From: Rhodopirellula bahusiensis
GTDB lineage: Bacteria; Planctomycetota; Planctomycetia; Pirellulales; Pirellulaceae
Direction: 5' to 3'
Length of the DNA stretch: 64,000 nucleotides
Assembly (NCBI RefSeq): GCF_002727185.1
Contig: NZ_NIZW01000028.1
Location: 1-64,000 of the forward strand
The position numbers and the translations under genes are program-made. Below the pieces are notes generated by a model. The model had not been told where the DNA came from, did not search any database, and was given only the letters and a program-made list of their open reading frames with translations. Below, in pieces: positions 1 through 64,000 of the stretch (position 1 is the first letter of the stretch; the number at the start of each line of letters is the position of its first letter).

Positions 1-1
1 A

Positions 2-97
2 TCTGGCGAGGTTATCGAGAACTCACCCTACTACTTGACGGAATGCGTCTGGCGGAGCAAACCAGATCGAAAAGTTGTGGGTAAAGACAAGGGCTGA
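2..97 (+). CDS. possible C-terminal end of an upstream gene (partial)
   Basis: A reading frame is open from the left edge and stops with TGA at 95-97. It gives 31 residues ending in a basic tail (VVGKDKG). The composition looks protein-like, but I do not recognise a family and another plus frame is open almost as far (to a TAA at 82-84). The stop lies inside the first bases of the REP-type repeat that begins near 91, so the repeat may have created the present C-terminus. Treat this as a weak call; only sequence to the left can settle it. Confidence 0.3.
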   Translation, partial: SGEVIENSPYYLTECVWRSKPDRKVVGKDKG

Positions 98-240
98 CAC
101 CCCGAGCTAAGGAAGTCGGCCCCGTCCGGGGCGGATTTGTGGATGACTCCGGAGGAGTCCGCGTCAGTAGCTCGGGGTGTCAGCCCCGAGAATCGTTGGC
201 CACCCATAGGACCATCGCCCCGGACGGGGCCGTCGTGGGA
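91..240. repeat. REP-like palindromic repeat, left copy
   Basis: About 150 bases made of short GC-rich palindromes: GGCCCCGTCCGGGGC near 119, GACTCCGGAGGAGTC near 145, and an inverted GCCCCGGACGGGGCC near 217. CCCGAGCTAA near 101 pairs with AGCTCGGGG near 170. The same block, about 85-90% identical by eye, recurs at about 804-958 on the other side of the transposase gene. Such paired palindromic units are the usual partners of RAYT transposases. Confidence 0.75.
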
Positions 241-258
241 TGGGCGACACGTTTCCGT

Positions 259-705
259 TCATTCGAACACGTAACGAGGATCGAACTGGATGCCGTGTTT
301 GCGCAACAGCGCCGTGAACTCTTCCTTGAAGGTCAAATTCTTGTGATGTTCCTTTTGATTCGAAATGTATGTCTTGACAGATTCAACGGAGGATTCGCTG
401 ACAGAGAACGCTCCGTACTTCGTCTGCCACTGAAAGGTTTTCCGTTTCGGGAAATGTTCGTGCACCCAAACGCTTGAGTTGGATTTCAGGTCACGCACAC
501 AATCGGAAATCGATTGCGCTGGATGCATGCTGACCAACAAATGGATGTGGTCTTCGACCCCGCCGGCGGCCAAGAGGGAATGTTTGCGTTTGCGAAGAAT
601 GCCACCGATGTAGGCGTAGATGTCTTCTTGGAATGCTTCGGCGATCGATGGTTTTCGATCCTTGGTGCTCCAGATCAAATGGACACGCAAATTGGTGTAC
701 GCCAT
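259..705 (-). CDS. REP-associated tyrosine transposase (IS200-like, Y1 family)
   Basis: A 148-residue protein of the IS200/RAYT group, single-strand DNA endonucleases that act on hairpins through an HUH site and one tyrosine. The HxH pair is visible as H53-I-H55 in the segment VEDHIHLLVSM. The probable catalytic tyrosine is Y113 in KTYISNQKEHH, a block typical of this family. Length is normal for the family (about 130-180 residues) and the reading frame is intact, so it may be active. The ATG at 703-705 is the natural start because the N-terminus (AYTNLRVHLIWSTK) already matches the family. The gene stands alone between two REP-like arrays, which is the classic RAYT arrangement: these enzymes are thought to spread or maintain REP units rather than move themselves. 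It could also be called a solitary IS200-type transposase. Confidence 0.9.
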   Translation of the reverse strand: MAYTNLRVHLIWSTKDRKPSIAEAFQEDIYAYIGGILRKRKHSLLAAGGVEDHIHLLVSMHPAQSISDCVRDLKSNSSVWVHEHFPKRKTFQWQTKYGAFSVSESSVESVKTYISNQKEHHKNLTFKEEFTALLRKHGIQFDPRYVFE

Positions 706-758
706 CGGAAATCACCTCGGGTGAATGTGTTGGAAAGAGCATTCAAGTGTAGCGATAC

Positions 759-958
759 GCCGGCCCCGTCCGGGGCGTTTTGAACATCTCGCCTGTATTC
801 ACGTTTCTCGGGGCTTCCACCCCGAGCTAAGAAAGTCGGCCCCGTCCGGGGCGATTTCGTGGATGGCTCCGGAGGAGTCCGCGTCAGTAGCTCGGTGCGG
901 CAGCCCCGAGAATCGTTGGCGGCCCATAAGACCATCGCCCCGGATGGGGCCGTCGTTG
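759..958. repeat. REP-like palindromic repeat, right copy
   Basis: It contains a single GGCCCCGTCCGGGGC hairpin near 764 and then a full copy (about 804-958) of the block found at 91-240, with the same order of palindromes: near 839 GGCCCCGTCCGGGGC, near 866 the GACTCC/GGAGTC-type arm pair, near 936 GCCCCGGATGGGGCC. Substitutions relative to the left copy include a change in the loop of the last palindrome. The copy ends about 26 bases from the stop codon of the helicase gene at 984. No gene is seen in this stretch. Confidence 0.75.
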
Positions 959-983
959 ATTCGCTTGATGCGACTCTGGTCGA

Positions 984-3755
984 TCACGCGAATGACAACC
1001 GGCGGCTTGGCACGTCTTCCTTTTCGGTTGATGGGGCCATCGGTTCAATCTTCGAATCGCCAAACCAATTCGCGTCGCCGCTTTCGAACAACACTTCGCC
1101 TTCGGAGGTTGGGTCGGCTTCGCACTTCCATGCGTGATACAGCAGCGAGGCGGCGGTTTTGTTGTTGAAGTCCTTCTTTCCGGCGGGCGGAATCACCAAG
1201 TACAAACCTTGCCGAGCTCGTGTCATGGCGACGTAGAGCAAGCACATCGCTTCGGTCAAACGGGAAGCAACGGAGCCGCCAAACACGGCTTGCCAGCGTT
1301 TGGGAAGGAAGTGCCATTGGGCCTCGCCGACGGAACGACTGAGCCCGCGTGCGGGTTGGCCAATCTCGGGGATGTCGGCCAAGCATTGTGGTGATTGTCC
1401 CAGCAACGCTTTGTGGATCTCGGGCAAGAAGACAGCGTCAAATTCCAACCCTTTGGATTGGTGAACCGTCATCACTCGAACGACCGCCGCCCGCGGACGC
1501 TGGACACGCTTTTCGTGAACCAGTTCGACGAAGTCACGCAGGCGACTGTCCGCTGTGTGTTGGTAGAGCGTTGCCAATTCGATCAGTTGTTCCAAACGCA
1601 CGTTCTCACGACTGTCGCAGTGAGGCATCAACGCTTTCGCGAGAAACAGGATCGTTTTGGCGAGACCCTGGTCCTCGATTCGAGATCGAAGCTGATCGGC
1701 GGCTTCGCCTTTGCCATCGCTGTCCGACAGCGGCAAGACAAACTGGAGCGGGCTGCTCGCCACATGCAAACGCCAACGACCGTCGCCGGGATGTTCGCAC
1801 ATCATCAGCGCGGACAGAATCCAACGCACGGCGACGGAATCGACCAGCGGGTTTCCGCCCTCGGCACTGACGTCGACATCGAGGTGTTCCAGTCGATTGA
1901 TCAGTGCACCGACGGTGCTGTTGGTGCGAGTCAGCACGCCGATTGTCAGGTGCGGTGATTGGTGGTGCAGCTCGGCAATTTGTTTGGCAACGTCGTCCAG
2001 CAATCCCTTTTGGATCTCAGCCGCGGACGGTTTGCTCTTCGTCTTGGCGTCGGAGTCTGCGGGTGGTTGCAGGTTCAATTCCGCGGTTCGAAACTGAACG
2101 TAGCCCGGCAATTTTCTCGCAGCGGTGTGCTTGGGAAAACGCTTGGCGAATCGCTTGAGGGCCTTGGCTTCGTAAGTCGCCTTGTCGGCGGGGTTGGGCG
2201 GATCCGTTCCCTCGGCCATTGGGTGACGAGGCAAATGTTGAAACGCGTCCGTGACCGCGTCGAGCACCACGCTACTGCTGCGATAACTTTCGTCTTGCTG
2301 CTTGGAAATGATGCCTGGGATTTGTTTGTCGACAGCATCAAAGATCTCGGCCACGCCTCCGCGCCAACCGTAGATGGCTTGCTTGGTATCGCCAACACAG
2401 AAGAACGATTTCGAACGTTTGGGATCCAAGACATTGGACGACGAGTCGGTCGATTCACCGGTGACCGATTGAGCCAGTAATCGAAGGACTTGCCACTGCA
2501 CCGGCGAGGTGTCTTGGAATTCATCGAGTAGCAAGTGATCGATGGAAGCATCGAGTCGGTCTTGCAGCGTGTGGTTGTCGAGCTGCGTGAACACACCGGC
2601 CAAGCGAACTGCGATGTCATCAAACGCGAGTGCTCGTTGGGCTTGTTTGACCAACTGAATCAACGTGTCGTAGTGGTCGACCAACATGCCGGTGGCGTGG
2701 TTCTGAGCCCGCAGCAAAGACAGCGATTCATGCCGAGCAACTTCGTAGATCAAGTCGAACTCGGGATCCAAACCCGGCGGGAACTTGCTGCGTCCAAATT
2801 TGACTTCTTCACCATGCAAACGTGCTTTGGCGATGTTCTTGGTCAGCGTGGCTTCCACCAGCGGACCAAATTCGCGAATTTCGAGGCTTTCGGCTGCGGA
2901 TTCGAGGGCTTTGACGAGCGACTTTTGCGGGACCTCGGCCGATCGAAGCATGCCTGCCGTGCGTGTGATGTCGGCGGACTCAGGCAGTTCAGGAACTTTC
3001 AATTGGTCCCAGCGTTCCACGTCGGCTTGGCGCGCCAGGTTGTACGTGTTCTCAACCACATCGATCAATTCGCGAGCGATGTTGCGTTTGACATCGCCGC
3101 GGCTGAGCATGGAGATCAGCGTCTCGGTCTCCGCCGGTTGCAGGGATTCGATCAGGTTCCCAATCGCGACTTGTCGCAACCAGATTTCTTCGACCTCGTC
3201 GGTCAAACGCCAACCGGGCGGAAGGTCCAATTCGAACGGCAGTGCTCGGGCAAGCTGCGAGAACAGACTGTCCAGCGTGCAAATGCGCAGCCGGTGAATG
3301 TTTCTCAGCAAGCGATGAAACAGTTGCCCGCAGACGTGACGCGGCAAGCCTTCGATGCCGACTTGTTGTCGCAATTCCGCGATCGCTTTTTCGCTCGGAT
3401 CGATCGCGGCTTTGCCGAGCGTGATCAAGACTCGCTCGAGAATCTCCCCGGCGGCTTTGCGAGTGAATGTGGTCGCGAGGATGGTTTCTGGTGGCGCACC
3501 GGTCAGCAGAATCTTCAGCAACCGAGCGGTCAGTTGGTAGGTCTTGCCCGTGCCCGCGGAGGCTCGGACCAAGGTTGGCTCGAACGCTTCCTGGAGCGTC
3601 GCCGGGGAATCAACGACAAAGTCCAATTCATCGGGAAGCGATTCGTCCTCGGGAAGGCGATCGTCATCATGAAGCATTTCGGCTTCTGAAGGACTGGCGT
3701 CCTCGTCGAAGAACGGGTTGTCGTCAAACAATGGGTGTTCGGATGGGTTGCTCAT
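984..3755 (-). CDS. UvrD/RecB-type helicase, AddA-like, short at the C-terminus
   Basis: A 923-residue superfamily 1A helicase. Visible motifs: Walker A ASAGTGKT (65-72), motif Ia TFTRKAAGE (96-104), motif II DEFQDT (411-416), motif III GDTKQAIYGWRGG (455-467), motif V TVHQSKGLEF (763-772) and motif VI YVAMTRAR (841-848). It is read with the nuclease gene upstream (3752-6664) and overlaps its stop by 4 bases (ATGA), so the two are an AddAB-like recombination pair that would resect double-strand breaks. AddA proteins normally run to about 1100-1250 residues and end in a PD-(D/E)XK nuclease domain; here only about 75 residues follow motif VI and no nuclease motif is seen. The stop lies about 26 bases from a REP array, so truncation by the repeat is possible. 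Alternatively this lineage has a helicase-only subunit. Confidence 0.85.
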   Translation of the reverse strand: MSNPSEHPLFDDNPFFDEDASPSEAEMLHDDDRLPEDESLPDELDFVVDSPATLQEAFEPTLVRASAGTGKTYQLTARLLKILLTGAPPETILATTFTRKAAGEILERVLITLGKAAIDPSEKAIAELRQQVGIEGLPRHVCGQLFHRLLRNIHRLRICTLDSLFSQLARALPFELDLPPGWRLTDEVEEIWLRQVAIGNLIESLQPAETETLISMLSRGDVKRNIARELIDVVENTYNLARQADVERWDQLKVPELPESADITRTAGMLRSAEVPQKSLVKALESAAESLEIREFGPLVEATLTKNIAKARLHGEEVKFGRSKFPPGLDPEFDLIYEVARHESLSLLRAQNHATGMLVDHYDTLIQLVKQAQRALAFDDIAVRLAGVFTQLDNHTLQDRLDASIDHLLLDEFQDTSPVQWQVLRLLAQSVTGESTDSSSNVLDPKRSKSFFCVGDTKQAIYGWRGGVAEIFDAVDKQIPGIISKQQDESYRSSSVVLDAVTDAFQHLPRHPMAEGTDPPNPADKATYEAKALKRFAKRFPKHTAARKLPGYVQFRTAELNLQPPADSDAKTKSKPSAAEIQKGLLDDVAKQIAELHHQSPHLTIGVLTRTNSTVGALINRLEHLDVDVSAEGGNPLVDSVAVRWILSALMMCEHPGDGRWRLHVASSPLQFVLPLSDSDGKGEAADQLRSRIEDQGLAKTILFLAKALMPHCDSRENVRLEQLIELATLYQHTADSRLRDFVELVHEKRVQRPRAAVVRVMTVHQSKGLEFDAVFLPEIHKALLGQSPQCLADIPEIGQPARGLSRSVGEAQWHFLPKRWQAVFGGSVASRLTEAMCLLYVAMTRARQGLYLVIPPAGKKDFNNKTAASLLYHAWKCEADPTSEGEVLFESGDANWFGDSKIEPMAPSTEKEDVPSRRLSFA

Positions 3756-6664
3756 TCGAAGGCCTCCGTGTCGTCGTCCATGGGAATGAACACGCTCTCA
3801 TTCATCAGCATTTCATAGTCGTCAAACTCGACGCCGTCGGGATTGGGCTCGAAGTGACACGCACGAATTTCGCGAACGCAGTGGTGGATCAATTCGTCTG
3901 CGGCGGCAAATTGTGCAGGGGTGAATTCGGCCAGGTTGATTTGCGTCTCCGTGTCTTTTTCGGCCACGTTGAAGTACCCCAGTTCAACATCCACCGGCTC
4001 GGCATCGATCCCGAGATCGGGAATGAAACGACGGTACAGCGGCAATTGCAAATCCACCCACTGAGTCGATCCATCGGGCAGTTTTTTGAGGTGTTTCTTT
4101 TCCGGTTTGTGACCGTGTGTTTTGTAGTCGAGAATCGCCCAACGCCCGGTTTCTGGGTGAAAGTCGATGCGGTCAAAACGCCCACGCAGGCCCGTGAACT
4201 GGCCGTCCAGTTCGATGCCCGTTGGCTTCTTGGGTTTGCCGGTGATGGGGTGGATCTTTTTCTCATCGACGGCGTCTTCCACCGCGTGAATTTGCCAGCC
4301 CGCAGAGGCACGTTCGGCTTGTCGAAGGGCGACCGTTTTCAGACGTCGTTGGGCTTGGCGAACTTGCAACTTCACCGTCGTGGAGGTGTTGTCGCCAAAG
4401 TGTTTTGCCGCGAATTTGTGCAGCTCTTCAATCAGGGCTTCTTCGATGCGTTTGGGATCGGTTTCGTTCTTGTAGTCGCTTCTTCCGAACTCTTCGAGTG
4501 CACCGTGGACAAGGTCGCCAAACTGGTTGGCCGCCAACTCCAACGGCGAATCATCCAGCGGTCGCAGCCTCAAAACATGGCGCAGGTAAAACCGGTAAGG
4601 ACAAGCGAGGTAGGCAGAGAATGCGGTGACACTGAGCGTGTCGATTGTCCGGCCGGGTTCCGGTGGCGGGGGAGCGAAGAAGGCTTGGGAATCAACGCGG
4701 ACCGCAGGAGGTGGCTGGATCGGTTCGATCTCGATCTTGGGTCGCGGAACCGTCAGCAAATCACAAACCCGCTTGGCGGCTTCTTCCGGCGTCGCCGCGG
4801 CGAGCAAACGCGACGGCGGTGTGGGTGATCCGTCGGCGGAGTGTGAACCGACGAGAAAACGCACCGTTTCGCGAGACGTCAGCAATTGCTGCATCGCATG
4901 CACGTCGCGAGCGTAGCGGCGATCGTTGGCGGATTGATGCAGTGTCGATCGCAGCGACTGCGGCAAGAACGGGTCGCCTGATTGGGCTTCGGGAACGAAG
5001 GGATGATTCAATCCGCAAACCACGAGGGCTGGTGAATCATCGAGAGCAAGGTCCAACCATCCCAGCAATTCAATTTCAGTCGGCGAGGGATCGTCGACCC
5101 AACGCACTTCGCTCATGCGTGACGCGAGCATCTCAACGGCGACGGAACCTTCGACCGGCTCATCGAGCGACGGACTGAGGTCGGCGAATCGGTGCAGCAA
5201 TCGGAAGACGGCACGCAGGGCTTGCTGGGTTCTGGAAATTGAAGCGTTAGGCTCCGTTTCTTCCGACTCTTCGGCGGCATCGGGATCCACCGGCAGAAGC
5301 GACTGAGCGTTTTCGCCATGCAACTCGAGCAAGATTGCTTGAAGCGTTTCGCTCCATTGCCGAATCGGCTGTGGTTCGGTGTTTTCAATCAGCGGCGACA
5401 ACCAGTGATCCAAAACGTCGCGAATTTGGTTGGCGGTTTTGGTTTGCTGGACTTCCTCAGGAAGGGGCTCGTCGACTGACTGGGGAAAGGCGGACGAGAG
5501 AAGTTGATCGAGCTCTCGCAACCACATTTCCGATTCGGGATGGTCAGGGCAACGCTCACTGACATACCGAGTCACGTCGGCGTGACGGACGAGTGCCGCC
5601 AGCGAACGCCAAGTCCGTCGTTGCAGATAGGTGACAATCAAGTGCATCAATCGTCCGACGGCGGTTTGACCGACGCGGTGTCCCAAATGGCGATGCGTCG
5701 CGACGCCCAACAAGTCACAGCGGTTCTCAATCGGTTCGACTTGCGATTCGTCGGTGACGCCGATCGTGATTTGGTCGATGCGGTATTTCTGGCCCAGTTC
5801 CGACAGCGTTTCCATCACCGCAGCGGTCTGATCCGAGATGTCCCCGGTGGGAATCAGTTGGCCGTCTTGCAAAGGCAAGCAATGAGATTGCCAGCGTCCG
5901 GCGTTCAAGTTTCCAAACGAATCGAATCGTTTCGCGTGGGTGTCGGGAGCTGCCACCAAAGCCGTGATCGCAGCCGAGTTCTTGGACGATTCGACTTGGC
6001 CCAACATCGAGACCAGCAGTTTGGAAATGTCGGTGGTCCCGATCAGCACCAGCGGCCGAGTCGCGCGGCAAGCGTTGTTGCGAATCGCGTCAAGTTGGGC
6101 TTCGTTGGGATCGGCTTTTCCCGCCGCGGCGAGTTCCGCCAAGTAAGCCTTCATCAAGTCGACGAAGAATTGCCAACGACGACGCTCGCCGGCTGAGTCG
6201 CACATTGCCAAGACGTCGGCGTAGGTCAGGCCTTCGGCCGCGATGGAATTGTGCAGCCGCCGCATCGTGCCACCCAGTTCCAACCAAGCGTCGGCGGCAT
6301 CGGGTGCCGGTGGGGTGGAAATCAGCACGCTCAAGTCATCTTGGTTGGCGGCCGCGAGGACTCGCGCCCAGGCCAACGTCTGTTCGAAGTCCAATGCCGC
6401 CGCGTCGGATTCGTACAACCTGGAGGGCAGGTCGCCGACCGTTAGCATTCGCGGGAGATCCACGGTTCGCTTCGCCGCGATGGCCTCGGCTTGCAGAAGC
6501 TCCTTCATTCGGTCGATCGCGCGGCGGGAGGGGAACACCAAATCCAAGTGCGACAAATCCCAGTCGCCTTTGGTTCTGGTTTTCGGCCCGTTGGTTTCTT
6601 TCAGCCACTGCAGGCTTGAGACCAGCAGCGGTTGGTTCCATCCCAGAAAGATTGTTTGCGTCAT
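3752..6664 (-). CDS. AddB-like PD-(D/E)XK nuclease/inactivated helicase subunit
   Basis: A 970-residue protein of the AddB/RexB type. The N-terminal half resembles a helicase fold without a Walker A motif (start FLGWNQPLLVSSL, then LVFPSRRAIDRMKELL). The C-terminal third is a RecB-family nuclease: the segment TAFSAYLACPYRFYLRHVLRL, then GRFDRID with D831 or D834, then D846-Y-K848 in AILDYKT. One cysteine of the Fe-S cluster position is present (ACPYRF), but I do not see the C-terminal Cys cluster of classical AddB. I chose the ATG at 6662-6664 (MTQTIFLGW) because the residues encoded upstream are Arg-rich and low in family character, although the frame stays open to 6928. It lies just upstream of the helicase gene and shares the ATGA overlap, implying translational coupling and a complex. 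Confidence 0.83.
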   Translation of the reverse strand: MTQTIFLGWNQPLLVSSLQWLKETNGPKTRTKGDWDLSHLDLVFPSRRAIDRMKELLQAEAIAAKRTVDLPRMLTVGDLPSRLYESDAAALDFEQTLAWARVLAAANQDDLSVLISTPPAPDAADAWLELGGTMRRLHNSIAAEGLTYADVLAMCDSAGERRRWQFFVDLMKAYLAELAAAGKADPNEAQLDAIRNNACRATRPLVLIGTTDISKLLVSMLGQVESSKNSAAITALVAAPDTHAKRFDSFGNLNAGRWQSHCLPLQDGQLIPTGDISDQTAAVMETLSELGQKYRIDQITIGVTDESQVEPIENRCDLLGVATHRHLGHRVGQTAVGRLMHLIVTYLQRRTWRSLAALVRHADVTRYVSERCPDHPESEMWLRELDQLLSSAFPQSVDEPLPEEVQQTKTANQIRDVLDHWLSPLIENTEPQPIRQWSETLQAILLELHGENAQSLLPVDPDAAEESEETEPNASISRTQQALRAVFRLLHRFADLSPSLDEPVEGSVAVEMLASRMSEVRWVDDPSPTEIELLGWLDLALDDSPALVVCGLNHPFVPEAQSGDPFLPQSLRSTLHQSANDRRYARDVHAMQQLLTSRETVRFLVGSHSADGSPTPPSRLLAAATPEEAAKRVCDLLTVPRPKIEIEPIQPPPAVRVDSQAFFAPPPPEPGRTIDTLSVTAFSAYLACPYRFYLRHVLRLRPLDDSPLELAANQFGDLVHGALEEFGRSDYKNETDPKRIEEALIEELHKFAAKHFGDNTSTTVKLQVRQAQRRLKTVALRQAERASAGWQIHAVEDAVDEKKIHPITGKPKKPTGIELDGQFTGLRGRFDRIDFHPETGRWAILDYKTHGHKPEKKHLKKLPDGSTQWVDLQLPLYRRFIPDLGIDAEPVDVELGYFNVAEKDTETQINLAEFTPAQFAAADELIHHCVREIRACHFEPNPDGVEFDDYEMLMNESVFIPMDDDTEAFE

Positions 6665-6735
6665 TCGGTTTGAATTGTGGATTCGCGGTGGGGGCGAGCA
6701 GAGAACGCAGGCGTCAAATGCGGGGAAACGCGTTG

Positions 6736-7056
6736 CTATTCCACGTCCGGCTTTTCTCGCACCCAAACTTCGTCGTTTTCGACTTTGACATCGAAGCAGT
6801 CGACCTTGGTTCGCGGGTTGTCTTCCCAGGTGCCGTCTTTGATGCAGAATCGCCAAGCGTGCCAGGGGCAAGTCACCGAGTGGTCTTCGACGTGACCTTC
6901 GGCCAAGGACGCACCCATGTGAGGGCACAAATCGTCAATCGCGTACCATTCGTCGCCTTTGCGAAAAACCGCGACCATTCGGCCGTCGACGGGCACCGCT
7001 TTGCCCACGTTGTCCTCGAAATCGGAAACCTTGCCGACGCTTTCGTATTCGCTCAT
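6736..7056 (-). CDS. Rieske [2Fe-2S] ferredoxin-like protein (NirD-like)
   Basis: A 106-residue single-domain Rieske protein. The two cluster boxes are C44-P-H46 (CPHMGASL) and C63-P-W-H66 (CPWHAWRF), spaced as expected. There is no signal peptide or membrane segment, so it is cytoplasmic. Such small proteins act as electron carriers for oxygenases or as NirD-like small subunits, but no oxygenase or nitrite reductase gene is next to it, so its partner is unknown. I took the ATG at 7054-7056 (MSEYESVGKV), which matches the family's N-terminus; an upstream in-frame codon would add 29 polar residues without domain character. It is divergent from the radical SAM gene starting at 7236. Confidence 0.88.
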   Translation of the reverse strand: MSEYESVGKVSDFEDNVGKAVPVDGRMVAVFRKGDEWYAIDDLCPHMGASLAEGHVEDHSVTCPWHAWRFCIKDGTWEDNPRTKVDCFDVKVENDEVWVREKPDVE

Positions 7057-7235
7057 TTTTTCGTTCTCTGTTTGATTTGGACTGCGTTCTCGCCGCTCAG
7101 CGTTCTGATCCTCCGTTTTATCCCACGCCAGCCGATTCCCCAATGAGGCTGAGGATGACTCCGGCGGCCGGATTCGCTTTAATGGACACCCGGTTGTCGC
7201 TTGACCACTCGATCCGTCTTTGGTGCCAGTATTTT

Positions 7236-9074
7236 ATGATTCATCACGAACTCCGACGAAAACTCGAATCTCGCGTTTTGCCTCACGTGCAAACGCCGGC
7301 TCAGTATGTTGGCGGGGAACGCAACATCATCGTCAAAGACCATCGGAAACTACGCGGGAAAATCGCGGTTGGATTCCCCGATGCGTACACGATCGGGATG
7401 AGCCATCACGGGCTGCAAGTCCTGTATTCGATGATCAATCGGCGAGACGATTGGTGTGCTGAGCGAGTCTTCATGCCTTGGCCGGACATGGAAGCGAAAC
7501 TGCGTGAGCACAACCTGCCGCTCTACACGCTGGAAACGTTCACGCCTCTGAACGAGTTTGACGTCATTGGATTGTCGCTGCAGTACGAAATCAGCTCGCC
7601 GAACGTGTTGACGATGGTCGACCTCGGCGGGATACCGCTCGACGCCGTTGACCGGACGATGGCGGATCCGTTGTTGGTTGCGGGAGGACCATGTTGTCAA
7701 AACCCGGAGCCAATGGCCGACGTCTTCGATGTGATGGTGACCGGCGACGGCGAACCGGCGCTGCCAGAGGTTTGCGAGTTGTGGCTCAGCCTTCGTGAAG
7801 AGGCCCGCTTGCCCGACGGAACATTCGTGACCGGTGAAGAAGGCCGGAAGCAACGCGAAGACGCCTTGGCTCGCGTGGCTCAGCAATTGCCGTTTGCTTA
7901 TGTGCCTCGGTTCTACGAGCCACAGTATTCCGACAACAACCGAATCGGATCGATCATTCGAACTCGCGATGACGTGCCGGAGACAATCGCACCCAGCGTG
8001 ATCAGTGACTTGGATGGCATGCCGTTGCCGACCGAGCCCATTGTGCCGTACGTCAACTGCGTGCACGACCGAATCGCGATCGAGATCATGCGAGGCTGCC
8101 CGCACCTGTGCCGGTTCTGCCAAAGCACAGTGATCAAACGACCGCTGCGAATTCGCGAGGTCGACACGATCGTCAACGCGGCGTTGGAAAGCTATCGCAG
8201 CACGGGCTTCAACGAGATCAGCATTCTGTCGCTCTCCAGCAGTGACTACCCGCACTTTGCCGAGCTGGTGAAACGGTTGCATGAAGTCTTCGTGCCGCTG
8301 GACGTGAACATCAGCGTGCCGAGTTTGCGAGTCAACGACCAGTTGCGAACGCTGCCAGAATTGTTGGGTAGCACACGGCGTAAATCGCTGACGTTGGCAC
8401 CCGAAGTGGCTCGCGATGACATGCGGCAACAGATCCGCAAAAAGATCAAGAACAGCGATTTGATCGAGGGATGCCGGTCGGCTTTCCAAAACGGTTTCGA
8501 AAGCGTGAAGCTGTACTTCATGTGCGGTTTGCCTGGCGAGCGGCCAGTCGATTTGGACGGCATCGTGGACTTGGCCGAAACGATTTCGACGGTCGGCAAA
8601 GAGGTCAACGGCCGCTACGCGCGAGTCACGGCCAGTGTTTCGAACTTCGTTCCGAAATCGCACACGCCGTATCAATGGAACGGGATGCAGTCTCGCGAAT
8701 ATTTCAAGTGGGCCCACGACTACCTGTGGAAACGTCGCAAGATTCGCAGCGTGAACATCAAGTGCCACGACATTGAAACCAGCTTGCTGGAAGGCGTGAT
8801 CAGCCGAGGTGACCGCCGGACTGGAAAAGCCATTCGGCTGGCCTGGGAACGCGGGGCTCGCATGGATGGTTGGACCGAACACCTCGACGCAGAACGTTGG
8901 TGGCAAGCGATCGAGGACGCTGGTATCGACGTCGATCAACAGGTGCATCAGAAGTACGAGATGATGGACAAGCTCCCTTGGGATCACGTCAACGTGAAGT
9001 TTGGACGCACGTACCTCGAAAAAGAACAAAGCCGTGCGACCATCCAATTGACCGACATGGCCAACGCGACTTAG
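7236..9074 (+). CDS. B12-binding-type radical SAM protein (TIGR03960-like)
   Basis: A 612-residue protein with an N-terminal B12-binding-like Rossmann region (about 45-210; VAFPDxYxIGMSH-like segment IAVGFPDAYTIGMSHHG) followed by a radical SAM barrel. The [4Fe-4S] ligands are C288, C292 and C295 in RGCPHLCRFCQ, a CxxxCxxC motif. The N-terminal sequence HHELRRKLESRVLPHVQ is characteristic of the uncharacterised rSAM family TIGR03960, often linked elsewhere to a second small protein (TIGR03936) or to ribonuclease G genes; neither is seen here. The frame is open upstream to 7077, but the family homology begins at the ATG at 7236. The substrate is not known. It is followed by an inverted repeat and then the phosphoesterase gene. 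Confidence 0.87.
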   Translation: MIHHELRRKLESRVLPHVQTPAQYVGGERNIIVKDHRKLRGKIAVGFPDAYTIGMSHHGLQVLYSMINRRDDWCAERVFMPWPDMEAKLREHNLPLYTLETFTPLNEFDVIGLSLQYEISSPNVLTMVDLGGIPLDAVDRTMADPLLVAGGPCCQNPEPMADVFDVMVTGDGEPALPEVCELWLSLREEARLPDGTFVTGEEGRKQREDALARVAQQLPFAYVPRFYEPQYSDNNRIGSIIRTRDDVPETIAPSVISDLDGMPLPTEPIVPYVNCVHDRIAIEIMRGCPHLCRFCQSTVIKRPLRIREVDTIVNAALESYRSTGFNEISILSLSSSDYPHFAELVKRLHEVFVPLDVNISVPSLRVNDQLRTLPELLGSTRRKSLTLAPEVARDDMRQQIRKKIKNSDLIEGCRSAFQNGFESVKLYFMCGLPGERPVDLDGIVDLAETISTVGKEVNGRYARVTASVSNFVPKSHTPYQWNGMQSREYFKWAHDYLWKRRKIRSVNIKCHDIETSLLEGVISRGDRRTGKAIRLAWERGARMDGWTEHLDAERWWQAIEDAGIDVDQQVHQKYEMMDKLPWDHVNVKFGRTYLEKEQSRATIQLTDMANAT

Positions 9075-9114
9075 CAATTGGAACCGTTCATCGATTGCAC
9101 CGTGTCGCGGCAAG

Positions 9115-9204
9115 TCATAACCCGCAGCGTCAGCAAGGCACTCGCTTCAGCGGTGAGGCCAACGTGCTTGTTTGGGATGTCCTTGCTAACGCTGCGGGTT
9201 GTGA
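9115..9204. repeat. inverted repeat with AACCCGCAGCG arms
   Basis: Two 24-base arms in opposite orientation (9115-9138 and 9181-9204) share the core AACCCGCAGCG(T)NAGCAAGG and differ at two positions. The 42 bases between them have no recognised content. A third, single arm occurs at 17387-17410 in another intergenic gap, so this is a dispersed family. The pair lies after the radical SAM gene stop and could fold as a long hairpin in the transcript; there is no T-run after it. Confidence 0.7.
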
Positions 9205-9250
9205 TTTTGCTTTGTCTCTTTCTTCCAATCTTTCCCAACAAGACTAGCGC

Positions 9251-9874
9251 ATGAGCATTCGAGTTCTTTGTTTCAGTGACCTGCATCGTGACCAAGAAGC
9301 TGCGAAGCGATTGGTGGGACTCGCCGACCAAGCGGACTTGGTTCTCGGTGCAGGCGACTTCGCCAATCGGCACGAAGGTTTGGCTGACACGCTGGATGTT
9401 CTGCAATCGATCACCAAGCCCACTGTGCTGGTTCCCGGCAACGGTGAGACAGTGGAAGAGTTGCGAGATGCGACTGTGGAATGGCAGGCCGCGATTGTCT
9501 TGCACGGAGAAGGATGCGAGATCGAACTTCACGGAAGCTCCGTCCCGGTTTGGGGCGTTGGCGGCGGGATCCCGGTGACTCCGTTTGGCGATTGGAGTTA
9601 TGACTTCGACGAAGAGCAGGCGACCGAAATGCTGGCGGGATGTCCTGAGGGAGCGATCCTGATCACGCACTCACCCGCGTTGGACACGGTCGATCACGAC
9701 AGCGCCGGCAAGATTCGCGGCAGTCAAAGCATTCGCGAAACGATCCTGGCGAAGAAGCCCCGGTTCGCGGTTTGCGGGCACATCCATAGCGATTGGGAAC
9801 GCCAAGTGACATTGGGCTCAACACCGGTTTTGAATGCCGGGCCGCGTGGCGTTTTTGTGGATGTCCCAGAGTAG
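9251..9874 (+). CDS. calcineurin-like metallophosphoesterase
   Basis: A 207-residue cytoplasmic phosphoesterase with the family's metal-binding signature in order: D10-L-H12 (SDLH), GAGD with D36, GNG with N64, THSP (a histidine motif at about 147) and GHIH near 176. The third box reads GNGE where GNHE/GNHD is usual, so the histidine that normally assists catalysis is replaced by glycine, as in the subgroup of small YfcE/MJ0936-like and Rv0805-unlike proteins that show this change. Substrates in this family range from phosphodiesters to nucleotides and cannot be read from the sequence. It follows the radical SAM gene by 176 bases on the same strand and is followed by two hairpins. Confidence 0.86.
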   Translation: MSIRVLCFSDLHRDQEAAKRLVGLADQADLVLGAGDFANRHEGLADTLDVLQSITKPTVLVPGNGETVEELRDATVEWQAAIVLHGEGCEIELHGSSVPVWGVGGGIPVTPFGDWSYDFDEEQATEMLAGCPEGAILITHSPALDTVDHDSAGKIRGSQSIRETILAKKPRFAVCGHIHSDWERQVTLGSTPVLNAGPRGVFVDVPE

Positions 9875-9893
9875 AACGTTTGTCTCAAACGTT
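9875..9893 (+). repeat. perfect 8-bp hairpin right after a stop codon
   Basis: AACGTTTG, a 3-base loop (TCT), then CAAACGTT, starting at the base following the TAG stop of the metallophosphoesterase. No T-run follows, so it is a weak terminator candidate or an mRNA-end stabiliser. The AACGTTTG motif may also be a dispersed intergenic element. Confidence 0.5.
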
Positions 9894-9988
9894 TGCGTGG
9901 GCGGGTGGTGTTGCCGAGACACGCTGCGCGAACGTGTTTCAGCTTGGCTTGGAGATGACGTTGCCAGGCGATCCAGAGTTGCCTGACG

Positions 9989-10019
9989 GAACAGTTGGGG
10001 GCAACTGTTCTGCTCTTTT
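9989..10019 (+). terminator. intrinsic terminator candidate
   Basis: A perfect 9-bp stem (GAACAGTTG / CAACTGTTC) with a 4-base GGGG loop is followed on the plus strand by TGCTCTTTT. This fits a rho-independent terminator for the plus-strand transcript that ends with the phosphoesterase gene at 9874, and it sits just before the convergent DUF1501 gene. The T-run is short, so strength is uncertain. Confidence 0.55.
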
Positions 10020-10056
10020 GGCTCAACGCCATCCTTCCCCGAGTAGCGAATTTTTT

Positions 10057-11514
10057 CTAGGTCGGTTTCACGATCTTCGTGTACGCGCGGCCTTCGTTTT
10101 GGTCGATGCGTTCGGGGCGGCCCTTGTGCAAGTAAATCAGCTTTCGATGATCGATGCCCATCAAGTGCAAGATCGTGGAGTGGATGTCGTGCACATGCAA
10201 GCGATCTTCCACGGCGTGCAGGCCGAGATTGTCGGTGGTGCCGTAGGCTTGGCCGCCTTGCACGCCGCCGCCGGCCATCCACATCGAAAAACCAGTCGGG
10301 TTGTGGTCGCGGCCGTCACCTTTTTCGCTCATCGGCGTCCGTCCAAATTCGCCGCCCCAAACGATCAACGTTTGGTCGAGCAGTCCGCGTTGCTTGAGGT
10401 CTTGGATCAATCCCGCGACGGGCAAGTCCATTCCTCGGCACATGCGTGTGTGATTGGATTCAATTTTGGAGTGAGCGTCCCACTTGCTGCCCGCACCGTG
10501 ATAGCACTGTACGAACCGGACACCACGTTCGACCAAGCGACGAGCCATCAAAAGTTGCCGCCCGTAGTCGGCGGTTTCCTTTTGGTCGAGCCCGTACAGG
10601 GATCTGGTTTGCTCGGTCTCTTGGGACAAATCGACTGCATCGGGAGCGTGCGATTGCATTTGGTAGGCGAGTTCGAAGCTGCGAATCCGCGCCTCCAATT
10701 CGCTGTTGTCGGAACGTTCGGCAGCGTGGGCCTGATTCAGATCACTCAAGAAGTCGAGTGCCGCTCGTTGTTGCGAACCCGCGACATGTTTGGGGCGGTC
10801 CAGGTTGGTGAACGGTGACCCGGTGCGCTGCATCGTGGTGCCCTGATAGATCGCGGGCATGAAGCCTGCACCCCAGTTGCGGGCCCCGTTGATGACTCGG
10901 CCTTTGCCTTCTTGCATGACAACGAACGCGGGCAGGTTTTCGTTCTCGGTGCCCATGCCATAGGTCACCCAACTGCCCAGCGAAGGACGCCCAGCGAATT
11001 GGCTGCCCGTGTTCATTTGGCAGATGCCGCCGGAGTGATTGATGCCGTTGGTCCAGCAAGAACGAATGACGGCCAACTCGTCCGCCATCTTCGCGGTGTG
11101 CGGCAACCAATCCGAAATCCAAAGTCCGCCTTCGCCGTGTTGGGCCCACTTTCGCTGGGTCGGCATGATCGGTGAATCGAATTCACCCATGGCAGTCAGC
11201 ACGCGACCGAAGCTCTCTGGGATTGGCTTGCCCGCCAACTTGTCGAGATCAGGTTTCGGATCAAACGTGTCCAGGTGGCTAGGGCCGCCATCCATGAACA
11301 GAAAGATCACGCTTTTAGCTTTGGCTGGATGATGAACCAGCTTCGATGCCAGCGGCGAGGGAGCCTCCGACGATGGGCCTGCCGATGCGGTGTCTTGCAG
11401 CAGGCCTGCCAATGCCAGTGAACCAAAGCCGCCACCACATTGCAGCAGCATTTCTCTGCGCGACGAAAGTCGTGGTGAGAAGCCGTTGGTTGAGGCGGAT
11501 GTTTCAATCGACAT
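10057..11514 (-). CDS. DUF1501 protein (sulfatase-fold, Tat-exported)
   Basis: A 485-residue DUF1501 protein. The N-terminus carries a twin-arginine type signal (R19-R20 followed by EMLLQCGGGFGSLALAGLL), so it is expected to be exported folded. The body has the alkaline-phosphatase-like fold signatures usual in this family: FLFMDGGPSHLDTFDPKPDL near 95-115, GEFGRTPMSEKGDGRDHNP near 395-415 and a C-terminal HLMGIDHRKLIYLHKG. Its biochemical role is not established. The gene overlaps the 3' end of the upstream cytochrome/DUF1549 gene by 11 bases, so the two are co-translated, which is the near-universal planctomycete arrangement for these families. Confidence 0.92.
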   Translation of the reverse strand: MSIETSASTNGFSPRLSSRREMLLQCGGGFGSLALAGLLQDTASAGPSSEAPSPLASKLVHHPAKAKSVIFLFMDGGPSHLDTFDPKPDLDKLAGKPIPESFGRVLTAMGEFDSPIMPTQRKWAQHGEGGLWISDWLPHTAKMADELAVIRSCWTNGINHSGGICQMNTGSQFAGRPSLGSWVTYGMGTENENLPAFVVMQEGKGRVINGARNWGAGFMPAIYQGTTMQRTGSPFTNLDRPKHVAGSQQRAALDFLSDLNQAHAAERSDNSELEARIRSFELAYQMQSHAPDAVDLSQETEQTRSLYGLDQKETADYGRQLLMARRLVERGVRFVQCYHGAGSKWDAHSKIESNHTRMCRGMDLPVAGLIQDLKQRGLLDQTLIVWGGEFGRTPMSEKGDGRDHNPTGFSMWMAGGGVQGGQAYGTTDNLGLHAVEDRLHVHDIHSTILHLMGIDHRKLIYLHKGRPERIDQNEGRAYTKIVKPT

Positions 11515-13924
11515 AAATCATCTCGCTGGAACAAAGGTAGGCGTGCAGGAGAGCGGTCTTCGCTTCTTGATCGTTCGCATCATCAGATTCGGATGGATAG
11601 GCTGAGATGAAGCCGGCGGCTCGTTCACGGTCCCACTCATTCGCGGGACGGTGGAACAATCGAGGGTGGATTTCGTTGACCATTTCGTCGATCGATTCGC
11701 CAGCGAATTCTTCGGCCAAGCGTTTGGCTCGGTCGTGCAGCCAGCTGTTGTTCATTAGCAACAACGCTTGCGGAGAAGTCGTCGTTCGGTGGCGTTTGCC
11801 TTGGCTGCGGACTCGGTCGGGGAAGTCGAACGCAGCGAGCAACGGATCGAGTTTGTTTCGTTTGATTTTCTTGTAGATGGCTCGCTTGTCCGTCGCCATT
11901 TCTCCGCTGGCGACCAACATCGCATCGTGAATTTCTTCGCCCGACAATCGCCTTGGATTCATTCGCCACAGCCAAACGTTTTGTGGATCGATTTCCGAAA
12001 TATGGTCGTCCATCGGGCGCGTCGATGATTGTCGGTAGGTGGCGGACATCAGGATCCGTCGATGCAGCTTTTTGAGGCTCCAACCGTCTTCGATGAACCG
12101 AGTCGCCAACCAATCGAGCAAGTCGGGATGCGACGGTGGCGTGCCGAGCCGACCGAAGTCGCTGGCCGTTTCCGTCAATCCGCGACCAAAGTGTTGCTGC
12201 CAGACTCGGTTCACGATCACGCGAGCAGTCAGTGGGTTGGCGGGATCGGTGATCCATTTGGCCAGCGTCGATCGACGGCCGGTTGATTGCAGGACCTCGG
12301 GTATCTCCATGATTTGAGCTGGTTCCGGATCCAGAATCGTTGGGTATCCCGGATCGATCGGCGATGTGTCTTGATCGGGGATGAGCGTTGGAGGTGAATT
12401 TGGGCCTACGTCGCCGGCGACGAATGGGAGCTTGGGAAGCGGCTTGGGTTTCAGGTGATTGAACTGAGCGAGTTGCTTGCGCAGATACTTGCGTTCCGTT
12501 TCCGCTTCGCCGTCCAGGTACTCGGGCAGTTTGTCCGGATGAAGGTCGAATTGGTTGGAGGCCAGCGACGCGATTTGATGTTCGTATTCGGATCGGTCGC
12601 ATTGCCGGCAAGCAATCATGGATTGGATTTCTTGCGTGAACTTGTCGACGCCTTCACGGGTCGCGTGAGCGAGCAAGGCCGGGGTTTCAATTTCGTGGAG
12701 TCGGTCGCGGATCGATTCGGTAGCCGATTCCCACTTGGCAAGTTGCTCTTGATACTTCGTGCGAGCGTCAATGTCAGCGACGGGGAAGTCTTCGCGAGGC
12801 AGCAGCGGAGTGAAGAACGCCTTCAGAGCAAAGAAGTCACGTTGCAACAAAGGATCGAATTTGTGGTCGTGACATCGAGCACACTTCAGACCTTGAGCCA
12901 AGAAAACATCGGCGGTGGTCTCTGTGATGTCGCTGATGATTTCTTGCCATTGACCTTCGACGTCACGCTGGTTCCATTCGTAGATCCAATGCCGCAGATA
13001 CATCGTTCCGATCAAAGCATCGCGATTGCCGGGATCGATTTCGTCGCCGGCGAGCTGCTCGCAAACAAAACGATCGTACGGTTTGTCGTCGTTGAACGAT
13101 CGGATGACGTAGTCACGAAAGAGGTGCGCGTGCGGCCTCGCGTGGTCGGCGTTGTAACCATCCGAGTCCGCATAGCGAACCAAGTCCAACCAATAGCGAG
13201 CTTGATGTTCACCATAGGCGGGGCTGCTAAGCAGTTCGTCGAGTTGTGCCTCGTACCAGTCGTCCGGTGTGGCGGCGTCGTGTTGGTTGCTGGTTGGAGG
13301 CGGACAAGTTGGTGGCAGCCCGGTCAGTGCGAAATGCAAGCGTCGGGTTAACTGCGAAGGGAAGGCTTCATCCGCGGGACGCAAGTTCTTTTGCTTCAAA
13401 CGATCGAGAACAAATCGGTCGATCTCATTTCGGCACCAGTTGTCATCATCAACGTCGGGGACGGCTGGATCAGCGATCGGTTGGTAACACCACCAGTCTC
13501 GGTCATCCTCGGTGATGATCGGCATCGGGGTGAGAACAAGATCTTCCGGCCATGGTGCTCCGGCGGTGATCCAGCTGGCAAAGCCGTCGACGACTGGAGC
13601 ATCCAATTGGCCAGCGGGAGGCATTTCAAACGACTCAAACCGCAACGCTTCCAGAATCAAACTGTCGTCCGCGTTGCCAGGAACGATCGCGGGGCCGGAG
13701 TCACCGCCTTCCAGTAGCGCGCCCAGCGATGTCAGTTTCAGGCCGCCCTCTTGTTCGGTTTCGCCGTGGCATTGGATGCAGTGTTTGATCAGCGTCGGAC
13801 GAACGTGGATTTCGAACAGATCGCGAGACGCAGGTGACGAAGCGTTTGCGACTGCCGTTCCCAGAACGATCCCTGCACATCCGAATAGGAATGAAAGCCG
13901 ATGCAGGAGAGAGGTGGGGATCAC
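11504..13924 (-). CDS. planctomycete cytochrome/DUF1549/DUF1553 protein
   Basis: About 806 residues from a GTG start. Order: signal peptide (LLHRLSFLFGCAGIVLGTAVANA), a planctomycete cytochrome C domain (PSCyt1) with haem motif C49-I-Q-C52-H53, DUF1549 (from about 150: NEIDRFVLDRLKQKNLRPADE, then LTRRLHFALTGLPPT), and DUF1553 near the C-terminus (STLAKWITDPANPLTARVIVNRVW, then LLDWLATRFIEDGWSLKKLHRRIL). I chose the GTG at 13922-13924 because a classical signal peptide follows at once and GAGG lies about 9 bases upstream; the frame is open to 14149, but that extra N-terminus is Arg/Lys-rich and would hide the signal. It is the partner of the DUF1501 gene. The pair is usually thought to form an exported, possibly redox-linked assembly; its function is undetermined. 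Confidence 0.88.
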   Translation of the reverse strand: MIPTSLLHRLSFLFGCAGIVLGTAVANASSPASRDLFEIHVRPTLIKHCIQCHGETEQEGGLKLTSLGALLEGGDSGPAIVPGNADDSLILEALRFESFEMPPAGQLDAPVVDGFASWITAGAPWPEDLVLTPMPIITEDDRDWWCYQPIADPAVPDVDDDNWCRNEIDRFVLDRLKQKNLRPADEAFPSQLTRRLHFALTGLPPTCPPPTSNQHDAATPDDWYEAQLDELLSSPAYGEHQARYWLDLVRYADSDGYNADHARPHAHLFRDYVIRSFNDDKPYDRFVCEQLAGDEIDPGNRDALIGTMYLRHWIYEWNQRDVEGQWQEIISDITETTADVFLAQGLKCARCHDHKFDPLLQRDFFALKAFFTPLLPREDFPVADIDARTKYQEQLAKWESATESIRDRLHEIETPALLAHATREGVDKFTQEIQSMIACRQCDRSEYEHQIASLASNQFDLHPDKLPEYLDGEAETERKYLRKQLAQFNHLKPKPLPKLPFVAGDVGPNSPPTLIPDQDTSPIDPGYPTILDPEPAQIMEIPEVLQSTGRRSTLAKWITDPANPLTARVIVNRVWQQHFGRGLTETASDFGRLGTPPSHPDLLDWLATRFIEDGWSLKKLHRRILMSATYRQSSTRPMDDHISEIDPQNVWLWRMNPRRLSGEEIHDAMLVASGEMATDKRAIYKKIKRNKLDPLLAAFDFPDRVRSQGKRHRTTTSPQALLLMNNSWLHDRAKRLAEEFAGESIDEMVNEIHPRLFHRPANEWDRERAAGFISAYPSESDDANDQEAKTALLHAYLCSSEMIYVD

Positions 13925-14271
13925 TTGCGTTTGCCTCGATGTGTCGCGTCGGGAAGAAACGCTTGCGACGAACGACCTTTTCAGGCATCGCTTGCGAGTC
14001 TTAGCCCGGGTGATGACTTTGTGGTGGGAAGCATGCCGCTTGAACACGGGCCGGGAGAACTCGCGTTTGCCATTGGAACGCTGGCCAACCGCATGCCTGC
14101 GTGTGCGATCCGGCTCCTTAGCAAAAGCTGGGGGGAAACAAATCGACAACGCTCCCCTAGTCTATCGAGTAGTGACCCTCTCATGGGGCGATCGAAGCAA
14201 CTTTTCGGCCTCTTTCTTAAGTAGGAGAAATGTGCGAAACGGAGGGTTAGCGGCCATTTGGCTCGCACGTA
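13925..14271. other. intergenic gap, no gene seen
   Basis: These 347 bases lie upstream of the cytochrome/DUF1501 pair and downstream of the SGNH gene. They probably contain the promoter of the pair, but I see no convincing promoter boxes, hairpin or repeat. If translation of the cytochrome gene began at 14149, most of this gap would be coding. Confidence 0.5.
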
Positions 14272-15234
14272 TTAGCGTGAAAGGAGCGTCTTGATCGCTT
14301 CTTTTTGCTCGGCAACGAGTGCTTCCGACCCGCCGAGAGGTTGCGGCGGGTAGGTTTTTTCTCGCGTGTATCCGATGTGGTTCATCCAGGCTTTCCAGCG
14401 AAGATTGCGGATCGCATCGATCGACGCGAAAACGGGATCCGCTTTGACTTCTGCCAATGTCATGTTTGTTTCGCTGGCTCCGAGTGCGGACGCGATGGTT
14501 TGTGCCATCAACCAGTGCCCGTCTTCATTGGGGTGCACTTTGTCTTTTGAAAACGGTTGGTCACGTTGCTTTCGGGCGGCAAGCATCGCTGTGTGCAGGT
14601 CGATGACTTTGACATTCGTAATGTTCAGTTTCGTTTCCCAGCGAGCGTATTCGCTGAGCACGGATTCGTAGTTGAATGAGTCATCTCTTGGTTGGTAGTC
14701 GTAGATCGGCGGTGTAACCAGATAGATCTTCTTCACGCCGGCCTGTTTGGCTTGAGTGATCATGTTTTGGATGCCGTTCTGGAACGCTGCGAAACGGCTT
14801 TCTTCCAGCGGCTGGTAGATTCCATCGTTCATTCCGTAGCATGCGATCAAAACTTCTGGCTTGAGTTTGGTGAGCAAGCGGTCGAATCGTTCGAACAAAC
14901 ATGGCCGTGGAAATCGGCCTCCCGCGTGTCCGTCTTCACTCAGTCCCGAGACGGTTTCACTCGACAATCCCAGTGGATAGATGTCGAAGGTTCGTTTGGG
15001 GTAACTCTTTTGCAATTGATACGACAGGAACGAAACGTAGTGTCCCGCTTGCGTGATGCTGTCTCCAACGACCGTGATGCGAGAATTGGCCAGCAAATCG
15101 ATGTCAGATTCATCAGCAAAGAGAGGCTTCCATGGGAGGCTGATTAGCAACAGGCAAGCCGCAATTGCGAAACCGAATCGGGCAAGCTTTTTAGGTTGAG
15201 TTGGGTCGATGGTTGCTGGCCGGCGACTGGACAT
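14272..15234 (-). CDS. exported SGNH/GDSL hydrolase
   Basis: A 320-residue protein with a signal peptide (KKLARFGFAIAACLLLISLPWKPLFA). SGNH blocks are complete: nucleophile S59 in VVGDSITQAG, G in the oxyanion loop, N136 in CYGMND, and the catalytic pair D231-x-x-H234 in DKVHPNEDGH. Such enzymes hydrolyse acetyl or other ester groups, often on polysaccharides. Start: the ATG at 15232-15234 immediately precedes the signal peptide; an in-frame extension to 15375 lacks one. It is the last gene of a minus-strand group with the epimerase-like gene 64 bases upstream, so a role in removing esters from a sugar substrate is a reasonable inference. Confidence 0.87.
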   Translation of the reverse strand: MSSRRPATIDPTQPKKLARFGFAIAACLLLISLPWKPLFADESDIDLLANSRITVVGDSITQAGHYVSFLSYQLQKSYPKRTFDIYPLGLSSETVSGLSEDGHAGGRFPRPCLFERFDRLLTKLKPEVLIACYGMNDGIYQPLEESRFAAFQNGIQNMITQAKQAGVKKIYLVTPPIYDYQPRDDSFNYESVLSEYARWETKLNITNVKVIDLHTAMLAARKQRDQPFSKDKVHPNEDGHWLMAQTIASALGASETNMTLAEVKADPVFASIDAIRNLRWKAWMNHIGYTREKTYPPQPLGGSEALVAEQKEAIKTLLSR

Positions 15235-15298
15235 GAGCGGCGTTCTTTCGAGGTGAGACAATGAGTGGATGGAATGCAGGTGGGATGGGACGGTCGAA

Positions 15299-16183
15299 TC
15301 AATTCCAGTGTTGAGAAATCTTGCCGCGTAGGAAGTCGGCGCTGCGACGAAGTTGGTCGATTCCATCCACGCCATCTTCGATGCTGATCCAGGAATCGAA
15401 TCCTTTGGATTTCAATTCTCGAAAGATGGCATCATAATCATTCAGGCCTTTGCCGATTTCACCATGACGGAGTCTTTGAGCGTAACCGACCGAGCCATCT
15501 TCTTCGGCGCGAAGGTCTTGCAGTGTGCCTTCGATCAGGAAGCGATCGCTGGCGTGCATGGTGACGACGCGGTGAGACACGCGGCGAAGCAATTCCAGTG
15601 GGTCGTCGCCGGCTAAGAACGCATTGCTGGGGTCGTAGTTGACGCCGAAGTTCGGATGGTCGATGGCATCCACCAAGTCGCAAAAGACGTCCATGGATTG
15701 CGCGAACTCAGGGTACTCCCAGAAGTCATCTTTGTAGTGGTTCTCGAGGATCAGCGTGATGCCGCGATCGGCAGCGTAGGGAAGGCACTGGGTGATGCAG
15801 TCGGCGGCCAACTCAATGCCCTCTTCATTGGATAGTTCGGGGCGTCGCTGTCCACTGAGCACTCGGCAGTAGCTGCCACCAAGTGTTTCTGTCATCTCGA
15901 TCCAACGCAATTGTTGTTGGATTTGAGCGTCACGGAAGGCTTGGTCTGGGTGCGTGAAGTCGGGTGAACAACACAGCATGGGGATGACCATCCCGAGGTC
16001 TTCAACCTGCTGGCGAAGCGAGGGCCAGTTGCTTTGGTCGTCCAGTTCTAGAAAGCCGGCGTAGAACTCCAGGCCTTGAACATCCAGCGTCGAGGCAAGT
16101 TCAAACCACTCGGCCAGCTTCATCGAACCGTCTTTGCACAACGCGGTCATGTAGGCTTTGGGAAACGCGGCCAGTTGGGGCAT
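15299..16183 (-). CDS. sugar phosphate isomerase/epimerase (TIM barrel)
   Basis: A 294-residue AP-endonuclease-2/xylose-isomerase-like barrel. The metal-ligand pattern of the family is visible: E147 in LILENHY, D184 in GVNYDPSNA, H210 in VTMHASD and the late glutamate in SIEDGVDG. There is no signal peptide, so it acts in the cytoplasm on a small sugar or inositol derivative; the exact substrate is not readable. Start: the ATG at 16181-16183 (MPQLAAFPKAYM), since the upstream extension to 16600 runs through a perfect intergenic hairpin. Beside an HPS/KGPDC-like gene and a dehydrogenase, it recalls the UlaD/UlaE pairing of L-ascorbate-type catabolism, but this is only an analogy. Confidence 0.82.
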   Translation of the reverse strand: MPQLAAFPKAYMTALCKDGSMKLAEWFELASTLDVQGLEFYAGFLELDDQSNWPSLRQQVEDLGMVIPMLCCSPDFTHPDQAFRDAQIQQQLRWIEMTETLGGSYCRVLSGQRRPELSNEEGIELAADCITQCLPYAADRGITLILENHYKDDFWEYPEFAQSMDVFCDLVDAIDHPNFGVNYDPSNAFLAGDDPLELLRRVSHRVVTMHASDRFLIEGTLQDLRAEEDGSVGYAQRLRHGEIGKGLNDYDAIFRELKSKGFDSWISIEDGVDGIDQLRRSADFLRGKISQHWN

Positions 16184-16210
16184 GATTGGACTGCTGTCTG
16201 TTGAAGGAAA

Positions 16211-16263
16211 GTGGCATAGGCTTCCAGCCTGTGAAGCACACACAGGCTGGAAGCCTATGCCAC
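16211..16263. repeat. perfect 23-bp inverted repeat with 7-base loop
   Basis: The arms 16211-16233 and 16241-16263 are exact reverse complements (they begin GTGGCATAGGCTTCCAGC), with AAGCACA between them. It lies between the dehydrogenase stop (16270) and the epimerase start (16183), with no T-run on either strand, so it looks like a palindromic repeat or an mRNA-processing hairpin rather than a standard terminator. Confidence 0.75.
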
Positions 16264-16269
16264 CTGGGA

Positions 16270-17298
16270 TCAGATGGGTTGGAGCACCGATTTGACGACT
16301 TCGCCGCGGTGCATTTTTTCGAAAGCGGTCTGCCACTGATCGATCGGCCAGATGCCTCCGATGATCGGTGCGACGTTCAGTTGTCCGCTTGTGAGCAAAG
16401 CCAAGACGCGTTCCCAAATCGGCCAGTTGTGGCTGAAGCTTCCTTGCAAAGTCACATTCTTTTGAACCAGTGGATCCAGGTTGTAGCCGAGCGGTTGTGG
16501 TCCCCAGCCGACTTTGCTGATCCATCCCGCGGGACGCACAACTTGCATGGCGATTTCCAGCGTGATGCTGGAGCCGGCGGCATCTATCACGCCGTCGCAT
16601 CCCATCCCATCACGCTCGTTGGCCCAGTTGGTGGGATCACCGATGATGCCTTGGCAGCCGTAGTGTTCTTCCGCGATGTTCAATCGATGTCGGTCGGATT
16701 CCAGTCCAACCAGAGCCACCTCGGCACCGCAAAGACGGGCCATGGCGGCGCATAGGATGCCGATGGTTCCGGGACCCATCACGATGACTCGATCGCCCGG
16801 TTCAATGCGTGCGTTGCGAACGACTGCGTTGTAGGCGACGCAGCATGGTTCGGTCAGGCAAGCGTGTTCAAACGCGAGCGACTTGGGCACCTTGTGCAAA
16901 ATTCGCGAGGGAACGCGAACATAGCGAGTCATTGCCCCGTCAACGCCGTAGCCAAACCCTTTGCGTGTGGGGTCCAAGTTGTAGAGGCCACGCCGCGTCA
17001 TGGGGTTGTTGGAATCGATGATCGCGGCCGTTTCGCTGACCACGCGGTCACCCTCGTTCCAGCCCTCCACGTCATTTCCCGTTTCCACGACGTGTCCGCC
17101 AAATTCATGGCCCAGAACCACGGGGTAGTTCACCGGCCAAGAATGATGTGCGGTCCATTGATGAAGATCGCTGCCGCAGACGCCGACGTGGGAGACTTCC
17201 AGCAGGACATCTTGCGAGCCGATCTCAGGCCGATCGATTTCGCGAATTTCGACGGATTTCGGTTCCGGAGCGTAGTTCACCACCGCGGCGGATTGCAT
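16270..17298 (-). CDS. zinc-type medium-chain dehydrogenase lacking the structural-zinc cysteines
   Basis: A 342-residue MDR dehydrogenase. Catalytic-zinc ligands are visible as C41 (GVCGSDLHQW), H64-E65 (GHEFGG) and the later glutamate in LTEPC; the Rossmann motif reads GPGTIG near 180. It resembles sorbitol/threonine-dehydrogenase-like sugar dehydrogenases. In this family the lobe around residues 90-115 normally holds four cysteines for a structural zinc; here the segment SETAAIIDSNNPMTRRG...NLDPTRKGFGYG has none, so that zinc is probably absent. Start: the ATG at 17296-17298 (MQSAAVVNYAPEPK). It is the second gene of the minus-strand sugar group and would oxidise a polyol or sugar with NAD(P); the substrate is unknown. 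Confidence 0.86.
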   Translation of the reverse strand: MQSAAVVNYAPEPKSVEIREIDRPEIGSQDVLLEVSHVGVCGSDLHQWTAHHSWPVNYPVVLGHEFGGHVVETGNDVEGWNEGDRVVSETAAIIDSNNPMTRRGLYNLDPTRKGFGYGVDGAMTRYVRVPSRILHKVPKSLAFEHACLTEPCCVAYNAVVRNARIEPGDRVIVMGPGTIGILCAAMARLCGAEVALVGLESDRHRLNIAEEHYGCQGIIGDPTNWANERDGMGCDGVIDAAGSSITLEIAMQVVRPAGWISKVGWGPQPLGYNLDPLVQKNVTLQGSFSHNWPIWERVLALLTSGQLNVAPIIGGIWPIDQWQTAFEKMHRGEVVKSVLQPI

Positions 17299-17386
17299 GG
17301 GGTTGCCTGTTGATTGACGAAGTGAAGAAGATTCGGAACGTCTGATAATTCGAGAGCAATCGCGAGGAGCTCCGGGCAACTCCATC

Positions 17387-17410
17387 CCTTGCTCACGCTG
17401 CGGGTTATGA
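17387..17410. repeat. single arm of the AACCCGCAGCG repeat
   Basis: It reads, on the minus strand, the same sequence as the arm at 9115-9138 except for one position in the core. It lies in the gap between the dehydrogenase (from 17298) and the HPS-like gene (stop 17437). A lone arm argues for a dispersed insertion unit rather than a gene-specific signal. Confidence 0.65.
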
Positions 17411-17436
17411 CAGAGAGCTAGTTGTCGCTGTCGCTG

Positions 17437-18129
17437 TTAGGCGACCTCTTGCGCATGCACGGCTTCGCAGATCATTCGCAGGGAGGATTCCAAATCACCA
17501 TCGGCGGTGCGAAACGCGTCGGCGTCGATCGTCAGCGGTGCTCCCAAAACCACCAGAGGGGCGCCGTACTTGGGACACTCAATGGCTTGCTCGATCGACA
17601 ATCCACCAACGGCTTGAACGGGAACCTCGACTGCTTGCACGACTTCACGCAATTGGTCGAGTGGGCTTGGCATTCGATCGCCGCGAGCCGCGATGCCTCG
17701 GCGTTCGTCGTAGCCGATGTGGTGGATCACGTAATCGCACCCCAGGTCTTCCAGACGTTTGGCACCGGCGACCATGTCTTCGCTGACCATGTTGTCGCCC
17801 ATGACCTGGCAACCAAAGTCAGCACCCGCTTTGACGACGCAGCGAATCGTTTCTTCATGAGCCCGAGCCATCACCACGACGTGGGTCGCGCCGGCGTTGG
17901 CCATCATCTCGGCTTCCAGGTACCCGCCGTCCATCGTTTTGAGGTCGGCGACGATTGGTGTTTGGGGAAACGCGGCACGAAGTTCACGCACGCCGTGCAA
18001 GCCTTCGGCGAGAATCAGCGGTGTTCCCGCTTCCAACCAATCCACGCCCGCTCGCATGGCAAGTTCGGCGGTTTCCAGGGCTTCATCAATGTTGGTCAGG
18101 TCCAACGAAATCTGAACGATCGGACGCAT
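17437..18129 (-). CDS. HPS/KGPDC-like OMP decarboxylase-superfamily enzyme
   Basis: A 230-residue protein of the 3-hexulose-6-phosphate synthase / 3-keto-L-gulonate-6-phosphate decarboxylase (HUMPS) group. Active-site residues at the remembered KGPDC positions are D10, E33, D62-x-K64-T-M-D67 and H136. Position 112 is Asp and 139 is not Arg, which, if the ungapped numbering holds, resembles HPS more than KGPDC (Glu112, Arg139). HPS joins formaldehyde and ribulose 5-phosphate; KGPDC decarboxylates a keto-sugar phosphate. Start: the ATG at 18127-18129, with AGAGGT about 7 bases upstream. It heads the minus-strand sugar group. No 6-phospho-3-hexuloisomerase is nearby, so formaldehyde fixation is not proven. 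Confidence 0.82.
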   Translation of the reverse strand: MRPIVQISLDLTNIDEALETAELAMRAGVDWLEAGTPLILAEGLHGVRELRAAFPQTPIVADLKTMDGGYLEAEMMANAGATHVVVMARAHEETIRCVVKAGADFGCQVMGDNMVSEDMVAGAKRLEDLGCDYVIHHIGYDERRGIAARGDRMPSPLDQLREVVQAVEVPVQAVGGLSIEQAIECPKYGAPLVVLGAPLTIDADAFRTADGDLESSLRMICEAVHAQEVA

Positions 18130-18581
18130 GCGTCGACCTCTGCAGGTGGGAAGGAAGGCGGGGTCCAGGCAGGAGGCCCGAATTGTATCGCATTCCAAAC
18201 GCCAAGGAGTGTTGCTAGGCAGGTAGGCAGGAAAGATCGGGCAGAACCATGTGAGCGTTTGCTTGGGCTGCGAAACGTTTGGTGTTGACGCTCCGATCGC
18301 GGATGCCACTTTTCTTCCAGCTCCTGCCTTTCTTAATCCCTACCGGGATGAAAGCGTGCGCAAACGAATGCGTTCCATGACACCAAACATTTCGAAGTCC
18401 AGCGTTCGCCCCGCTTGCACGTGGGAACAGTGGCGTTTGCCAAAAGATTTCAGATTCCGAAAAACTCTTGCCGACCTGTTTCATCCCAAGCTTTCATGCT
18501 GCAGGCGATGCTCGTCTTTCGAGCATCTGGTTCCGATGCGGCCGCATGTTTGCCAGCCAGATCGTGCAAGTCCACACGACG
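18130..18581. other. intergenic gap with a foldback sequence
   Basis: These 452 bases contain no supported gene. An imperfect inverted repeat has arms at 18271-18286 (CGAAACGTTTGGTGTT) and 18379-18394 that pair at 14 of 16 positions, with a small ATCCC/GGGAT hairpin between them. The promoter of the HPS-like gene should lie here, but no convincing boxes are seen. Confidence 0.45.
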
Positions 18582-19970
18582 CTACCGCGAAATTTGCTGG
18601 GTGATTGGATGGCCGGTGGCGTCGAGCAACGGTGGTTCATCGATTCCCGCCATCGCCTCGGTGATGCGTTGTTGAAGCTCTTTCATCGCGGCTCGATCTT
18701 GCTCGGTCGCTTGATCCAGGTCGATGGCAATTTCTTCGAGCGGTCGATTGGTCAAGCGGAACAAGCGTCCGTCGCGAAAGTACTTGTGGGTTCGATTGAG
18801 TGCGAACACTTCGCGAGTGAACTGCGATTTGTCTTCGCCGGGACGCGGGTCGTACCAAAAGAACAGGGATTCCTTTTCCTGTCCCTGTTTGCCAAACAAT
18901 TCCGGGGCGAAGCTGATTCCGTCCATCGTTGGATCCTCCACCACTTTGCCGCCCGCCAATTCAATCAACGTTGGATAGAAATCCGATGCATCGATCAGCT
19001 TGTCACTCACGGCCGGTTGGATGTGGCCTGGCCAGGACACGATCAACGGTACGTGAATGCCGGTTTGCTTGGTCAGGCCCTTGCCACCTTGGATGGATCG
19101 ACCGTCGGCGAGCTTGGAGACCACTTTCAGGTGCGTCCCGTTATCGCCGTAGAAAATGACAATCGTGTTCTCTCGCAAACCGTTGGACTGCAGGCCGTTG
19201 ATCAAGTTCCCAACCGCAATGTCCATGTACTCCACCATGTCTTTGAAGTACTTCAGTTGTTCAACGACCGGTTGCGACGGATCCCAGTCGTCGCTGATTG
19301 GCGTTGGCACGAAGGGCCAGTGAGGCAGAGCCATCGGGTAGTAAACGAAGGCGGGTTCGTCGCGTTCTTGTTGGAGGAAGTCGATCGTTTTCTCGACCCA
19401 GATGTCTTCGCCAAATTGACCCGCGTAAGTTTTCAGCGTACCGCCCTGCCCTGCTTCGCCTTCCAGCATCGTTGGGTTGGCGTAGCGTGAGCCTTTGTCT
19501 TCGGTGTGCAAGGCATGGAACAACGCGTACTGGTCGAAGCCCGCGTCCTTGGGATGCATGCCTGTTCCGCGGCGTTCATCGGCACCGGGATATCCGGGCG
19601 GGTCGTACGATTGCAGTTGCCATTTGCCAAAGATCGCTGTCGCGTAGCCCTCTTCCTTCATTCGGTGACCAAAGGTTTTCACGTTTGGATCGAGGATTCC
19701 AAACGTCTTCCAGTTGCGATGGTTGTACTTGCCCGACATGAGTTGGACTCGGGTCGGTGTGCACAACGGTTGCGAGTACGCGTGGGTGAACCGCACGCCA
19801 TCGCTGGCCAATTGATCCAGTGCAGGCGTTTCGTAAGAGACTCCGCCGTAGCACCCTAGACCTTCGATGCCAATGTCGTCCGCCATGATCAGAACGATGT
19901 TGGGTCGCGAATCGTTGGCGGATGAAACGGTCAGCGGCAGACATGCCAGCAGAAGCAGAAGAAAACGCAT
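18582..19970 (-). CDS. exported type I sulfatase
   Basis: A 462-residue arylsulfatase with a signal peptide (MRFLLLLLACLPLTVSSA). The metal-binding DD pair is D31-D32 (IMADD), and the formylglycine site is C70-T-P-T-R74, the canonical CxPxR pattern, so maturation by the formylglycine-generating enzyme is expected. Late metal ligands appear as FYGDNGTH. The C-terminal part (FRDGRLFRL...REIAIDLDQATEQD region) has the usual sub-domain. It is expected to hydrolyse sulfate esters on a carbohydrate in the periplasm or outside. The position of sulfate cannot be read. It lies just upstream of the HPS-like gene on the same strand, separated by 452 bases, so co-regulation with the sugar genes is only a possibility. 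Confidence 0.9.
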   Translation of the reverse strand: MRFLLLLLACLPLTVSSANDSRPNIVLIMADDIGIEGLGCYGGVSYETPALDQLASDGVRFTHAYSQPLCTPTRVQLMSGKYNHRNWKTFGILDPNVKTFGHRMKEEGYATAIFGKWQLQSYDPPGYPGADERRGTGMHPKDAGFDQYALFHALHTEDKGSRYANPTMLEGEAGQGGTLKTYAGQFGEDIWVEKTIDFLQQERDEPAFVYYPMALPHWPFVPTPISDDWDPSQPVVEQLKYFKDMVEYMDIAVGNLINGLQSNGLRENTIVIFYGDNGTHLKVVSKLADGRSIQGGKGLTKQTGIHVPLIVSWPGHIQPAVSDKLIDASDFYPTLIELAGGKVVEDPTMDGISFAPELFGKQGQEKESLFFWYDPRPGEDKSQFTREVFALNRTHKYFRDGRLFRLTNRPLEEIAIDLDQATEQDRAAMKELQQRITEAMAGIDEPPLLDATGHPITQQISR

Positions 19971-20019
19971 TCGATCGTTCGTTTAGAGTTGCGGGGCGAA
20001 GGTGCGACTCAGAGGATAA

Positions 20020-21072
20020 TCAACGGTTGATCGGCGGAGGTGGAAGCTGGAGCGTTTGAGCGTTCGGAATCAGCGAATGTTGGTAGTGCTTCAATAGACT
20101 ATGAACGGATTGAAACTCAGGACGTCCGGCCAAGGATGCATACTGTGGGTCCGACGCGACTTGATCGTATTTCGCAACCGCGGCTGCCAACGCGTTGGGG
20201 TCAGGCACTTCGTTTGGGTTGGCTGACAGCGGCAGTGCCAAGTGAGCCGTCCATTGCGGATCCAGCAACTTGAAGAGCTCAGGAGCGATTTGCAGCAACT
20301 GATCCTGCAGCACCGCGGGGCGATCACTCCGGTATTGTTGAGCGAATTGTGATTGGGGTTCAGGCGGTGTGACCTGCACTTGTTGGCCGGCGTAGCGAGC
20401 GATGGCCTGGGTCAGCTGGGCCGCCGAGGTGGGGATTACAACCGGTTGGCCGGGTGCGGGGCTTTGGTAGTACATGCCCGTCGCGACTTGATCGACTCGA
20501 AGCACCGTTCCGTCGATGGAGACTCCCGCGAATAATCCACGACTTCGGGAATAGGTGTAGATCTCAGCTTGCAGTTGACCATCGGTGGCCACTGCGGCTT
20601 GGCGTCCAACCGGCCCGGCTGCGGCGGAGGCATCGCCACCCAAGGTCAATTTGCCGGAGAGGATGCCTTGGACACTTCGAGCGGTTTTGAAGACCAGAAT
20701 GATGTCGGAGGCTTGCACACCAACTTGCCAACCGACGTTGCCTCCGGTCAAGGTGATGAACACCGGAGCGTGCCAGGTGCCGTCGGGATCGCGGATGAAC
20801 AACAATCCTTTTCCGTGCCGAGCACCGACGATGAAGCTGCCTTTGATCACGTTGGGGACAATCGCGACCCCGTGACAATCCTGCAACATTTGTGCTGGGA
20901 TTTGGCTCAATGGCGTGGACATCGTTTCGTTCAGTACCGCGGTCGCGGCCTGGACCGTTTGTTCTTCGTTGATCTGCGCGGTCGCGGGCTGCGTCCATCC
21001 AATCAGCAACAATGCAGTCGTTATCACGATTCGGCGCGTGAAACGAAATTGCGGTTGGGTAGAAGACTCCAT
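20020..21072 (-). CDS. SYLF-domain (Ysc84-like) lipid-binding protein, exported
   Basis: A 350-residue protein with a signal peptide (RRIVITTALLLIGWTQPATAQ) and a SYLF domain over roughly residues 30-230. Family signatures are the opening AQMLQDCHGVAIVPNVIKGSFIVGARHGKG and later GWQVGVQASDIILVFKT and YSRSRGLFAGVSIDG. SYLF proteins bind phosphoinositide-like lipids; the bacterial role is unclear. A proline/glutamine-rich C-terminal region (about 240-350) with no recognised domain follows, longer than in most single-domain homologues. Start: the ATG at 21070-21072, because AAAGGA lies at the right spacing upstream; the alternative ATG at 21081 would sit on that site. Divergent from the HdeD-like gene. 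Confidence 0.85.
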   Translation of the reverse strand: MESSTQPQFRFTRRIVITTALLLIGWTQPATAQINEEQTVQAATAVLNETMSTPLSQIPAQMLQDCHGVAIVPNVIKGSFIVGARHGKGLLFIRDPDGTWHAPVFITLTGGNVGWQVGVQASDIILVFKTARSVQGILSGKLTLGGDASAAAGPVGRQAAVATDGQLQAEIYTYSRSRGLFAGVSIDGTVLRVDQVATGMYYQSPAPGQPVVIPTSAAQLTQAIARYAGQQVQVTPPEPQSQFAQQYRSDRPAVLQDQLLQIAPELFKLLDPQWTAHLALPLSANPNEVPDPNALAAAVAKYDQVASDPQYASLAGRPEFQSVHSLLKHYQHSLIPNAQTLQLPPPPINR

Positions 21073-21476
21073 CGTGCACATTCCTTTGGTGAGATCGTTT
21101 TCAGTCGTGAACGTTTGATCGGGGGAGTGAATTGCGACCGCGACCATTTGCCATCGCATTGCAATCCCGTGGCGATTCCCATGCCATTGTGGAGCCGAAT
21201 GCACATTCCGGCTACTCCATCCGCCCTGCCCTGCCCCGCGATTGAGAAAGAATGCCTTCCATGAAGGAGATCGAAGTTCATCGAGTGATGCCGACACTTG
21301 GCAGCGAAAACGAGTCGAACGGATAGGGAAAAGCCCGATGGTCGGTTGGATTGCTGCTCTCAAAGTGCGAAGATTGAATTCGATGCCGGCGCGTATCGCT
21401 GGGCGAGATCACGTTGGAGTGGCCAACTCGGCTCTGCAATCACGCGAATCCACTTGAAGGCTTGGGAAATCGAAGC
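21073..21476. other. divergent intergenic gap
   Basis: These 404 bases separate the SYLF gene (minus) from the HdeD-like gene (plus) and must carry both promoters. The Shine-Dalgarno site of the SYLF gene is at its left edge. I see short near-palindromes (for example around 21190-21215) but no supported operator or gene. Confidence 0.4.
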
Positions 21477-22070
21477 ATGTCTGATTTAGAACCGAAGGAC
21501 ACGATGCGGAACGTGCTGTCGGATGTGGCGTCGCTTTGGTGGTTGCCGCTGATCCGAGGTTTGTTGCTGTTGGTTCTGGGCATCTACGCGTTGTTTCAAC
21601 CCGGGATGACGTTGGCAACGTTTGCCCAAGTCGCCGGATTCTTCTTGGCGTTTGATGGTGTGATGGCGATCATCGCGGGATTGGTCGGTGACACTCCGTC
21701 GCGAACGGGAACGATTGTTCGAGGCGTGATCGAATTTTTGGCTGGCATATTCGTGTTTGCTAATCCGATGTTGGTCGCTGGGTTGACCGCGACGATTGTG
21801 ATCAGCGTCATTGGTGCGATGGTGGTCGTTTCGGGTGTGGTTGAGATCGCGGCTGCGATTCAAGATCGTCGACACATCCAAGGCGAAGGCTGGTTGATCT
21901 TGGCTGGCGTGCTTTCTGTTTTGATCGGCATCGCCCTGTTGGCCGCGCCGATGGGATTTGGGCTGACGCTGGTCAGGATTTTGGGAGCACTAGCGATTAT
22001 CTCCAGCATCGCAATGATCGCGTTCGCATTCCGGTTGAAATCATTGGGAAGCCGAATCAACCAGGTGTGA
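21477..22070 (+). CDS. HdeD/DUF308-family membrane protein
   Basis: A 197-residue protein made almost entirely of hydrophobic segments: about six membrane helices arranged as repeated helix pairs (LIRGLLLLVLGIYALFQPG, VAGFFLAFDGVMAIIAGLV, IEFLAGIFVFANPM, and so on), the layout of HdeD. Family members are linked to acid or stress resistance in some bacteria, but the mechanism is not known. Start: the ATG at 21477; a further in-frame codon at 21414 lies in unlikely coding sequence. It stands alone between the SYLF gene and the SGNH gene. Confidence 0.82.
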   Translation: MSDLEPKDTMRNVLSDVASLWWLPLIRGLLLLVLGIYALFQPGMTLATFAQVAGFFLAFDGVMAIIAGLVGDTPSRTGTIVRGVIEFLAGIFVFANPMLVAGLTATIVISVIGAMVVVSGVVEIAAAIQDRRHIQGEGWLILAGVLSVLIGIALLAAPMGFGLTLVRILGALAIISSIAMIAFAFRLKSLGSRINQV

Positions 22071-22264
22071 CCATCGTTTGATTCGGGGGTGCTGTCCCTG
22101 CAAAGCCGCACTGCCCTGCCCTGCTCCATGTCGCTGTCCCACATTGGGAGCTTCAGGGCGACTATGTTGGTCAGCCGCCTCTTTGTTCAGCGAAGAAGCT
22201 GGATTGATCCGCAACAGGATCCGTCTCCTTCCCTCCCCTGCCCCGCATCAGAAAGTCATTCCAA

Positions 22265-23413
22265 ATGAAGATTCGATGGTTCATTTTCGTCGCTGTGTTG
22301 CCTTGGTTTATCGTCCCGGTTGAGGCTCAAGAGAAGGTTGCCGACTCGATCGGCAATTTGGATCCGGAGATGGCGACCGGGCGAACGGTCGAGGACGGCG
22401 TCGCGTGGTACGACGTCGCGGAGCAGAACATCGAAGGAAGGATCTTGGCCGACCAAGAACGTGCGAGATGGTTTGATCGATTCCCGGCGTCCGCCAACGG
22501 TTCGGTGACATCAAACGTTTGGAACCTGAGTCGTCATTCTGCTGGGATGATGGTTCGATTCAAAACAGATGCCACCTCCATTCACGCGCACTACAAATTG
22601 CTGAATAAGAATCTGGCGATGCCGCACATGCCTGCGACCGGAGTCAGCGGGGTCGATTTTTATGCCCGCGACGGTGAAGGCAACTGGCGATGGGTGCAGG
22701 TCACTCGCCCGACATCACAAGAAGTCAAAACAAAGGTCATCGATTCATTGGCACCGGGGATGCGTGAGTACGCCGCTTACCTTCCGCTTTACAATGGCAT
22801 CGAGTCTTTGAAGATTGGTGTTTCGCCGGACAGCAAATTCCAACAGTTGCCGACACGTGAGAAGCCGATCGTGTTCTACGGAACCAGCATCACACATGGA
22901 GCTTGTGCCAGCCGTCCTGGTATGGTCCACACCGCGATTTTGGGACGTCGTTTCGATCAGCCCGTCGTGAACCTGGGCTTTTCTGGCAATGGAAAGATGC
23001 ATGCTGAAGTCGGAGAGTTCTTGGTCCAAGTCGACGCAGCGGTCTATGTCATCGATTGCCTGCCCAACATGAATGCTGCGATGGTGACCGAGAGGTGCGT
23101 TCCGTTGGTCAAGCAAATTCGTGCCGCGAAACCGGACACGCCGATTGTTTTGGTGGAAGATCGCCGGAACACAAACAGTTGGATCTTGCCAGCACGTGAT
23201 GCTCATCACACCGCGAATCATGAGGCTCTGCAGGCGGCGTACAAGTCGCTGCTTGCCGACGGCGTGACGGGGCTGCACTACATCGCTGGCGATGAGCTTT
23301 ATGGAACCGATGGTGACGGTGCGACCGATGGTTCTCACGCCAGCGACCTTGGTTTCATGCGCCAGGCCGACGTGTTTGATCCCGTGCTTCGCAAAGCAAT
23401 GGGCGTGGAGTGA
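22265..23413 (+). CDS. two-domain SGNH hydrolase (GxDLY + GDSL)
   Basis: A 382-residue exported protein: signal peptide (residues 1-21), an N-terminal beta domain of the GxDLY type (about 50-190; GVSGVDFYARDGEG shows the naming motif) and a C-terminal SGNH domain. The nucleophile is S208 in FYGTSITHGAC, followed by GFSGNGKMH, DCLPNMN and the final DxSH-like DGSHASDLG. Such two-domain enzymes act as acetyl or methyl esterases, probably on sugar chains. It is preceded by a 194-base gap and lies tail to tail with the barrel-like gene at 23432-24712. Confidence 0.88.
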   Translation: MKIRWFIFVAVLPWFIVPVEAQEKVADSIGNLDPEMATGRTVEDGVAWYDVAEQNIEGRILADQERARWFDRFPASANGSVTSNVWNLSRHSAGMMVRFKTDATSIHAHYKLLNKNLAMPHMPATGVSGVDFYARDGEGNWRWVQVTRPTSQEVKTKVIDSLAPGMREYAAYLPLYNGIESLKIGVSPDSKFQQLPTREKPIVFYGTSITHGACASRPGMVHTAILGRRFDQPVVNLGFSGNGKMHAEVGEFLVQVDAAVYVIDCLPNMNAAMVTERCVPLVKQIRAAKPDTPIVLVEDRRNTNSWILPARDAHHTANHEALQAAYKSLLADGVTGLHYIAGDELYGTDGDGATDGSHASDLGFMRQADVFDPVLRKAMGVE

Positions 23414-23431
23414 ACGTCGGAGCGGTTCCGG

Positions 23432-24712
23432 CTACCAATTCAGCTGGGATCCAACGGTCAGGCCGAGAAACCCAAGGTTGTCGTCCATCGGTGAGTCTCC
23501 GTTGAGGCCGCCGTCGGGACCAGTGAAGACTCCGGTTGGGTTGGGGCCGCCAACGCCGTTGTAGTGCATCGCTTCCATCGCAACGGTCATTGAAAAATGA
23601 TCGGTCATCACGATGCGAAGTCCCATTTGCATTTCGGCATTGGCCACCAGAGAATCAGCCGAGTCGTCACCGGGACGCAAGTCAATGTCGCCGATGGTTT
23701 GGCGAATGTTACCCAAAGGCGTGAGGCTGTCGGTGGCGGAAAACTTGCGTGCTCCGTAGAGCATCGAGCCGCGAAGATTCGCGAAAAGTTGCAAGTTTTC
23801 GACCGGTAGAACATGGTTGATTTGCAGTGCCATGGTCGGTCCCATTCCTCGAAATTGGGAGTGACCTTGGATGGTGCCTTCGTCGGTGGAGGCATAGTAG
23901 CCTTGGGCAACTTTGGCGTATCGAATGCCGGCATAGAAATCCACTGGGCTGGCGATTCGCCGCTGGAGCTCCCAGTCGATCACATCGGTTCGCACGGTGC
24001 TTTGGAATTCGCCTTCGTTGATGAACGCGAGGCCAGTCAGGATGTCACCGTTTTCGATGAAGTAGCCCGCTGTGCCTTCGTTTCCGGTTGGGATTAGTCC
24101 GTTTGCATCATTGGCGATCAAACCATCTGAGTGACGGAATTCCCAAAATCGAACTCGCCAGCCCAGTGTGTTGTCTTCCGCTTCGCGACCGAATTGGATC
24201 CTCGGGCTGTGCTCGATTTGCCAAGGGAACCCGATGTGTGAAAACCCTTCGTCGGTTTGAACGATGATCGCCGTGCTGTTGCTCTGTGTGGGCTGGACGA
24301 GGACGCTTTCGAAGGTGGCAAACAGGCGTCCTTCTTCGGGTTTGGGTTGAAGGCCTTCGCTTGTTTGTCGCAGCGTGCTTCGATCGTCGAATCGGTTGGA
24401 TTCCAGTTCTTGGATTCGCATTTGCATCTCTGCGAATCGAGAATCCAGATCGATCGGTTGAATCTCGCTGAAATTGACCGGGGCGGCTTCGCTTTTGAAA
24501 TCATTTGTGCCGGGAGCCTGGAAGTCAGACAGTGTCAGCACTGGATCGTCGTCGGCACGGAGAGGGCTGGTCCAATGGAACGCAAGCAACGCCAGACAGA
24601 GTGGCGAGCAGAGCAATGCCAATTTCAAGTTGCGGAAATCACGTGGAGAATCAAGGCGGGGCACGTCAAAGTCGCTTTCATTGGGAGCGAGCGGTGAACG
24701 TTTCGAGGTCAC
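23432..24712 (-). CDS. outer-membrane beta-barrel-like protein (BBP7/Lpg1974-like)
   Basis: A 426-residue protein with an N-terminal hydrophobic segment (LKLALLCSPLCLALLAFHW) after an unusually long polar lead, then a short coiled-coil-like stretch (SRFAEMQMRIQELESN), then aromatic/amphipathic strands. These end in FLGLTVGSQLNW, where a terminal aromatic residue (W) fits a barrel's last strand. It resembles planctomycete BBP7/Lpg1974-type pore proteins. The start is a GTG at 24710-24712; no clear ribosome site was seen, and a TTG further in (before KLALLCSP) would give a shorter signal peptide. It is divergent from the giant gene. Confidence 0.7.
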   Translation of the reverse strand: MTSKRSPLAPNESDFDVPRLDSPRDFRNLKLALLCSPLCLALLAFHWTSPLRADDDPVLTLSDFQAPGTNDFKSEAAPVNFSEIQPIDLDSRFAEMQMRIQELESNRFDDRSTLRQTSEGLQPKPEEGRLFATFESVLVQPTQSNSTAIIVQTDEGFSHIGFPWQIEHSPRIQFGREAEDNTLGWRVRFWEFRHSDGLIANDANGLIPTGNEGTAGYFIENGDILTGLAFINEGEFQSTVRTDVIDWELQRRIASPVDFYAGIRYAKVAQGYYASTDEGTIQGHSQFRGMGPTMALQINHVLPVENLQLFANLRGSMLYGARKFSATDSLTPLGNIRQTIGDIDLRPGDDSADSLVANAEMQMGLRIVMTDHFSMTVAMEAMHYNGVGGPNPTGVFTGPDGGLNGDSPMDDNLGFLGLTVGSQLNW

Positions 24713-24873
24713 GAAGTCGTTCGATAAATGTCAATCATGTTGTCGTAAGGTGTTCTCTTAGCAGGGGTTGGCATCGCAGCGAAAGGGCGAAATCAATTTG
24801 ACTAAAAATCTCGTGAAACGCGCGAAACTGGGTGGAAGCCGACTAATGCTGGCACTAAATCTGACCCTGTCAA

Positions 24874-24898
24874 AAAACCGTTGAGAAAGAGCGGTTTT
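24874..24898 (+). promoter_or_regulatory. hairpin upstream of the giant gene
   Basis: AAAACCG at 24874-24880 pairs perfectly with CGGTTTT at 24892-24898 across an 11-base loop, about 40 bases before the first possible start codon of the giant gene. It may be a leader hairpin, an operator or chance. Confidence 0.35.
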
Positions 24899-24936
24899 GA
24901 TTCAAGTCAAAGGATTGGCTTGATCATCCCCAGTGC

Positions 24937-27900
24937 ATGGTTCCACTGCATCGCTCTGGGGGAGCCAAATGGATTTGGAGAGCAACTTTGAATATCGAAC
25001 ACCTTCTGAAACAACTCCGTCAACGATCCAACCGAGCTTCGAAGCGGGTGCGAGACGGCAGCGAACGCAAGGTCCGTACTCGACGTGCTCTGAATCGACG
25101 GCGTCGGGCTCGCTTGGAATCCTTGGAAGACCGGCGTTTGCTCGCCAGTGATGTTTCGCTGTCAGGGGACACGTTGCTCGTGGCGGGAGATGACGATGTG
25201 CACAATCAGTATCATCTTCAGGTGGTCGAATTTCACGGAACCGAATCATTTCAGATCAGTAGCAACACGTTCATCAGTGAGGACGATCCTGCTCTGTCCG
25301 ACATGAGCGTCGACGAGAAAAAAGTCGTCGTGGGGACCGGTTCGATTTCGGGCGTGGAAATCCGTGGCGGGGCAAAAGACAACGTGTTCACCGTCGGTGA
25401 TCTTTCGGGGTATCTGATCCAGCTTGATGGAGAAGCGGGGACGGATGGATATGTCTTGAAAGATCAATTTGGAACTGTCGCGGTGAATGACACCGGTGGT
25501 GCCATTGATTTGACACATTTGACATCGCCATGGACGACCAGTTTGTCTGGCGGGACCGCGACGGTTGAAGTCGATGGCGGCGCGAGCACGGCGACGATTC
25601 CAAACGCCAATGCGTACACGATGACGCCGAATTCTCTTTCCTGGTCGAGTGCGTTGACGGCCATCAACGAGGGCTTGGAGGAACTGGCAAGCCTGGGTGA
25701 CGAACTCGTCACCCACGATCGTTTGCTAGAGAATCAAAGTGTGTTGAATCAAAAGTCGGTGGGCAGTTTCTTGCCGATCGGCGAGATCTTTCGCGAAAAA
25801 ATAGCGAATCCGGTGGCCAGCTATTTCTCGTCCGGAGGTTCACCGGAAATCAATGTTTGGGGATTGCTGGAGGAACTGCAGTCGGTGAAGGCAAGTAGCC
25901 AGTTGGGAGACGCCTTGCTGAATTGGGAGATTGACGCGGAGATCATTGGGACGTCTGATCGAGTGACCTTGGCACTGGAAATCACGGCTGAATTGGTGCA
26001 CTCGAGTGTTGACTTGTCGTTGCCGGATTCTTTGCTGAATATGGACGGGACCCTCGAGAATAGTCTCGGTGTTGACGAGCTAAAAGCCAACCTGACAACT
26101 GGATTCACGTGGGATTTGTCGATCGGCTGGGATGTCTCATCCGTCCCATACTTTTTCGTTGACTTCACCGATGATGTCCGGGTCACGGCAACCATTGATG
26201 ACATTGACGCCGACTTCAAGCTCAACGCAGGGTTGTTGGGATTGGAAGTTGGGAAGCATGGTCCAGCGTCGGCGTCGAGTTCGTTGCAATTTGATTTCGA
26301 AACGACACTCCCGGTGAGCGAATTGTCTTCGTTGGATGGGAAGGATGGAGGGGCCAGCGATGGAGTTGTCCAGACCATTGAATTGCAAAGTTCCGATCGA
26401 ATGGAATTGCTCTCCGATGATGCGAACCCATCGGCTCAATTGGACGTCGATCTGTATGCCGTGGCGACGGGGATCAGCGGGATTTCCGAGAGCGAAGCGG
26501 TTCACATTCAGTGGAGTGACGATCTTTACAGTGAAGCCGATCCAGTTTTGTCGGAAGACTTGACGACTTCGGAGTTTGATCCGTTCTTCCAATCCGATGC
26601 GACCACTCTGCTGCAGATGGCCGAACAGTTTTCGGTCTTCTTGGATACGCTGTCCGCGAAAACAGTTGATTCGAGCGTTGTGCCACTCACCGAGAGTCTC
26701 ACGGTCGCGGACTTGGTCGATGTATCAGGTGTCTACGAGAGTCTGATTGTCGAGCCGATTCGATTGCCACAACACACGTCGGCGACTTCAATTTTGACGG
26801 TCAATGGTGGAGACCCGCTCGGGACTAGCGAGGACAGCGATTCCGACCTTGTCTTGCAACTTCGAAGTGGTGAGACGCATCCCATCGATTTGGATGCTGG
26901 CAATCCGAAGACGCTGGGTCACGTGGTCCAGCTAATCGTTGATGCTGTCAACGACTCAAGCAAATTGCAATTGGTCGAAGATCCGAAACTTGGATTGATG
27001 CTTGCCGATCTCACAACGGGAGATGAGACATTTCAGTTCACCGCTGAAACGAATTCCGAAGGGGAAGAATACGCCGCGGTCGGCAACTTAGGTCTCGACG
27101 CGGTCGCGGTGGAACGTGACGTTCTCGGAGACACAAGCGATGAGTGGGTGATCGATGTCGCGCCGGTCAACGGGCCCAAATTTGCATCGATTCAGAGCTT
27201 TGCGGAACAAATCGAGGATCTGCCTGCGAGCGTTGTGACGGGCCTTGCCTACGATGCGGATGCGAGCGGCGGACCGACGCTTTCCTTTGAGATCGTGATC
27301 GATCAATCGATTGCGGATCTCAACGACAATGCGATGTCGTTGATCGATATGGGTGACCTGGAACAGATCGATCTTTCAGCCGGAACGATTGACGTTTCGA
27401 ACGCTCGAATCCAAATGCGTTTTCCATTTGAATTGCTTTTGACCGAGGTCGGAGGCGATGTGGCGCTGGCAACTCCGCTGGCGGAGCTCAATGACGGAAG
27501 AGGCGTGTCGGTCACCCAAGACACCGATGGCTTTCTTGCCGATCTAGACATTCGTGTCGGCGACGGAACGACGTTTTCGGTTGACTTGGATCTCGGGCTT
27601 GGGGGACGCCCGCTTGCAGACTTTGGGATCGTGGGCGGCAGCGGCAGTGATCTGAGTGTCACTCTGAACGATGGCAGCGGTTTCGATGTGGAACTGGATG
27701 ACACGGTCGCTTCCACCGGGAATGTTGCAGCAACATTGGCTGAGTTGTTTGAGCTGATCAACGCATCCGCAACGGACGCGGGCGTGACTAGCGAGCGGTT
27801 CACGGCAACGATTGATGCTGCACGGTCGAGCCTGAGATTTCTGGACAAGACGACCGGGGCGTCTGCCTTTTCGGTCAGCGGACGCATCGCGGATGCTTTG

Positions 27901-30900
27901 GCCTTCGGGGCGTCTGTTTCGACTGAGGTGGATGGCAACGAGGTGATGCTGTTCGAGAAAACGGTGGGCACACTCGGTGACTTAATGAACAAGATCACTG
28001 ACGCCGCCGAGGCCGCCGGGCTGACGTTGTATGATTCCGGCAATCCTGGTGCCAGTTGGGACTTTGGTGTGCGACTGGCCGGTGCGGGAATTGAGATCGT
28101 GGATCAGACCGTGATCGAAAGTGTGATCACGGGAACCGCTGAAACGAACACGGCGGATGATGAGCTGCACGCGACGGGGCAATTCTCTGGTGAGACGCTT
28201 GCCTTCCGAACGGTCACGATCACGGGCGGGGTAGGCGAGGGGCAAACTCGCACCATTTTGTCCAACACCGATGATGTGTTGATGTTGTCGGAAAGTTGGG
28301 ATGTCCAACCGGATGCGACGTCGCAATTCGAAGTCAACAATGGATTGTTTGTCAGTGCGGCGAATCAATCGGCCGCGGCCTTTGGGCTTGGTTTGACCAA
28401 TGACCAACGCGAAGGTGATTTGGAGCGGACAGTCGTTGGTTCGCCGCTGCATGGCGATACCCCGAGTCGCCATCTTCAGTTGAAGGGTGCTGCCGAGCCA
28501 CATATCCAGCTATCCATGGATTTGGATGAAGGCACGCTGGGAGCCGGCACCGGAATCTACGGTCCCTTGGATGTGGCGGTTTCCGCGGTGTCTGTGAATG
28601 CCGCCAGCTTTCAAGCCGATCTGACTCTTCGTGGGAAGACATTGGACCGTTTGAATGCGGGATTGGAAGATCCGTTTTCGATGCTGCTTGAGGGTGGCAA
28701 TGTCGTCACAGCGTCAGCGTTTGATGTGTCATTGCAGGTTGGATCGTATCCCAGCGTTGCGATTGACGGTGCCACGGGAACCACCCCGTTTGATGTGTCT
28801 GTCGGAAACGTTTTCGACGTCCAATCAGGCGACGAGGTTTTGGTGCCGACGATGAGCAGTGACGATGACGTTCGTGCTCTGCTTCAATCGTTGGCATCCG
28901 TCACGATGGATGACTTCTTGAGCACACTCGATTCGGTGAGCGAGTATTTGTTTGAGTTGCAAACGCAGTCCAAACTCGGGAAGTCCCTGCCAGGTTTGCC
29001 CAAGTCGGTGGGCTCGATGTTGGGGTTTGGTGAGAACTTCGAAACGCGATTGGACGAGATTCGTGACTTGCCCATCTCAACGTTGCAGCAACTTCACGCA
29101 GCGCTGAATGACACGTCCGCGAGAACAATGAACTCGCTGGCCGGAACTTTGGCGACTTCGCTGAGTTTCGAGAAGGCTACGTCGCAGCTCTTGTTTGATC
29201 TGCACTACCTGCTGGAGCAGATCAATCCTTCGCTCCCGTTGACTCTGAATCTGACTTCGTTGGGTGACGATCTGAATGCGGCTGGCGATAACCTGCAGGC
29301 CTTGGGGCTGCGGCAGGTCGCTGCAATTGTTGACTCGTCGGGAACCAGTCTGTTGGATGTGGTCGCGGATGGTGAGATGCATGTTGTTGTCGGCATGGAT
29401 TTGACGAATCCGGATGCTCCAGCCACCAAGTTGGTTTCGGATCCCAATGCTGATGAGGGAACTCGAGCTGAGTTCCATGTCAAAGCGTCATCGGCCGAGT
29501 CCATGAACTTCCCCGCCGTGCTGGGAAGCATGGCGGTCGGAGTCTTTGGTGGTCAATTTGCGTTGAATCTGGACGGTGTTGTCGGCACGTCTGATTCCGC
29601 TACCTATAAAGTGAAGTTGCAAAGCGATGTCGACGCAGCGAAGGCGTTGGAGGGGGCTGCTCTCCCTGTCACCACGAAGATTGATGTCGCAGGAGAAGCC
29701 AAGGGGAGTTTCGGACTCGTGCTTCCGGAATCTGTGATCCCGCAAGACGCTCCTACTCACTTGACTCCCAATATCACGGTTGAGGTCACCAATCTAAACG
29801 ACATCGCAGCGGCCAATCCGAGCAGAAGTTCGACCCTGTCGACGAACATGTCCGGGAATCCAGGCGAATGGGCGACGTTTGAAACGTTGACCCAGAACTT
29901 TTCGCTGACCGATTCCATGGAAGGGTTCAAACTCGGCGTCCAGCGATTGTTTCGTGGATTGGACGATGTGTTTGACACCGCGTTGTTGGGGCAAGACCTG
30001 CCGCTGGTTGGCAAGCAATTGGCTGACGCAGCCAACTTTCTGGATCAAATCGGTGAGTCGGTCTATGCCAACCTTGATCTGCTTCCGAGATCCGGCATCA
30101 CGATGGACTCCGTTCACGTGGCGTTGTTCGATGCCTTTGGACCGGGCGGGTTCGGATGGTTGCAAGACAGCACCCTGCTGTCCAATCCCGACACGTTCGT
30201 CAACATCGACGATGTGGGAGTGACTCGCGAAACGATTGTGACCGCCAGTGGCCGCGAATTGGTGACCGGTGTCGAGTATCGAATGGATTTGGAGATGACT
30301 CCGGAGAGTCTCCAGTTCCCAATCGATTTGGATTTGTTGTTGCCTGGTTTGGGGCTGACGACCGAAGCCCTCGCGGATGTGAAGTTTGGCTTCAAAATGC
30401 CGCTGATCGTCGGCGTGAGTGTTCTGGATGGTGTCTACCTCGATGTTGCGTCAGACAACGAAGTGGAAGTCAGTCTGGACATCTCACTGCCAAATCATGT
30501 GGCTAGTTTGTCAGGTGAGCCTTCGCTTTCGTTCTTCAACACGGATTTGAGCCAGCCCAAAATTTCGAGAGATCAAGGCAGTTGGATCTTTGACGGATTC
30601 AAGGTCGGGCAAATCATCGAGGTCGAAGGCAGTGACAACGTGGCAAACAACGACGGTCGGTTCGTGATCACTGCAATTGATTCGTTGGGTACCGAACTGA
30701 CGCTCGCGGCCACCGATGAAGCTCTTGCCGCTTCCAGCCTGGCAGATGATCGCGTTGTCCCTGAAGGCCCCACGAAGGGGATCCAAGTGCAGGTTTCGAC
30801 GGTTTCGATGACTGGCGGAAACGCCGTCGATTTCAATGCTAGCCAACAGACCATCACACGTGGTGCCGGTAGCTGGCTCGAGGATGGTTTTCGAGTGGGG

Positions 30901-33900
30901 GACACGATCACAGTCGACAATGCCGGATCGAATGATGGATCGTGGATCATTTCGGCGATCGATGCCGTTGGTCGCACATTGACTTTGGAAGATGGCCTGA
31001 CCGTCAATGCGAGTGGAGTCGCTGGCGTTCGGATCCGTTCCAATCAACAACATGGTTTCGATGCGGAGATGGGTGTGCTTCCCTATCGCGTTTGGGATGC
31101 GACGCCTGACCAGTCGGAGTTCACCGGGACGTTTGTCTTTGATTTGCATGATCCTAACGAGAACGGGAGCCAGACACGTTTGTCGGTCAACGATCTGGAT
31201 TCGCAACCCGAATTCCCCGTCGCACCGCGAAACGGATTCACGGCGGCTCCGCTGTCAGGTTTTCTCACCCTGACGGAGGGCACTGGAGTTGGGCAAGAAA
31301 TTGTTCTCAACGATATTTCGCTTCAACTGGAAACCAATTTGCCTCGCACGGCAGCGTTCCCACCATTCCGAGCTCAGTTGGACGTGACCAACTGGGACTG
31401 GGGCCTGAGCGATTCGTTGTTGACCAAGGGGACTCCAGACGAGATCGCGTTCAACGACGTCCAATTTGAATTGGTCGGTTTTGTGCGTGATTTCTTGGGC
31501 CCGTCTCTGACGCGATTTCGTGCGGCTTTGGAGCCCATGGATGGAGTGATTGATTTTCTGACCAGCGAAGCGATGCCGATCTTGTCCGCCTTGTTTGGAC
31601 GGACGTCTTATGCGTCGGCCCCCGGCATTTTTGGTGGTCGCAGTGAGGCAGGCGATTTTGCGGGGGCCGCCGATGTGATTCGAAAATTGGTCGACGGCGG
31701 CACGCCATCACATACCGGATTCACGAATTACTTGGACCTGATCGGTTTTGCTGACTCGAAGAGAACGCTGACCGCGATCAACGACTTGACGGGGCAGCAC
31801 TGGATCGACATGGGGCGTTTTGATGTCAGTGTCAGTGAGGCGATGAGCCGAAACGCGACCGTCGAAAGCATCTACGATGAGTCCAGCAACGCGGAACGAT
31901 TGAAAGGTGACTTTGGGGACGCTCCTTTGCGTTTGAGCGGAAGTCCCGACTTGGTGTTCGATTCGAATGATGGTTCGATTGCGCGTCAGAATGTTGTCCT
32001 GACAGATCAAACATTTGATTGGGGGTACTCCGCCTTTGCCGGATCGACACTGACGAGCAGTGTGCCTTGGTCGACCTATGGCGTGACGGAAGGATTCACG
32101 CTCACCGTCGAAAATTTGACGGGGGGCAGTGCGAGCTTCAACGGCGTCTACAAAGTCGGAGTTGTCTCCGGCAACACAGCCTGGATCTCACGTGAGGGTT
32201 TCAGTTCGGTTGGCTCATCCATTTCGGTGCCACGGATGGTGGGCAACGCCTCGACGTGGACGAGCGAAGGATTTCAATCTGGACAAACCATTCGGATCGA
32301 GGGTGGCGCCAATGCTGGTACTTACACAGTCGATTCCGTTTCGGAGACCGTTCTGTCGGTGACTTCCTCGTTTGTCGCCGATGAAGTCGTTCCCTGGTCG
32401 GAGGCCGTCAATGTTCGTGTTCAAAACGCAGTGGGTGACTACTCAGGATCCATCAAGGGCCAGATCAACGCGGTCCTCAACGATCCGCTTGCGTCTGCTC
32501 AGCAGGCTGCGGCCAGCTTCCTGATGACTCAGACGTTGCCTGGTCGAGGAATTGGATACGGTTTTGACTTGTTGGGCGGAGTGACCCGAGAAGTCTTTTC
32601 TCCGATCGACAGTGCCCTGAAAGGATTCGATCCCATTGAGTTGCCCATTTTGAATCAGGCATTCGGGTTGCTCATCGGTGACACCACGTTTGACGGCAAG
32701 TCAGCGGCGGAAAGCAATCTGCTGCACTACAGCACGCCTGAATTGCAGTTCACGCTGTATCAAGACTTTCCCTTGGACAAGAAAACGTTCTTCTGCGAAG
32801 TGCCGTTTGGTTCCGCGTTCGCGAGTTCCGGAATTTGCGACGTCGTCAGCAACGGTTCTCCGACTCCATTTGTGTCCGTCTCATTCGAAGCACGCATGGA
32901 CTATGGCGTTGCGGTCGACACAACCGGCCTCGAACTCTACCGAGACTCGGGGAATCCGGATGCGATCATCGAAGGATTTTACTTCGACGATACTGACGGC
33001 GTCGATCTGAATCCATCTCTGATAGGTGGCAATGAAAGCGGGCCAATTGGGACCAGCTATGGACTGACAGATGTTCCACAATCGCGAATCCTTGGCGGAA
33101 TCGGCGTGGGTGTCTTTCGGAAATTTGGAACCGCGCTTGGCAGTCTCAAGGTCGGCGTGGAAATGTCGTTCCATACAGGGCAAGATCTCAACTTTCACGA
33201 TCCCAATGGCGACGGGCGCATTCGAGCCAGCGAATTCGATGTGCTGACCGAAACGTCGGTGGATGACAACGGGCTGCTGACGTTTGGGGACTCTGAGAAT
33301 GCGTTTGACAAGAGTGTGCGAATCGAAGTTCGCGGCGATGCGTTTTTGAAGATCAAAGCTCTGTTCATCACGGTCATTGACGTTCGTGTGAACATCTTCA
33401 CGATCGGATTCAATATCCCTCTGGAGGACAAAGCGTTCACTTCGCCTGACTTGGCGACGTTGTCGGGCGGGACCCTGAAGCTGAATGTTGGCAAAGAATC
33501 TTCGACTCGCGGTTACCGAACAGACAATGCAAACGAAGCGATCTATGTGGGCTACAACCCGGCGACAAATGAGATCGTTGTCTCTGGATTTGGATCGCAA
33601 TCCGAACGGTTCGATGCGTCCAGCGTCTCTCTGATTGAAGCCTCCGCTGACACTGGGAATGACCTGCTATTCGTTCACGCCAATGTGACTCGCATGGTTT
33701 CCTTCGATGGTGGAGCCGGCGACGACGTGTTGTTCGGTGGCAGTGGGCCCGATGAGTTGGTCGGTGGACTCGGGAACGATTCAATCAATGGACGGCTCGG
33801 CGACGATTCGATCTGGGGCGATTTGAAAGTCGGCTCCACGGGAGGATTGGATTGGCTGTTTGGCGGTGACGGCCGGGACACGATCTATGGCGGTCCTGGA

Positions 33901-36900
33901 ATCGATGTCATTCGCGGTTGGCGTGACGATGATGATTTGCATGGTGGCGATGGAGATGACTTGATCGATGGCGGGCAAGGGAATGACTCGCTGCACGGAG
34001 ACGACGGAGTTGATTTCTTGTTGGGGAACATCGGCCACGACATGATCGTCGGCGGTGCCAAAGATGACCGATTGGAAGGTGGTCCCGGGCGAGATGCTCT
34101 GTATGGCGAGTCGGGTGAGGACATCTTGTTCGGTGGGCTCGGCAATGACTCCTTGGATGGCGGAGCGGACATCGATTCGTTGTATGGCCAGCATCACAAT
34201 GACTCACTGCAAGGTGGCGCGGCCGACGACTTGTTGGACGGTGGACTTGGCAGCGACCAAGTGTACGGTGGTGATGGCGACGACCTCGTGTACTCACGCG
34301 ATGGCAACGATCGTCTCGATGGCGAAGAAGGCGACGACACGTTCAAGGTCTACTTCGCTCGCGGGAAAGTGAACTCGCTGCTTTCTATTCTTGACACTGG
34401 CATGTCGGGTGTGGATGTGTTCGACGCTATTGGGACAATCGATCCCGACCAGTTCTTGTTGCGGGCGAGCGTTAGCGGAACGAACGCGTTTGTGGCTGTT
34501 CTGACGGATCCTGATCATTCCTCGGATGAGGCTGCGTACAACCCATCGGTCCAAAGAGTCAACTATTTGGGCGTCGAACGGATTCTCGTTCAAGGTGGCA
34601 TGGGCGACGATCAATTCGCAATCGATGACACGGCAGCGGAAGTGACGATCGATGGTGGTGATGGAGACGATGCCTTCCAAGTCGGGCAATTGTTCCGTTC
34701 GCAACGCACCGAAGTGGACGCGAATGTCTCGGTGGATGACGTTTTCGCGACGATCGAAACGACGCGTGGTTTTTTGTCCAACGGAATCAGCCAGCCGATG
34801 ACCATCAGCGGTGGTTTGGGCGACGATCACTTCGTCGTTTTTCATAACCAAGCGGTTTTGACGTTGAACGGGAACGAAGGCGACGATGGATTCGAAGTTC
34901 GCGCGTTCGCGTTGGTCGGATCGCGAGAACCCCAGCGTGCTCGCACAGACATCACTGGCGGTGCAGGTGCCGACTTGGTTCAGTATGCCGTCAACGCTCC
35001 GGTCAACATCGACGGTGGCGATGGATTCGACACGCTGACGGTCATCGGCACCGAATTCGGTGACGACTTTGTGATCACGGAAGACGGTGTCTACGGCGCG
35101 GGGCTGACGATCGACTTCACGAACATTGAATCGTTGCGTGTCGACGCGGCGGAAGGCAACGATCGCTTTTACGTTAAAAGCACCAGCGAGAAGTTCTTGA
35201 CAGAACTGTTTGGTGGTTTGGGCGATGACACCTTCAACTTGTCCGGCGACACACCTCCGGTTGTCAGCAACGACCTGAAGGGGCACAGCGGCATCGTCAC
35301 CAACAACATGTCATACAGCAGTGACCTTCGCTATGAAGATCTGAAGCTGCATGGCGTGTCGTCCAACGTGGCGGACAACGAAGAGCCCTTTGTTGTCATT
35401 CGAACATCCAACGGCTCCACGATCGTTGGCGAAACCGGGGCGGTGGATGCAAGCGTGGTCGACTTCTACGAGATCGTGCTCACGCAAGCTCCCATGAGCG
35501 GTTTCGATGTTTTGGTCCAGGCCCTCGCTCCGCTTCCAAGCACCGCGGGACGTGAACTGGGTGCGTTGGCGTTTCGTCTGAGCAGTGTGGCGCCAGGATC
35601 AGAGAAAAAGGCGGACGGATCCGCTGTCACGTTGACGTTCACGTCTGAGAACTGGTTCATCCCACAAAGGGTCGACATTCTCGCGGATGATGAAGTTCAG
35701 TTGGATACGGGGCGATTGTTCACTCGTGATGAGTTGTCTGAGTCCGACACGTTCTCCTATGACGACGCTGCTTTCGAAGGAAAACAGTCCGCCGTGATCA
35801 ACCACATCGTGTCGTCGACCGCAACGACCATCGTGGGGACTCCGCTGGTGCTCAGCGATTCACCGACGATCACGATTGAGACCAGTTTACCGTCCCACGA
35901 ATTCGTTGGGGAAACCATCACGGTCACTTCATCGGATGGGCTGACCACTCAGACACGTCGAATCACCGATGCTCGATTGGTCGGCGGAAACTTGCAGTTG
36001 ACTGTCGATCGCTCTTGGTTGGCCGGAACTCATTTGCCGGACACGTCCAGCAATTATTCAATCGTCTTGGCTGAATCGACTGAAGCTGGGCATCCGGTCG
36101 ACATTCGCAATACCACCTTCACGGTCAACGATCCCAGTGATCCGACGAACCCGTTGATCGAAGAGCCAAAAGATTTTCTTGGCCGCCAGATCACGATCAT
36201 TGATGGATCCGGGGTGGGACAAAGCCGGTTCATCACCGGTGCTGATCAAGTTGTCACGTTCGCATCCAGTGCAGTCGAGATTGATCGGTCGAATCCAAAA
36301 ACGTTTGCAATGCAATTGAGCACCGGTGGGGAATCGGTGACGCCAACGACCGGCGGTATGTTGAATCTGCGTTTCGTCGCTGATTTGGATTACAACAGTG
36401 AAACCATCGAAGTGACTCTGGATGGATCGCAGTTGGACGTCTTGTTCAACGACTATTCCGGTCGCCAATACAGTTTCGTACAAGCCTCGATTCCTCTCAC
36501 TCAGTCGCAATTGCAGGCTGCACTGACGGACGGACGTTTGGAACTCGGACTGATTCCGTCGGATTCAGTCAATAACCTGGATGACTACTACGATTTCAAA
36601 TCCAGTGTCTCATTCGATTTGCAATTCCACATCGATGTTGCGAATAGCAACTTGGTGCCTGGGATAGGCGGCGATGTCCAATTCACTCTGGATCGTGGAT
36701 GGAGTCTGACGAACCCGCCTGCGTTGGACAGTCGCTATCAAATCGCCGTCGACGACTCGTTGGTCGGACGAGTTTCAGATTTCGATGAGTCGCCGGTTGG
36801 TTTGCCGGCCGATCCATCCTTCCCCGCCGAGTTGGACACGCGAACGACGTTCGTTGACAGCGATGCCGATTTCACTGCGGTTGAGTTTGGTGCCGAAGGA

Positions 36901-39900
36901 CTTCGCGGCGCGACCATTGAAATTGTGGGCGGCCCTGGGGCTGGTCAACGCCGATTGATCTTGGATGCGATCGACGCGAATACCTTGATTTTGAATGGCG
37001 ATTGGCGGACGGATCCTGTTGCAGGAGAGAGCGTGTATCGGATCGCTCGATTCGATGGTTTGGCCGTTTCGAGCGTCAGTGTGGAAGTCAACGACAACGA
37101 CGAAGCCGGCATCGTGGTCGACGAAACGCATGGCCTGGATCTCTCCGAATCCACCGATGGCATTTTAGGTGAGGACACCGTGACCGCTGTGATCGAAGGC
37201 GGTGACGGCGATCAACTCGGCGAGCGTGATGTGCTGCGTTTGAAGTTGACTCGTCAGCCCAGTTCCGATGTGACGATGCGGTTGGTCTACGACGATGTTC
37301 AACTGAGTTTGCAAACCACCGACGGTCATCCCATCGCTTCCAACTCCTTGGTTTTCACCCCAGGCAATTGGGACGTCGTTCAAGAGGTGATGATCATTGG
37401 TTTGGTGGATCAAATCCGCGAAGGGTTCCATGTCAGCCAGATCAGTTTGGAACTGGGGTCCGAGGATCTGGATCAAGAACTCAGCAAAGTGGACCAGTTC
37501 AATATTCCCGAGACCGCCGCAGTGGAATGGGTTGGTCTGAGTGAACGTCCCACAGGAGTCACCAGCGTTGAGTACAAAGGTCAAAATCTCCAACTGAAAG
37601 ACGACACCGTTCCTGCGGGAACCGAGTCCAAACCCGTCTATGCAATTGTCAGCAACAAGATTGTCTTCTTCGCGGGAGAAGAAGTCGTCAAAGTTTCAGG
37701 CAGTGATTTGACGATCTCTTACAACTATGTGAATCCTGGATTTGGCGACGCCTTCACTCACCCAGTTCTGGTGCGTATCAGCGATGCGGATGCGCCGACC
37801 GTTTTGGTACGAGAAACTGGTGGTTCGACTGACGTGGTGGAGGGAGCAACTCCATTCATGGTGCTCGAACTGGATGGAGATGCGATTCCAACCAGTGACG
37901 TTGTGGGCGAGACGGTCACTGTGAGTGATGGGACGGGCGTGGGGCAAACTGCCACGATCATCGCGAACGAAGGCAATCAGATTACCTTGGACACCCTCTG
38001 GGAAACGGTTCCAGACGAGACGAGCGAGCTGACTTTGATCGTGTCCGGGAACGCTGAACAGCGAATGGTTACCAGCAATGGAACACTCACCTGGGGTGAG
38101 GATCGCTATGAGTTGGTGCTGACATCGCCGCCGGTGGATGACGTTGCCGCAGGGCGTCGCGTTGTGGAAGTTGTTGTCACGCCGGAAGTGACCAAGACGA
38201 CCCGTACCGGAGGTGTTCGGACGGATGCTCGTCAGGTCGAAATTTTTAATCTAGACGGATTGGATGCCTCACGAGTCCGAGTCGATCCTGACAATGCCAA
38301 CAACCTGATTGTCGCCTTTGACGAAACAAACTGGGACGTTCCGGTTCGGATTGGCGTCCGAGTCATCGACGATCTGTTGGTCGACGGTGGTGATACCAAA
38401 GTGTTCGCACCGGGACCGAACACGCTGAGCGGAATTCTGGGGCCTGTGATTGTCAACGGATCGGGGGGAGATGGTTCGTTGGCTGGTTTAGGCAACCCTG
38501 AGATTTTGCCTCAAGAAACCAACGTGAAGCCGGCCACCGGCGAAGTTGAATCGATTGTCGGAACGACGGTGACATTCAATACTTTGACTAGCGAACAGTT
38601 GTTCTCTGCCGGACTGGTGTCAGATTTGAGCAACGTTCAGTCGCTGGTGGGACGAACGTTTGAAGTTGTCGCGACCAAACCAGCCGAAGGCAGTCCCCGT
38701 GATCCAGTCGTCGGACAATTCCGATTGATCACCGAAGCGACCGTGCAGGACGGCCAGGTGGTGGTGACGCTCAATGAGCGGTTTGGCCTTGGTGGAGACT
38801 TGGATTCACTGGAAGCGGGTGCTCATACTTCCAGCGTGGATTTACGTCTTTCGCGGCAAGAACAATTGCGGCTTGGGATTGCGAACGTCGGCGATCTGTA
38901 CGGACGGACCATCGAATTGAATGATGCGGATGGTCAAATGCTATCGTCCGCTGTGATCAAATCGGCGGTGGCTGATCCCGATGGCTTGATCACGATTGAT
39001 GTGGAGGCGGATTGGATATCGATCGCAGCCGATGCCACGTCATTCTTCATCCAGTCAGACGATCTGGTCAAAAAGTTTGCGATCACTTCGGAGAGTTTGA
39101 ACTTCTTTGTCAATGAGCAAACCTCCGTTGACTACATGTTCGTGCACGACGAAGACAGTCCGGCGGACAGCACCGGGTATCTGACGGCGGACCGTTTGTG
39201 GGGACTCAATACGGGACCTGACGTCACCGTGGGGGGACGACTTCAACCGGGAGGCATCCAGTATGGGAACCTTGAAGTTCTGCAAATCTCCTTGGGCCGC
39301 GGCAACAATGACTTCCACGTCTTCGGCACTCACAAGCGTGCGGATGATCCGACAACATCGGAGGATGAATCGTTCCAGACCTGGACCATCATCAATGGTG
39401 GGGACGATGTCTACTGGCCGGCTACTGACCGCGAAGGCGATCGGTTCTATGTGGATGTGATTGCAGAGGATATCACCGATGTGATGACGGGATCGGTTGA
39501 CTGTAAGACCGATGAGGTGACAAGTTTGGTGACGTGTTCCACCGATGCAGGGGAGACGGAGTTCGCCAGTTTGTTTGATTCGGCCGCCCATTTTGGTGGG
39601 GAGAATGAGCTGGTCGGTATGAAAGTGACGATGACCAGCGGGGTCGGAACGGGACATACCTACACGATCGTTGAACACACGGAAGACACGATCTATCTGC
39701 TAGGCAACTGGATCGAAATACCTGCTGTGGGAGACACCTACACGATCACGGATTTGGCCGACGGCCCGATCGCGATCAACGCTCAAGGTGGTGACGACGT
39801 TGTGGACGCATCGGCTTCGACGCTGGGCGTTGTCGCGTTCGGTGGGCTGGGAAAAGACACGTTGATTGGCGGTTCTGGGGACGACATTTTGTTCGGTGAC

Positions 39901-42900
39901 CGCGGACGCGTGGACTACTCAACCGCTGCGGATGCAAATGGACACACAACCATCGTGACGCGTTTGGGCGATGCCCCCGACCCCATTCTTGGAACGGTGA
40001 CCGGTGGCTTTGCCGAAGACGGAAATGTTGTCGATGCGAATGCGGCGTTCCCACTGAAAGACGTCTTCGACAATGGCTTGGTTGGTTTGATGGTCGACAT
40101 CAACAACGGCACCGGGTTCTTGCAGACCCCGCGATTGATCACCGTGAACGACGAAAACACGCTGTCGATTTCTCCTGATTTCACCGAGACGCTTGATGCG
40201 ACCAGCGAGTTTCGGATTTCGACCTATCCCGAGGATCAGACCGATGGGATCGTTCGCGGTCCAACTCGCTTGATCACCGTGGATGACCTCGAAGGCGATG
40301 TGGACATGATCAGCGGTGGTGCTGGTGCGGACCAGATCTTTGGTGGTGCCGGCGACGACGATGTCTTCGGCGAAGCCGGTGATGATGTCATTTTGGGTGA
40401 CACGGGTGTGATTAAAAGAGCTCCGCTTGATGCGAATGCGACCGGGACGGTGATTGCCAGCGCCCTTGATTTGGTGCAGACAAAATCACCTGATGCTGGT
40501 GGCAAAGATCTGATCTCAGGCGGGGATGACAACGACATCATCTTTGGTGGCTTCGAGTCGGACTACATCAATTACGATCGAGCCGAAGTCGCTGGTGTTG
40601 GGGAATCGGGCAACGACATCATCGTGGGCGATGGTGGCACGGCTGATTTTGATGTCGCTTCGGGGGCTGCGATTCTGATTGAGGTCTCCACCAACGAGCC
40701 AACCTTTGGCAGCGATGACTGGATCACCGCAGGTGCCGGCGAAAAGATTTTGTTTGGCGGTTCGGGCGACGATCAGTTGCTTGCCGGTAGCGACAACTTG
40801 CCCGACATCATCATCGGAGACGAAGGAACCGCGACGTTCGATGCCGGTACTGGTCTTCGGGTTCGCATCGCGACGCAGACGGCTGACATCGGCGGGAACG
40901 ATACGATCACCGCTGGAGACGCACTGAATATCCTGTTGGGTGGCAGTGGCGATGACGCGATCACTGGTGGCAACTCGCAGGATGTGATCTTTGGCGATAA
41001 CGGTGAAATCAAGTTTGATGACCACGGAATTCGCGAGCAATTGAACACGACCGATCCGACCTTAGGCGGGGTGGATACCATCTTTGGCCGAGGTGGCAAT
41101 GACATCGTGGTCGGAGGCGCTGATGGCGATCTGATCTCGGGTGGCTCCGAGCACGATGTGATTTTGGGTGACCACGGTGAAGTCGATTTCACCCGCCCCG
41201 CCGATCGCAATGTGATCAGCCGCTTCATCGAACTGACCGATGGCGGTGGGAACGACACGATTGACGGAGACGATGGCGACGATTTCATCTGGGGCGGACA
41301 AGCCGACGATGTCATTCGTGGTGGTGCCGGGCAGGATGATTTGGTCGGCGGCCACAACGTTCCCTTCGGCAGCGACGGTGACGACACCATCGAAGGTGGT
41401 GATGACGAGGATGCTTTGCTTGGTGACAACGGCATCATCACTCGCGAGTTGATCGGGACCGAACTCGGTACCTGGACGACATACCTGGCTCCCTTTGACC
41501 ACGTTGTGGTGCGTGAGCTGCAACCGTTTGACGATCTCGATCTGGTTGGTGGCAACGACATTCTGTCAGGCGACGCTGGAATCGATGTGATTCTTGGGCA
41601 ACGCGGAAATGACTTGATTCACGGCGGAACGGACGATGATGAATTGATCGGCGGTTTGGGGGCGGACACCATCAATGGTGATGACGGGCACGACTTCATT
41701 CTCGCGGATGCGGGACAAATTCTGCGAGATACGAACGAGGACGAGACGCCTCAATTGAATTCCGATGGCGTCTGGCATCGCGACATTCTCACCGAGCGAA
41801 TTGCTCGGGTGATCGACATCATTCCGCTCGGGCCAACCGGTCTGATCGACGCACCAGCCGATTTGATCGACCGGTTGTTGGATGCCGACCAAATGGTCTT
41901 GGCCAGCATGCACCTGCCGTCTGGGCAATTGCACACGAACTCGGAAGGCATCAGCCAAACGGTTGCGTTGCTGCTTGATCTCGTCGACGCGGACGACGAC
42001 ACGGTGGACGGCGGTGATGGCAACGACATTGTTCTTGGGCAACGTGGCGACGACAATCTTCGCGGTGGACTCGGCGATGATTTGTTGATCGGTGATCACG
42101 GCATCAACGTCGCTCCTTACGAGACCGATCTGCCACAGATGATTGACGCGACGCGTCTGATTGCGGCCGTGTCGGGCTACGATTCGCTATCAGGGATCGA
42201 GCTGGACTTGCCAGGCTTGGGGCATTTGATGGTTCCTGACTTTGTGGCCGAACCCGGTGCTTTGGTGGCGGAGCGACCTCGCTGGGACCGCGTGACGGAC
42301 ATCAACGCTGTGTTTTCCAACTGGGCAAACGACGACCGAATCTCGACGATGGACAACTTGCGTTTGTCTGCCTCGGTGATGCTGACACCCGATTTCCTCG
42401 GTCACACCGATGTGTTGAGTGGAGAGGATACAATTCACGGCGAAGGCGGCGACGATTGGATTGTGGGCGACCAATGGATCGTCAACAGCGACCTGCAGTC
42501 AGGAATCGCACCGGTTGATGAAGCCATCGAACGTGTCCGAGCAACCATCGCGGGCATCATGCATGCACTGGAGTCAGCCTCTTTGGACCGTGGTGTGGTT
42601 CAACATTCCATCAACGCTGAACCGGTTGTTGAACGCGAGATCGACGTTGCTAGCGATGAACTGAGAGGAGGAGATGGTGCGGACACCATCATTGGTGACA
42701 ACGCGCTGGTGGAATTGCCGTCGACCCAAACCATTCCTGGTGCTGGAACGGTTGCCGAGAACGCGGCCGAGTTGTTGCGGCGACTCGATCTTTATCGAAC
42801 TCTCTCGGACGATGCGATTCAATTGGTCTCTCGCGGTCACCTCGACTTGATTGATCAATTGCTTGACGATGCAGAAGCCGCGCGACCGACGTTGCCTGTG

Positions 42901-44994
42901 ATCGCTGGCAACGACATTCAGTACGTTCAGCACTACCAATTGAAATTCGGCGACGACAGTCTCTTTGGAGATGCGGGAAGCGACACGATGGTTGGTGGCG
43001 ATGCACTGATGATCGCTCCTTACGTCACCGGCGAAGAGGGCGACTTCCCCGATTCGCAAGGTGCCGTTGGACTGGACCCTGACTCACTGCGTGCTCTTGA
43101 GCAGAACCTGTTCGAACAGCTTCGGTTGCAGCAAGTCGATCTTGACGAACGTCACCAGTCGCGGCTGATCAACGTCGCTGAGGAGCTCGCTCGGCGGCCA
43201 TCGCTGGATCGGATCGCTTACGTGCCGACCTTGGACCGTTCGATCGACAACGACACCATCGAAGGTGGTGAAGGCAACGATTTCATCGGTGGCGATTTTG
43301 GCGTTTTGGTGTCACCTCTGCTCCGCGACACGCCCGCGGATGACGATGCACTGCGTGATTTGGACCAGCACGTTGAAGCCATGTTGGATCAAATCGCCAA
43401 TCTGGATCGACTGGATCATGCGACCAGCTTTGATCGCAGCGTTGGACGGGAGGCTCAAGCAGCTTCGACAACCGATGCGATGGCGCCCGAATTGCGTCAC
43501 GCTGAAATGGGTGGCCAATGGATCTTGGGGCAAGACACGCTTCAGGGTGATGCCGGCAGCGATGTCATTCTCGGTGATCATGCCTCGATGGTTGCTGCGA
43601 TCACGATTGACGATCCCGCCGCATTCACCTCCCTGAGACGGTCAAATTACCATCTGGAATTCATCGACGACTCGATGCGTACGTTCCTGGAATCATCCAG
43701 TCTGAATGGTGTGACGATCTCACTTCAGGGCGATCACATTCGCGGAGGTGATGACAATGACATGTTGATGGGGGCGGTCGGGGCCGACGACATCGATGGT
43801 GAGCAAGGAGACGACACGATCTTGGGCGGCAATGGTTTCGACACGCTTGCCGATGGTCTGGGGAACAACTGGATCCGCAACGATGGTGGCAACTATCCGA
43901 AGTTGGATCCGCAGGAAGAGTTGGGTGCGTTCCGCTTCGACAACATGACTTCCGTGAACAAGCAGCTCTTCCTCGATGCGGCTGCGGGAGCGATCGCCCC
44001 GGTGGGTTGGCAGATTGATTCTGGTGGAAACGAAAATGATCCGGGCAATGGCGATCCGGATGATCCGGCAGTACCGACCGAACGGGACGTCGATTTCGAT
44101 GGAGACTTCATCGCTGTCACTGGACAACCCATCAGCTACTCGGCAACATTCAAGTCGCTGCCCGATGGTGCAATCGTCAGCTATTTGTGGGAGGTCAAGG
44201 ATTCTTCCGGAGAATTGGTGCAGACCGGTGCGGGGCAGTCCGTTGTGTTCACCTTGCACGTCGCCGACGACTACACCGTGGAAGTGGATACGGTGGACAC
44301 CAAAAACGGTGCGGGCACGATGACTCATACGTTGAAAGTGCTGGACCACCGACTGAAGTCCGACCCTCACGCATCGGGGCAGTTCATCTTGATGGTTGGT
44401 GGGACGGAAGGCGACAACGACATCCGTTTGAAAGACGTTCGTCTGGAACCAAATTCGGTTGAGGTTCGAACGCGAACTGGACGCAGCTCTTGGACCCGCG
44501 ATATCTTCTCTGACATCAGCCGAGTTGAAGTCTATGGTGGCGATGGGAATGACGATGTCTCTGCCGATCGTACTCTCACCATTCCGGTGCGGTTGTATGG
44601 CGGAGCCGGTGACGACGAGCTTCGTGGTGGTGCCGGCAACGACTTCCTCGATGGTGGAGCCGGTGATGATCGACTGAATGGCCAGTCAGGTAACGACGTC
44701 ATTGTCGGCGGCTATGGTGCTGATCGAATCGACGGAGGCTTTGATGACGATCTTCTGATCGCCGATGCCATCGACGAAATCTCTGCGGATCGACTGCTCA
44801 GGGATTGGTCCAATTCGTCGCTGACTCCCGCCGACCGAATGGCGAATTTGGTCACTGATCTGTTGGATGCAAAGATTGCCGACGGTGCAGTGGACGATTC
44901 CGATGGGGATCGCGGGACCGATTGGGTGTTTGGTCAGTCCATCGACACGACTCACGCACGTCGTGGTGACGAGGATCTGCAGACAATCTATTGA
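24937..44994 (+). CDS. giant modular RTX/PKD extracellular protein (6685 residues)
   Basis: The N-terminus carries the planctomycete motif LESLEDRRLLA (60-70) on an Arg-rich leader. Residues about 75-2850 are beta-rich with three kinds of module: flagellin/FliD-like LxxLInAA segments near 620-1000; a 'GSWxxDGFxxGQxIxV' unit near 1868, 1959 and 2430; and a 'GxGxGQxRxI...W...PDxTSxY' unit near 1096, 2113, 3757, 3997, 4332, 4902 and 5055. RTX nonapeptide blocks lie at about 2920-3135, 4950-4990, 5120-6320 and 6530-6610. Segments resembling the ENW motif of Calx-beta-like domains are near 3568, 4138 and 4455. A PKD-like domain covers about 6383-6472. The C-terminus has no dockerin, sortase or PEP-CTERM motif. 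The usual role would be calcium-dependent adhesion or surface structure. Start uncertain: a TTG at 24988 has a better ribosome site. Confidence 0.9.
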   Translation: MVPLHRSGGAKWIWRATLNIEHLLKQLRQRSNRASKRVRDGSERKVRTRRALNRRRRARLESLEDRRLLASDVSLSGDTLLVAGDDDVHNQYHLQVVEFHGTESFQISSNTFISEDDPALSDMSVDEKKVVVGTGSISGVEIRGGAKDNVFTVGDLSGYLIQLDGEAGTDGYVLKDQFGTVAVNDTGGAIDLTHLTSPWTTSLSGGTATVEVDGGASTATIPNANAYTMTPNSLSWSSALTAINEGLEELASLGDELVTHDRLLENQSVLNQKSVGSFLPIGEIFREKIANPVASYFSSGGSPEINVWGLLEELQSVKASSQLGDALLNWEIDAEIIGTSDRVTLALEITAELVHSSVDLSLPDSLLNMDGTLENSLGVDELKANLTTGFTWDLSIGWDVSSVPYFFVDFTDDVRVTATIDDIDADFKLNAGLLGLEVGKHGPASASSSLQFDFETTLPVSELSSLDGKDGGASDGVVQTIELQSSDRMELLSDDANPSAQLDVDLYAVATGISGISESEAVHIQWSDDLYSEADPVLSEDLTTSEFDPFFQSDATTLLQMAEQFSVFLDTLSAKTVDSSVVPLTESLTVADLVDVSGVYESLIVEPIRLPQHTSATSILTVNGGDPLGTSEDSDSDLVLQLRSGETHPIDLDAGNPKTLGHVVQLIVDAVNDSSKLQLVEDPKLGLMLADLTTGDETFQFTAETNSEGEEYAAVGNLGLDAVAVERDVLGDTSDEWVIDVAPVNGPKFASIQSFAEQIEDLPASVVTGLAYDADASGGPTLSFEIVIDQSIADLNDNAMSLIDMGDLEQIDLSAGTIDVSNARIQMRFPFELLLTEVGGDVALATPLAELNDGRGVSVTQDTDGFLADLDIRVGDGTTFSVDLDLGLGGRPLADFGIVGGSGSDLSVTLNDGSGFDVELDDTVASTGNVAATLAELFELINASATDAGVTSERFTATIDAARSSLRFLDKTTGASAFSVSGRIADALAFGASVSTEVDGNEVMLFEKTVGTLGDLMNKITDAAEAAGLTLYDSGNPGASWDFGVRLAGAGIEIVDQTVIESVITGTAETNTADDELHATGQFSGETLAFRTVTITGGVGEGQTRTILSNTDDVLMLSESWDVQPDATSQFEVNNGLFVSAANQSAAAFGLGLTNDQREGDLERTVVGSPLHGDTPSRHLQLKGAAEPHIQLSMDLDEGTLGAGTGIYGPLDVAVSAVSVNAASFQADLTLRGKTLDRLNAGLEDPFSMLLEGGNVVTASAFDVSLQVGSYPSVAIDGATGTTPFDVSVGNVFDVQSGDEVLVPTMSSDDDVRALLQSLASVTMDDFLSTLDSVSEYLFELQTQSKLGKSLPGLPKSVGSMLGFGENFETRLDEIRDLPISTLQQLHAALNDTSARTMNSLAGTLATSLSFEKATSQLLFDLHYLLEQINPSLPLTLNLTSLGDDLNAAGDNLQALGLRQVAAIVDSSGTSLLDVVADGEMHVVVGMDLTNPDAPATKLVSDPNADEGTRAEFHVKASSAESMNFPAVLGSMAVGVFGGQFALNLDGVVGTSDSATYKVKLQSDVDAAKALEGAALPVTTKIDVAGEAKGSFGLVLPESVIPQDAPTHLTPNITVEVTNLNDIAAANPSRSSTLSTNMSGNPGEWATFETLTQNFSLTDSMEGFKLGVQRLFRGLDDVFDTALLGQDLPLVGKQLADAANFLDQIGESVYANLDLLPRSGITMDSVHVALFDAFGPGGFGWLQDSTLLSNPDTFVNIDDVGVTRETIVTASGRELVTGVEYRMDLEMTPESLQFPIDLDLLLPGLGLTTEALADVKFGFKMPLIVGVSVLDGVYLDVASDNEVEVSLDISLPNHVASLSGEPSLSFFNTDLSQPKISRDQGSWIFDGFKVGQIIEVEGSDNVANNDGRFVITAIDSLGTELTLAATDEALAASSLADDRVVPEGPTKGIQVQVSTVSMTGGNAVDFNASQQTITRGAGSWLEDGFRVGDTITVDNAGSNDGSWIISAIDAVGRTLTLEDGLTVNASGVAGVRIRSNQQHGFDAEMGVLPYRVWDATPDQSEFTGTFVFDLHDPNENGSQTRLSVNDLDSQPEFPVAPRNGFTAAPLSGFLTLTEGTGVGQEIVLNDISLQLETNLPRTAAFPPFRAQLDVTNWDWGLSDSLLTKGTPDEIAFNDVQFELVGFVRDFLGPSLTRFRAALEPMDGVIDFLTSEAMPILSALFGRTSYASAPGIFGGRSEAGDFAGAADVIRKLVDGGTPSHTGFTNYLDLIGFADSKRTLTAINDLTGQHWIDMGRFDVSVSEAMSRNATVESIYDESSNAERLKGDFGDAPLRLSGSPDLVFDSNDGSIARQNVVLTDQTFDWGYSAFAGSTLTSSVPWSTYGVTEGFTLTVENLTGGSASFNGVYKVGVVSGNTAWISREGFSSVGSSISVPRMVGNASTWTSEGFQSGQTIRIEGGANAGTYTVDSVSETVLSVTSSFVADEVVPWSEAVNVRVQNAVGDYSGSIKGQINAVLNDPLASAQQAAASFLMTQTLPGRGIGYGFDLLGGVTREVFSPIDSALKGFDPIELPILNQAFGLLIGDTTFDGKSAAESNLLHYSTPELQFTLYQDFPLDKKTFFCEVPFGSAFASSGICDVVSNGSPTPFVSVSFEARMDYGVAVDTTGLELYRDSGNPDAIIEGFYFDDTDGVDLNPSLIGGNESGPIGTSYGLTDVPQSRILGGIGVGVFRKFGTALGSLKVGVEMSFHTGQDLNFHDPNGDGRIRASEFDVLTETSVDDNGLLTFGDSENAFDKSVRIEVRGDAFLKIKALFITVIDVRVNIFTIGFNIPLEDKAFTSPDLATLSGGTLKLNVGKESSTRGYRTDNANEAIYVGYNPATNEIVVSGFGSQSERFDASSVSLIEASADTGNDLLFVHANVTRMVSFDGGAGDDVLFGGSGPDELVGGLGNDSINGRLGDDSIWGDLKVGSTGGLDWLFGGDGRDTIYGGPGIDVIRGWRDDDDLHGGDGDDLIDGGQGNDSLHGDDGVDFLLGNIGHDMIVGGAKDDRLEGGPGRDALYGESGEDILFGGLGNDSLDGGADIDSLYGQHHNDSLQGGAADDLLDGGLGSDQVYGGDGDDLVYSRDGNDRLDGEEGDDTFKVYFARGKVNSLLSILDTGMSGVDVFDAIGTIDPDQFLLRASVSGTNAFVAVLTDPDHSSDEAAYNPSVQRVNYLGVERILVQGGMGDDQFAIDDTAAEVTIDGGDGDDAFQVGQLFRSQRTEVDANVSVDDVFATIETTRGFLSNGISQPMTISGGLGDDHFVVFHNQAVLTLNGNEGDDGFEVRAFALVGSREPQRARTDITGGAGADLVQYAVNAPVNIDGGDGFDTLTVIGTEFGDDFVITEDGVYGAGLTIDFTNIESLRVDAAEGNDRFYVKSTSEKFLTELFGGLGDDTFNLSGDTPPVVSNDLKGHSGIVTNNMSYSSDLRYEDLKLHGVSSNVADNEEPFVVIRTSNGSTIVGETGAVDASVVDFYEIVLTQAPMSGFDVLVQALAPLPSTAGRELGALAFRLSSVAPGSEKKADGSAVTLTFTSENWFIPQRVDILADDEVQLDTGRLFTRDELSESDTFSYDDAAFEGKQSAVINHIVSSTATTIVGTPLVLSDSPTITIETSLPSHEFVGETITVTSSDGLTTQTRRITDARLVGGNLQLTVDRSWLAGTHLPDTSSNYSIVLAESTEAGHPVDIRNTTFTVNDPSDPTNPLIEEPKDFLGRQITIIDGSGVGQSRFITGADQVVTFASSAVEIDRSNPKTFAMQLSTGGESVTPTTGGMLNLRFVADLDYNSETIEVTLDGSQLDVLFNDYSGRQYSFVQASIPLTQSQLQAALTDGRLELGLIPSDSVNNLDDYYDFKSSVSFDLQFHIDVANSNLVPGIGGDVQFTLDRGWSLTNPPALDSRYQIAVDDSLVGRVSDFDESPVGLPADPSFPAELDTRTTFVDSDADFTAVEFGAEGLRGATIEIVGGPGAGQRRLILDAIDANTLILNGDWRTDPVAGESVYRIARFDGLAVSSVSVEVNDNDEAGIVVDETHGLDLSESTDGILGEDTVTAVIEGGDGDQLGERDVLRLKLTRQPSSDVTMRLVYDDVQLSLQTTDGHPIASNSLVFTPGNWDVVQEVMIIGLVDQIREGFHVSQISLELGSEDLDQELSKVDQFNIPETAAVEWVGLSERPTGVTSVEYKGQNLQLKDDTVPAGTESKPVYAIVSNKIVFFAGEEVVKVSGSDLTISYNYVNPGFGDAFTHPVLVRISDADAPTVLVRETGGSTDVVEGATPFMVLELDGDAIPTSDVVGETVTVSDGTGVGQTATIIANEGNQITLDTLWETVPDETSELTLIVSGNAEQRMVTSNGTLTWGEDRYELVLTSPPVDDVAAGRRVVEVVVTPEVTKTTRTGGVRTDARQVEIFNLDGLDASRVRVDPDNANNLIVAFDETNWDVPVRIGVRVIDDLLVDGGDTKVFAPGPNTLSGILGPVIVNGSGGDGSLAGLGNPEILPQETNVKPATGEVESIVGTTVTFNTLTSEQLFSAGLVSDLSNVQSLVGRTFEVVATKPAEGSPRDPVVGQFRLITEATVQDGQVVVTLNERFGLGGDLDSLEAGAHTSSVDLRLSRQEQLRLGIANVGDLYGRTIELNDADGQMLSSAVIKSAVADPDGLITIDVEADWISIAADATSFFIQSDDLVKKFAITSESLNFFVNEQTSVDYMFVHDEDSPADSTGYLTADRLWGLNTGPDVTVGGRLQPGGIQYGNLEVLQISLGRGNNDFHVFGTHKRADDPTTSEDESFQTWTIINGGDDVYWPATDREGDRFYVDVIAEDITDVMTGSVDCKTDEVTSLVTCSTDAGETEFASLFDSAAHFGGENELVGMKVTMTSGVGTGHTYTIVEHTEDTIYLLGNWIEIPAVGDTYTITDLADGPIAINAQGGDDVVDASASTLGVVAFGGLGKDTLIGGSGDDILFGDRGRVDYSTAADANGHTTIVTRLGDAPDPILGTVTGGFAEDGNVVDANAAFPLKDVFDNGLVGLMVDINNGTGFLQTPRLITVNDENTLSISPDFTETLDATSEFRISTYPEDQTDGIVRGPTRLITVDDLEGDVDMISGGAGADQIFGGAGDDDVFGEAGDDVILGDTGVIKRAPLDANATGTVIASALDLVQTKSPDAGGKDLISGGDDNDIIFGGFESDYINYDRAEVAGVGESGNDIIVGDGGTADFDVASGAAILIEVSTNEPTFGSDDWITAGAGEKILFGGSGDDQLLAGSDNLPDIIIGDEGTATFDAGTGLRVRIATQTADIGGNDTITAGDALNILLGGSGDDAITGGNSQDVIFGDNGEIKFDDHGIREQLNTTDPTLGGVDTIFGRGGNDIVVGGADGDLISGGSEHDVILGDHGEVDFTRPADRNVISRFIELTDGGGNDTIDGDDGDDFIWGGQADDVIRGGAGQDDLVGGHNVPFGSDGDDTIEGGDDEDALLGDNGIITRELIGTELGTWTTYLAPFDHVVVRELQPFDDLDLVGGNDILSGDAGIDVILGQRGNDLIHGGTDDDELIGGLGADTINGDDGHDFILADAGQILRDTNEDETPQLNSDGVWHRDILTERIARVIDIIPLGPTGLIDAPADLIDRLLDADQMVLASMHLPSGQLHTNSEGISQTVALLLDLVDADDDTVDGGDGNDIVLGQRGDDNLRGGLGDDLLIGDHGINVAPYETDLPQMIDATRLIAAVSGYDSLSGIELDLPGLGHLMVPDFVAEPGALVAERPRWDRVTDINAVFSNWANDDRISTMDNLRLSASVMLTPDFLGHTDVLSGEDTIHGEGGDDWIVGDQWIVNSDLQSGIAPVDEAIERVRATIAGIMHALESASLDRGVVQHSINAEPVVEREIDVASDELRGGDGADTIIGDNALVELPSTQTIPGAGTVAENAAELLRRLDLYRTLSDDAIQLVSRGHLDLIDQLLDDAEAARPTLPVIAGNDIQYVQHYQLKFGDDSLFGDAGSDTMVGGDALMIAPYVTGEEGDFPDSQGAVGLDPDSLRALEQNLFEQLRLQQVDLDERHQSRLINVAEELARRPSLDRIAYVPTLDRSIDNDTIEGGEGNDFIGGDFGVLVSPLLRDTPADDDALRDLDQHVEAMLDQIANLDRLDHATSFDRSVGREAQAASTTDAMAPELRHAEMGGQWILGQDTLQGDAGSDVILGDHASMVAAITIDDPAAFTSLRRSNYHLEFIDDSMRTFLESSSLNGVTISLQGDHIRGGDDNDMLMGAVGADDIDGEQGDDTILGGNGFDTLADGLGNNWIRNDGGNYPKLDPQEELGAFRFDNMTSVNKQLFLDAAAGAIAPVGWQIDSGGNENDPGNGDPDDPAVPTERDVDFDGDFIAVTGQPISYSATFKSLPDGAIVSYLWEVKDSSGELVQTGAGQSVVFTLHVADDYTVEVDTVDTKNGAGTMTHTLKVLDHRLKSDPHASGQFILMVGGTEGDNDIRLKDVRLEPNSVEVRTRTGRSSWTRDIFSDISRVEVYGGDGNDDVSADRTLTIPVRLYGGAGDDELRGGAGNDFLDGGAGDDRLNGQSGNDVIVGGYGADRIDGGFDDDLLIADAIDEISADRLLRDWSNSSLTPADRMANLVTDLLDAKIADGAVDDSDGDRGTDWVFGQSIDTTHARRGDEDLQTIY
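24977..24990 (+). promoter_or_regulatory. ribosome-binding site and TTG that may set the giant-gene start
   Basis: GGAG at 24977-24980 lies 7 bases before an in-frame TTG at 24988-24990, which would give a protein beginning MNIEHLLKQLRQ. The ATG at 24937 has no such site. The TTG start makes the Arg-rich leader directly N-terminal, as usual for LEDRRLLA proteins. Confidence 0.5.
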
Positions 44995-45267
44995 TGCGAA
45001 ACGGTTTTCGAAAGTGAAGAGAAATGCCGTTTGAAATGTATAGAGGCTCTGTGTGAATGGGGGTGCGGGAGTCTCCCCTGAACCGACTGGGATCTATACG
45101 TTTGGATTGATCGAAAACTCGTTTTCACGCGTTGAGAACCGGCGCGAGAATCTTGGAATCGGTGTAGACTGGTGAGCCGTTGAAGGCTCGATGATTGACG
45201 CATAGGACCACTGAAGGGCGTTGTCGACGCCGCAGGGGCTTCGTGTCGACTCGAGTCATCTTCGTTG

Positions 45268-46806
45268 ATGTTCGTGTTTCTTGGAACCGCGAACGTTTAC
45301 CCGCCTCTCTCCCGCTGGATTCTCGTGCACCGATTCCTTGTTGCTCTGATCGCTTGTTGCATCACTTCGTCCGTGATGGCTCAGTCCCCTCCGAACATCG
45401 TTCTGATCATCGCGGATGACATGAACTGGGACGATTGCGGAGCCTATGGTCATCCGGCGATTCGAACTCCCAATATCGACGGCCTGGCAGCGGAAGGCAT
45501 GCGTTTCGAACACGCTTACCTGACCACGAATTCATGCAGCCCATCCCGTGCGAGCATCATCACGGGCAAGTATCCCCACAACACGGGCGCGGAACAGTTG
45601 CACTGGCCGTTGCCGGAATCAAGCGACACATTCGTGGGGCGATTGCAGTCAGCGGGCTATTACACCGCCGCGGCTGGCAAGTGGCACATGGGTGACGCTG
45701 TTCGCGATCACTTCGACAACATCTACGAAGCCTCGACGGCCGGTTTTGTACTCCCCAGTGGAAAAGACGGGCAACCTGCGAAGATGATCGCGGCGCAGCC
45801 CAGTGGTTGCGAAGATTGGGAACGAGCTTGCGAGGAACGTCCCAAGGATCAACCGTTTTTCCTGTGGTTGGCCGCTCTGGACCCGCACCGCGAATACAAC
45901 GACGGTGCCCTGGATCCACCTCACACACACGACGACGTGATCGTTCCGCCGCACCTTCCAGACGTTCCTGATGTCCGCGAAGACCTGCGTCTTTACTATG
46001 ACGAGATCGGGCGTCTCGATTCCTACGTCGGCAAGGTGATGCGAAAACTGGCCGAACAGGGCGTCGCTGACAACACGGTCGTTCTCTTCATCAGCGACAA
46101 CGGCCGTCCGTTCCCTCGTGACAAGACATCGCTCTACGACGGTGGAATCCGAACCCCGTGGATCGTTCGCTATCCCGACCAAGTCAAGGCGGGCCAGACG
46201 ACGAAGGCTTTGGTCAGCGCGGTTGACATTGGTGCCACGTTCTTGGATTTGGCTGGCGTGGAAGGCAGCGAAACATTCTGCGCTTCGAGCCAAAGCTTTG
46301 TTCCGGTTTTGAAAGACAGCACGCAATCGCATCGCGAATTCGCTTTTGCGGAAGATCACTGGCACGACTACGAGGACCATGCTCGCGCCGTGGCGACCCA
46401 GCAATACAAGTTGATTCGCAATGACTACGTCGACCTCCCTCCAACACCATCCGCTGACGCGGGACGGGGCCTGACTTGGCAAGCCATGCTTCGTTTGTAT
46501 GACGCGGGAGAACTCACGCCCGAACAATCGGCTTGTTTCACTGCACCTCGTGCAAAGTGGGAACTTTATGATCTGCAACGCGACCCCGGCGAACAGCACA
46601 ATCGCTTCGAGGACCCGGCCTATCACTCGGTACGCACGCGATTGCAAACCGCACTCACCGATTGGACGCAGCGAACGGGCGATTACTTGCCAAGTCGACG
46701 AACACCCGATGAGTTTGACCGTGTGACGGGCGAGCCAGATCACTCGGTCCGTGTCCGTCCACGTCCATCCAAGAAAGAGATGTTCGGGACAAACGGCGCC
46801 TACTGA
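45268..46806 (+). CDS. exported type I sulfatase (N-sulphoglucosamine-sulfatase-like)
   Basis: A 512-residue sulfatase. The metal pair is in LIIADDMNW and the formylglycine site is C90-S-P-S-R94. The sequence around it ([25 protein letters not shown]) and the GKWHMGD site resemble heparan N-sulfatase-type S1 enzymes, though that does not fix the substrate here. The signal sequence is best explained if translation starts at the GTG at 45325 ([19 protein letters not shown]); the ATG at 45268 gives a 20-residue lead. It is the first gene of the plus-strand agaran-like cluster, with the agarase 49 bases downstream. Confidence 0.9.
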
Positions 46807-46855
46807 AGTGGTCCGTGGTCGCTGTCTTTTCCAACAATTTCTTCGAAAGTCTTTG

Positions 46856-47767
46856 ATGTTTGGTTCATTTTGTTGCCGGGCCAGTTGGTCCGCTGCCTTT
46901 GTGATGGTTTGTTTCGCTGCGTCCGTGTCGCTTGCGGAAGATTGGGACGGACTGGAAGTTCCGGCTTCGGCAGAATCGGGCACGACGTGGAAGTTGCACC
47001 CGGTGTCGGATGATTTCAACTACGTCGCGAAACCGACGGGAAAGCCGAAAGAATTCACCAAGCGTTGGAACGATTCGTTCATCAATGCTTGGAAAGGACC
47101 TGGTCGCACAGAATTCAATTCCGGGCATTCCTACGTCAACGATGGGCACCTCGGCATCCATGCGTCACGGAAGCCAGGGACGGACCTCGTCTACACCGGC
47201 GCGGTCTCTTCCAAAGAGACGTTCCGCTATCCGCTTTATGTCGAAGCCAGTGTCAAGATCAGCGGCCTCGTTTTGGCTTCGAACGTTTGGATGTTGAGCC
47301 CGGACTCGACCGAAGAAATCGACATCATCGAAGCCTATGGGAGCCAACGTCCGGGCCAGGAATGGACCGCTCAGCGGTTGCACATCAGTCATCACGTGTT
47401 CATCCGTGAGCCGTTCCAAGACTACCAGCCAACCGATGAAGGTTCTTGGTACGAGGACGGGTCGAATTGGCGGGAAGAATTCCACCGGGCCGGTGTGTTT
47501 TGGAAAGACCCATGGAATTTGGAGTACTACATCGACGGAAAAAAGGTCCGCACAGTTTCGGGTGAATCGATCATCGATCCGCATGGCTACACCAAAGGCA
47601 ATGGACTCAGCAAACCCATGCATTTGATTATCGATGCCGAAGATCAGACCTGGCGATCCGACAAAGGAATCACGCCAACGGACAGTGAGCTCGCCGATTT
47701 GACCAAATCCATCATGTGGGTCGACTGGATTCGCGTCTACGAGGGCGTCCCATCCGAAAACGATTGA
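46856..47767 (+). CDS. GH16 beta-agarase/porphyranase-like enzyme
   Basis: A 303-residue exported glycoside hydrolase of family 16. The catalytic motif E154-I-D156-I-I-E159 (in [11 protein letters not shown]) is intact: nucleophile and acid/base glutamates with the helper Asp. Neighbouring sequences [27 protein letters not shown] and VDWIRVYEG closely match agarase/porphyranase subfamilies, so the likely substrate is an agaran or porphyran backbone, cut at beta-1,4 links. It has a signal peptide ([16 protein letters not shown]), so it acts outside the cytoplasm. Start: the ATG at 46856 directly precedes the signal peptide. There is no carbohydrate-binding module. It lies between two sulfatases with gaps of about 50 bases, so it is probably co-transcribed. 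Confidence 0.9.
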
Positions 47768-47819
47768 TCCCATCCCACATCACCACCAACACATTCCCAC
47801 TCAATCACTTGGTTCTCAA

Positions 47820-49370
47820 ATGAAAACATTCCTATCATTCGCACTGATCTTCGCGGTCAGTGTCGTCAATGGTTCCGCTGCCTTCGCGGACGACCGTCCC
47901 AATGTGCTTTGGATCACCATTGAAGATTGGTCCCCCGATTTGTCGTGCTACGGCACAAGGGGGATCCAGACACCCAATGTCGACAAGCTGGCATCCGAAG
48001 GGATTCGGTACGAACGAGCCTTCACAACTTCGCCGGTCTGTTCGACTTCGCGTTCAGCGATGATGACGGGGTTCCACCAGAACTTCATTGGTGCCAACCA
48101 GCATCGGGAATATGACAAGCAACCGTTGCCGCACGGGATTCGGCCAATCCCGCATCTGTTTGCCGATGCGGGCTACTTCACCGCATTGATGAGCTACAAA
48201 ACTGACTGCAATTTCTTGCCAGACCAGAAGAACGAACTGTTTGATGGCACCGATTGGAACCAACGAGCCGACGGGCAGCCTTTCTTTGCTCGGATCACGT
48301 TCGGTGGCACTCACCGTCAATGGAAACGCGACCCGCAACGGCCCATCGCGATCGAAGATGTTGAGTTGCCGCCCTACTATCCCGACACGCCTTTTGTCAG
48401 ACGTGATTGGGCCAACGGTTTGGAGCAGATGCAATTGGTTGACCGTGAGGTCGGCGGGATACTGAAACGACTCAGCGAGGAAGGTCTCGCTGACAACACG
48501 ATTGTTTTCTTCGTCGGAGACCATGGTCGGTGCCACATTCGCGGCAAGCAGTTTCTTTACGACGGTGGCATTCGCATTCCCATGATCATGCGTTGGCCTG
48601 GCAAGGTTTCGCCGGGTGAAGTCAGCGATGACATGGTGATGTCGATCGACATCTGCGCGACGATTTTGGAAGCTGCTGGGATCGATGCCCCCGTGCCTCT
48701 GCATGGAAAGAATCTGTTGAGCGGAGAGGTTCGGAATCGTCAGTATGTCTTTGCCGCGCGAGACAAAATGGACGAAACGCATGATGCGATGCGAGCGATC
48801 CGGTCCGCCGACTTCAAGCTGATTCACAACTTGATGCCTGAGCGAGCGTACTGCCAATACAACCAGTACAAGGAAGGGGCTTACCCGGTGCTGGCTGAAA
48901 TGAACGTCATGCACATGCGAGGCGAACTCACACCCGAACAAGCGGCTTTCTTTGCTCCGTCAAAACCAGAGTTGGAACTGTACGATCTGCGAACGGATCC
49001 GCACGAGGTCCACAATGTCGTCGACGATCCCAAGTACGCCAATGTTCGAGAAGAAATGCTACGGGAACTCAAGCGATGGCGTCGTGAAGTGATTCAAGAC
49101 AAAGGTGTGAGCGACGAGTTTCGTGCGCTGGACGTCTATCCGGAAACGCTGCCTGCGGGGTCTGTCGATGAGTGGGTTCACGCGAATGCGGGCAAGTACG
49201 ACTACGAGAAATTCGGATGGCCAAGTTGGTATCCGACTCGTTCGTTGGAACAGTGGGAATCGGCTCGCAAGGCCTGGGAGCCCTGGGTTTTTCGTGACGT
49301 GAATTCGAAGATGCAACGGCCGGGCGTGACCATCCGTGAACAAGAGCGAAACAAGGCGAAACGGAAGTGA
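47820..49370 (+). CDS. sulfatase with atypical CSTSR active-site motif
   Basis: A 516-residue exported S1-type sulfatase: signal peptide MKTFLSFALIFAVSVVNGSAAFA, then the N-terminal metal region in which the usual DD reads E-D (TIEDWSPD). The active-site motif is C74-S-T-S-R78, where the third position is Thr instead of Pro/Ala in CxPxR. Later sulfatase landmarks (FVGDHGR, KQFLYDGGIRIPMIMRW, LYDLRTDPHEVHN) are intact, so the gene is not decaying. Formylglycine maturation may be less efficient, or a different FGE may be used. The ATG at 47820 fits a signal peptide. It lies 52 bases after the agarase. Confidence 0.87.
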   Translation: MKTFLSFALIFAVSVVNGSAAFADDRPNVLWITIEDWSPDLSCYGTRGIQTPNVDKLASEGIRYERAFTTSPVCSTSRSAMMTGFHQNFIGANQHREYDKQPLPHGIRPIPHLFADAGYFTALMSYKTDCNFLPDQKNELFDGTDWNQRADGQPFFARITFGGTHRQWKRDPQRPIAIEDVELPPYYPDTPFVRRDWANGLEQMQLVDREVGGILKRLSEEGLADNTIVFFVGDHGRCHIRGKQFLYDGGIRIPMIMRWPGKVSPGEVSDDMVMSIDICATILEAAGIDAPVPLHGKNLLSGEVRNRQYVFAARDKMDETHDAMRAIRSADFKLIHNLMPERAYCQYNQYKEGAYPVLAEMNVMHMRGELTPEQAAFFAPSKPELELYDLRTDPHEVHNVVDDPKYANVREEMLRELKRWRREVIQDKGVSDEFRALDVYPETLPAGSVDEWVHANAGKYDYEKFGWPSWYPTRSLEQWESARKAWEPWVFRDVNSKMQRPGVTIREQERNKAKRK

Positions 49371-49462
49371 CACTCACGCGGCGCGACTCATTTGTTGGCT
49401 CGCTCGTTCGATGAGTGACGCATTTCACACCCACATTCTCAGCCCTCCACGATTGATTGTTC

Positions 49463-50836
49463 ATGAGCTTTCCCCCTGCCTCGAAGTCTCGCCGAGATCT
49501 TTTGATGACCGCCGGATTTGTCTCCATGGCAACGCTGACTCCGTGGGCCTTGCCGGTTCGGCAATCACTTGCCAAGTCACCGAATGAACGCAAACGGTTT
49601 GCGTTGATCGGCGTCGGCGGAAATGGGACACGGACTTCGCCCGTTGGGAAAGAATTTGCTGACTTGGTCGCGCTGTGTGATGTCGACGAGGAACATCTGA
49701 AGCATGGCAACGAATTGCTGTGTGATGGCAAAGCCGAATTGTTTCGTGACTACCGCGAAGTGCTTTCTCGTGATGACATTGACTTGGTTCAGATTTCAAC
49801 GCCTGATCACTGGCACGCGAAAATCTTGATTGAGGCGATGTTGGCGGGCAAAGATGCGTACTGTGAAAAACCGCTGACGTTGACGATCGACGAAGGAAAG
49901 TTGGTCCGGAAGGTTCAACAGCAAACCGGACGTGTCGTTCAAGTCGGAACGCAGCAACGCAGCAGTTTCGACAAGTTCAATCGTGCTCTGGCAATCATCG
50001 CGGAAGGTCGCCTGGGCAAACTCAAACGCTTGATCGTCGGAATCGACGCGGGTGGATGGAGTCCCGAGATTCCCGTCGCCGACGTGCCCAAAGGATTGGA
50101 CTGGGATCGTTGGCTGGGACCCGGTCCTAAAATGGAATATCGCTATGCGAAGGACGCCAAGCGAGCGGACAAGAACTACACCAATGGGCACACGCACTTC
50201 CGTTGGTGGTACGAACACTCCGGAGGCAAATTGACCGACTGGGGAGCCCACCATGTCGACATCGCGATGCTGGGGATCGCCGCGGCGGGGCAGAACAACG
50301 ACCCCGTTTCGGTTGCCGGGACCGCGAAACATGACGTGGAGTTTCGCGACGGAATGCCGCTGCAGAACAATCGCTACAACACCGCACGAGCGTTTGATCT
50401 TCGCGTCGCTTTCGCGGATGGCGATGTCGAGATGAACATTCGCCACGACGTCGACAATGGGATTTTGTTTGAAGGCGAACGAGGCCGGATCTTTGTCAAT
50501 CGCGGCAAGTTGGTTGGCAAACCCGTTGAAGACTTGGAATCGAACCCGCTCGCCGAAGATGCGATTTCGAAGATTTATCGCGGGATGCCCATGGAAGGCA
50601 ATGACCGCCCTGCACACTGGGCGAACTTCATGCATGCGATTGACAATCGAGTGCTGCCGATTTCCGACGTGCATTCCCACATGAAGATGCTCAACGTGTG
50701 TCACTTGGCCGGCATCTGTTGTCGGTTGGGACGCAAAGTCGAGTGGGATCAAGTGACGGAAAGTGTCGTTGGCGATGAACAGGCCGCTGCGATGATGAAG
50801 CGACCCTATCGGTCTGGTTATGAAATCGACATGTGA
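49463..50836 (+). CDS. Gfo/Idh/MocA-family oxidoreductase, Tat-exported
   Basis: A 457-residue NAD(P)-dependent oxidoreductase. The N-terminus bears a twin-arginine signal (S-R10-R11-DLLMTAGF), so it is probably exported with its cofactor bound, or anchored. The Rossmann motif is IGVGGNG and the family's catalytic lysine motif is EKPL (YCEKPLTLT); the later WGAHHVDIAMLG is the family histidine segment. Start: the ATG at 49463; a TTG at 49457 would add two residues. In this family, members oxidise a sugar C3 hydroxyl to a 3-keto group; the following DUF1080 gene (68 bases downstream) is of the 3-keto-glycoside hydrolase type, so a coupled two-step cleavage is plausible. Confidence 0.89.
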   Translation: MSFPPASKSRRDLLMTAGFVSMATLTPWALPVRQSLAKSPNERKRFALIGVGGNGTRTSPVGKEFADLVALCDVDEEHLKHGNELLCDGKAELFRDYREVLSRDDIDLVQISTPDHWHAKILIEAMLAGKDAYCEKPLTLTIDEGKLVRKVQQQTGRVVQVGTQQRSSFDKFNRALAIIAEGRLGKLKRLIVGIDAGGWSPEIPVADVPKGLDWDRWLGPGPKMEYRYAKDAKRADKNYTNGHTHFRWWYEHSGGKLTDWGAHHVDIAMLGIAAAGQNNDPVSVAGTAKHDVEFRDGMPLQNNRYNTARAFDLRVAFADGDVEMNIRHDVDNGILFEGERGRIFVNRGKLVGKPVEDLESNPLAEDAISKIYRGMPMEGNDRPAHWANFMHAIDNRVLPISDVHSHMKMLNVCHLAGICCRLGRKVEWDQVTESVVGDEQAAAMMKRPYRSGYEIDM

Positions 50837-50904
50837 GGCGTTTGCCTTCCCCGCATGATGCGCCTCCCTATGAAGTTGTCTTCCCCGATCGAGTCACGTG
50901 TTCG

Positions 50905-51921
50905 ATGTCAATGAAAACTCGCTCCAAAGTGCCGGTCTGTTTTTGTGCTCTCTTTTTGCTGGTTGTTGGTCCTGTGTGCGGCGCAATGGCCGCGGACACG
51001 ACCGCAAAAACGAAACCGAAGATTCAGCCATATCCCAATGCCGTCGTCTGGACCAACGCTGCGAAAGCTCAAGCGGAATTCGATGGCTTTGAGTTTGTCG
51101 GCGAATTTGTTCGAGACGATCAAGCGATGCAGGTCACTCCGTCTGAGGGCCGGTTCTACGTTTCGGTGTACGACGGTGGATTTCCCGGCACAGGTTGGGA
51201 TGGCAGTCCTGTCGTGCATGAGTGGTCGGATCGCGAAGGAATCGAGTCGCGTGTTGTGGGCTGGCAAAAGATTGATCGCAGTGCATCGGTTGTCGGAAAG
51301 AAGCCGCCGGCTGACGCGATCGTGTTGTTCGATGGCACGAACACGAACGCTTGGAAGAACGGCAAGATCGAGGATGGCGTTCTCAAAGCGGGAGCAAGAA
51401 CCAAAGCAACGTTTCAGGATTTCCGACTGTACCTTGAATTTCAAATTCCGCTGCAACCCGAGCCACCGATCAGTCATCCGCATCGCGGCAACAGTGGCGT
51501 TTTCGCGGTCGGTGCCTATGAGGTGCAGATCTCTGACAACTTTGGATTGGACCCCAGTCCCGAGGCATGGCAGGACATGGTCATGTTGAAACCCGTCAAC
51601 ACGTGGTGCGGCAGCATCTACGGAATTCGCGAAGCCGATTGGAATGTTTGCTTGCCACCGCTGGCTTGGCAGAGCATGGAAATCGACTTCACCGCGGCTC
51701 GATTCAAGGACGGAAAGAAGATCCAGTCCGCAGTGATCTCGGTGACCCAGAATGGTGTCCTGATTCACGACCGGGTGGAACTGCCCGAGGGAACGGGGGG
51801 CGGGCCAGCAGGTCCAAGACCCGAAGTGGCGGAAGGTCCGATCTATCTTCAGAACCATGGCAATCCCAACCGGTTTCGCAACATCTGGATCGTTCCAGGC
51901 TCGTCCACGGCACATCAGTGA
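50905..51921 (+). CDS. DUF1080 protein (3-keto-disaccharide hydrolase-like)
   Basis: A 338-residue exported protein: signal peptide (VPVCFCALFLLVVGPVCGAMA), a lead domain to about 135, then a DUF1080 lectin-fold domain. Its signatures are IVLFDGTNTNAW, and RGNSGVFAVGAYEVQISD, with the GNSGV/YEVQI core typical of 3-keto-glycoside hydrolase/lyase members. Start: the ATG at 50905 (an ATG at 50911 is equally possible); an upstream GTG at 50833 overlaps the previous stop but lies before the signal peptide. Its likely partner is the oxidoreductase just upstream; the substrate is unproven. Confidence 0.83.
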   Translation: MSMKTRSKVPVCFCALFLLVVGPVCGAMAADTTAKTKPKIQPYPNAVVWTNAAKAQAEFDGFEFVGEFVRDDQAMQVTPSEGRFYVSVYDGGFPGTGWDGSPVVHEWSDREGIESRVVGWQKIDRSASVVGKKPPADAIVLFDGTNTNAWKNGKIEDGVLKAGARTKATFQDFRLYLEFQIPLQPEPPISHPHRGNSGVFAVGAYEVQISDNFGLDPSPEAWQDMVMLKPVNTWCGSIYGIREADWNVCLPPLAWQSMEIDFTAARFKDGKKIQSAVISVTQNGVLIHDRVELPEGTGGGPAGPRPEVAEGPIYLQNHGNPNRFRNIWIVPGSSTAHQ

Positions 51922-51993
51922 ATGAGGCGATATCCCGTCCTTGTCATTCGTTTCCTTCCATTGACCTTCCTTCTCGTTTTCCAAACCCAAACT

Positions 51994-52713
51994 ATGTTTC
52001 GACCCATCCTTTCCGTAGCGTTTGTGACGACTTCCTTGTTGACACATTCAACGCTCGTCGCCGACGAAGCATCCTCGGGATTGCCCGAAACCAAAGTTTT
52101 GTTTGAGGATGACTTCGAAGGTCGTTCGACGCTGGGCGAAGGCTATCGGACCGGGCGAGGAATGGAGGCCGGATGGAGCATCCGCGATGGTGTCTTGTTC
52201 GGCAAACAAATTCGGGACGACCATGGCTCCACCATGCGAAAGCAAATGAAGTTTGGCGATCTTCATGTGTCGTTTGACTTCCGGTTCAATGGCGGAAGCC
52301 GCTTCAACTTTGTGATCGACGACAACAATGAAGAATCCGTGCATGCCGGGCATGTGGCTCGTGCATCACTGACACCAAAACGGATGATGATCAGCGATGA
52401 CAAATTCGGTTTGATGAATCTGGAAGTTCGCGAGAAACGAAAGACGAAATCGCTGCCGACGGAACAGCAGAAAGAATTGGAGGACCTGTTGGCTCGCACG
52501 CAAGCCTCCGCCGCCATCCAAGCCAAGCCGGGCACTTGGCATCACTTGGAACTGACCATCCATGGGACCGTGATGACTGTTCACCTCGATGGCAAAGAGG
52601 TGGTCTCGTTGGATTCTACCGGTTTCGCTCATCCGACGAAGACTCAGTTCGGAATGACGGTGAATGGAAGCAGCATCGATTTCGACAACCTTTGTGTTTT
52701 CGCGACCGAGTGA
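51994..52713 (+). CDS. small exported lectin-fold protein (DUF1080-like)
   Basis: A 239-residue protein with a signal peptide (MFRPILSVAFVTTSLLTHSTLVA) and a concanavalin-like beta-sandwich: opening VLFEDDFEGRSTLGEGYR, closing TWHHLELTIHGTVMTVHLDGKEV and FDNLCVF. I place it near DUF1080/GH16-like folds but see no catalytic motif such as ExDxxE, so it may bind a sugar chain. The ATG at 51922, immediately after the previous stop, is also possible and would add a second hydrophobic stretch. It lies between the other DUF1080 gene and a sulfatase. Confidence 0.68.
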   Translation: MFRPILSVAFVTTSLLTHSTLVADEASSGLPETKVLFEDDFEGRSTLGEGYRTGRGMEAGWSIRDGVLFGKQIRDDHGSTMRKQMKFGDLHVSFDFRFNGGSRFNFVIDDNNEESVHAGHVARASLTPKRMMISDDKFGLMNLEVREKRKTKSLPTEQQKELEDLLARTQASAAIQAKPGTWHHLELTIHGTVMTVHLDGKEVVSLDSTGFAHPTKTQFGMTVNGSSIDFDNLCVFATE

Positions 52714-52774
52714 ACTTGGTTTGTTTCCCGCTCTTTCTCCCCTGCCCTGCTCTTCCCTTCATAAACCCGAACTC

Positions 52775-54448
52775 ATGCGAATCCACTCTTTGAAAAGACT
52801 TGCACCAATCTTGCTGTTTTTCGCGGCGCTGTGTGCTACCAGCCTGCCTGCTGCGGATTCTCGACCGAACTTTTTATTCGTTCTGACGGACGACCAGTCC
52901 TACGGAATGATGGGCTGCGATGGAAACGAGTTGACGCGGACGCCGAACATCGACCAGTTGGCTCGCGAAGGCGTGTTCTTTGATCGAGCCTATGTGACCA
53001 GTGCGATCTGCACTCCGAGTCGGATTTCGATCTTTCTCAGCCAGTACGAACGCAAGCACGGTGTGAATTTCAATTCAGGAACCAGTGTCGCGCCCGAGGC
53101 ATGGGCGAAGTCCTATCCTGTGATCATGCGAGAGAACGGGTACTACACCGGCTATGTCGGAAAGAACCACGCGCCGATTGGAAAGGGCGGCTACAACAGC
53201 AGTTTGATGGAAGAGTCGTTTGATTACTTCTACGCCGGACACGGGCACATCCGTTTCTATCCCAAAGACGTCCACGAGATCTTTGAGGGGGCGGCCTACG
53301 ACACGCAAGTCGAAATCGTCAACGAAGGTGCTCAGGATTTTATGTCGTATGAACATCGCTTGGACGGTGCGGTGCGATTCCTGGACGAACGTCCGGCGGA
53401 CAAACCGTTTTGCTTGAGCATCTGTTTGAACCTGCCGCACAGTGCGGGAACGGGCACCATGCAACAGCGAGAAAGCGATGATGAAATCTACAAGTCGCTC
53501 TACCGTGACATCGAGATTCCTTTGCCGGAGCACTACGTTGCGAAGGACGAGATTGAGACGCCACGTTTGCCAGCGGATGTGTTGCGAGCGAGTGAGCGGC
53601 AGGCCAGCTACAACTTTGTCGACACTCCCGAGGCGTTGAAAGAACGCACCATTCGGCAGATGCAATCCATGACCGGGATCGATCGTTTGATCGGAAACCT
53701 ACGCACCAAGCTCGAGACAGAAGGCGTGGACGACAACACGATCATCATCTTCTGTTCCGACCACGGATTGTTCATGGGGCAACATGGTCTTGGTGGGAAA
53801 GCGTTGTGCTACGAGCAGACGACGCATGTGCCGATGATCGTCTTCGATCCAGAACTGCCAACTGTACTGCAAGGGGCTCGTTGCAACGAGTTGGTTCAAA
53901 CGATCGACATCGCTGCGACGATGCTAGATCTGGCTGAGATTGAAAAGCCTGACACCTTTCAAGGCCTGTCGTTGCGGCCACTTTTGAGCGGCCAAGGCGG
54001 CGCGATTCGTGATCATGTTTTCACCGAAAACCTGTGGGTGACACACTTTGGCAACCCTCGCATTGAGGCGGTGCAGGACAAGCGTTGGAAATACATCCGG
54101 TACTACCACAACGATTGTGTTCCCGCCTCGGTCAAGATTCAGGTGGCCAAGGATCTTGGTATCAAGTCGTCCACCATGCTGTATGGCATTCACGACAATG
54201 AAATCGCGGTGTATCGGAACCATGCCGAGGCATCGTTGCGAGGTGAGGAACCGATTTGCGAAGAGTTGTTTGATTTGGAAAGTGATCCCGACGAGCTGAA
54301 CAATTTAATCGACGATCCTGCCGCGAAGACACAGTTGGAAGAGCTTCGAGTCGTTTGGAAGCAGCAGCTCACGAAAGCTCGCGGCAAAGGATTTCCTGCT
54401 GTGCTTCGCTACACCGTCGACAGCGAAAAAGACTACAAGTCGAAGTGA
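52775..54448 (+). CDS. exported type I sulfatase
   Basis: A 557-residue sulfatase with a signal peptide ([21 protein letters not shown]). Metal pair LTDDQSYG and a canonical site C79-T-P-S-R83. The later [16 protein letters not shown] and ENLWVTHFG segments resemble choline-sulfatase/iduronate-2-sulfatase-like S1 families. Start: the ATG at 52775, since the upstream 37 codons do not precede a signal. It is followed by the fusion gene, 47 bases away on the same strand. Confidence 0.9.
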
Positions 54449-54495
54449 ATTCATTGGCCGTCGTTTCAGTTTCAATTCCCACCTTGCTGCCTGCT

Positions 54496-56928
54496 ATGTT
54501 GAACCGAATAAAGTTTCTATCCTCGATGTTGGTCGGCCTTTTGGTTCTGACCGCATCCAGTGTCGATGCCAAGGAACGTCCGAACATTGTGTTGATCGTT
54601 GCCGATGACCTTGGCTACAGCGACGTTGGTTTCAATGGCTGCAAGGAGATTCCCACACCGAGATTGGACGAGTTGGCGGGGGAAGGCGTGGTCTTCACCA
54701 ACGGCTACGCTTCGCATCCCTATTGCAGTCCCAGCCGCGCGGGGTTGTTGACGGGAAGGTATCAACAGCGATTCGGGCATGAGGGCAACCCAGAACCGGA
54801 TCCGCAGTGGCACGGTGACGACACGCCGGGGATGCCGCTCTCGGAAACGACGCTTGCGGATGCTTTGAAAGAAGCTGGATACGTCACCGGAGCAGTCGGC
54901 AAGTGGCACCTGGGCGACGCGAAACCGTTCTGGCCCAATCGCCGTGGATTCGATGAGTGGTTTGGCTTCAGTGGAGGCGGATTGAGCTATTGGGGAGACT
55001 TGGGAAGAAAAGATCCTTTGCTCGGTGTGCATCGCGGTGATGAACCGGTCGATCGCAAGTCGTTGACGTATTTGACGGATGACTTTTCAACGGAAGCGGT
55101 CAAGTTCATTCAGCGTCACGAGACGGAACCGTTCTTTTTGTACTTGGCGTACAACGCACCGCATGCTCCCGACCAAGCCACCCGGGCTCATCTGCAGAAG
55201 ACAGCACACATCGAGTACGGAGGTCGAGCGGTTTACGGAGCGATGGTCGCTGGGATGGACGAAGGCATTGGGCGAGTCGTTGACCAAATTCGCGAATCGG
55301 AGTTGGGCGACAACACGTTGATTGTCTTTTACAGCGACAACGGTGGGCGGCGTGAGCACGCGATGAATTTGCCGTACCGAGGTCACAAGGGCATGCTGTT
55401 TGAAGGCGGTATTCGGGTGCCGTTCTTGGTTTCTTGGCCAGGGACTTTGCCGAGCGGAGTTCGAGAGCAATCGCCGATCACGGCACTCGATGTCTTTCCT
55501 ACCGTCCTCGCCGCAGCAGGATTGGACCCGACCAAGAATGAAAAGCTGGACGGCCAAAACTTGTTGCCCGGTTTGACCGACGCGGGAACGGAGTTTCCCA
55601 AACGGCCGTTGTTTTGGCGTTACTCGATGGGCGATGATTCGTATGGCTATGCGGTTCGCGACGGGAATTGGAAGTTGGTTGACAGTCGCTACAAGAACCG
55701 AAAGCTGTTGTTTGATTTGGCGAACGACCCTTGGGAACGCGAAGACTTGGCCGAACAGCATCCTGAACAAGTGGATCGGCTATCGCGGATGATTGAGGCC
55801 TGGGATGCCGGCAATGTGCCGCCGAAGTGGCATGATGCTCACGGCGTCAATGTCAGGAAAGAAGAGGACTCACGAACAGAGGCTGTTGAAAAAGCCGCTC
55901 GAGGCGAACGTGCGCGGCCGGATTTGGATTTGAACTCGATGATTGAGCCGGTGCCAGCGAGAGCGAAGTTCATCGACGAGGATTTCTACATCTGGGGCGG
56001 CAGTATGGTGCGTGACGTCGACGGCACCTGCCATCTTTTCTACAGTCGCTGGCCGCGAGAGTCGGGACACAATGCTTGGGTCACCCATTCGGAGGTTGCT
56101 CACGCGGTGTCGGATGATCCGCTGGGGCCATACCACTTCGTCGATGTAGCTTTGCCCGTTCGAGGCGAAAAACCGTGGGACGGCATGTGCACTCACAACC
56201 CGACCGTGCATGAGTTCGATGGGAAGTACTATCTCTACTACATGGGGAACACGGGTGACGGTGAACCGACGAGAAAGCTGAATATGGTTCATCGCAACAA
56301 TCAACGCATTGGTGTCGCGATTGCCGATCACCCCAACGGACCATGGAAACGTTTTGACGAGCCACTGATCGACATCAGCGAAGATGCCTCGGCGTCGGAT
56401 GCATTGATGGTGAGCAACCCATCGATCTTGCGTCGGGATGATGGGACGTTTGTGTTGATTTACAAAGCGGTCGGCAAGAAAAGACGCATGCCGTTTGGAG
56501 GCCCGGTCGTTCACCTTGCCGCAACTTCTCAGTCACCGACGGGACCGTTTCGAAAGCAGAACAAACCGTTGTTCACCGCACCGGGAGTCGCCTTTCCAGC
56601 GGAAGACCCTTACATCTGGTTCCAAGATGGCACGTGCTGGGCGATCGTCAACGACCACAAGGGACACTTCAACGGAACCGGCAGTGACTCCTTGGCATTG
56701 TTTCAGTCGGTCGATGGTTTGCACTGGGAACCGGCCAATTCACCGTTGGTGACGGAACGCATCATCCCATGGGCGGACGGAACTCAGCAGTCCGTGCACC
56801 GTCTTGAACGCCCGCAACTGTACCTCGAAGACGGCAAACCAACCGTGCTATTTTGTGCGGCGGAGGAAACCAAGGAGAAGCTGCATTCGTTCAACGTGCA
56901 CTTGCCTCTGCGTCAGACGGGTGACTGA
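54496..56928 (+). CDS. sulfatase fused to a five-bladed-propeller glycosidase
   Basis: An 809-residue fusion. Signal peptide 1-25; a sulfatase from about 29 to 445, with VADD and the canonical site C77-S-P-S-R81 ([14 protein letters not shown]); a charged linker 445-485 ([22 protein letters not shown]); and from 486 a GH43/GH117-type propeller ([60 protein letters not shown]). The tandem suggests that sulfate removal and glycosidic cleavage on the same substrate are coupled outside the cytoplasm. A frameshift is not needed: the reading frame is continuous through the junction. Start: the ATG at 54496. It is the last gene of the plus-strand cluster. The propeller family (43, 117 or related) is not decided from sequence alone. 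Confidence 0.86.
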
Positions 56929-57368
56929 TTGATTGTCAGCGGGGACACAAACTAGGCGGCAATGATTCGGGATTCCGCATTGATAGCGGATGCAACTGTT
57001 CTTCCCCAATGGCACCTGCATAACAACAAGTCTCCCCTCTCCACCAAAGGAGGTCGTGCAGTTTATAGAGGTCGCGTTTTAGCGGTGTGAGCATTTGAGA
57101 ACCTCTCCCGAAACGAAGTTTTGGGGGAGGTCGAGCGACGCCGTTCAGGCGTACGTGAGGGAGGGGGCCGAGCATGGAAAGCGGCGCCGATTGCCCTCCC
57201 CCGGAAATCTCGCTGAACGCTCGCTTTCCGACCCCTCCCGCTGCACGGGCGGGGTTCTCAAGGCATTGCAAGCACAGCACTTCCCAACTGCACGACCTCG
57301 AAGCGAAGCGAGGGGAGCCAGGTTATTTCTGATGAAAGCTTGCGCGAACCAATGGCCACCAAATTTCA
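56929..57368. other. intergenic gap with a foldback element
   Basis: These 440 bases between two convergent genes (plus cluster ending at 56928, DUF1501 ending at 57369) contain no supported gene. They hold the repeat element at 57095-57261. Confidence 0.5.
57095..57261. repeat. 167-bp MITE-like element with 16-bp imperfect terminal inverted repeats
   Basis: The ends TTGAGAACCTCTCCCG and CGGGCGGGGTTCTCAA pair at 14 of 16 positions. Inside is a hairpin (ACCTCTCCC with GGGGGAGGT, 57101-57131) and another near 57234-57256 (ACCCCTCCCG with CGGGCGGGGT). There is no open reading frame and no clear target duplication. A non-autonomous mobile element or a structured intergenic repeat would fit. Confidence 0.6.
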
Positions 57369-58787
57369 TCAAGCAAGGATGTCGTGAAGCACGTTCCCGT
57401 GAACATCGGTGAGTCGAAAATCGCGACCACCGCTTCGGAAGGTCAACTGTTCGTGGTCGATGCCAAGCTGATGCAGAATTGTTGCCCAAAGGTCATAAAA
57501 CGTGCACGGGTTTTCGACGGCATGGTATCCCAGTTCGTCCGTTGCGCCGTAGACCGTTCCGCCTTTCACGCCGCCTCCTGCCAACCACATGCTGAAGCCG
57601 AACGGATTGTGATCGCGGCCAGCGGATCCTTGCGAGAAGGGCGTTCTGCCGAATTCTCCGGTGAACACGACCAAGGTTTCGTCGAGTAATCCGCGAGCGT
57701 CTAGGTCTTGGATCAATCCAGCGATCGGACGATCGACCTCATGTGCCATGGCGCGATGTCCTGTTTCGAGGTTGCCATGTTGATCCCAAGGATGCGAGGA
57801 GGCGGGGGCAACCGTCGCTGGCGAAAGGCACGACAGTTCGACAAAGCGGACGCCCTTTTCAACCAACTTGCGAGCCAGCAGGGCTTGTTTCCCATAGGCA
57901 GCGGTCATCGGGTCAGGATCATCGATGCCATACAGCCTGTGCGTCGCGGCAGTTTCATCGGAGAGGTCGCAGACCTCAGGAACAGAAGTCTGCATGCGAA
58001 ACGCGGTCTCATAGTTCTTGATCGCGGCGTCGACCTGTTGGTTGCGTGATTGAGCTGCGAAGGATTGATCGATTTGGGCGACGAAGTCAAGCTGTCGCCG
58101 CTGCATGTCGGCTGCCTGAGCCGGTTGGATGTGAGGGATCGGCTCTTGGCGGTCGGATTGTAGGATGGATGCTTGGTGTTGGGCGGGCAAGTAGCCGCTG
58201 CTGAACACGCCGGATCCGCCCAAGGGTGGAAGGCCGCCTTCGCTTTGCAGCACGACAAAGCTGGGCAGGTTCTCATTGGCCGTTCCGAGCCCATAGCTGA
58301 TCCAGGCACCTGCGCTGGGGTGACCTAGAAATGGGAATCCAGTGTGAGCAACATAGTTTCCTTGTGAATGTTCGTTCACTGTGGTTGTCGCGGAACGAAC
58401 TACCGCCAAGTGATCGGCACACTTTCCAATTTCGGGGAACAGGTCGCTGACTTCCAGTCCGCTCTCGCCGTACCGATTGAATGCGAAAGGGCTGCCAAAG
58501 ATGGAACCATTGTTGTTGAACTGAGTCTTTTCGATTTTGCCGGGCATCGCTTGGCCATGCCGTTTTTTCAGATCCGGTTTAGGGTCAAAGGAATCCACAT
58601 GCGAGACTCCACCCGACATGTAACACAGGATGACCTTGGTCGCTTTCGGTTGGATCGATAGGTTTGCCGGAGTCGCATGAAGGCGGTGTTGCAAACTCGA
58701 CAGCGCCAGCATGCCAAAACCACTGCTGCAGGATTTCAACCAGTGACGACGAGAGGCGAGATAGTGCGGGGAAGGCTCAGCGGACAT
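57369..58787 (-). CDS. DUF1501 protein (Tat-exported)
   Basis: A 472-residue DUF1501 protein, the second in the window. The N-terminus has a Tat-type signal (R13-R14[18 protein letters not shown]). The core has [21 protein letters not shown], then [23 protein letters not shown] and the C-terminal [10 protein letters not shown]. It differs from the copy at 10057-11514 but shares the same landmarks. It overlaps the upstream cytochrome gene by 11 bases (ATG at 58785-58787, upstream stop at 58777-58779). Confidence 0.92.
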
Positions 58788-61700
58788 AGAGGAACTCCTT
58801 CATGTTGATCAGTGAATGCGTGAAATCGATCCAGTGCTGTTGCGGTTCCGGGAACGCAGGGCTCGTGTCTCGTTGCCGCTGAAGTTCCGCCTGTTGTGCT
58901 TCGAGCGTGAGCAGGCGATCTCGCGTTGCCGGGGACAGAGAGTCAACGATGGCTTGACGCGAAACGATGTGTGTCGCGTTTTGGGCCAGGGATTTGACTT
59001 GCTCGGATGACAGTTCCTGATCGTAAAGTCTCGCGGAAAATAGGCGTCCCTTCAGCATTCGACCTTTCGAAAGGCCGGTGCCGTGACGCATGCCGAAGAT
59101 CACGTGTGAGCGATCGGCTGGAAATGACTGCACCGTCGTTTGATAAGCCTTTCCGTAGGCCTGACCATTGCGATAGCAGGTGATCTTTCCATCCTTGCCG
59201 TAAGTGATCACCAGATGGACCGGTTCGGTGTTGGCGACGTCCTCGGCGGTGCCCTGGAAACTCTGTGTCCGTTTGCTGTGGTCGCTTCCGCTCATCCAGC
59301 GTTGCGGTTCCCGTTCAGCGAACACGATGGCATCGAACAGCACACCATCCGTCGTTTGCACCGAGATCGCACCACCACCGGTTTGCTGGAGGTCATCCAA
59401 TTGCACGACGACTTCCAGCGATTTGGTGGACAGTGTCACGGGCAAGGGATCCGAGGCCGCCCAGCCATTGCCATCGACAATCAATGCCCCGTCCTGGATC
59501 GCGGCCGAACCATGCAGTGTCAGGTCCTTCGCGGTGGCGCCGGATTCGGACAGTCGTTGAAAGTCCCATTCCTTCAGCGGACTTGGACGGGAAGGCGAAT
59601 CAGGAGCGGTCGTGGATGGTTGCTGCAAATCAGCGTCATGAAGTTCGCTCTTCGCTGCGATCAATTTCTGGCGAGCGGGAAGAAGGATCGCATCGATCTC
59701 GCGGGTGGCCTCAACTATTTGTTGTTCGAGCCTCGAAGTCTTTTGGCGGAGTTTGGCGTGGTCCAATTCGCTTTGATGCAAGAACTGCTCGGCCGCAGCG
59801 ACTTGCGTCGGAGTCGGTTCTCGTCCGAAATGCTGTCGCCAACTGGCTCGGATTTTGGCGGGAGTGTCTTTCAGCGATGGATCCGCCAATAGGCTCCGGG
59901 CGGAAGACTTTGCAGTTCCCACCACGAACGGGCTGTTCAGCATCAGCAAGGCTTGAGCCGGAACGTTGGTCACATCGCGACGGCCTTTGCACGAAAACGG
60001 GACCGGGGCATCGAAGCTGGCCAGAAACGGATCCATGTTGTTGCGGATCACGCGGACGTAGACCGACCGGCGATCGCTGTTCCCCGCGACGGAACCTTTC
60101 GGCGGAGTTGTCTGCAAACGACCCGATACATACAGCAATGAATCGCGAATCGCTTCGGCATCCAATCGAGTGGTCGTTCGATAGGAGAGCAACCGATTTT
60201 TGGGGTCAATTTGTTGTGCCGTTTCGGTTGGCTGGGACTGCTGTCTCCATGTCATGGAGGTCACCATTTGGCGGATCATCGTTTTGAGTGACCAACCGTT
60301 TTGGCGGAACTGAGTGGCGAGGTAGTCCAACAGTTCTGGATGCGTTGGTTGGTCACCCAAGCGTCCAAAGTTGTCGGTCGTTGCCACAATGCCGCGGCCG
60401 AAAAGATGATGCCACAGGCGGTTGACCAGCACGCGAGTTGTCAGCGGGTTTTCATCCGCGATCAGGTCTTCCGCGAATTGGCTGCGCCCGCTGAGTTGCG
60501 TTTGATAGGGGGACGCATCAAACGCTTCCAGGAATCGTCGGGGAACCGGGACGCCGGGCTGTTTGTGGTCACCCCGAACGTACAACGCTTGGTCCTGTCC
60601 CTTCCACTCTGCGATGGTCGGAGCCCGCGTCGCGACAGGAATTTCCGCTTCGAGTTGGCGATAGCGTTCGATCAGCGGTTTGGTCTTGGGAAGCTGGGCC
60701 AGCGTATTGGGCAGGAGGTTGTGTTGTAAACACGCGTCCAACAGCAAGGATTGTGAATCGTCGATGGATTCGCTTTGCCAAGCCTTGATCGCTTCCGAGA
60801 TGACATCCTGGTAAAGCCTCGCGAGATCCTGCATCGATTGGATGTTTTTGGATTCTGCCGCTCGGAAAATCGGTGAGAGAGATTCGCGGAAGTCGACCGG
60901 TGGCTTTTGCTCTGCCGCGGTCACAATCGCTTGCCGAATGCCGAACCAAGATCGGTCGCTGTTTTTGACCAACAAAGGAGCGTCGCGGGCAGTGGCCAGT
61001 TCGATGTGTGCGTCATCGCCTTGCCAGTAACCTAGATTGAACTCCTGCCAGTGCCATTGTTTGGCCTTGGGGCCAGCCAAATTGTTGACCGGGTAAACCG
61101 TTCCGTTTCGCGGGTAGTTTTGGACCACATAACGATTGGATGCCTGGCCATCGCCAGCGATTTGCAACCATAAGCGCTGGCCAGCGCCCACGCGAAAGTC
61201 GGTGGATGTCAGCACACCAGGGAGTTTGTCGCTGAGAAGACCGGAAAAGATGCCCGCTGGATAGATCGCCCGAAGAGCAGCGTTGGGATCATCCACCGAC
61301 ACGGAAAACTCGCCTGGCGGTGTGGGGGTCGGTTGACGATCGGTGCTCGCGGGATCGGCGAGTCCACCACCATAGGCAAACCAATCGTTGGTGGGGTTGT
61401 TGTTGGTTGACTGGCTGTCGGCAAAGTTCCAGTGGTGGGAGAAGGTTTGCTCCGCATACTGACGCTGTTGTTCTTGCAACGTATCGTGCTCCTGAACCCG
61501 GCGTTGCCACGCTTCCTGGAATGACTTCCCTGCATCGATTTCATGTTGCAGGGAAGTCCAAAGGGCAACGAGATCGCGGGGTGGTTCAGATGGCTTCGGA
61601 TTCGCAGGCGTGTCCTGCAATCGAGAGGTGACTTGTGCCGCGTCGGTCGACCAGTCCGCAGTGATCGCGTCCCGAATGGACGATTTCAACTTTGTCAGTG

Positions 61701-62913
61701 AATCGCGGTGGAGGTTTAAACGCTGCGGCAAATCGATGGCCGCCCGGGCAGGCCGCGTGGAGCCAACGATTCCGGCAAGGGCGTAATAGTCGGCCTGGCT
61801 GATCGCATCGAATTTGTGGTTGTGGCAACGTGCACACGAGACGGTCAGTCCGAGCACTGCTTTGCTGACCACATCGATCGCATCGTCTGTGAATCGCACT
61901 CGCTCGTCCAAGGCATCGGTGGGAGCGAATCCGTGAAATACCATCCGCCAGTGGGCCGTTCCGATGATCGACTCATTGATCCCGAGTTCGGGATTGGTTC
62001 GTGGTTGCGCGAGTTGGTCCCCGGCGATGTGTTCTCGGATCAGTTGATCGGAGGGCACGTCAGCATTGATCGCGCGGATCAAGTAGTCGCGATACAAATC
62101 CGCTCCGACGATAGGCGGATCGCCTTCACTTCCGTGCGACTGAGCGTATCGAAACCAGTCCATCCAGTGGCGAGCCCAACGTTCGCCGAAATGGGGCGAG
62201 TCGAGCAGTCGATCGACAAGCTTTTCGTATGCGTCGGGTGAATCATCGTTCACGAAGGCATCGATTTGGGCCGGAGTCGGCGGCAATCCGATCAACGCGA
62301 AATGCAGCCTGCGGATCAGTGTCACTCGGTCAGCTTGCGGGGAAGGACTCAAACCGTTGGCGTGCATCTTGCGATACACAAATTGGTCGATCGGGTGGTT
62401 GGACCAATCTTGATCCAAGTCAGGAATGCGAACCTCGCGGATCGGTTGGAAACTCCACCACTTGGCACGCTTGTTTCGAATGGCTTCCCAAGACGTGGAC
62501 TTGGCGAGCATTTCCTTGGATGGCGGAGCGTCTCGTGGATCCGGTGCTCCCATGGTGATCCATTGTTCGAAGTCAGCGAGTATCGCGGGGCTCAACTTTT
62601 CGCCCCCTTCGGGCATTTCGAGTCCTTCGATTTCATGTCGCATCACTTGCAGCAAGAGACTGTTGCTGGAGGACTCCGCGATCGCTTTTCCTGACTGACC
62701 GCCAGTTCGCAGCGGTTCGTTCCAGTCCAAGGCAAACTCACCTTCCTGAGCCGAATCGCTGTTGTGACATTCATAGCAGTGTTCCACCAACACCGGCCGG
62801 ATTTTTGATTCGAAAAACTCCACTTGAGTGTCCGAGAGTCCTTCGTCGGCATGGGCTGCCACGACGCTCGCGGCGATCAAAAAACTCAATGCATACCAGC
62901 GGAGTGAATTCAT
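58777..62913 (-). CDS. large planctomycete cytochrome/DUF1549/DUF1553 protein with LamG-like domain
   Basis: A 1378-residue exported protein. Signal peptide ([18 protein letters not shown]), then a PSCyt1 haem motif C46-Y-E-C49-H50, then DUF1549 ([24 protein letters not shown] and the following [18 protein letters not shown]), an inserted beta-rich segment at about 485-650 (starting [19 protein letters not shown]), DUF1553 ([25 protein letters not shown], then [17 protein letters not shown]), and a C-terminal LamG/Concanavalin-like domain (about 1120-1330: [19 protein letters not shown] to [15 protein letters not shown]). It is longer than the copy at 11504-13924 because of the insert and the LamG part. 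Start: the ATG at 62911-62913. Confidence 0.9.
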
Positions 62914-63216
62914 TTGGACTGCCTGAGGGAGTGGCATCGCGGAGGGCAAGACACCGTGATTGGGTGTCATCGAGGTCGCGAGGAAGGCAACGAGGCGTTG
63001 TCACGACCCCGTGGGTGCGGTGGGGCAAATGGGTGGGAGGCATTGGGGGAGATGCCTTGGAGGTCGGATTGTACCCCGTGGGTGGAAGCGAAGCCACCAA
63101 ACGGTTTGATGCACTGTTTCCTGAGGCCGGTGCAGGAACGGAGCAACGGTATGTCGATCGCGTCCAACCTCTTGATCGATCAGAAGGAAACGTGCGTCTT
63201 CCACGAGACCATCGCT
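62914..63216. other. intergenic gap, no gene seen
   Basis: These 303 bases separate the large cytochrome gene from the alpha/beta hydrolase gene; both are on the minus strand. They are rich in G runs (for example around 63009-63050), but I see no hairpin, repeat or promoter that I can support. Confidence 0.4.
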
Positions 63217-64000
63217 TTAGTTCGCCGTCTTGCTCGTCGGTTTCGACAGCACGCGGTTCATCCAGTTCCAAGCGACTGAACGATATCGGCTGGGACGATT
63301 CAACCAGCGATCGTTGTGCCCTGCCTTGGCGAACTTGTTTGGGAATGGTCCGAGTGCTTCGGACGTGTTGACTGGCAGGTAGGTGAAATTGCGGGCTTCG
63401 GGAAGCAGGTTGCGAATGAACTCTTCCGTTCCATACGAACCGTTTTGGCAAATCAAGTAGGGACGATCCCCCACGCGTTTCAGACGCTCGCTCGCTTCGG
63501 ATCGATATCTTGCGAGAGGACTGCCCCAGCCCGTTCCCTTCCACTCGCGAACGCCATCGAAATGGTCATGGGTGATGAATGCGGTCCACAAGCTTGCAAT
63601 CTCATCGTCATGCAATCCGATGTAGTTCACCGCGATCGCACCTCGCGAAAATCCGCAGAGGAATACTTGGTCTGGATCCGCGGAAAACTGCTTGATGACT
63701 CGGGGGACGTTGGTCTTGGCATATTCCACCGTCGCCTGTTCGTCGCCCCACCAAGTGATTTGATTGCGTTGGTTGTCGTTGCTGATGAAAGGCAGCGTCA
63801 CCCAAATGAATTGGCCAGCGGACAATCCAAATCCCAATCCCGCGTCGGCGACTTCACCAGTCGAACCTGACGCCGGAAAGTGATTGCCGGTGTACTCGAA
63901 GATGATCGGCAGCGATTCTCCGTCTGCCGTCCAGTCTTGAGGAAGGTAGACGGTGTGGTGCACATCGGTTTCTGCGTATTCAATCGGAGTGACGGCCACT
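63217..64000 (-). CDS. alpha/beta-hydrolase-fold esterase (N-terminus beyond the window)
   Basis: About 261 residues of an esterase-like protein whose start lies right of the window edge. The nucleophile elbow is GFSRG (LCGFSRGAIAV), with the oxyanion-type segment IIFEYTGNHFP upstream and a later His in GHNDRW as the probable catalytic histidine. It resembles planctomycete PHB-depolymerase/feruloyl-type esterases or PET10C-like enzymes, but the substrate is not readable. The frame is open to the last base of the window, so the coordinates are incomplete at 64000. Confidence 0.8.
   Translation of the reverse strand, partial: VAVTPIEYAETDVHHTVYLPQDWTADGESLPIIFEYTGNHFPASGSTGEVADAGLGFGLSAGQFIWVTLPFISNDNQRNQITWWGDEQATVEYAKTNVPRVIKQFSADPDQVFLCGFSRGAIAVNYIGLHDDEIASLWTAFITHDHFDGVREWKGTGWGSPLARYRSEASERLKRVGDRPYLICQNGSYGTEEFIRNLLPEARNFTYLPVNTSEALGPFPNKFAKAGHNDRWLNRPSRYRSVAWNWMNRVLSKPTSKTAN

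Follow-up and report, generated by a model that had tools for sequence, protein, structure and literature searches.

Organization of the locus

This stretch of the Rhodopirellula bahusiensis genome raises the question of whether an agarase, a set of sulfatases, a Gfo/Idh/MocA oxidoreductase and DUF1080 proteins encoded side by side act on one polymer, sulfated galactan, and whether the oxidoreductase and its neighbors might contribute an oxidative 3-keto cleavage step. In the ORF list of the window, by which we mean the whole 64,000-nucleotide stretch that was analyzed, eight plus-strand ORFs (g1 to g8) run from 45265/45268 to 56928, as a sequence-only reading of this DNA had proposed, and they encode four sulfatases, a GH16 beta-agarase, a Gfo/Idh oxidoreductase and two PF06439 (DUF1080) proteins. 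The spacing of 50 to 90 bases given in that reading holds roughly for most of the gaps, at 49 (g1-g2), 52 (g2-g3), 86 (g3-g4), about 68 (g4-g5), about 61 (g6-g7) and about 47 bases (g7-g8), but not for g5 and g6, which abut (0 bases). Its statement that SusC/SusD-like genes are absent agrees with the Pfam scan, which recognized neither member of the pair that marks a SusC/D-type PUL in the eight genes or in 10 further ORFs of the window. The eight genes look suited to desulfating and dismantling red-seaweed galactans. The reading that we prefer, and to which we give about an even chance, is that the locus is composite and acts on sulfated galactans of red algae, with an agarase that was gained and with cleavage by an oxidative 3-keto route.

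A GH16 agarase within a conserved sulfatase cassette

The g2 product (46856..47767, plus strand) is identified as a GH16 beta-agarase by its close similarity, over the full length, to agarases of this family with solved structures; the best match is 3wz1 (413 bits, E 7.7e-123), followed by 5t9x, AgaB (1o4z) and AgaA, and beta-porphyranase A (4ate) is matched at only E 3.5e-14. It scores 28.1 bits against PF00722 (cut-off 22), and the catalytic ExDxxE, previously described as intact, reads EIDIIE. Among the genomes compared, it lies between g1 and g3 in this genome only. In five congeners (L050-L054) the other genes occur in the same order with the agarase missing, all seven of them in four congeners and all except g5 in the fifth (G402), at about 65-97% identity, and there g1 and g3 are separated by 55-67 bases, the g1 stop codon counted. 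No such agarase was found anywhere in any of these five genomes at E 1e-10, and a tblastn search at the same threshold detected homologs of g4, g5 or g6 near none of 79 named agarase loci. These two results do not support the proposal that the agarase, the sulfatases and the Gfo/DUF1080 pair represent one evolved combination. Since five congeners have the cassette without the agarase, parsimony indicates that the agarase joined an existing cassette, and the locus appears to be a composite of an older sulfatase/Gfo/PF06439 cassette and a later agarase, which would be a gain in this lineage.

Agarases of this type are present in 2 of 13 genomes of the genus, the second copy being at an unrelated site, and in 2 of 392 sampled genomes of the phylum (E 1e-30), with that of the window counted both times. 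The composition of g2 (GC 54.3%, GC3 65%) resembles that of its neighbors and gives no sign of recent foreign origin. A quick tree was built from 78 rows: the window gene, two copies from G356, and 75 named loci, the other four of the 79 having been dropped by a length, stop or E-value filter. In this tree g2 joins a Pirellulaceae MAG and R. sallentina at an open fork with support 80. The fork lies within a starred 20-row set in which Pseudomonadota, Bacteroidota, Verrucomicrobiota and Planctomycetota occur together, and for this reason the donor cannot be named.

The Gfo/Idh oxidoreductase, the PF06439 proteins and a possible 3-keto step

The oxidoreductase g4 (49457..50836, plus strand) matches PF01408 (59.1 bits) and PF19051 (51.9 bits), and by eye its sequence shows a twin-arginine-like N-terminus, SRRDLLM, and an EKP motif. 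The Pfam scan confirmed that it adjoins a DUF1080 gene, g5 (50905..51921, plus strand; PF06439 118.2 bits), for which 4qhz (E 7.5e-21) is the one solved relative. The sequence-only reading overlooked a further PF06439 gene, the divergent g6 (51922..52713, plus strand; 43.2 bits), which has counterparts in all five cassette congeners at 65-89% identity; both proteins exceed the curated cut-off of 26.8 bits. Pfam names PF06439 '3-keto-disaccharide hydrolase', and a 3-keto step carried out by g4 with g5 or g6 is plausible but unproven. In such a step a putatively exported Gfo protein would oxidize C3 of a galactosyl residue, and the keto-glycoside so formed would be cleaved by a PF06439 protein, the two together taking the role that a GH2 beta-galactosidase plays in the agar pathways already known. 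A search of the genome for beta-galactosidases of two families, GH2 and GH42, returned one GH2 match (41.4 bits) and none to GH42.

The adjacency alone is weak evidence for such a step, because the genome contains 44 Gfo and 34 PF06439 matches. Three Gfo genes lie within 2.5 kb of a PF06439 gene where 0.82 are expected (P 0.05) and four lie within 5 kb where 1.6 are expected (P 0.08), so that the association in this genome is near chance. A wider comparison is given by the Gfo homologs of at least 72% identity, a set of 12 loci comprising the window and 11 other genomes (72-97% identity), though these are not independent, as six have the same cassette. A sulfatase is found within about 10 kb at 11 of these 12 loci, compared with 10 of the 43 other Gfo matches in this genome, and a PF06439 gene within about 10 kb at 8 of the 12; at the remaining four a small home-made profile detected none in that interval.

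Somewhat less probable than the oxidative route, though close to it, is that no 3-keto cleavage takes place, with the Gfo protein being instead a GH109-like hydrolase or a dehydrogenase for released sugars, and with PF06439 proteins that serve as binding modules or endo-hydrolases. A reported endo-xanthanase/lichenase in the available text on PF06439 and the four Gfo loci where PF06439 was not seen would fit this explanation, as would a weak laminin-G-type match of g6 (23.2 bits, below the cut-off of 27.6). The Gfo protein also reaches the cut-off of none of its nine listed NCBIfam models, scoring 27.5 bits against BT_2159_fam (cut-off 650) and 113.8 bits against the related glycoside 3-dehydrogenase model BT_2158_fam (cut-off 750). 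However, the latter is the best of the nine models, and g5 is a clear PF06439 member that follows the Gfo gene in five genomes, the window counted. The Withers group has reportedly described a broad 3-keto glycan pathway. Our search found no publication joining Planctomycetota, gfo and sulfatase, which does not prove the idea to be unpublished. The literature on 3-keto-glycosides includes, in the text available, PMC9007349 and PMC10628242, the former proposing from fitness data that a Caulobacter DUF1080 protein is a 3'-ketolactose hydrolase.

The sulfatases and the possible polymer substrate

That there are four sulfatases is borne out by PF00884 scores of 134.9-222.1 bits (cut-off 25) and by the formylglycine motif C-x-P/A/T-x-R, present in all four as C-x-P/T-x-R. 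The first, g1 (45268..46806, plus strand; CSPSR; PF00884 178.7 bits), is SGSH/S1_8-like, with 4mhx (SGSH, 178.3 bits) as its best solved match and 9bb9 (S1_8A, 165.1 bits) next, and has a counterpart in all five cassette congeners. The best solved match of g7 (52775..54448, plus strand; CTPSR; PF00884 155.8 bits) is 6hr5, listed as an alpha-L-rhamnosidase/sulfatase of GH78 (E 2.8e-62). These affinities, to a human-type SGSH and to a rhamnosidase-linked enzyme, do not point to a galactan. In g3 (47820..49370, plus strand), the nearest solved relative is again 9bb9 (E 1.5e-105, 357 bits, with 121 bits for the top chain lacking an S1_8 label), and its CSTSR motif aligns with CSTAR of the solved S1_8A, for which the available text of PMC12549532 reports fGly82 and specificity for galactose-2-sulfate in a lambda-carrageenan cascade. 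The N-terminal part of g8 (54496..55869, plus strand; CSPSR) is nearest to 6bia (E 3.9e-96), named S1_19A in the same text, and then to the iota-carrageenan sulfatase 6b0j and 9hh3 (S1-19). Carrageenan 2S/4S sulfatases are thus the nearest solved relatives of g3 and g8, but not of g1 and g7, and the affinities of g3 and g8 point to carrageenans more than to agar.

The last sulfatase is fused to a C-terminal propeller-type domain (55870..56928, plus strand), a feature that had been overlooked earlier. It matches PF04616 (44.8 bits, cut-off 32.2) and appears to be distant kin of GH117 and GH43, the fold being inferred from these relatives; structure prediction without an alignment gave a mean pLDDT of 32.6. 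A profile of 27 sequences matches the GH117 chain 3p2n (E 3e-21); anhydro-galactosidases or their kin account for the first six chains, and GH43 chains follow. The positions facing what we take to be the catalytic acids of 3p2n (D97, D252 and E310) are G/C, N and D in the propeller, the first at the alignment edge. The domain is thus nearest to GH117 but seems to be without its catalytic acids. Residues E245, D246, E313 and R314 (numbered from 55870) are invariant in all 27 rows.

The affinities of g3 and g8, together with the agarase-free cassette of the five congeners, would also fit an old cassette that targets carrageenans or hybrid galactans with 2S and 4S galactose, in which the agarase is a passenger at a shared site. 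We consider this possible but rather doubtful, as four other congeners have the Gfo ortholog in linkage with a GH16 that is a porphyranase or resembles one, no carrageenase was recognized among the Pfam-scanned neighbors, and sulfatase subfamily may reflect the position of the sulfate better than the polymer. In three of these congeners the Gfo ortholog adjoins a GH16 porphyranase; the copy in G399 is nearest to a solved porphyranase, 4awd (E 1.8e-104), and the other two are 75% identical to it. In the fourth, the Gfo ortholog closes a 24-kb same-strand run that contains sulfatases, one of them in a further fusion with a propeller, together with three PF06439 genes, a GH29 and a GH16 resembling porphyranases. 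These same-genus loci (L055-L057, L174-L176) resemble that of the window in having a Gfo protein of 77-79% identity and nearby sulfatases, but have a porphyranase or porphyranase-like GH16 where the window has the agarase, and in three of the four PF06439 was not seen within about 10 kb. The earlier assignment to sulfated galactans is strengthened by these linkages of the Gfo ortholog to GH16 porphyranases and sulfatases, and by the carrageenan affinities of two of the four sulfatases.

Ordinary turnover of a sulfatase cluster, with rearranged neighbors and no joint pathway, is improbable. In its favor, the available text of PMC4807772 describes planctomycete sulfatase clusters as having a high turnover and a mixed ancestry, three of the five cassette congeners have a truncated or interrupted propeller, and the flanks differ in three of the five (both flanking neighbors match the window in the other two). 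Against it stand the conserved order of the cassette and the recurrence of its families in G392.

Comparison with known systems

Under the preferred reading of a composite galactan locus, the agarase would cut agar-type chains to oligosaccharides, exo-acting sulfatases would take off 2-, 4- and perhaps other sulfates, and the propeller might attack the linkage that its fused sulfatase exposes. Three described systems, each compared from the available text of its report, share parts of this arrangement. The agarose PUL of Bacteroides uniformis NP1 (PMC5849685) likewise has a GH16 beta-agarase and sulfatases together, but it includes GH86, GH117, GH2 and SusC/D-like genes, none of which is among the eight genes here, and was inserted whole as a unit, whereas the locus described here has the Gfo/PF06439 set and the sulfatase-propeller fusion. 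The lambda-carrageenan cascade of Pseudoalteromonas distincta U2A (PMC12549532) also has an S1_8-type sulfatase in a galactan locus, though it employs GH150, GH110 and GH2, which are absent from the eight genes. The 3'-ketolactose route of Caulobacter (PMC9007349) is similar in having dehydrogenase and DUF1080 genes close together, but LacABC is a three-component dehydrogenase, compared with a single candidate Gfo/Idh protein here, for which the candidate substrate is a sulfated galactan.

Implications

A broader scheme, which we put forward tentatively and with less confidence than the preferred reading of this locus, is that the genus takes apart red-algal sulfated galactans by an exported oxidative route, in which Gfo proteins would form 3-keto galactosides for cleavage by PF06439 proteins in place of the GH2/GH117 exo-hydrolases of Bacteroidota, the sulfatase-fused propeller would represent a new family of glycosidases in which desulfation and bond cleavage are coupled, and the endo-enzymes, agarase or porphyranase, would be exchangeable add-ons. 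A genuine oxidative step would mean that the 3-keto glycoside route reaches beyond lactose and similar small glycosides to a major sulfated polysaccharide of seaweeds, and it would assign a testable function to the many Gfo and DUF1080 genes of this planctomycete. Even without the oxidative step, the locus is a sulfatase cassette that seems to have acquired a polymer-cutting enzyme, and its close congeners provide natural controls in which the agarase is present or absent.

The eight-gene locus and its surroundings

The sequence-only reading described eight same-strand genes, and this description is borne out: all lie on the forward strand from 45268 to 56928, in the order sulfatase (g1), GH16 (g2), sulfatase (g3), Gfo/Idh (g4), two PF06439 (DUF1080) proteins (g5 and g6), sulfatase (g7), and a sulfatase with a C-terminal propeller-type domain (g8). 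The GH16 catalytic motif is intact as claimed, the sulfatase motifs are likewise intact, and in the Pfam-based gene order g4 does adjoin g5. The nearest solved relatives of g2 are beta-agarases. The closest solved relative of sulfatase g3 is S1_8A (357 bits), described in PMC12549532 as a galactose-2-sulfate sulfatase in a lambda-carrageenan pathway, and the g8 sulfatase is closest to the S1_19 carrageenan sulfatases, given as 4S in the discussion of that paper. The resemblances of g1 (SGSH nearest, S1_8A next) and g7 (nearest to the sulfatase part of a GH78/sulfatase protein) do not point to galactans. The g4 protein has a twin-arginine-like N-terminus and an EKP motif, and its best NCBIfam model is glycoside 3-dehydrogenase, at 113.8 bits versus a cut-off of 750; it falls under the cut-off of all nine NCBIfam models listed. 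PF06439 membership is clear for g5 and weak for g6, with both above the cut-off.

Directly upstream is a single 6,685-residue ORF (24937 to 44994, forward strand), in which many calcium-binding-type GGxGxD repeats can be seen by eye. The Pfam scan placed a planctomycete-type DUF1501 and PSCyt-type gene pair at 10057 to 14149 on the reverse strand, and what we take to be a second planctomycete pair of this kind lies at 57369 to 62970, also reverse.

The agarase and the cassette occur separately outside the window's genome

Among congeners, tblastn of the window proteins at E 1e-8 against 20 fetched regions found g1 and g3 to g8 in the same order, with no GH16, in G400, G397, G393, and G395 (L050 to L053), and in order but without both GH16 and g5 in G402 (L054). 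The agarase-free junction is visible in all five congeners, where g1 and g3 are 55 to 67 bases apart (g1 stop included) versus 1,016 in the window. Flanks are only partly kept within the fetched stretches. Four of the five match the C-terminal end of the giant upstream protein, G397 over no more than a 38-residue piece; G400 and G393 alone match the downstream DUF1501/PSCyt genes, and G395 matches neither flank. A search of the 13 genomes of the genus, the window's included, showed the agarase in two, the window's and G403, and in the tblastn comparison no cassette genes were found near the G403 copy (L059).

Of the Planctomycetes that it covered, PMC4807772 reported GH16 agarases in just two, R. 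sallentina, which NCBI currently places in Aporhodopirellula, and P. mikurensis. The window carries a further copy, and our search of named genomes and contigs lists others in two Pirellulaceae MAGs and one Algisphaera MAG. That search found 183 agarase relatives, from which 79 distinct loci were kept and examined with up to 8 kb per side, and none had a match to g4, g5, or g6 at E 1e-10, a search that distant PF06439 proteins could escape. The proposal that agarase, sulfatases, and the Gfo/DUF1080 pair form one combination gives way to a composite, and a single gain of the agarase in the window's lineage would take fewer events than repeated losses.

Gfo orthologues and a proposed link to galactans

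A search of 60 related genomes for g4 yielded 12 loci with identities of at least 72%, after which identity dropped to 58 to 59%. By small home-made profiles, 11 of these loci, the window counted, have a sulfatase within about 10 kb (G447 is the exception), and eight, again with the window, have a PF06439 gene; no PF06439 gene was found within that distance at G394, G399, G403, or G414. As a control, 10 of 43 other Gfo matches in the window's genome have a sulfatase within 10 kb. Fisher's test of this difference gives P 2.8e-5, a value that overstates the evidence, since one cassette is common to six of the 12 loci and the two counts were obtained by different methods. The own-genome paralogue of g4 at 57% (L068) has neither a sulfatase nor a PF06439 gene within 10 kb.

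At G394, G399, and G403 the gene next to the Gfo orthologue is a GH16. For the G399 copy the closest solved relative is a beta-porphyranase, and the other two copies are 75% identical to that of G399. In G392 a 24-kb run of genes on one strand begins with a porphyranase-like GH16 (42 to 45% identical to that of G399), closes with the Gfo orthologue, and contains three PF06439 genes, a second Gfo, a sulfatase-propeller fusion, GH29, and more sulfatases. A G399-type porphyranase was not found in the window's 7.78-Mb genome at E 1e-20. Judged by sequence, these Gfo loci with porphyranases and sulfatases would be links to galactans independent of the window's agarase. Adjoining the porphyranase in L056 is an 818-residue protein (11917 to 14373) with weak Pfam matches only (GH85_C, fn3), possibly a further galactan hydrolase.

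The propeller domain of g8

The profile of this domain, built from 27 sequences in 16 genomes, has GH117 as top match (3p2n, E 3e-21), with GH43 further down. L053 and L013, whose matched range contains a stop, were excluded from it, as were duplicate entries for a place already represented. The positions facing D97, D252, and E310 of 3p2n, which we take to be its catalytic acids, are G/C, N, and D, and E245, D246, E313, and R314 of the propeller are invariant in all 27 rows. Of the five cassette congeners, G397 and G402 have the fusion in an open frame. In G395 a stop at residue 70 of the aligned segment interrupts it, and in both G400 and G393 it is cut off. PMC4807772 already notes GH43/GH117 matches inside planctomycete sulfatases and also describes rapid turnover of sulfatase clusters.

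A further fusion, in G392 (L175, 6612 to 9506), has a propeller 53% identical to that of g8 and a sulfatase half with no BLAST match to the g8 sulfatase, which suggests that propeller and sulfatase domains fused on more than one occasion. Propeller homologues in open frames of 954 residues (L066, G287) and 960 residues (L067, G121) may likewise belong to fusions. The G121 copy is followed directly, on its own strand, by a g8-like sulfatase match, an arrangement opposite to that of g8.

A possible oxidative route for the exo-steps

It is possible that g4 oxidizes a galactosyl residue at C3 and that a PF06439 protein cleaves the resulting keto-glycoside. In favor are PF06439 membership, the glycoside 3-dehydrogenase model as best match of g4, the adjacency of g4 and g5 in five genomes, and the precedent of a Caulobacter DUF1080 protein in lactose use, as given in PMC9007349. 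The window's genome is also poor in ordinary exo-hydrolases of the families searched, with one partial GH2 match (41.4 bits), no GH42 match, and one GH29 on another contig. Against it, g4 falls under the 3-dehydrogenase cut-off, some Gfo loci show no PF06439 gene within about 10 kb, Gfo/PF06439 adjacency is near chance in the window's genome, and a different activity has been reported within PF06439.

Of the original proposal of a sulfated-galactan locus with oxidative cleavage, the locus itself is confirmed and extended, and the interpretation is supported in part: the galactan role is supported by the resemblance of g3 and g8 to carrageenan sulfatases and by the Gfo-porphyranase linkage, but the single combination is not supported. 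What emerges looks like a planctomycete galactan locus in which the endo-enzyme resembles an add-on, and whose exo-steps may be oxidative.
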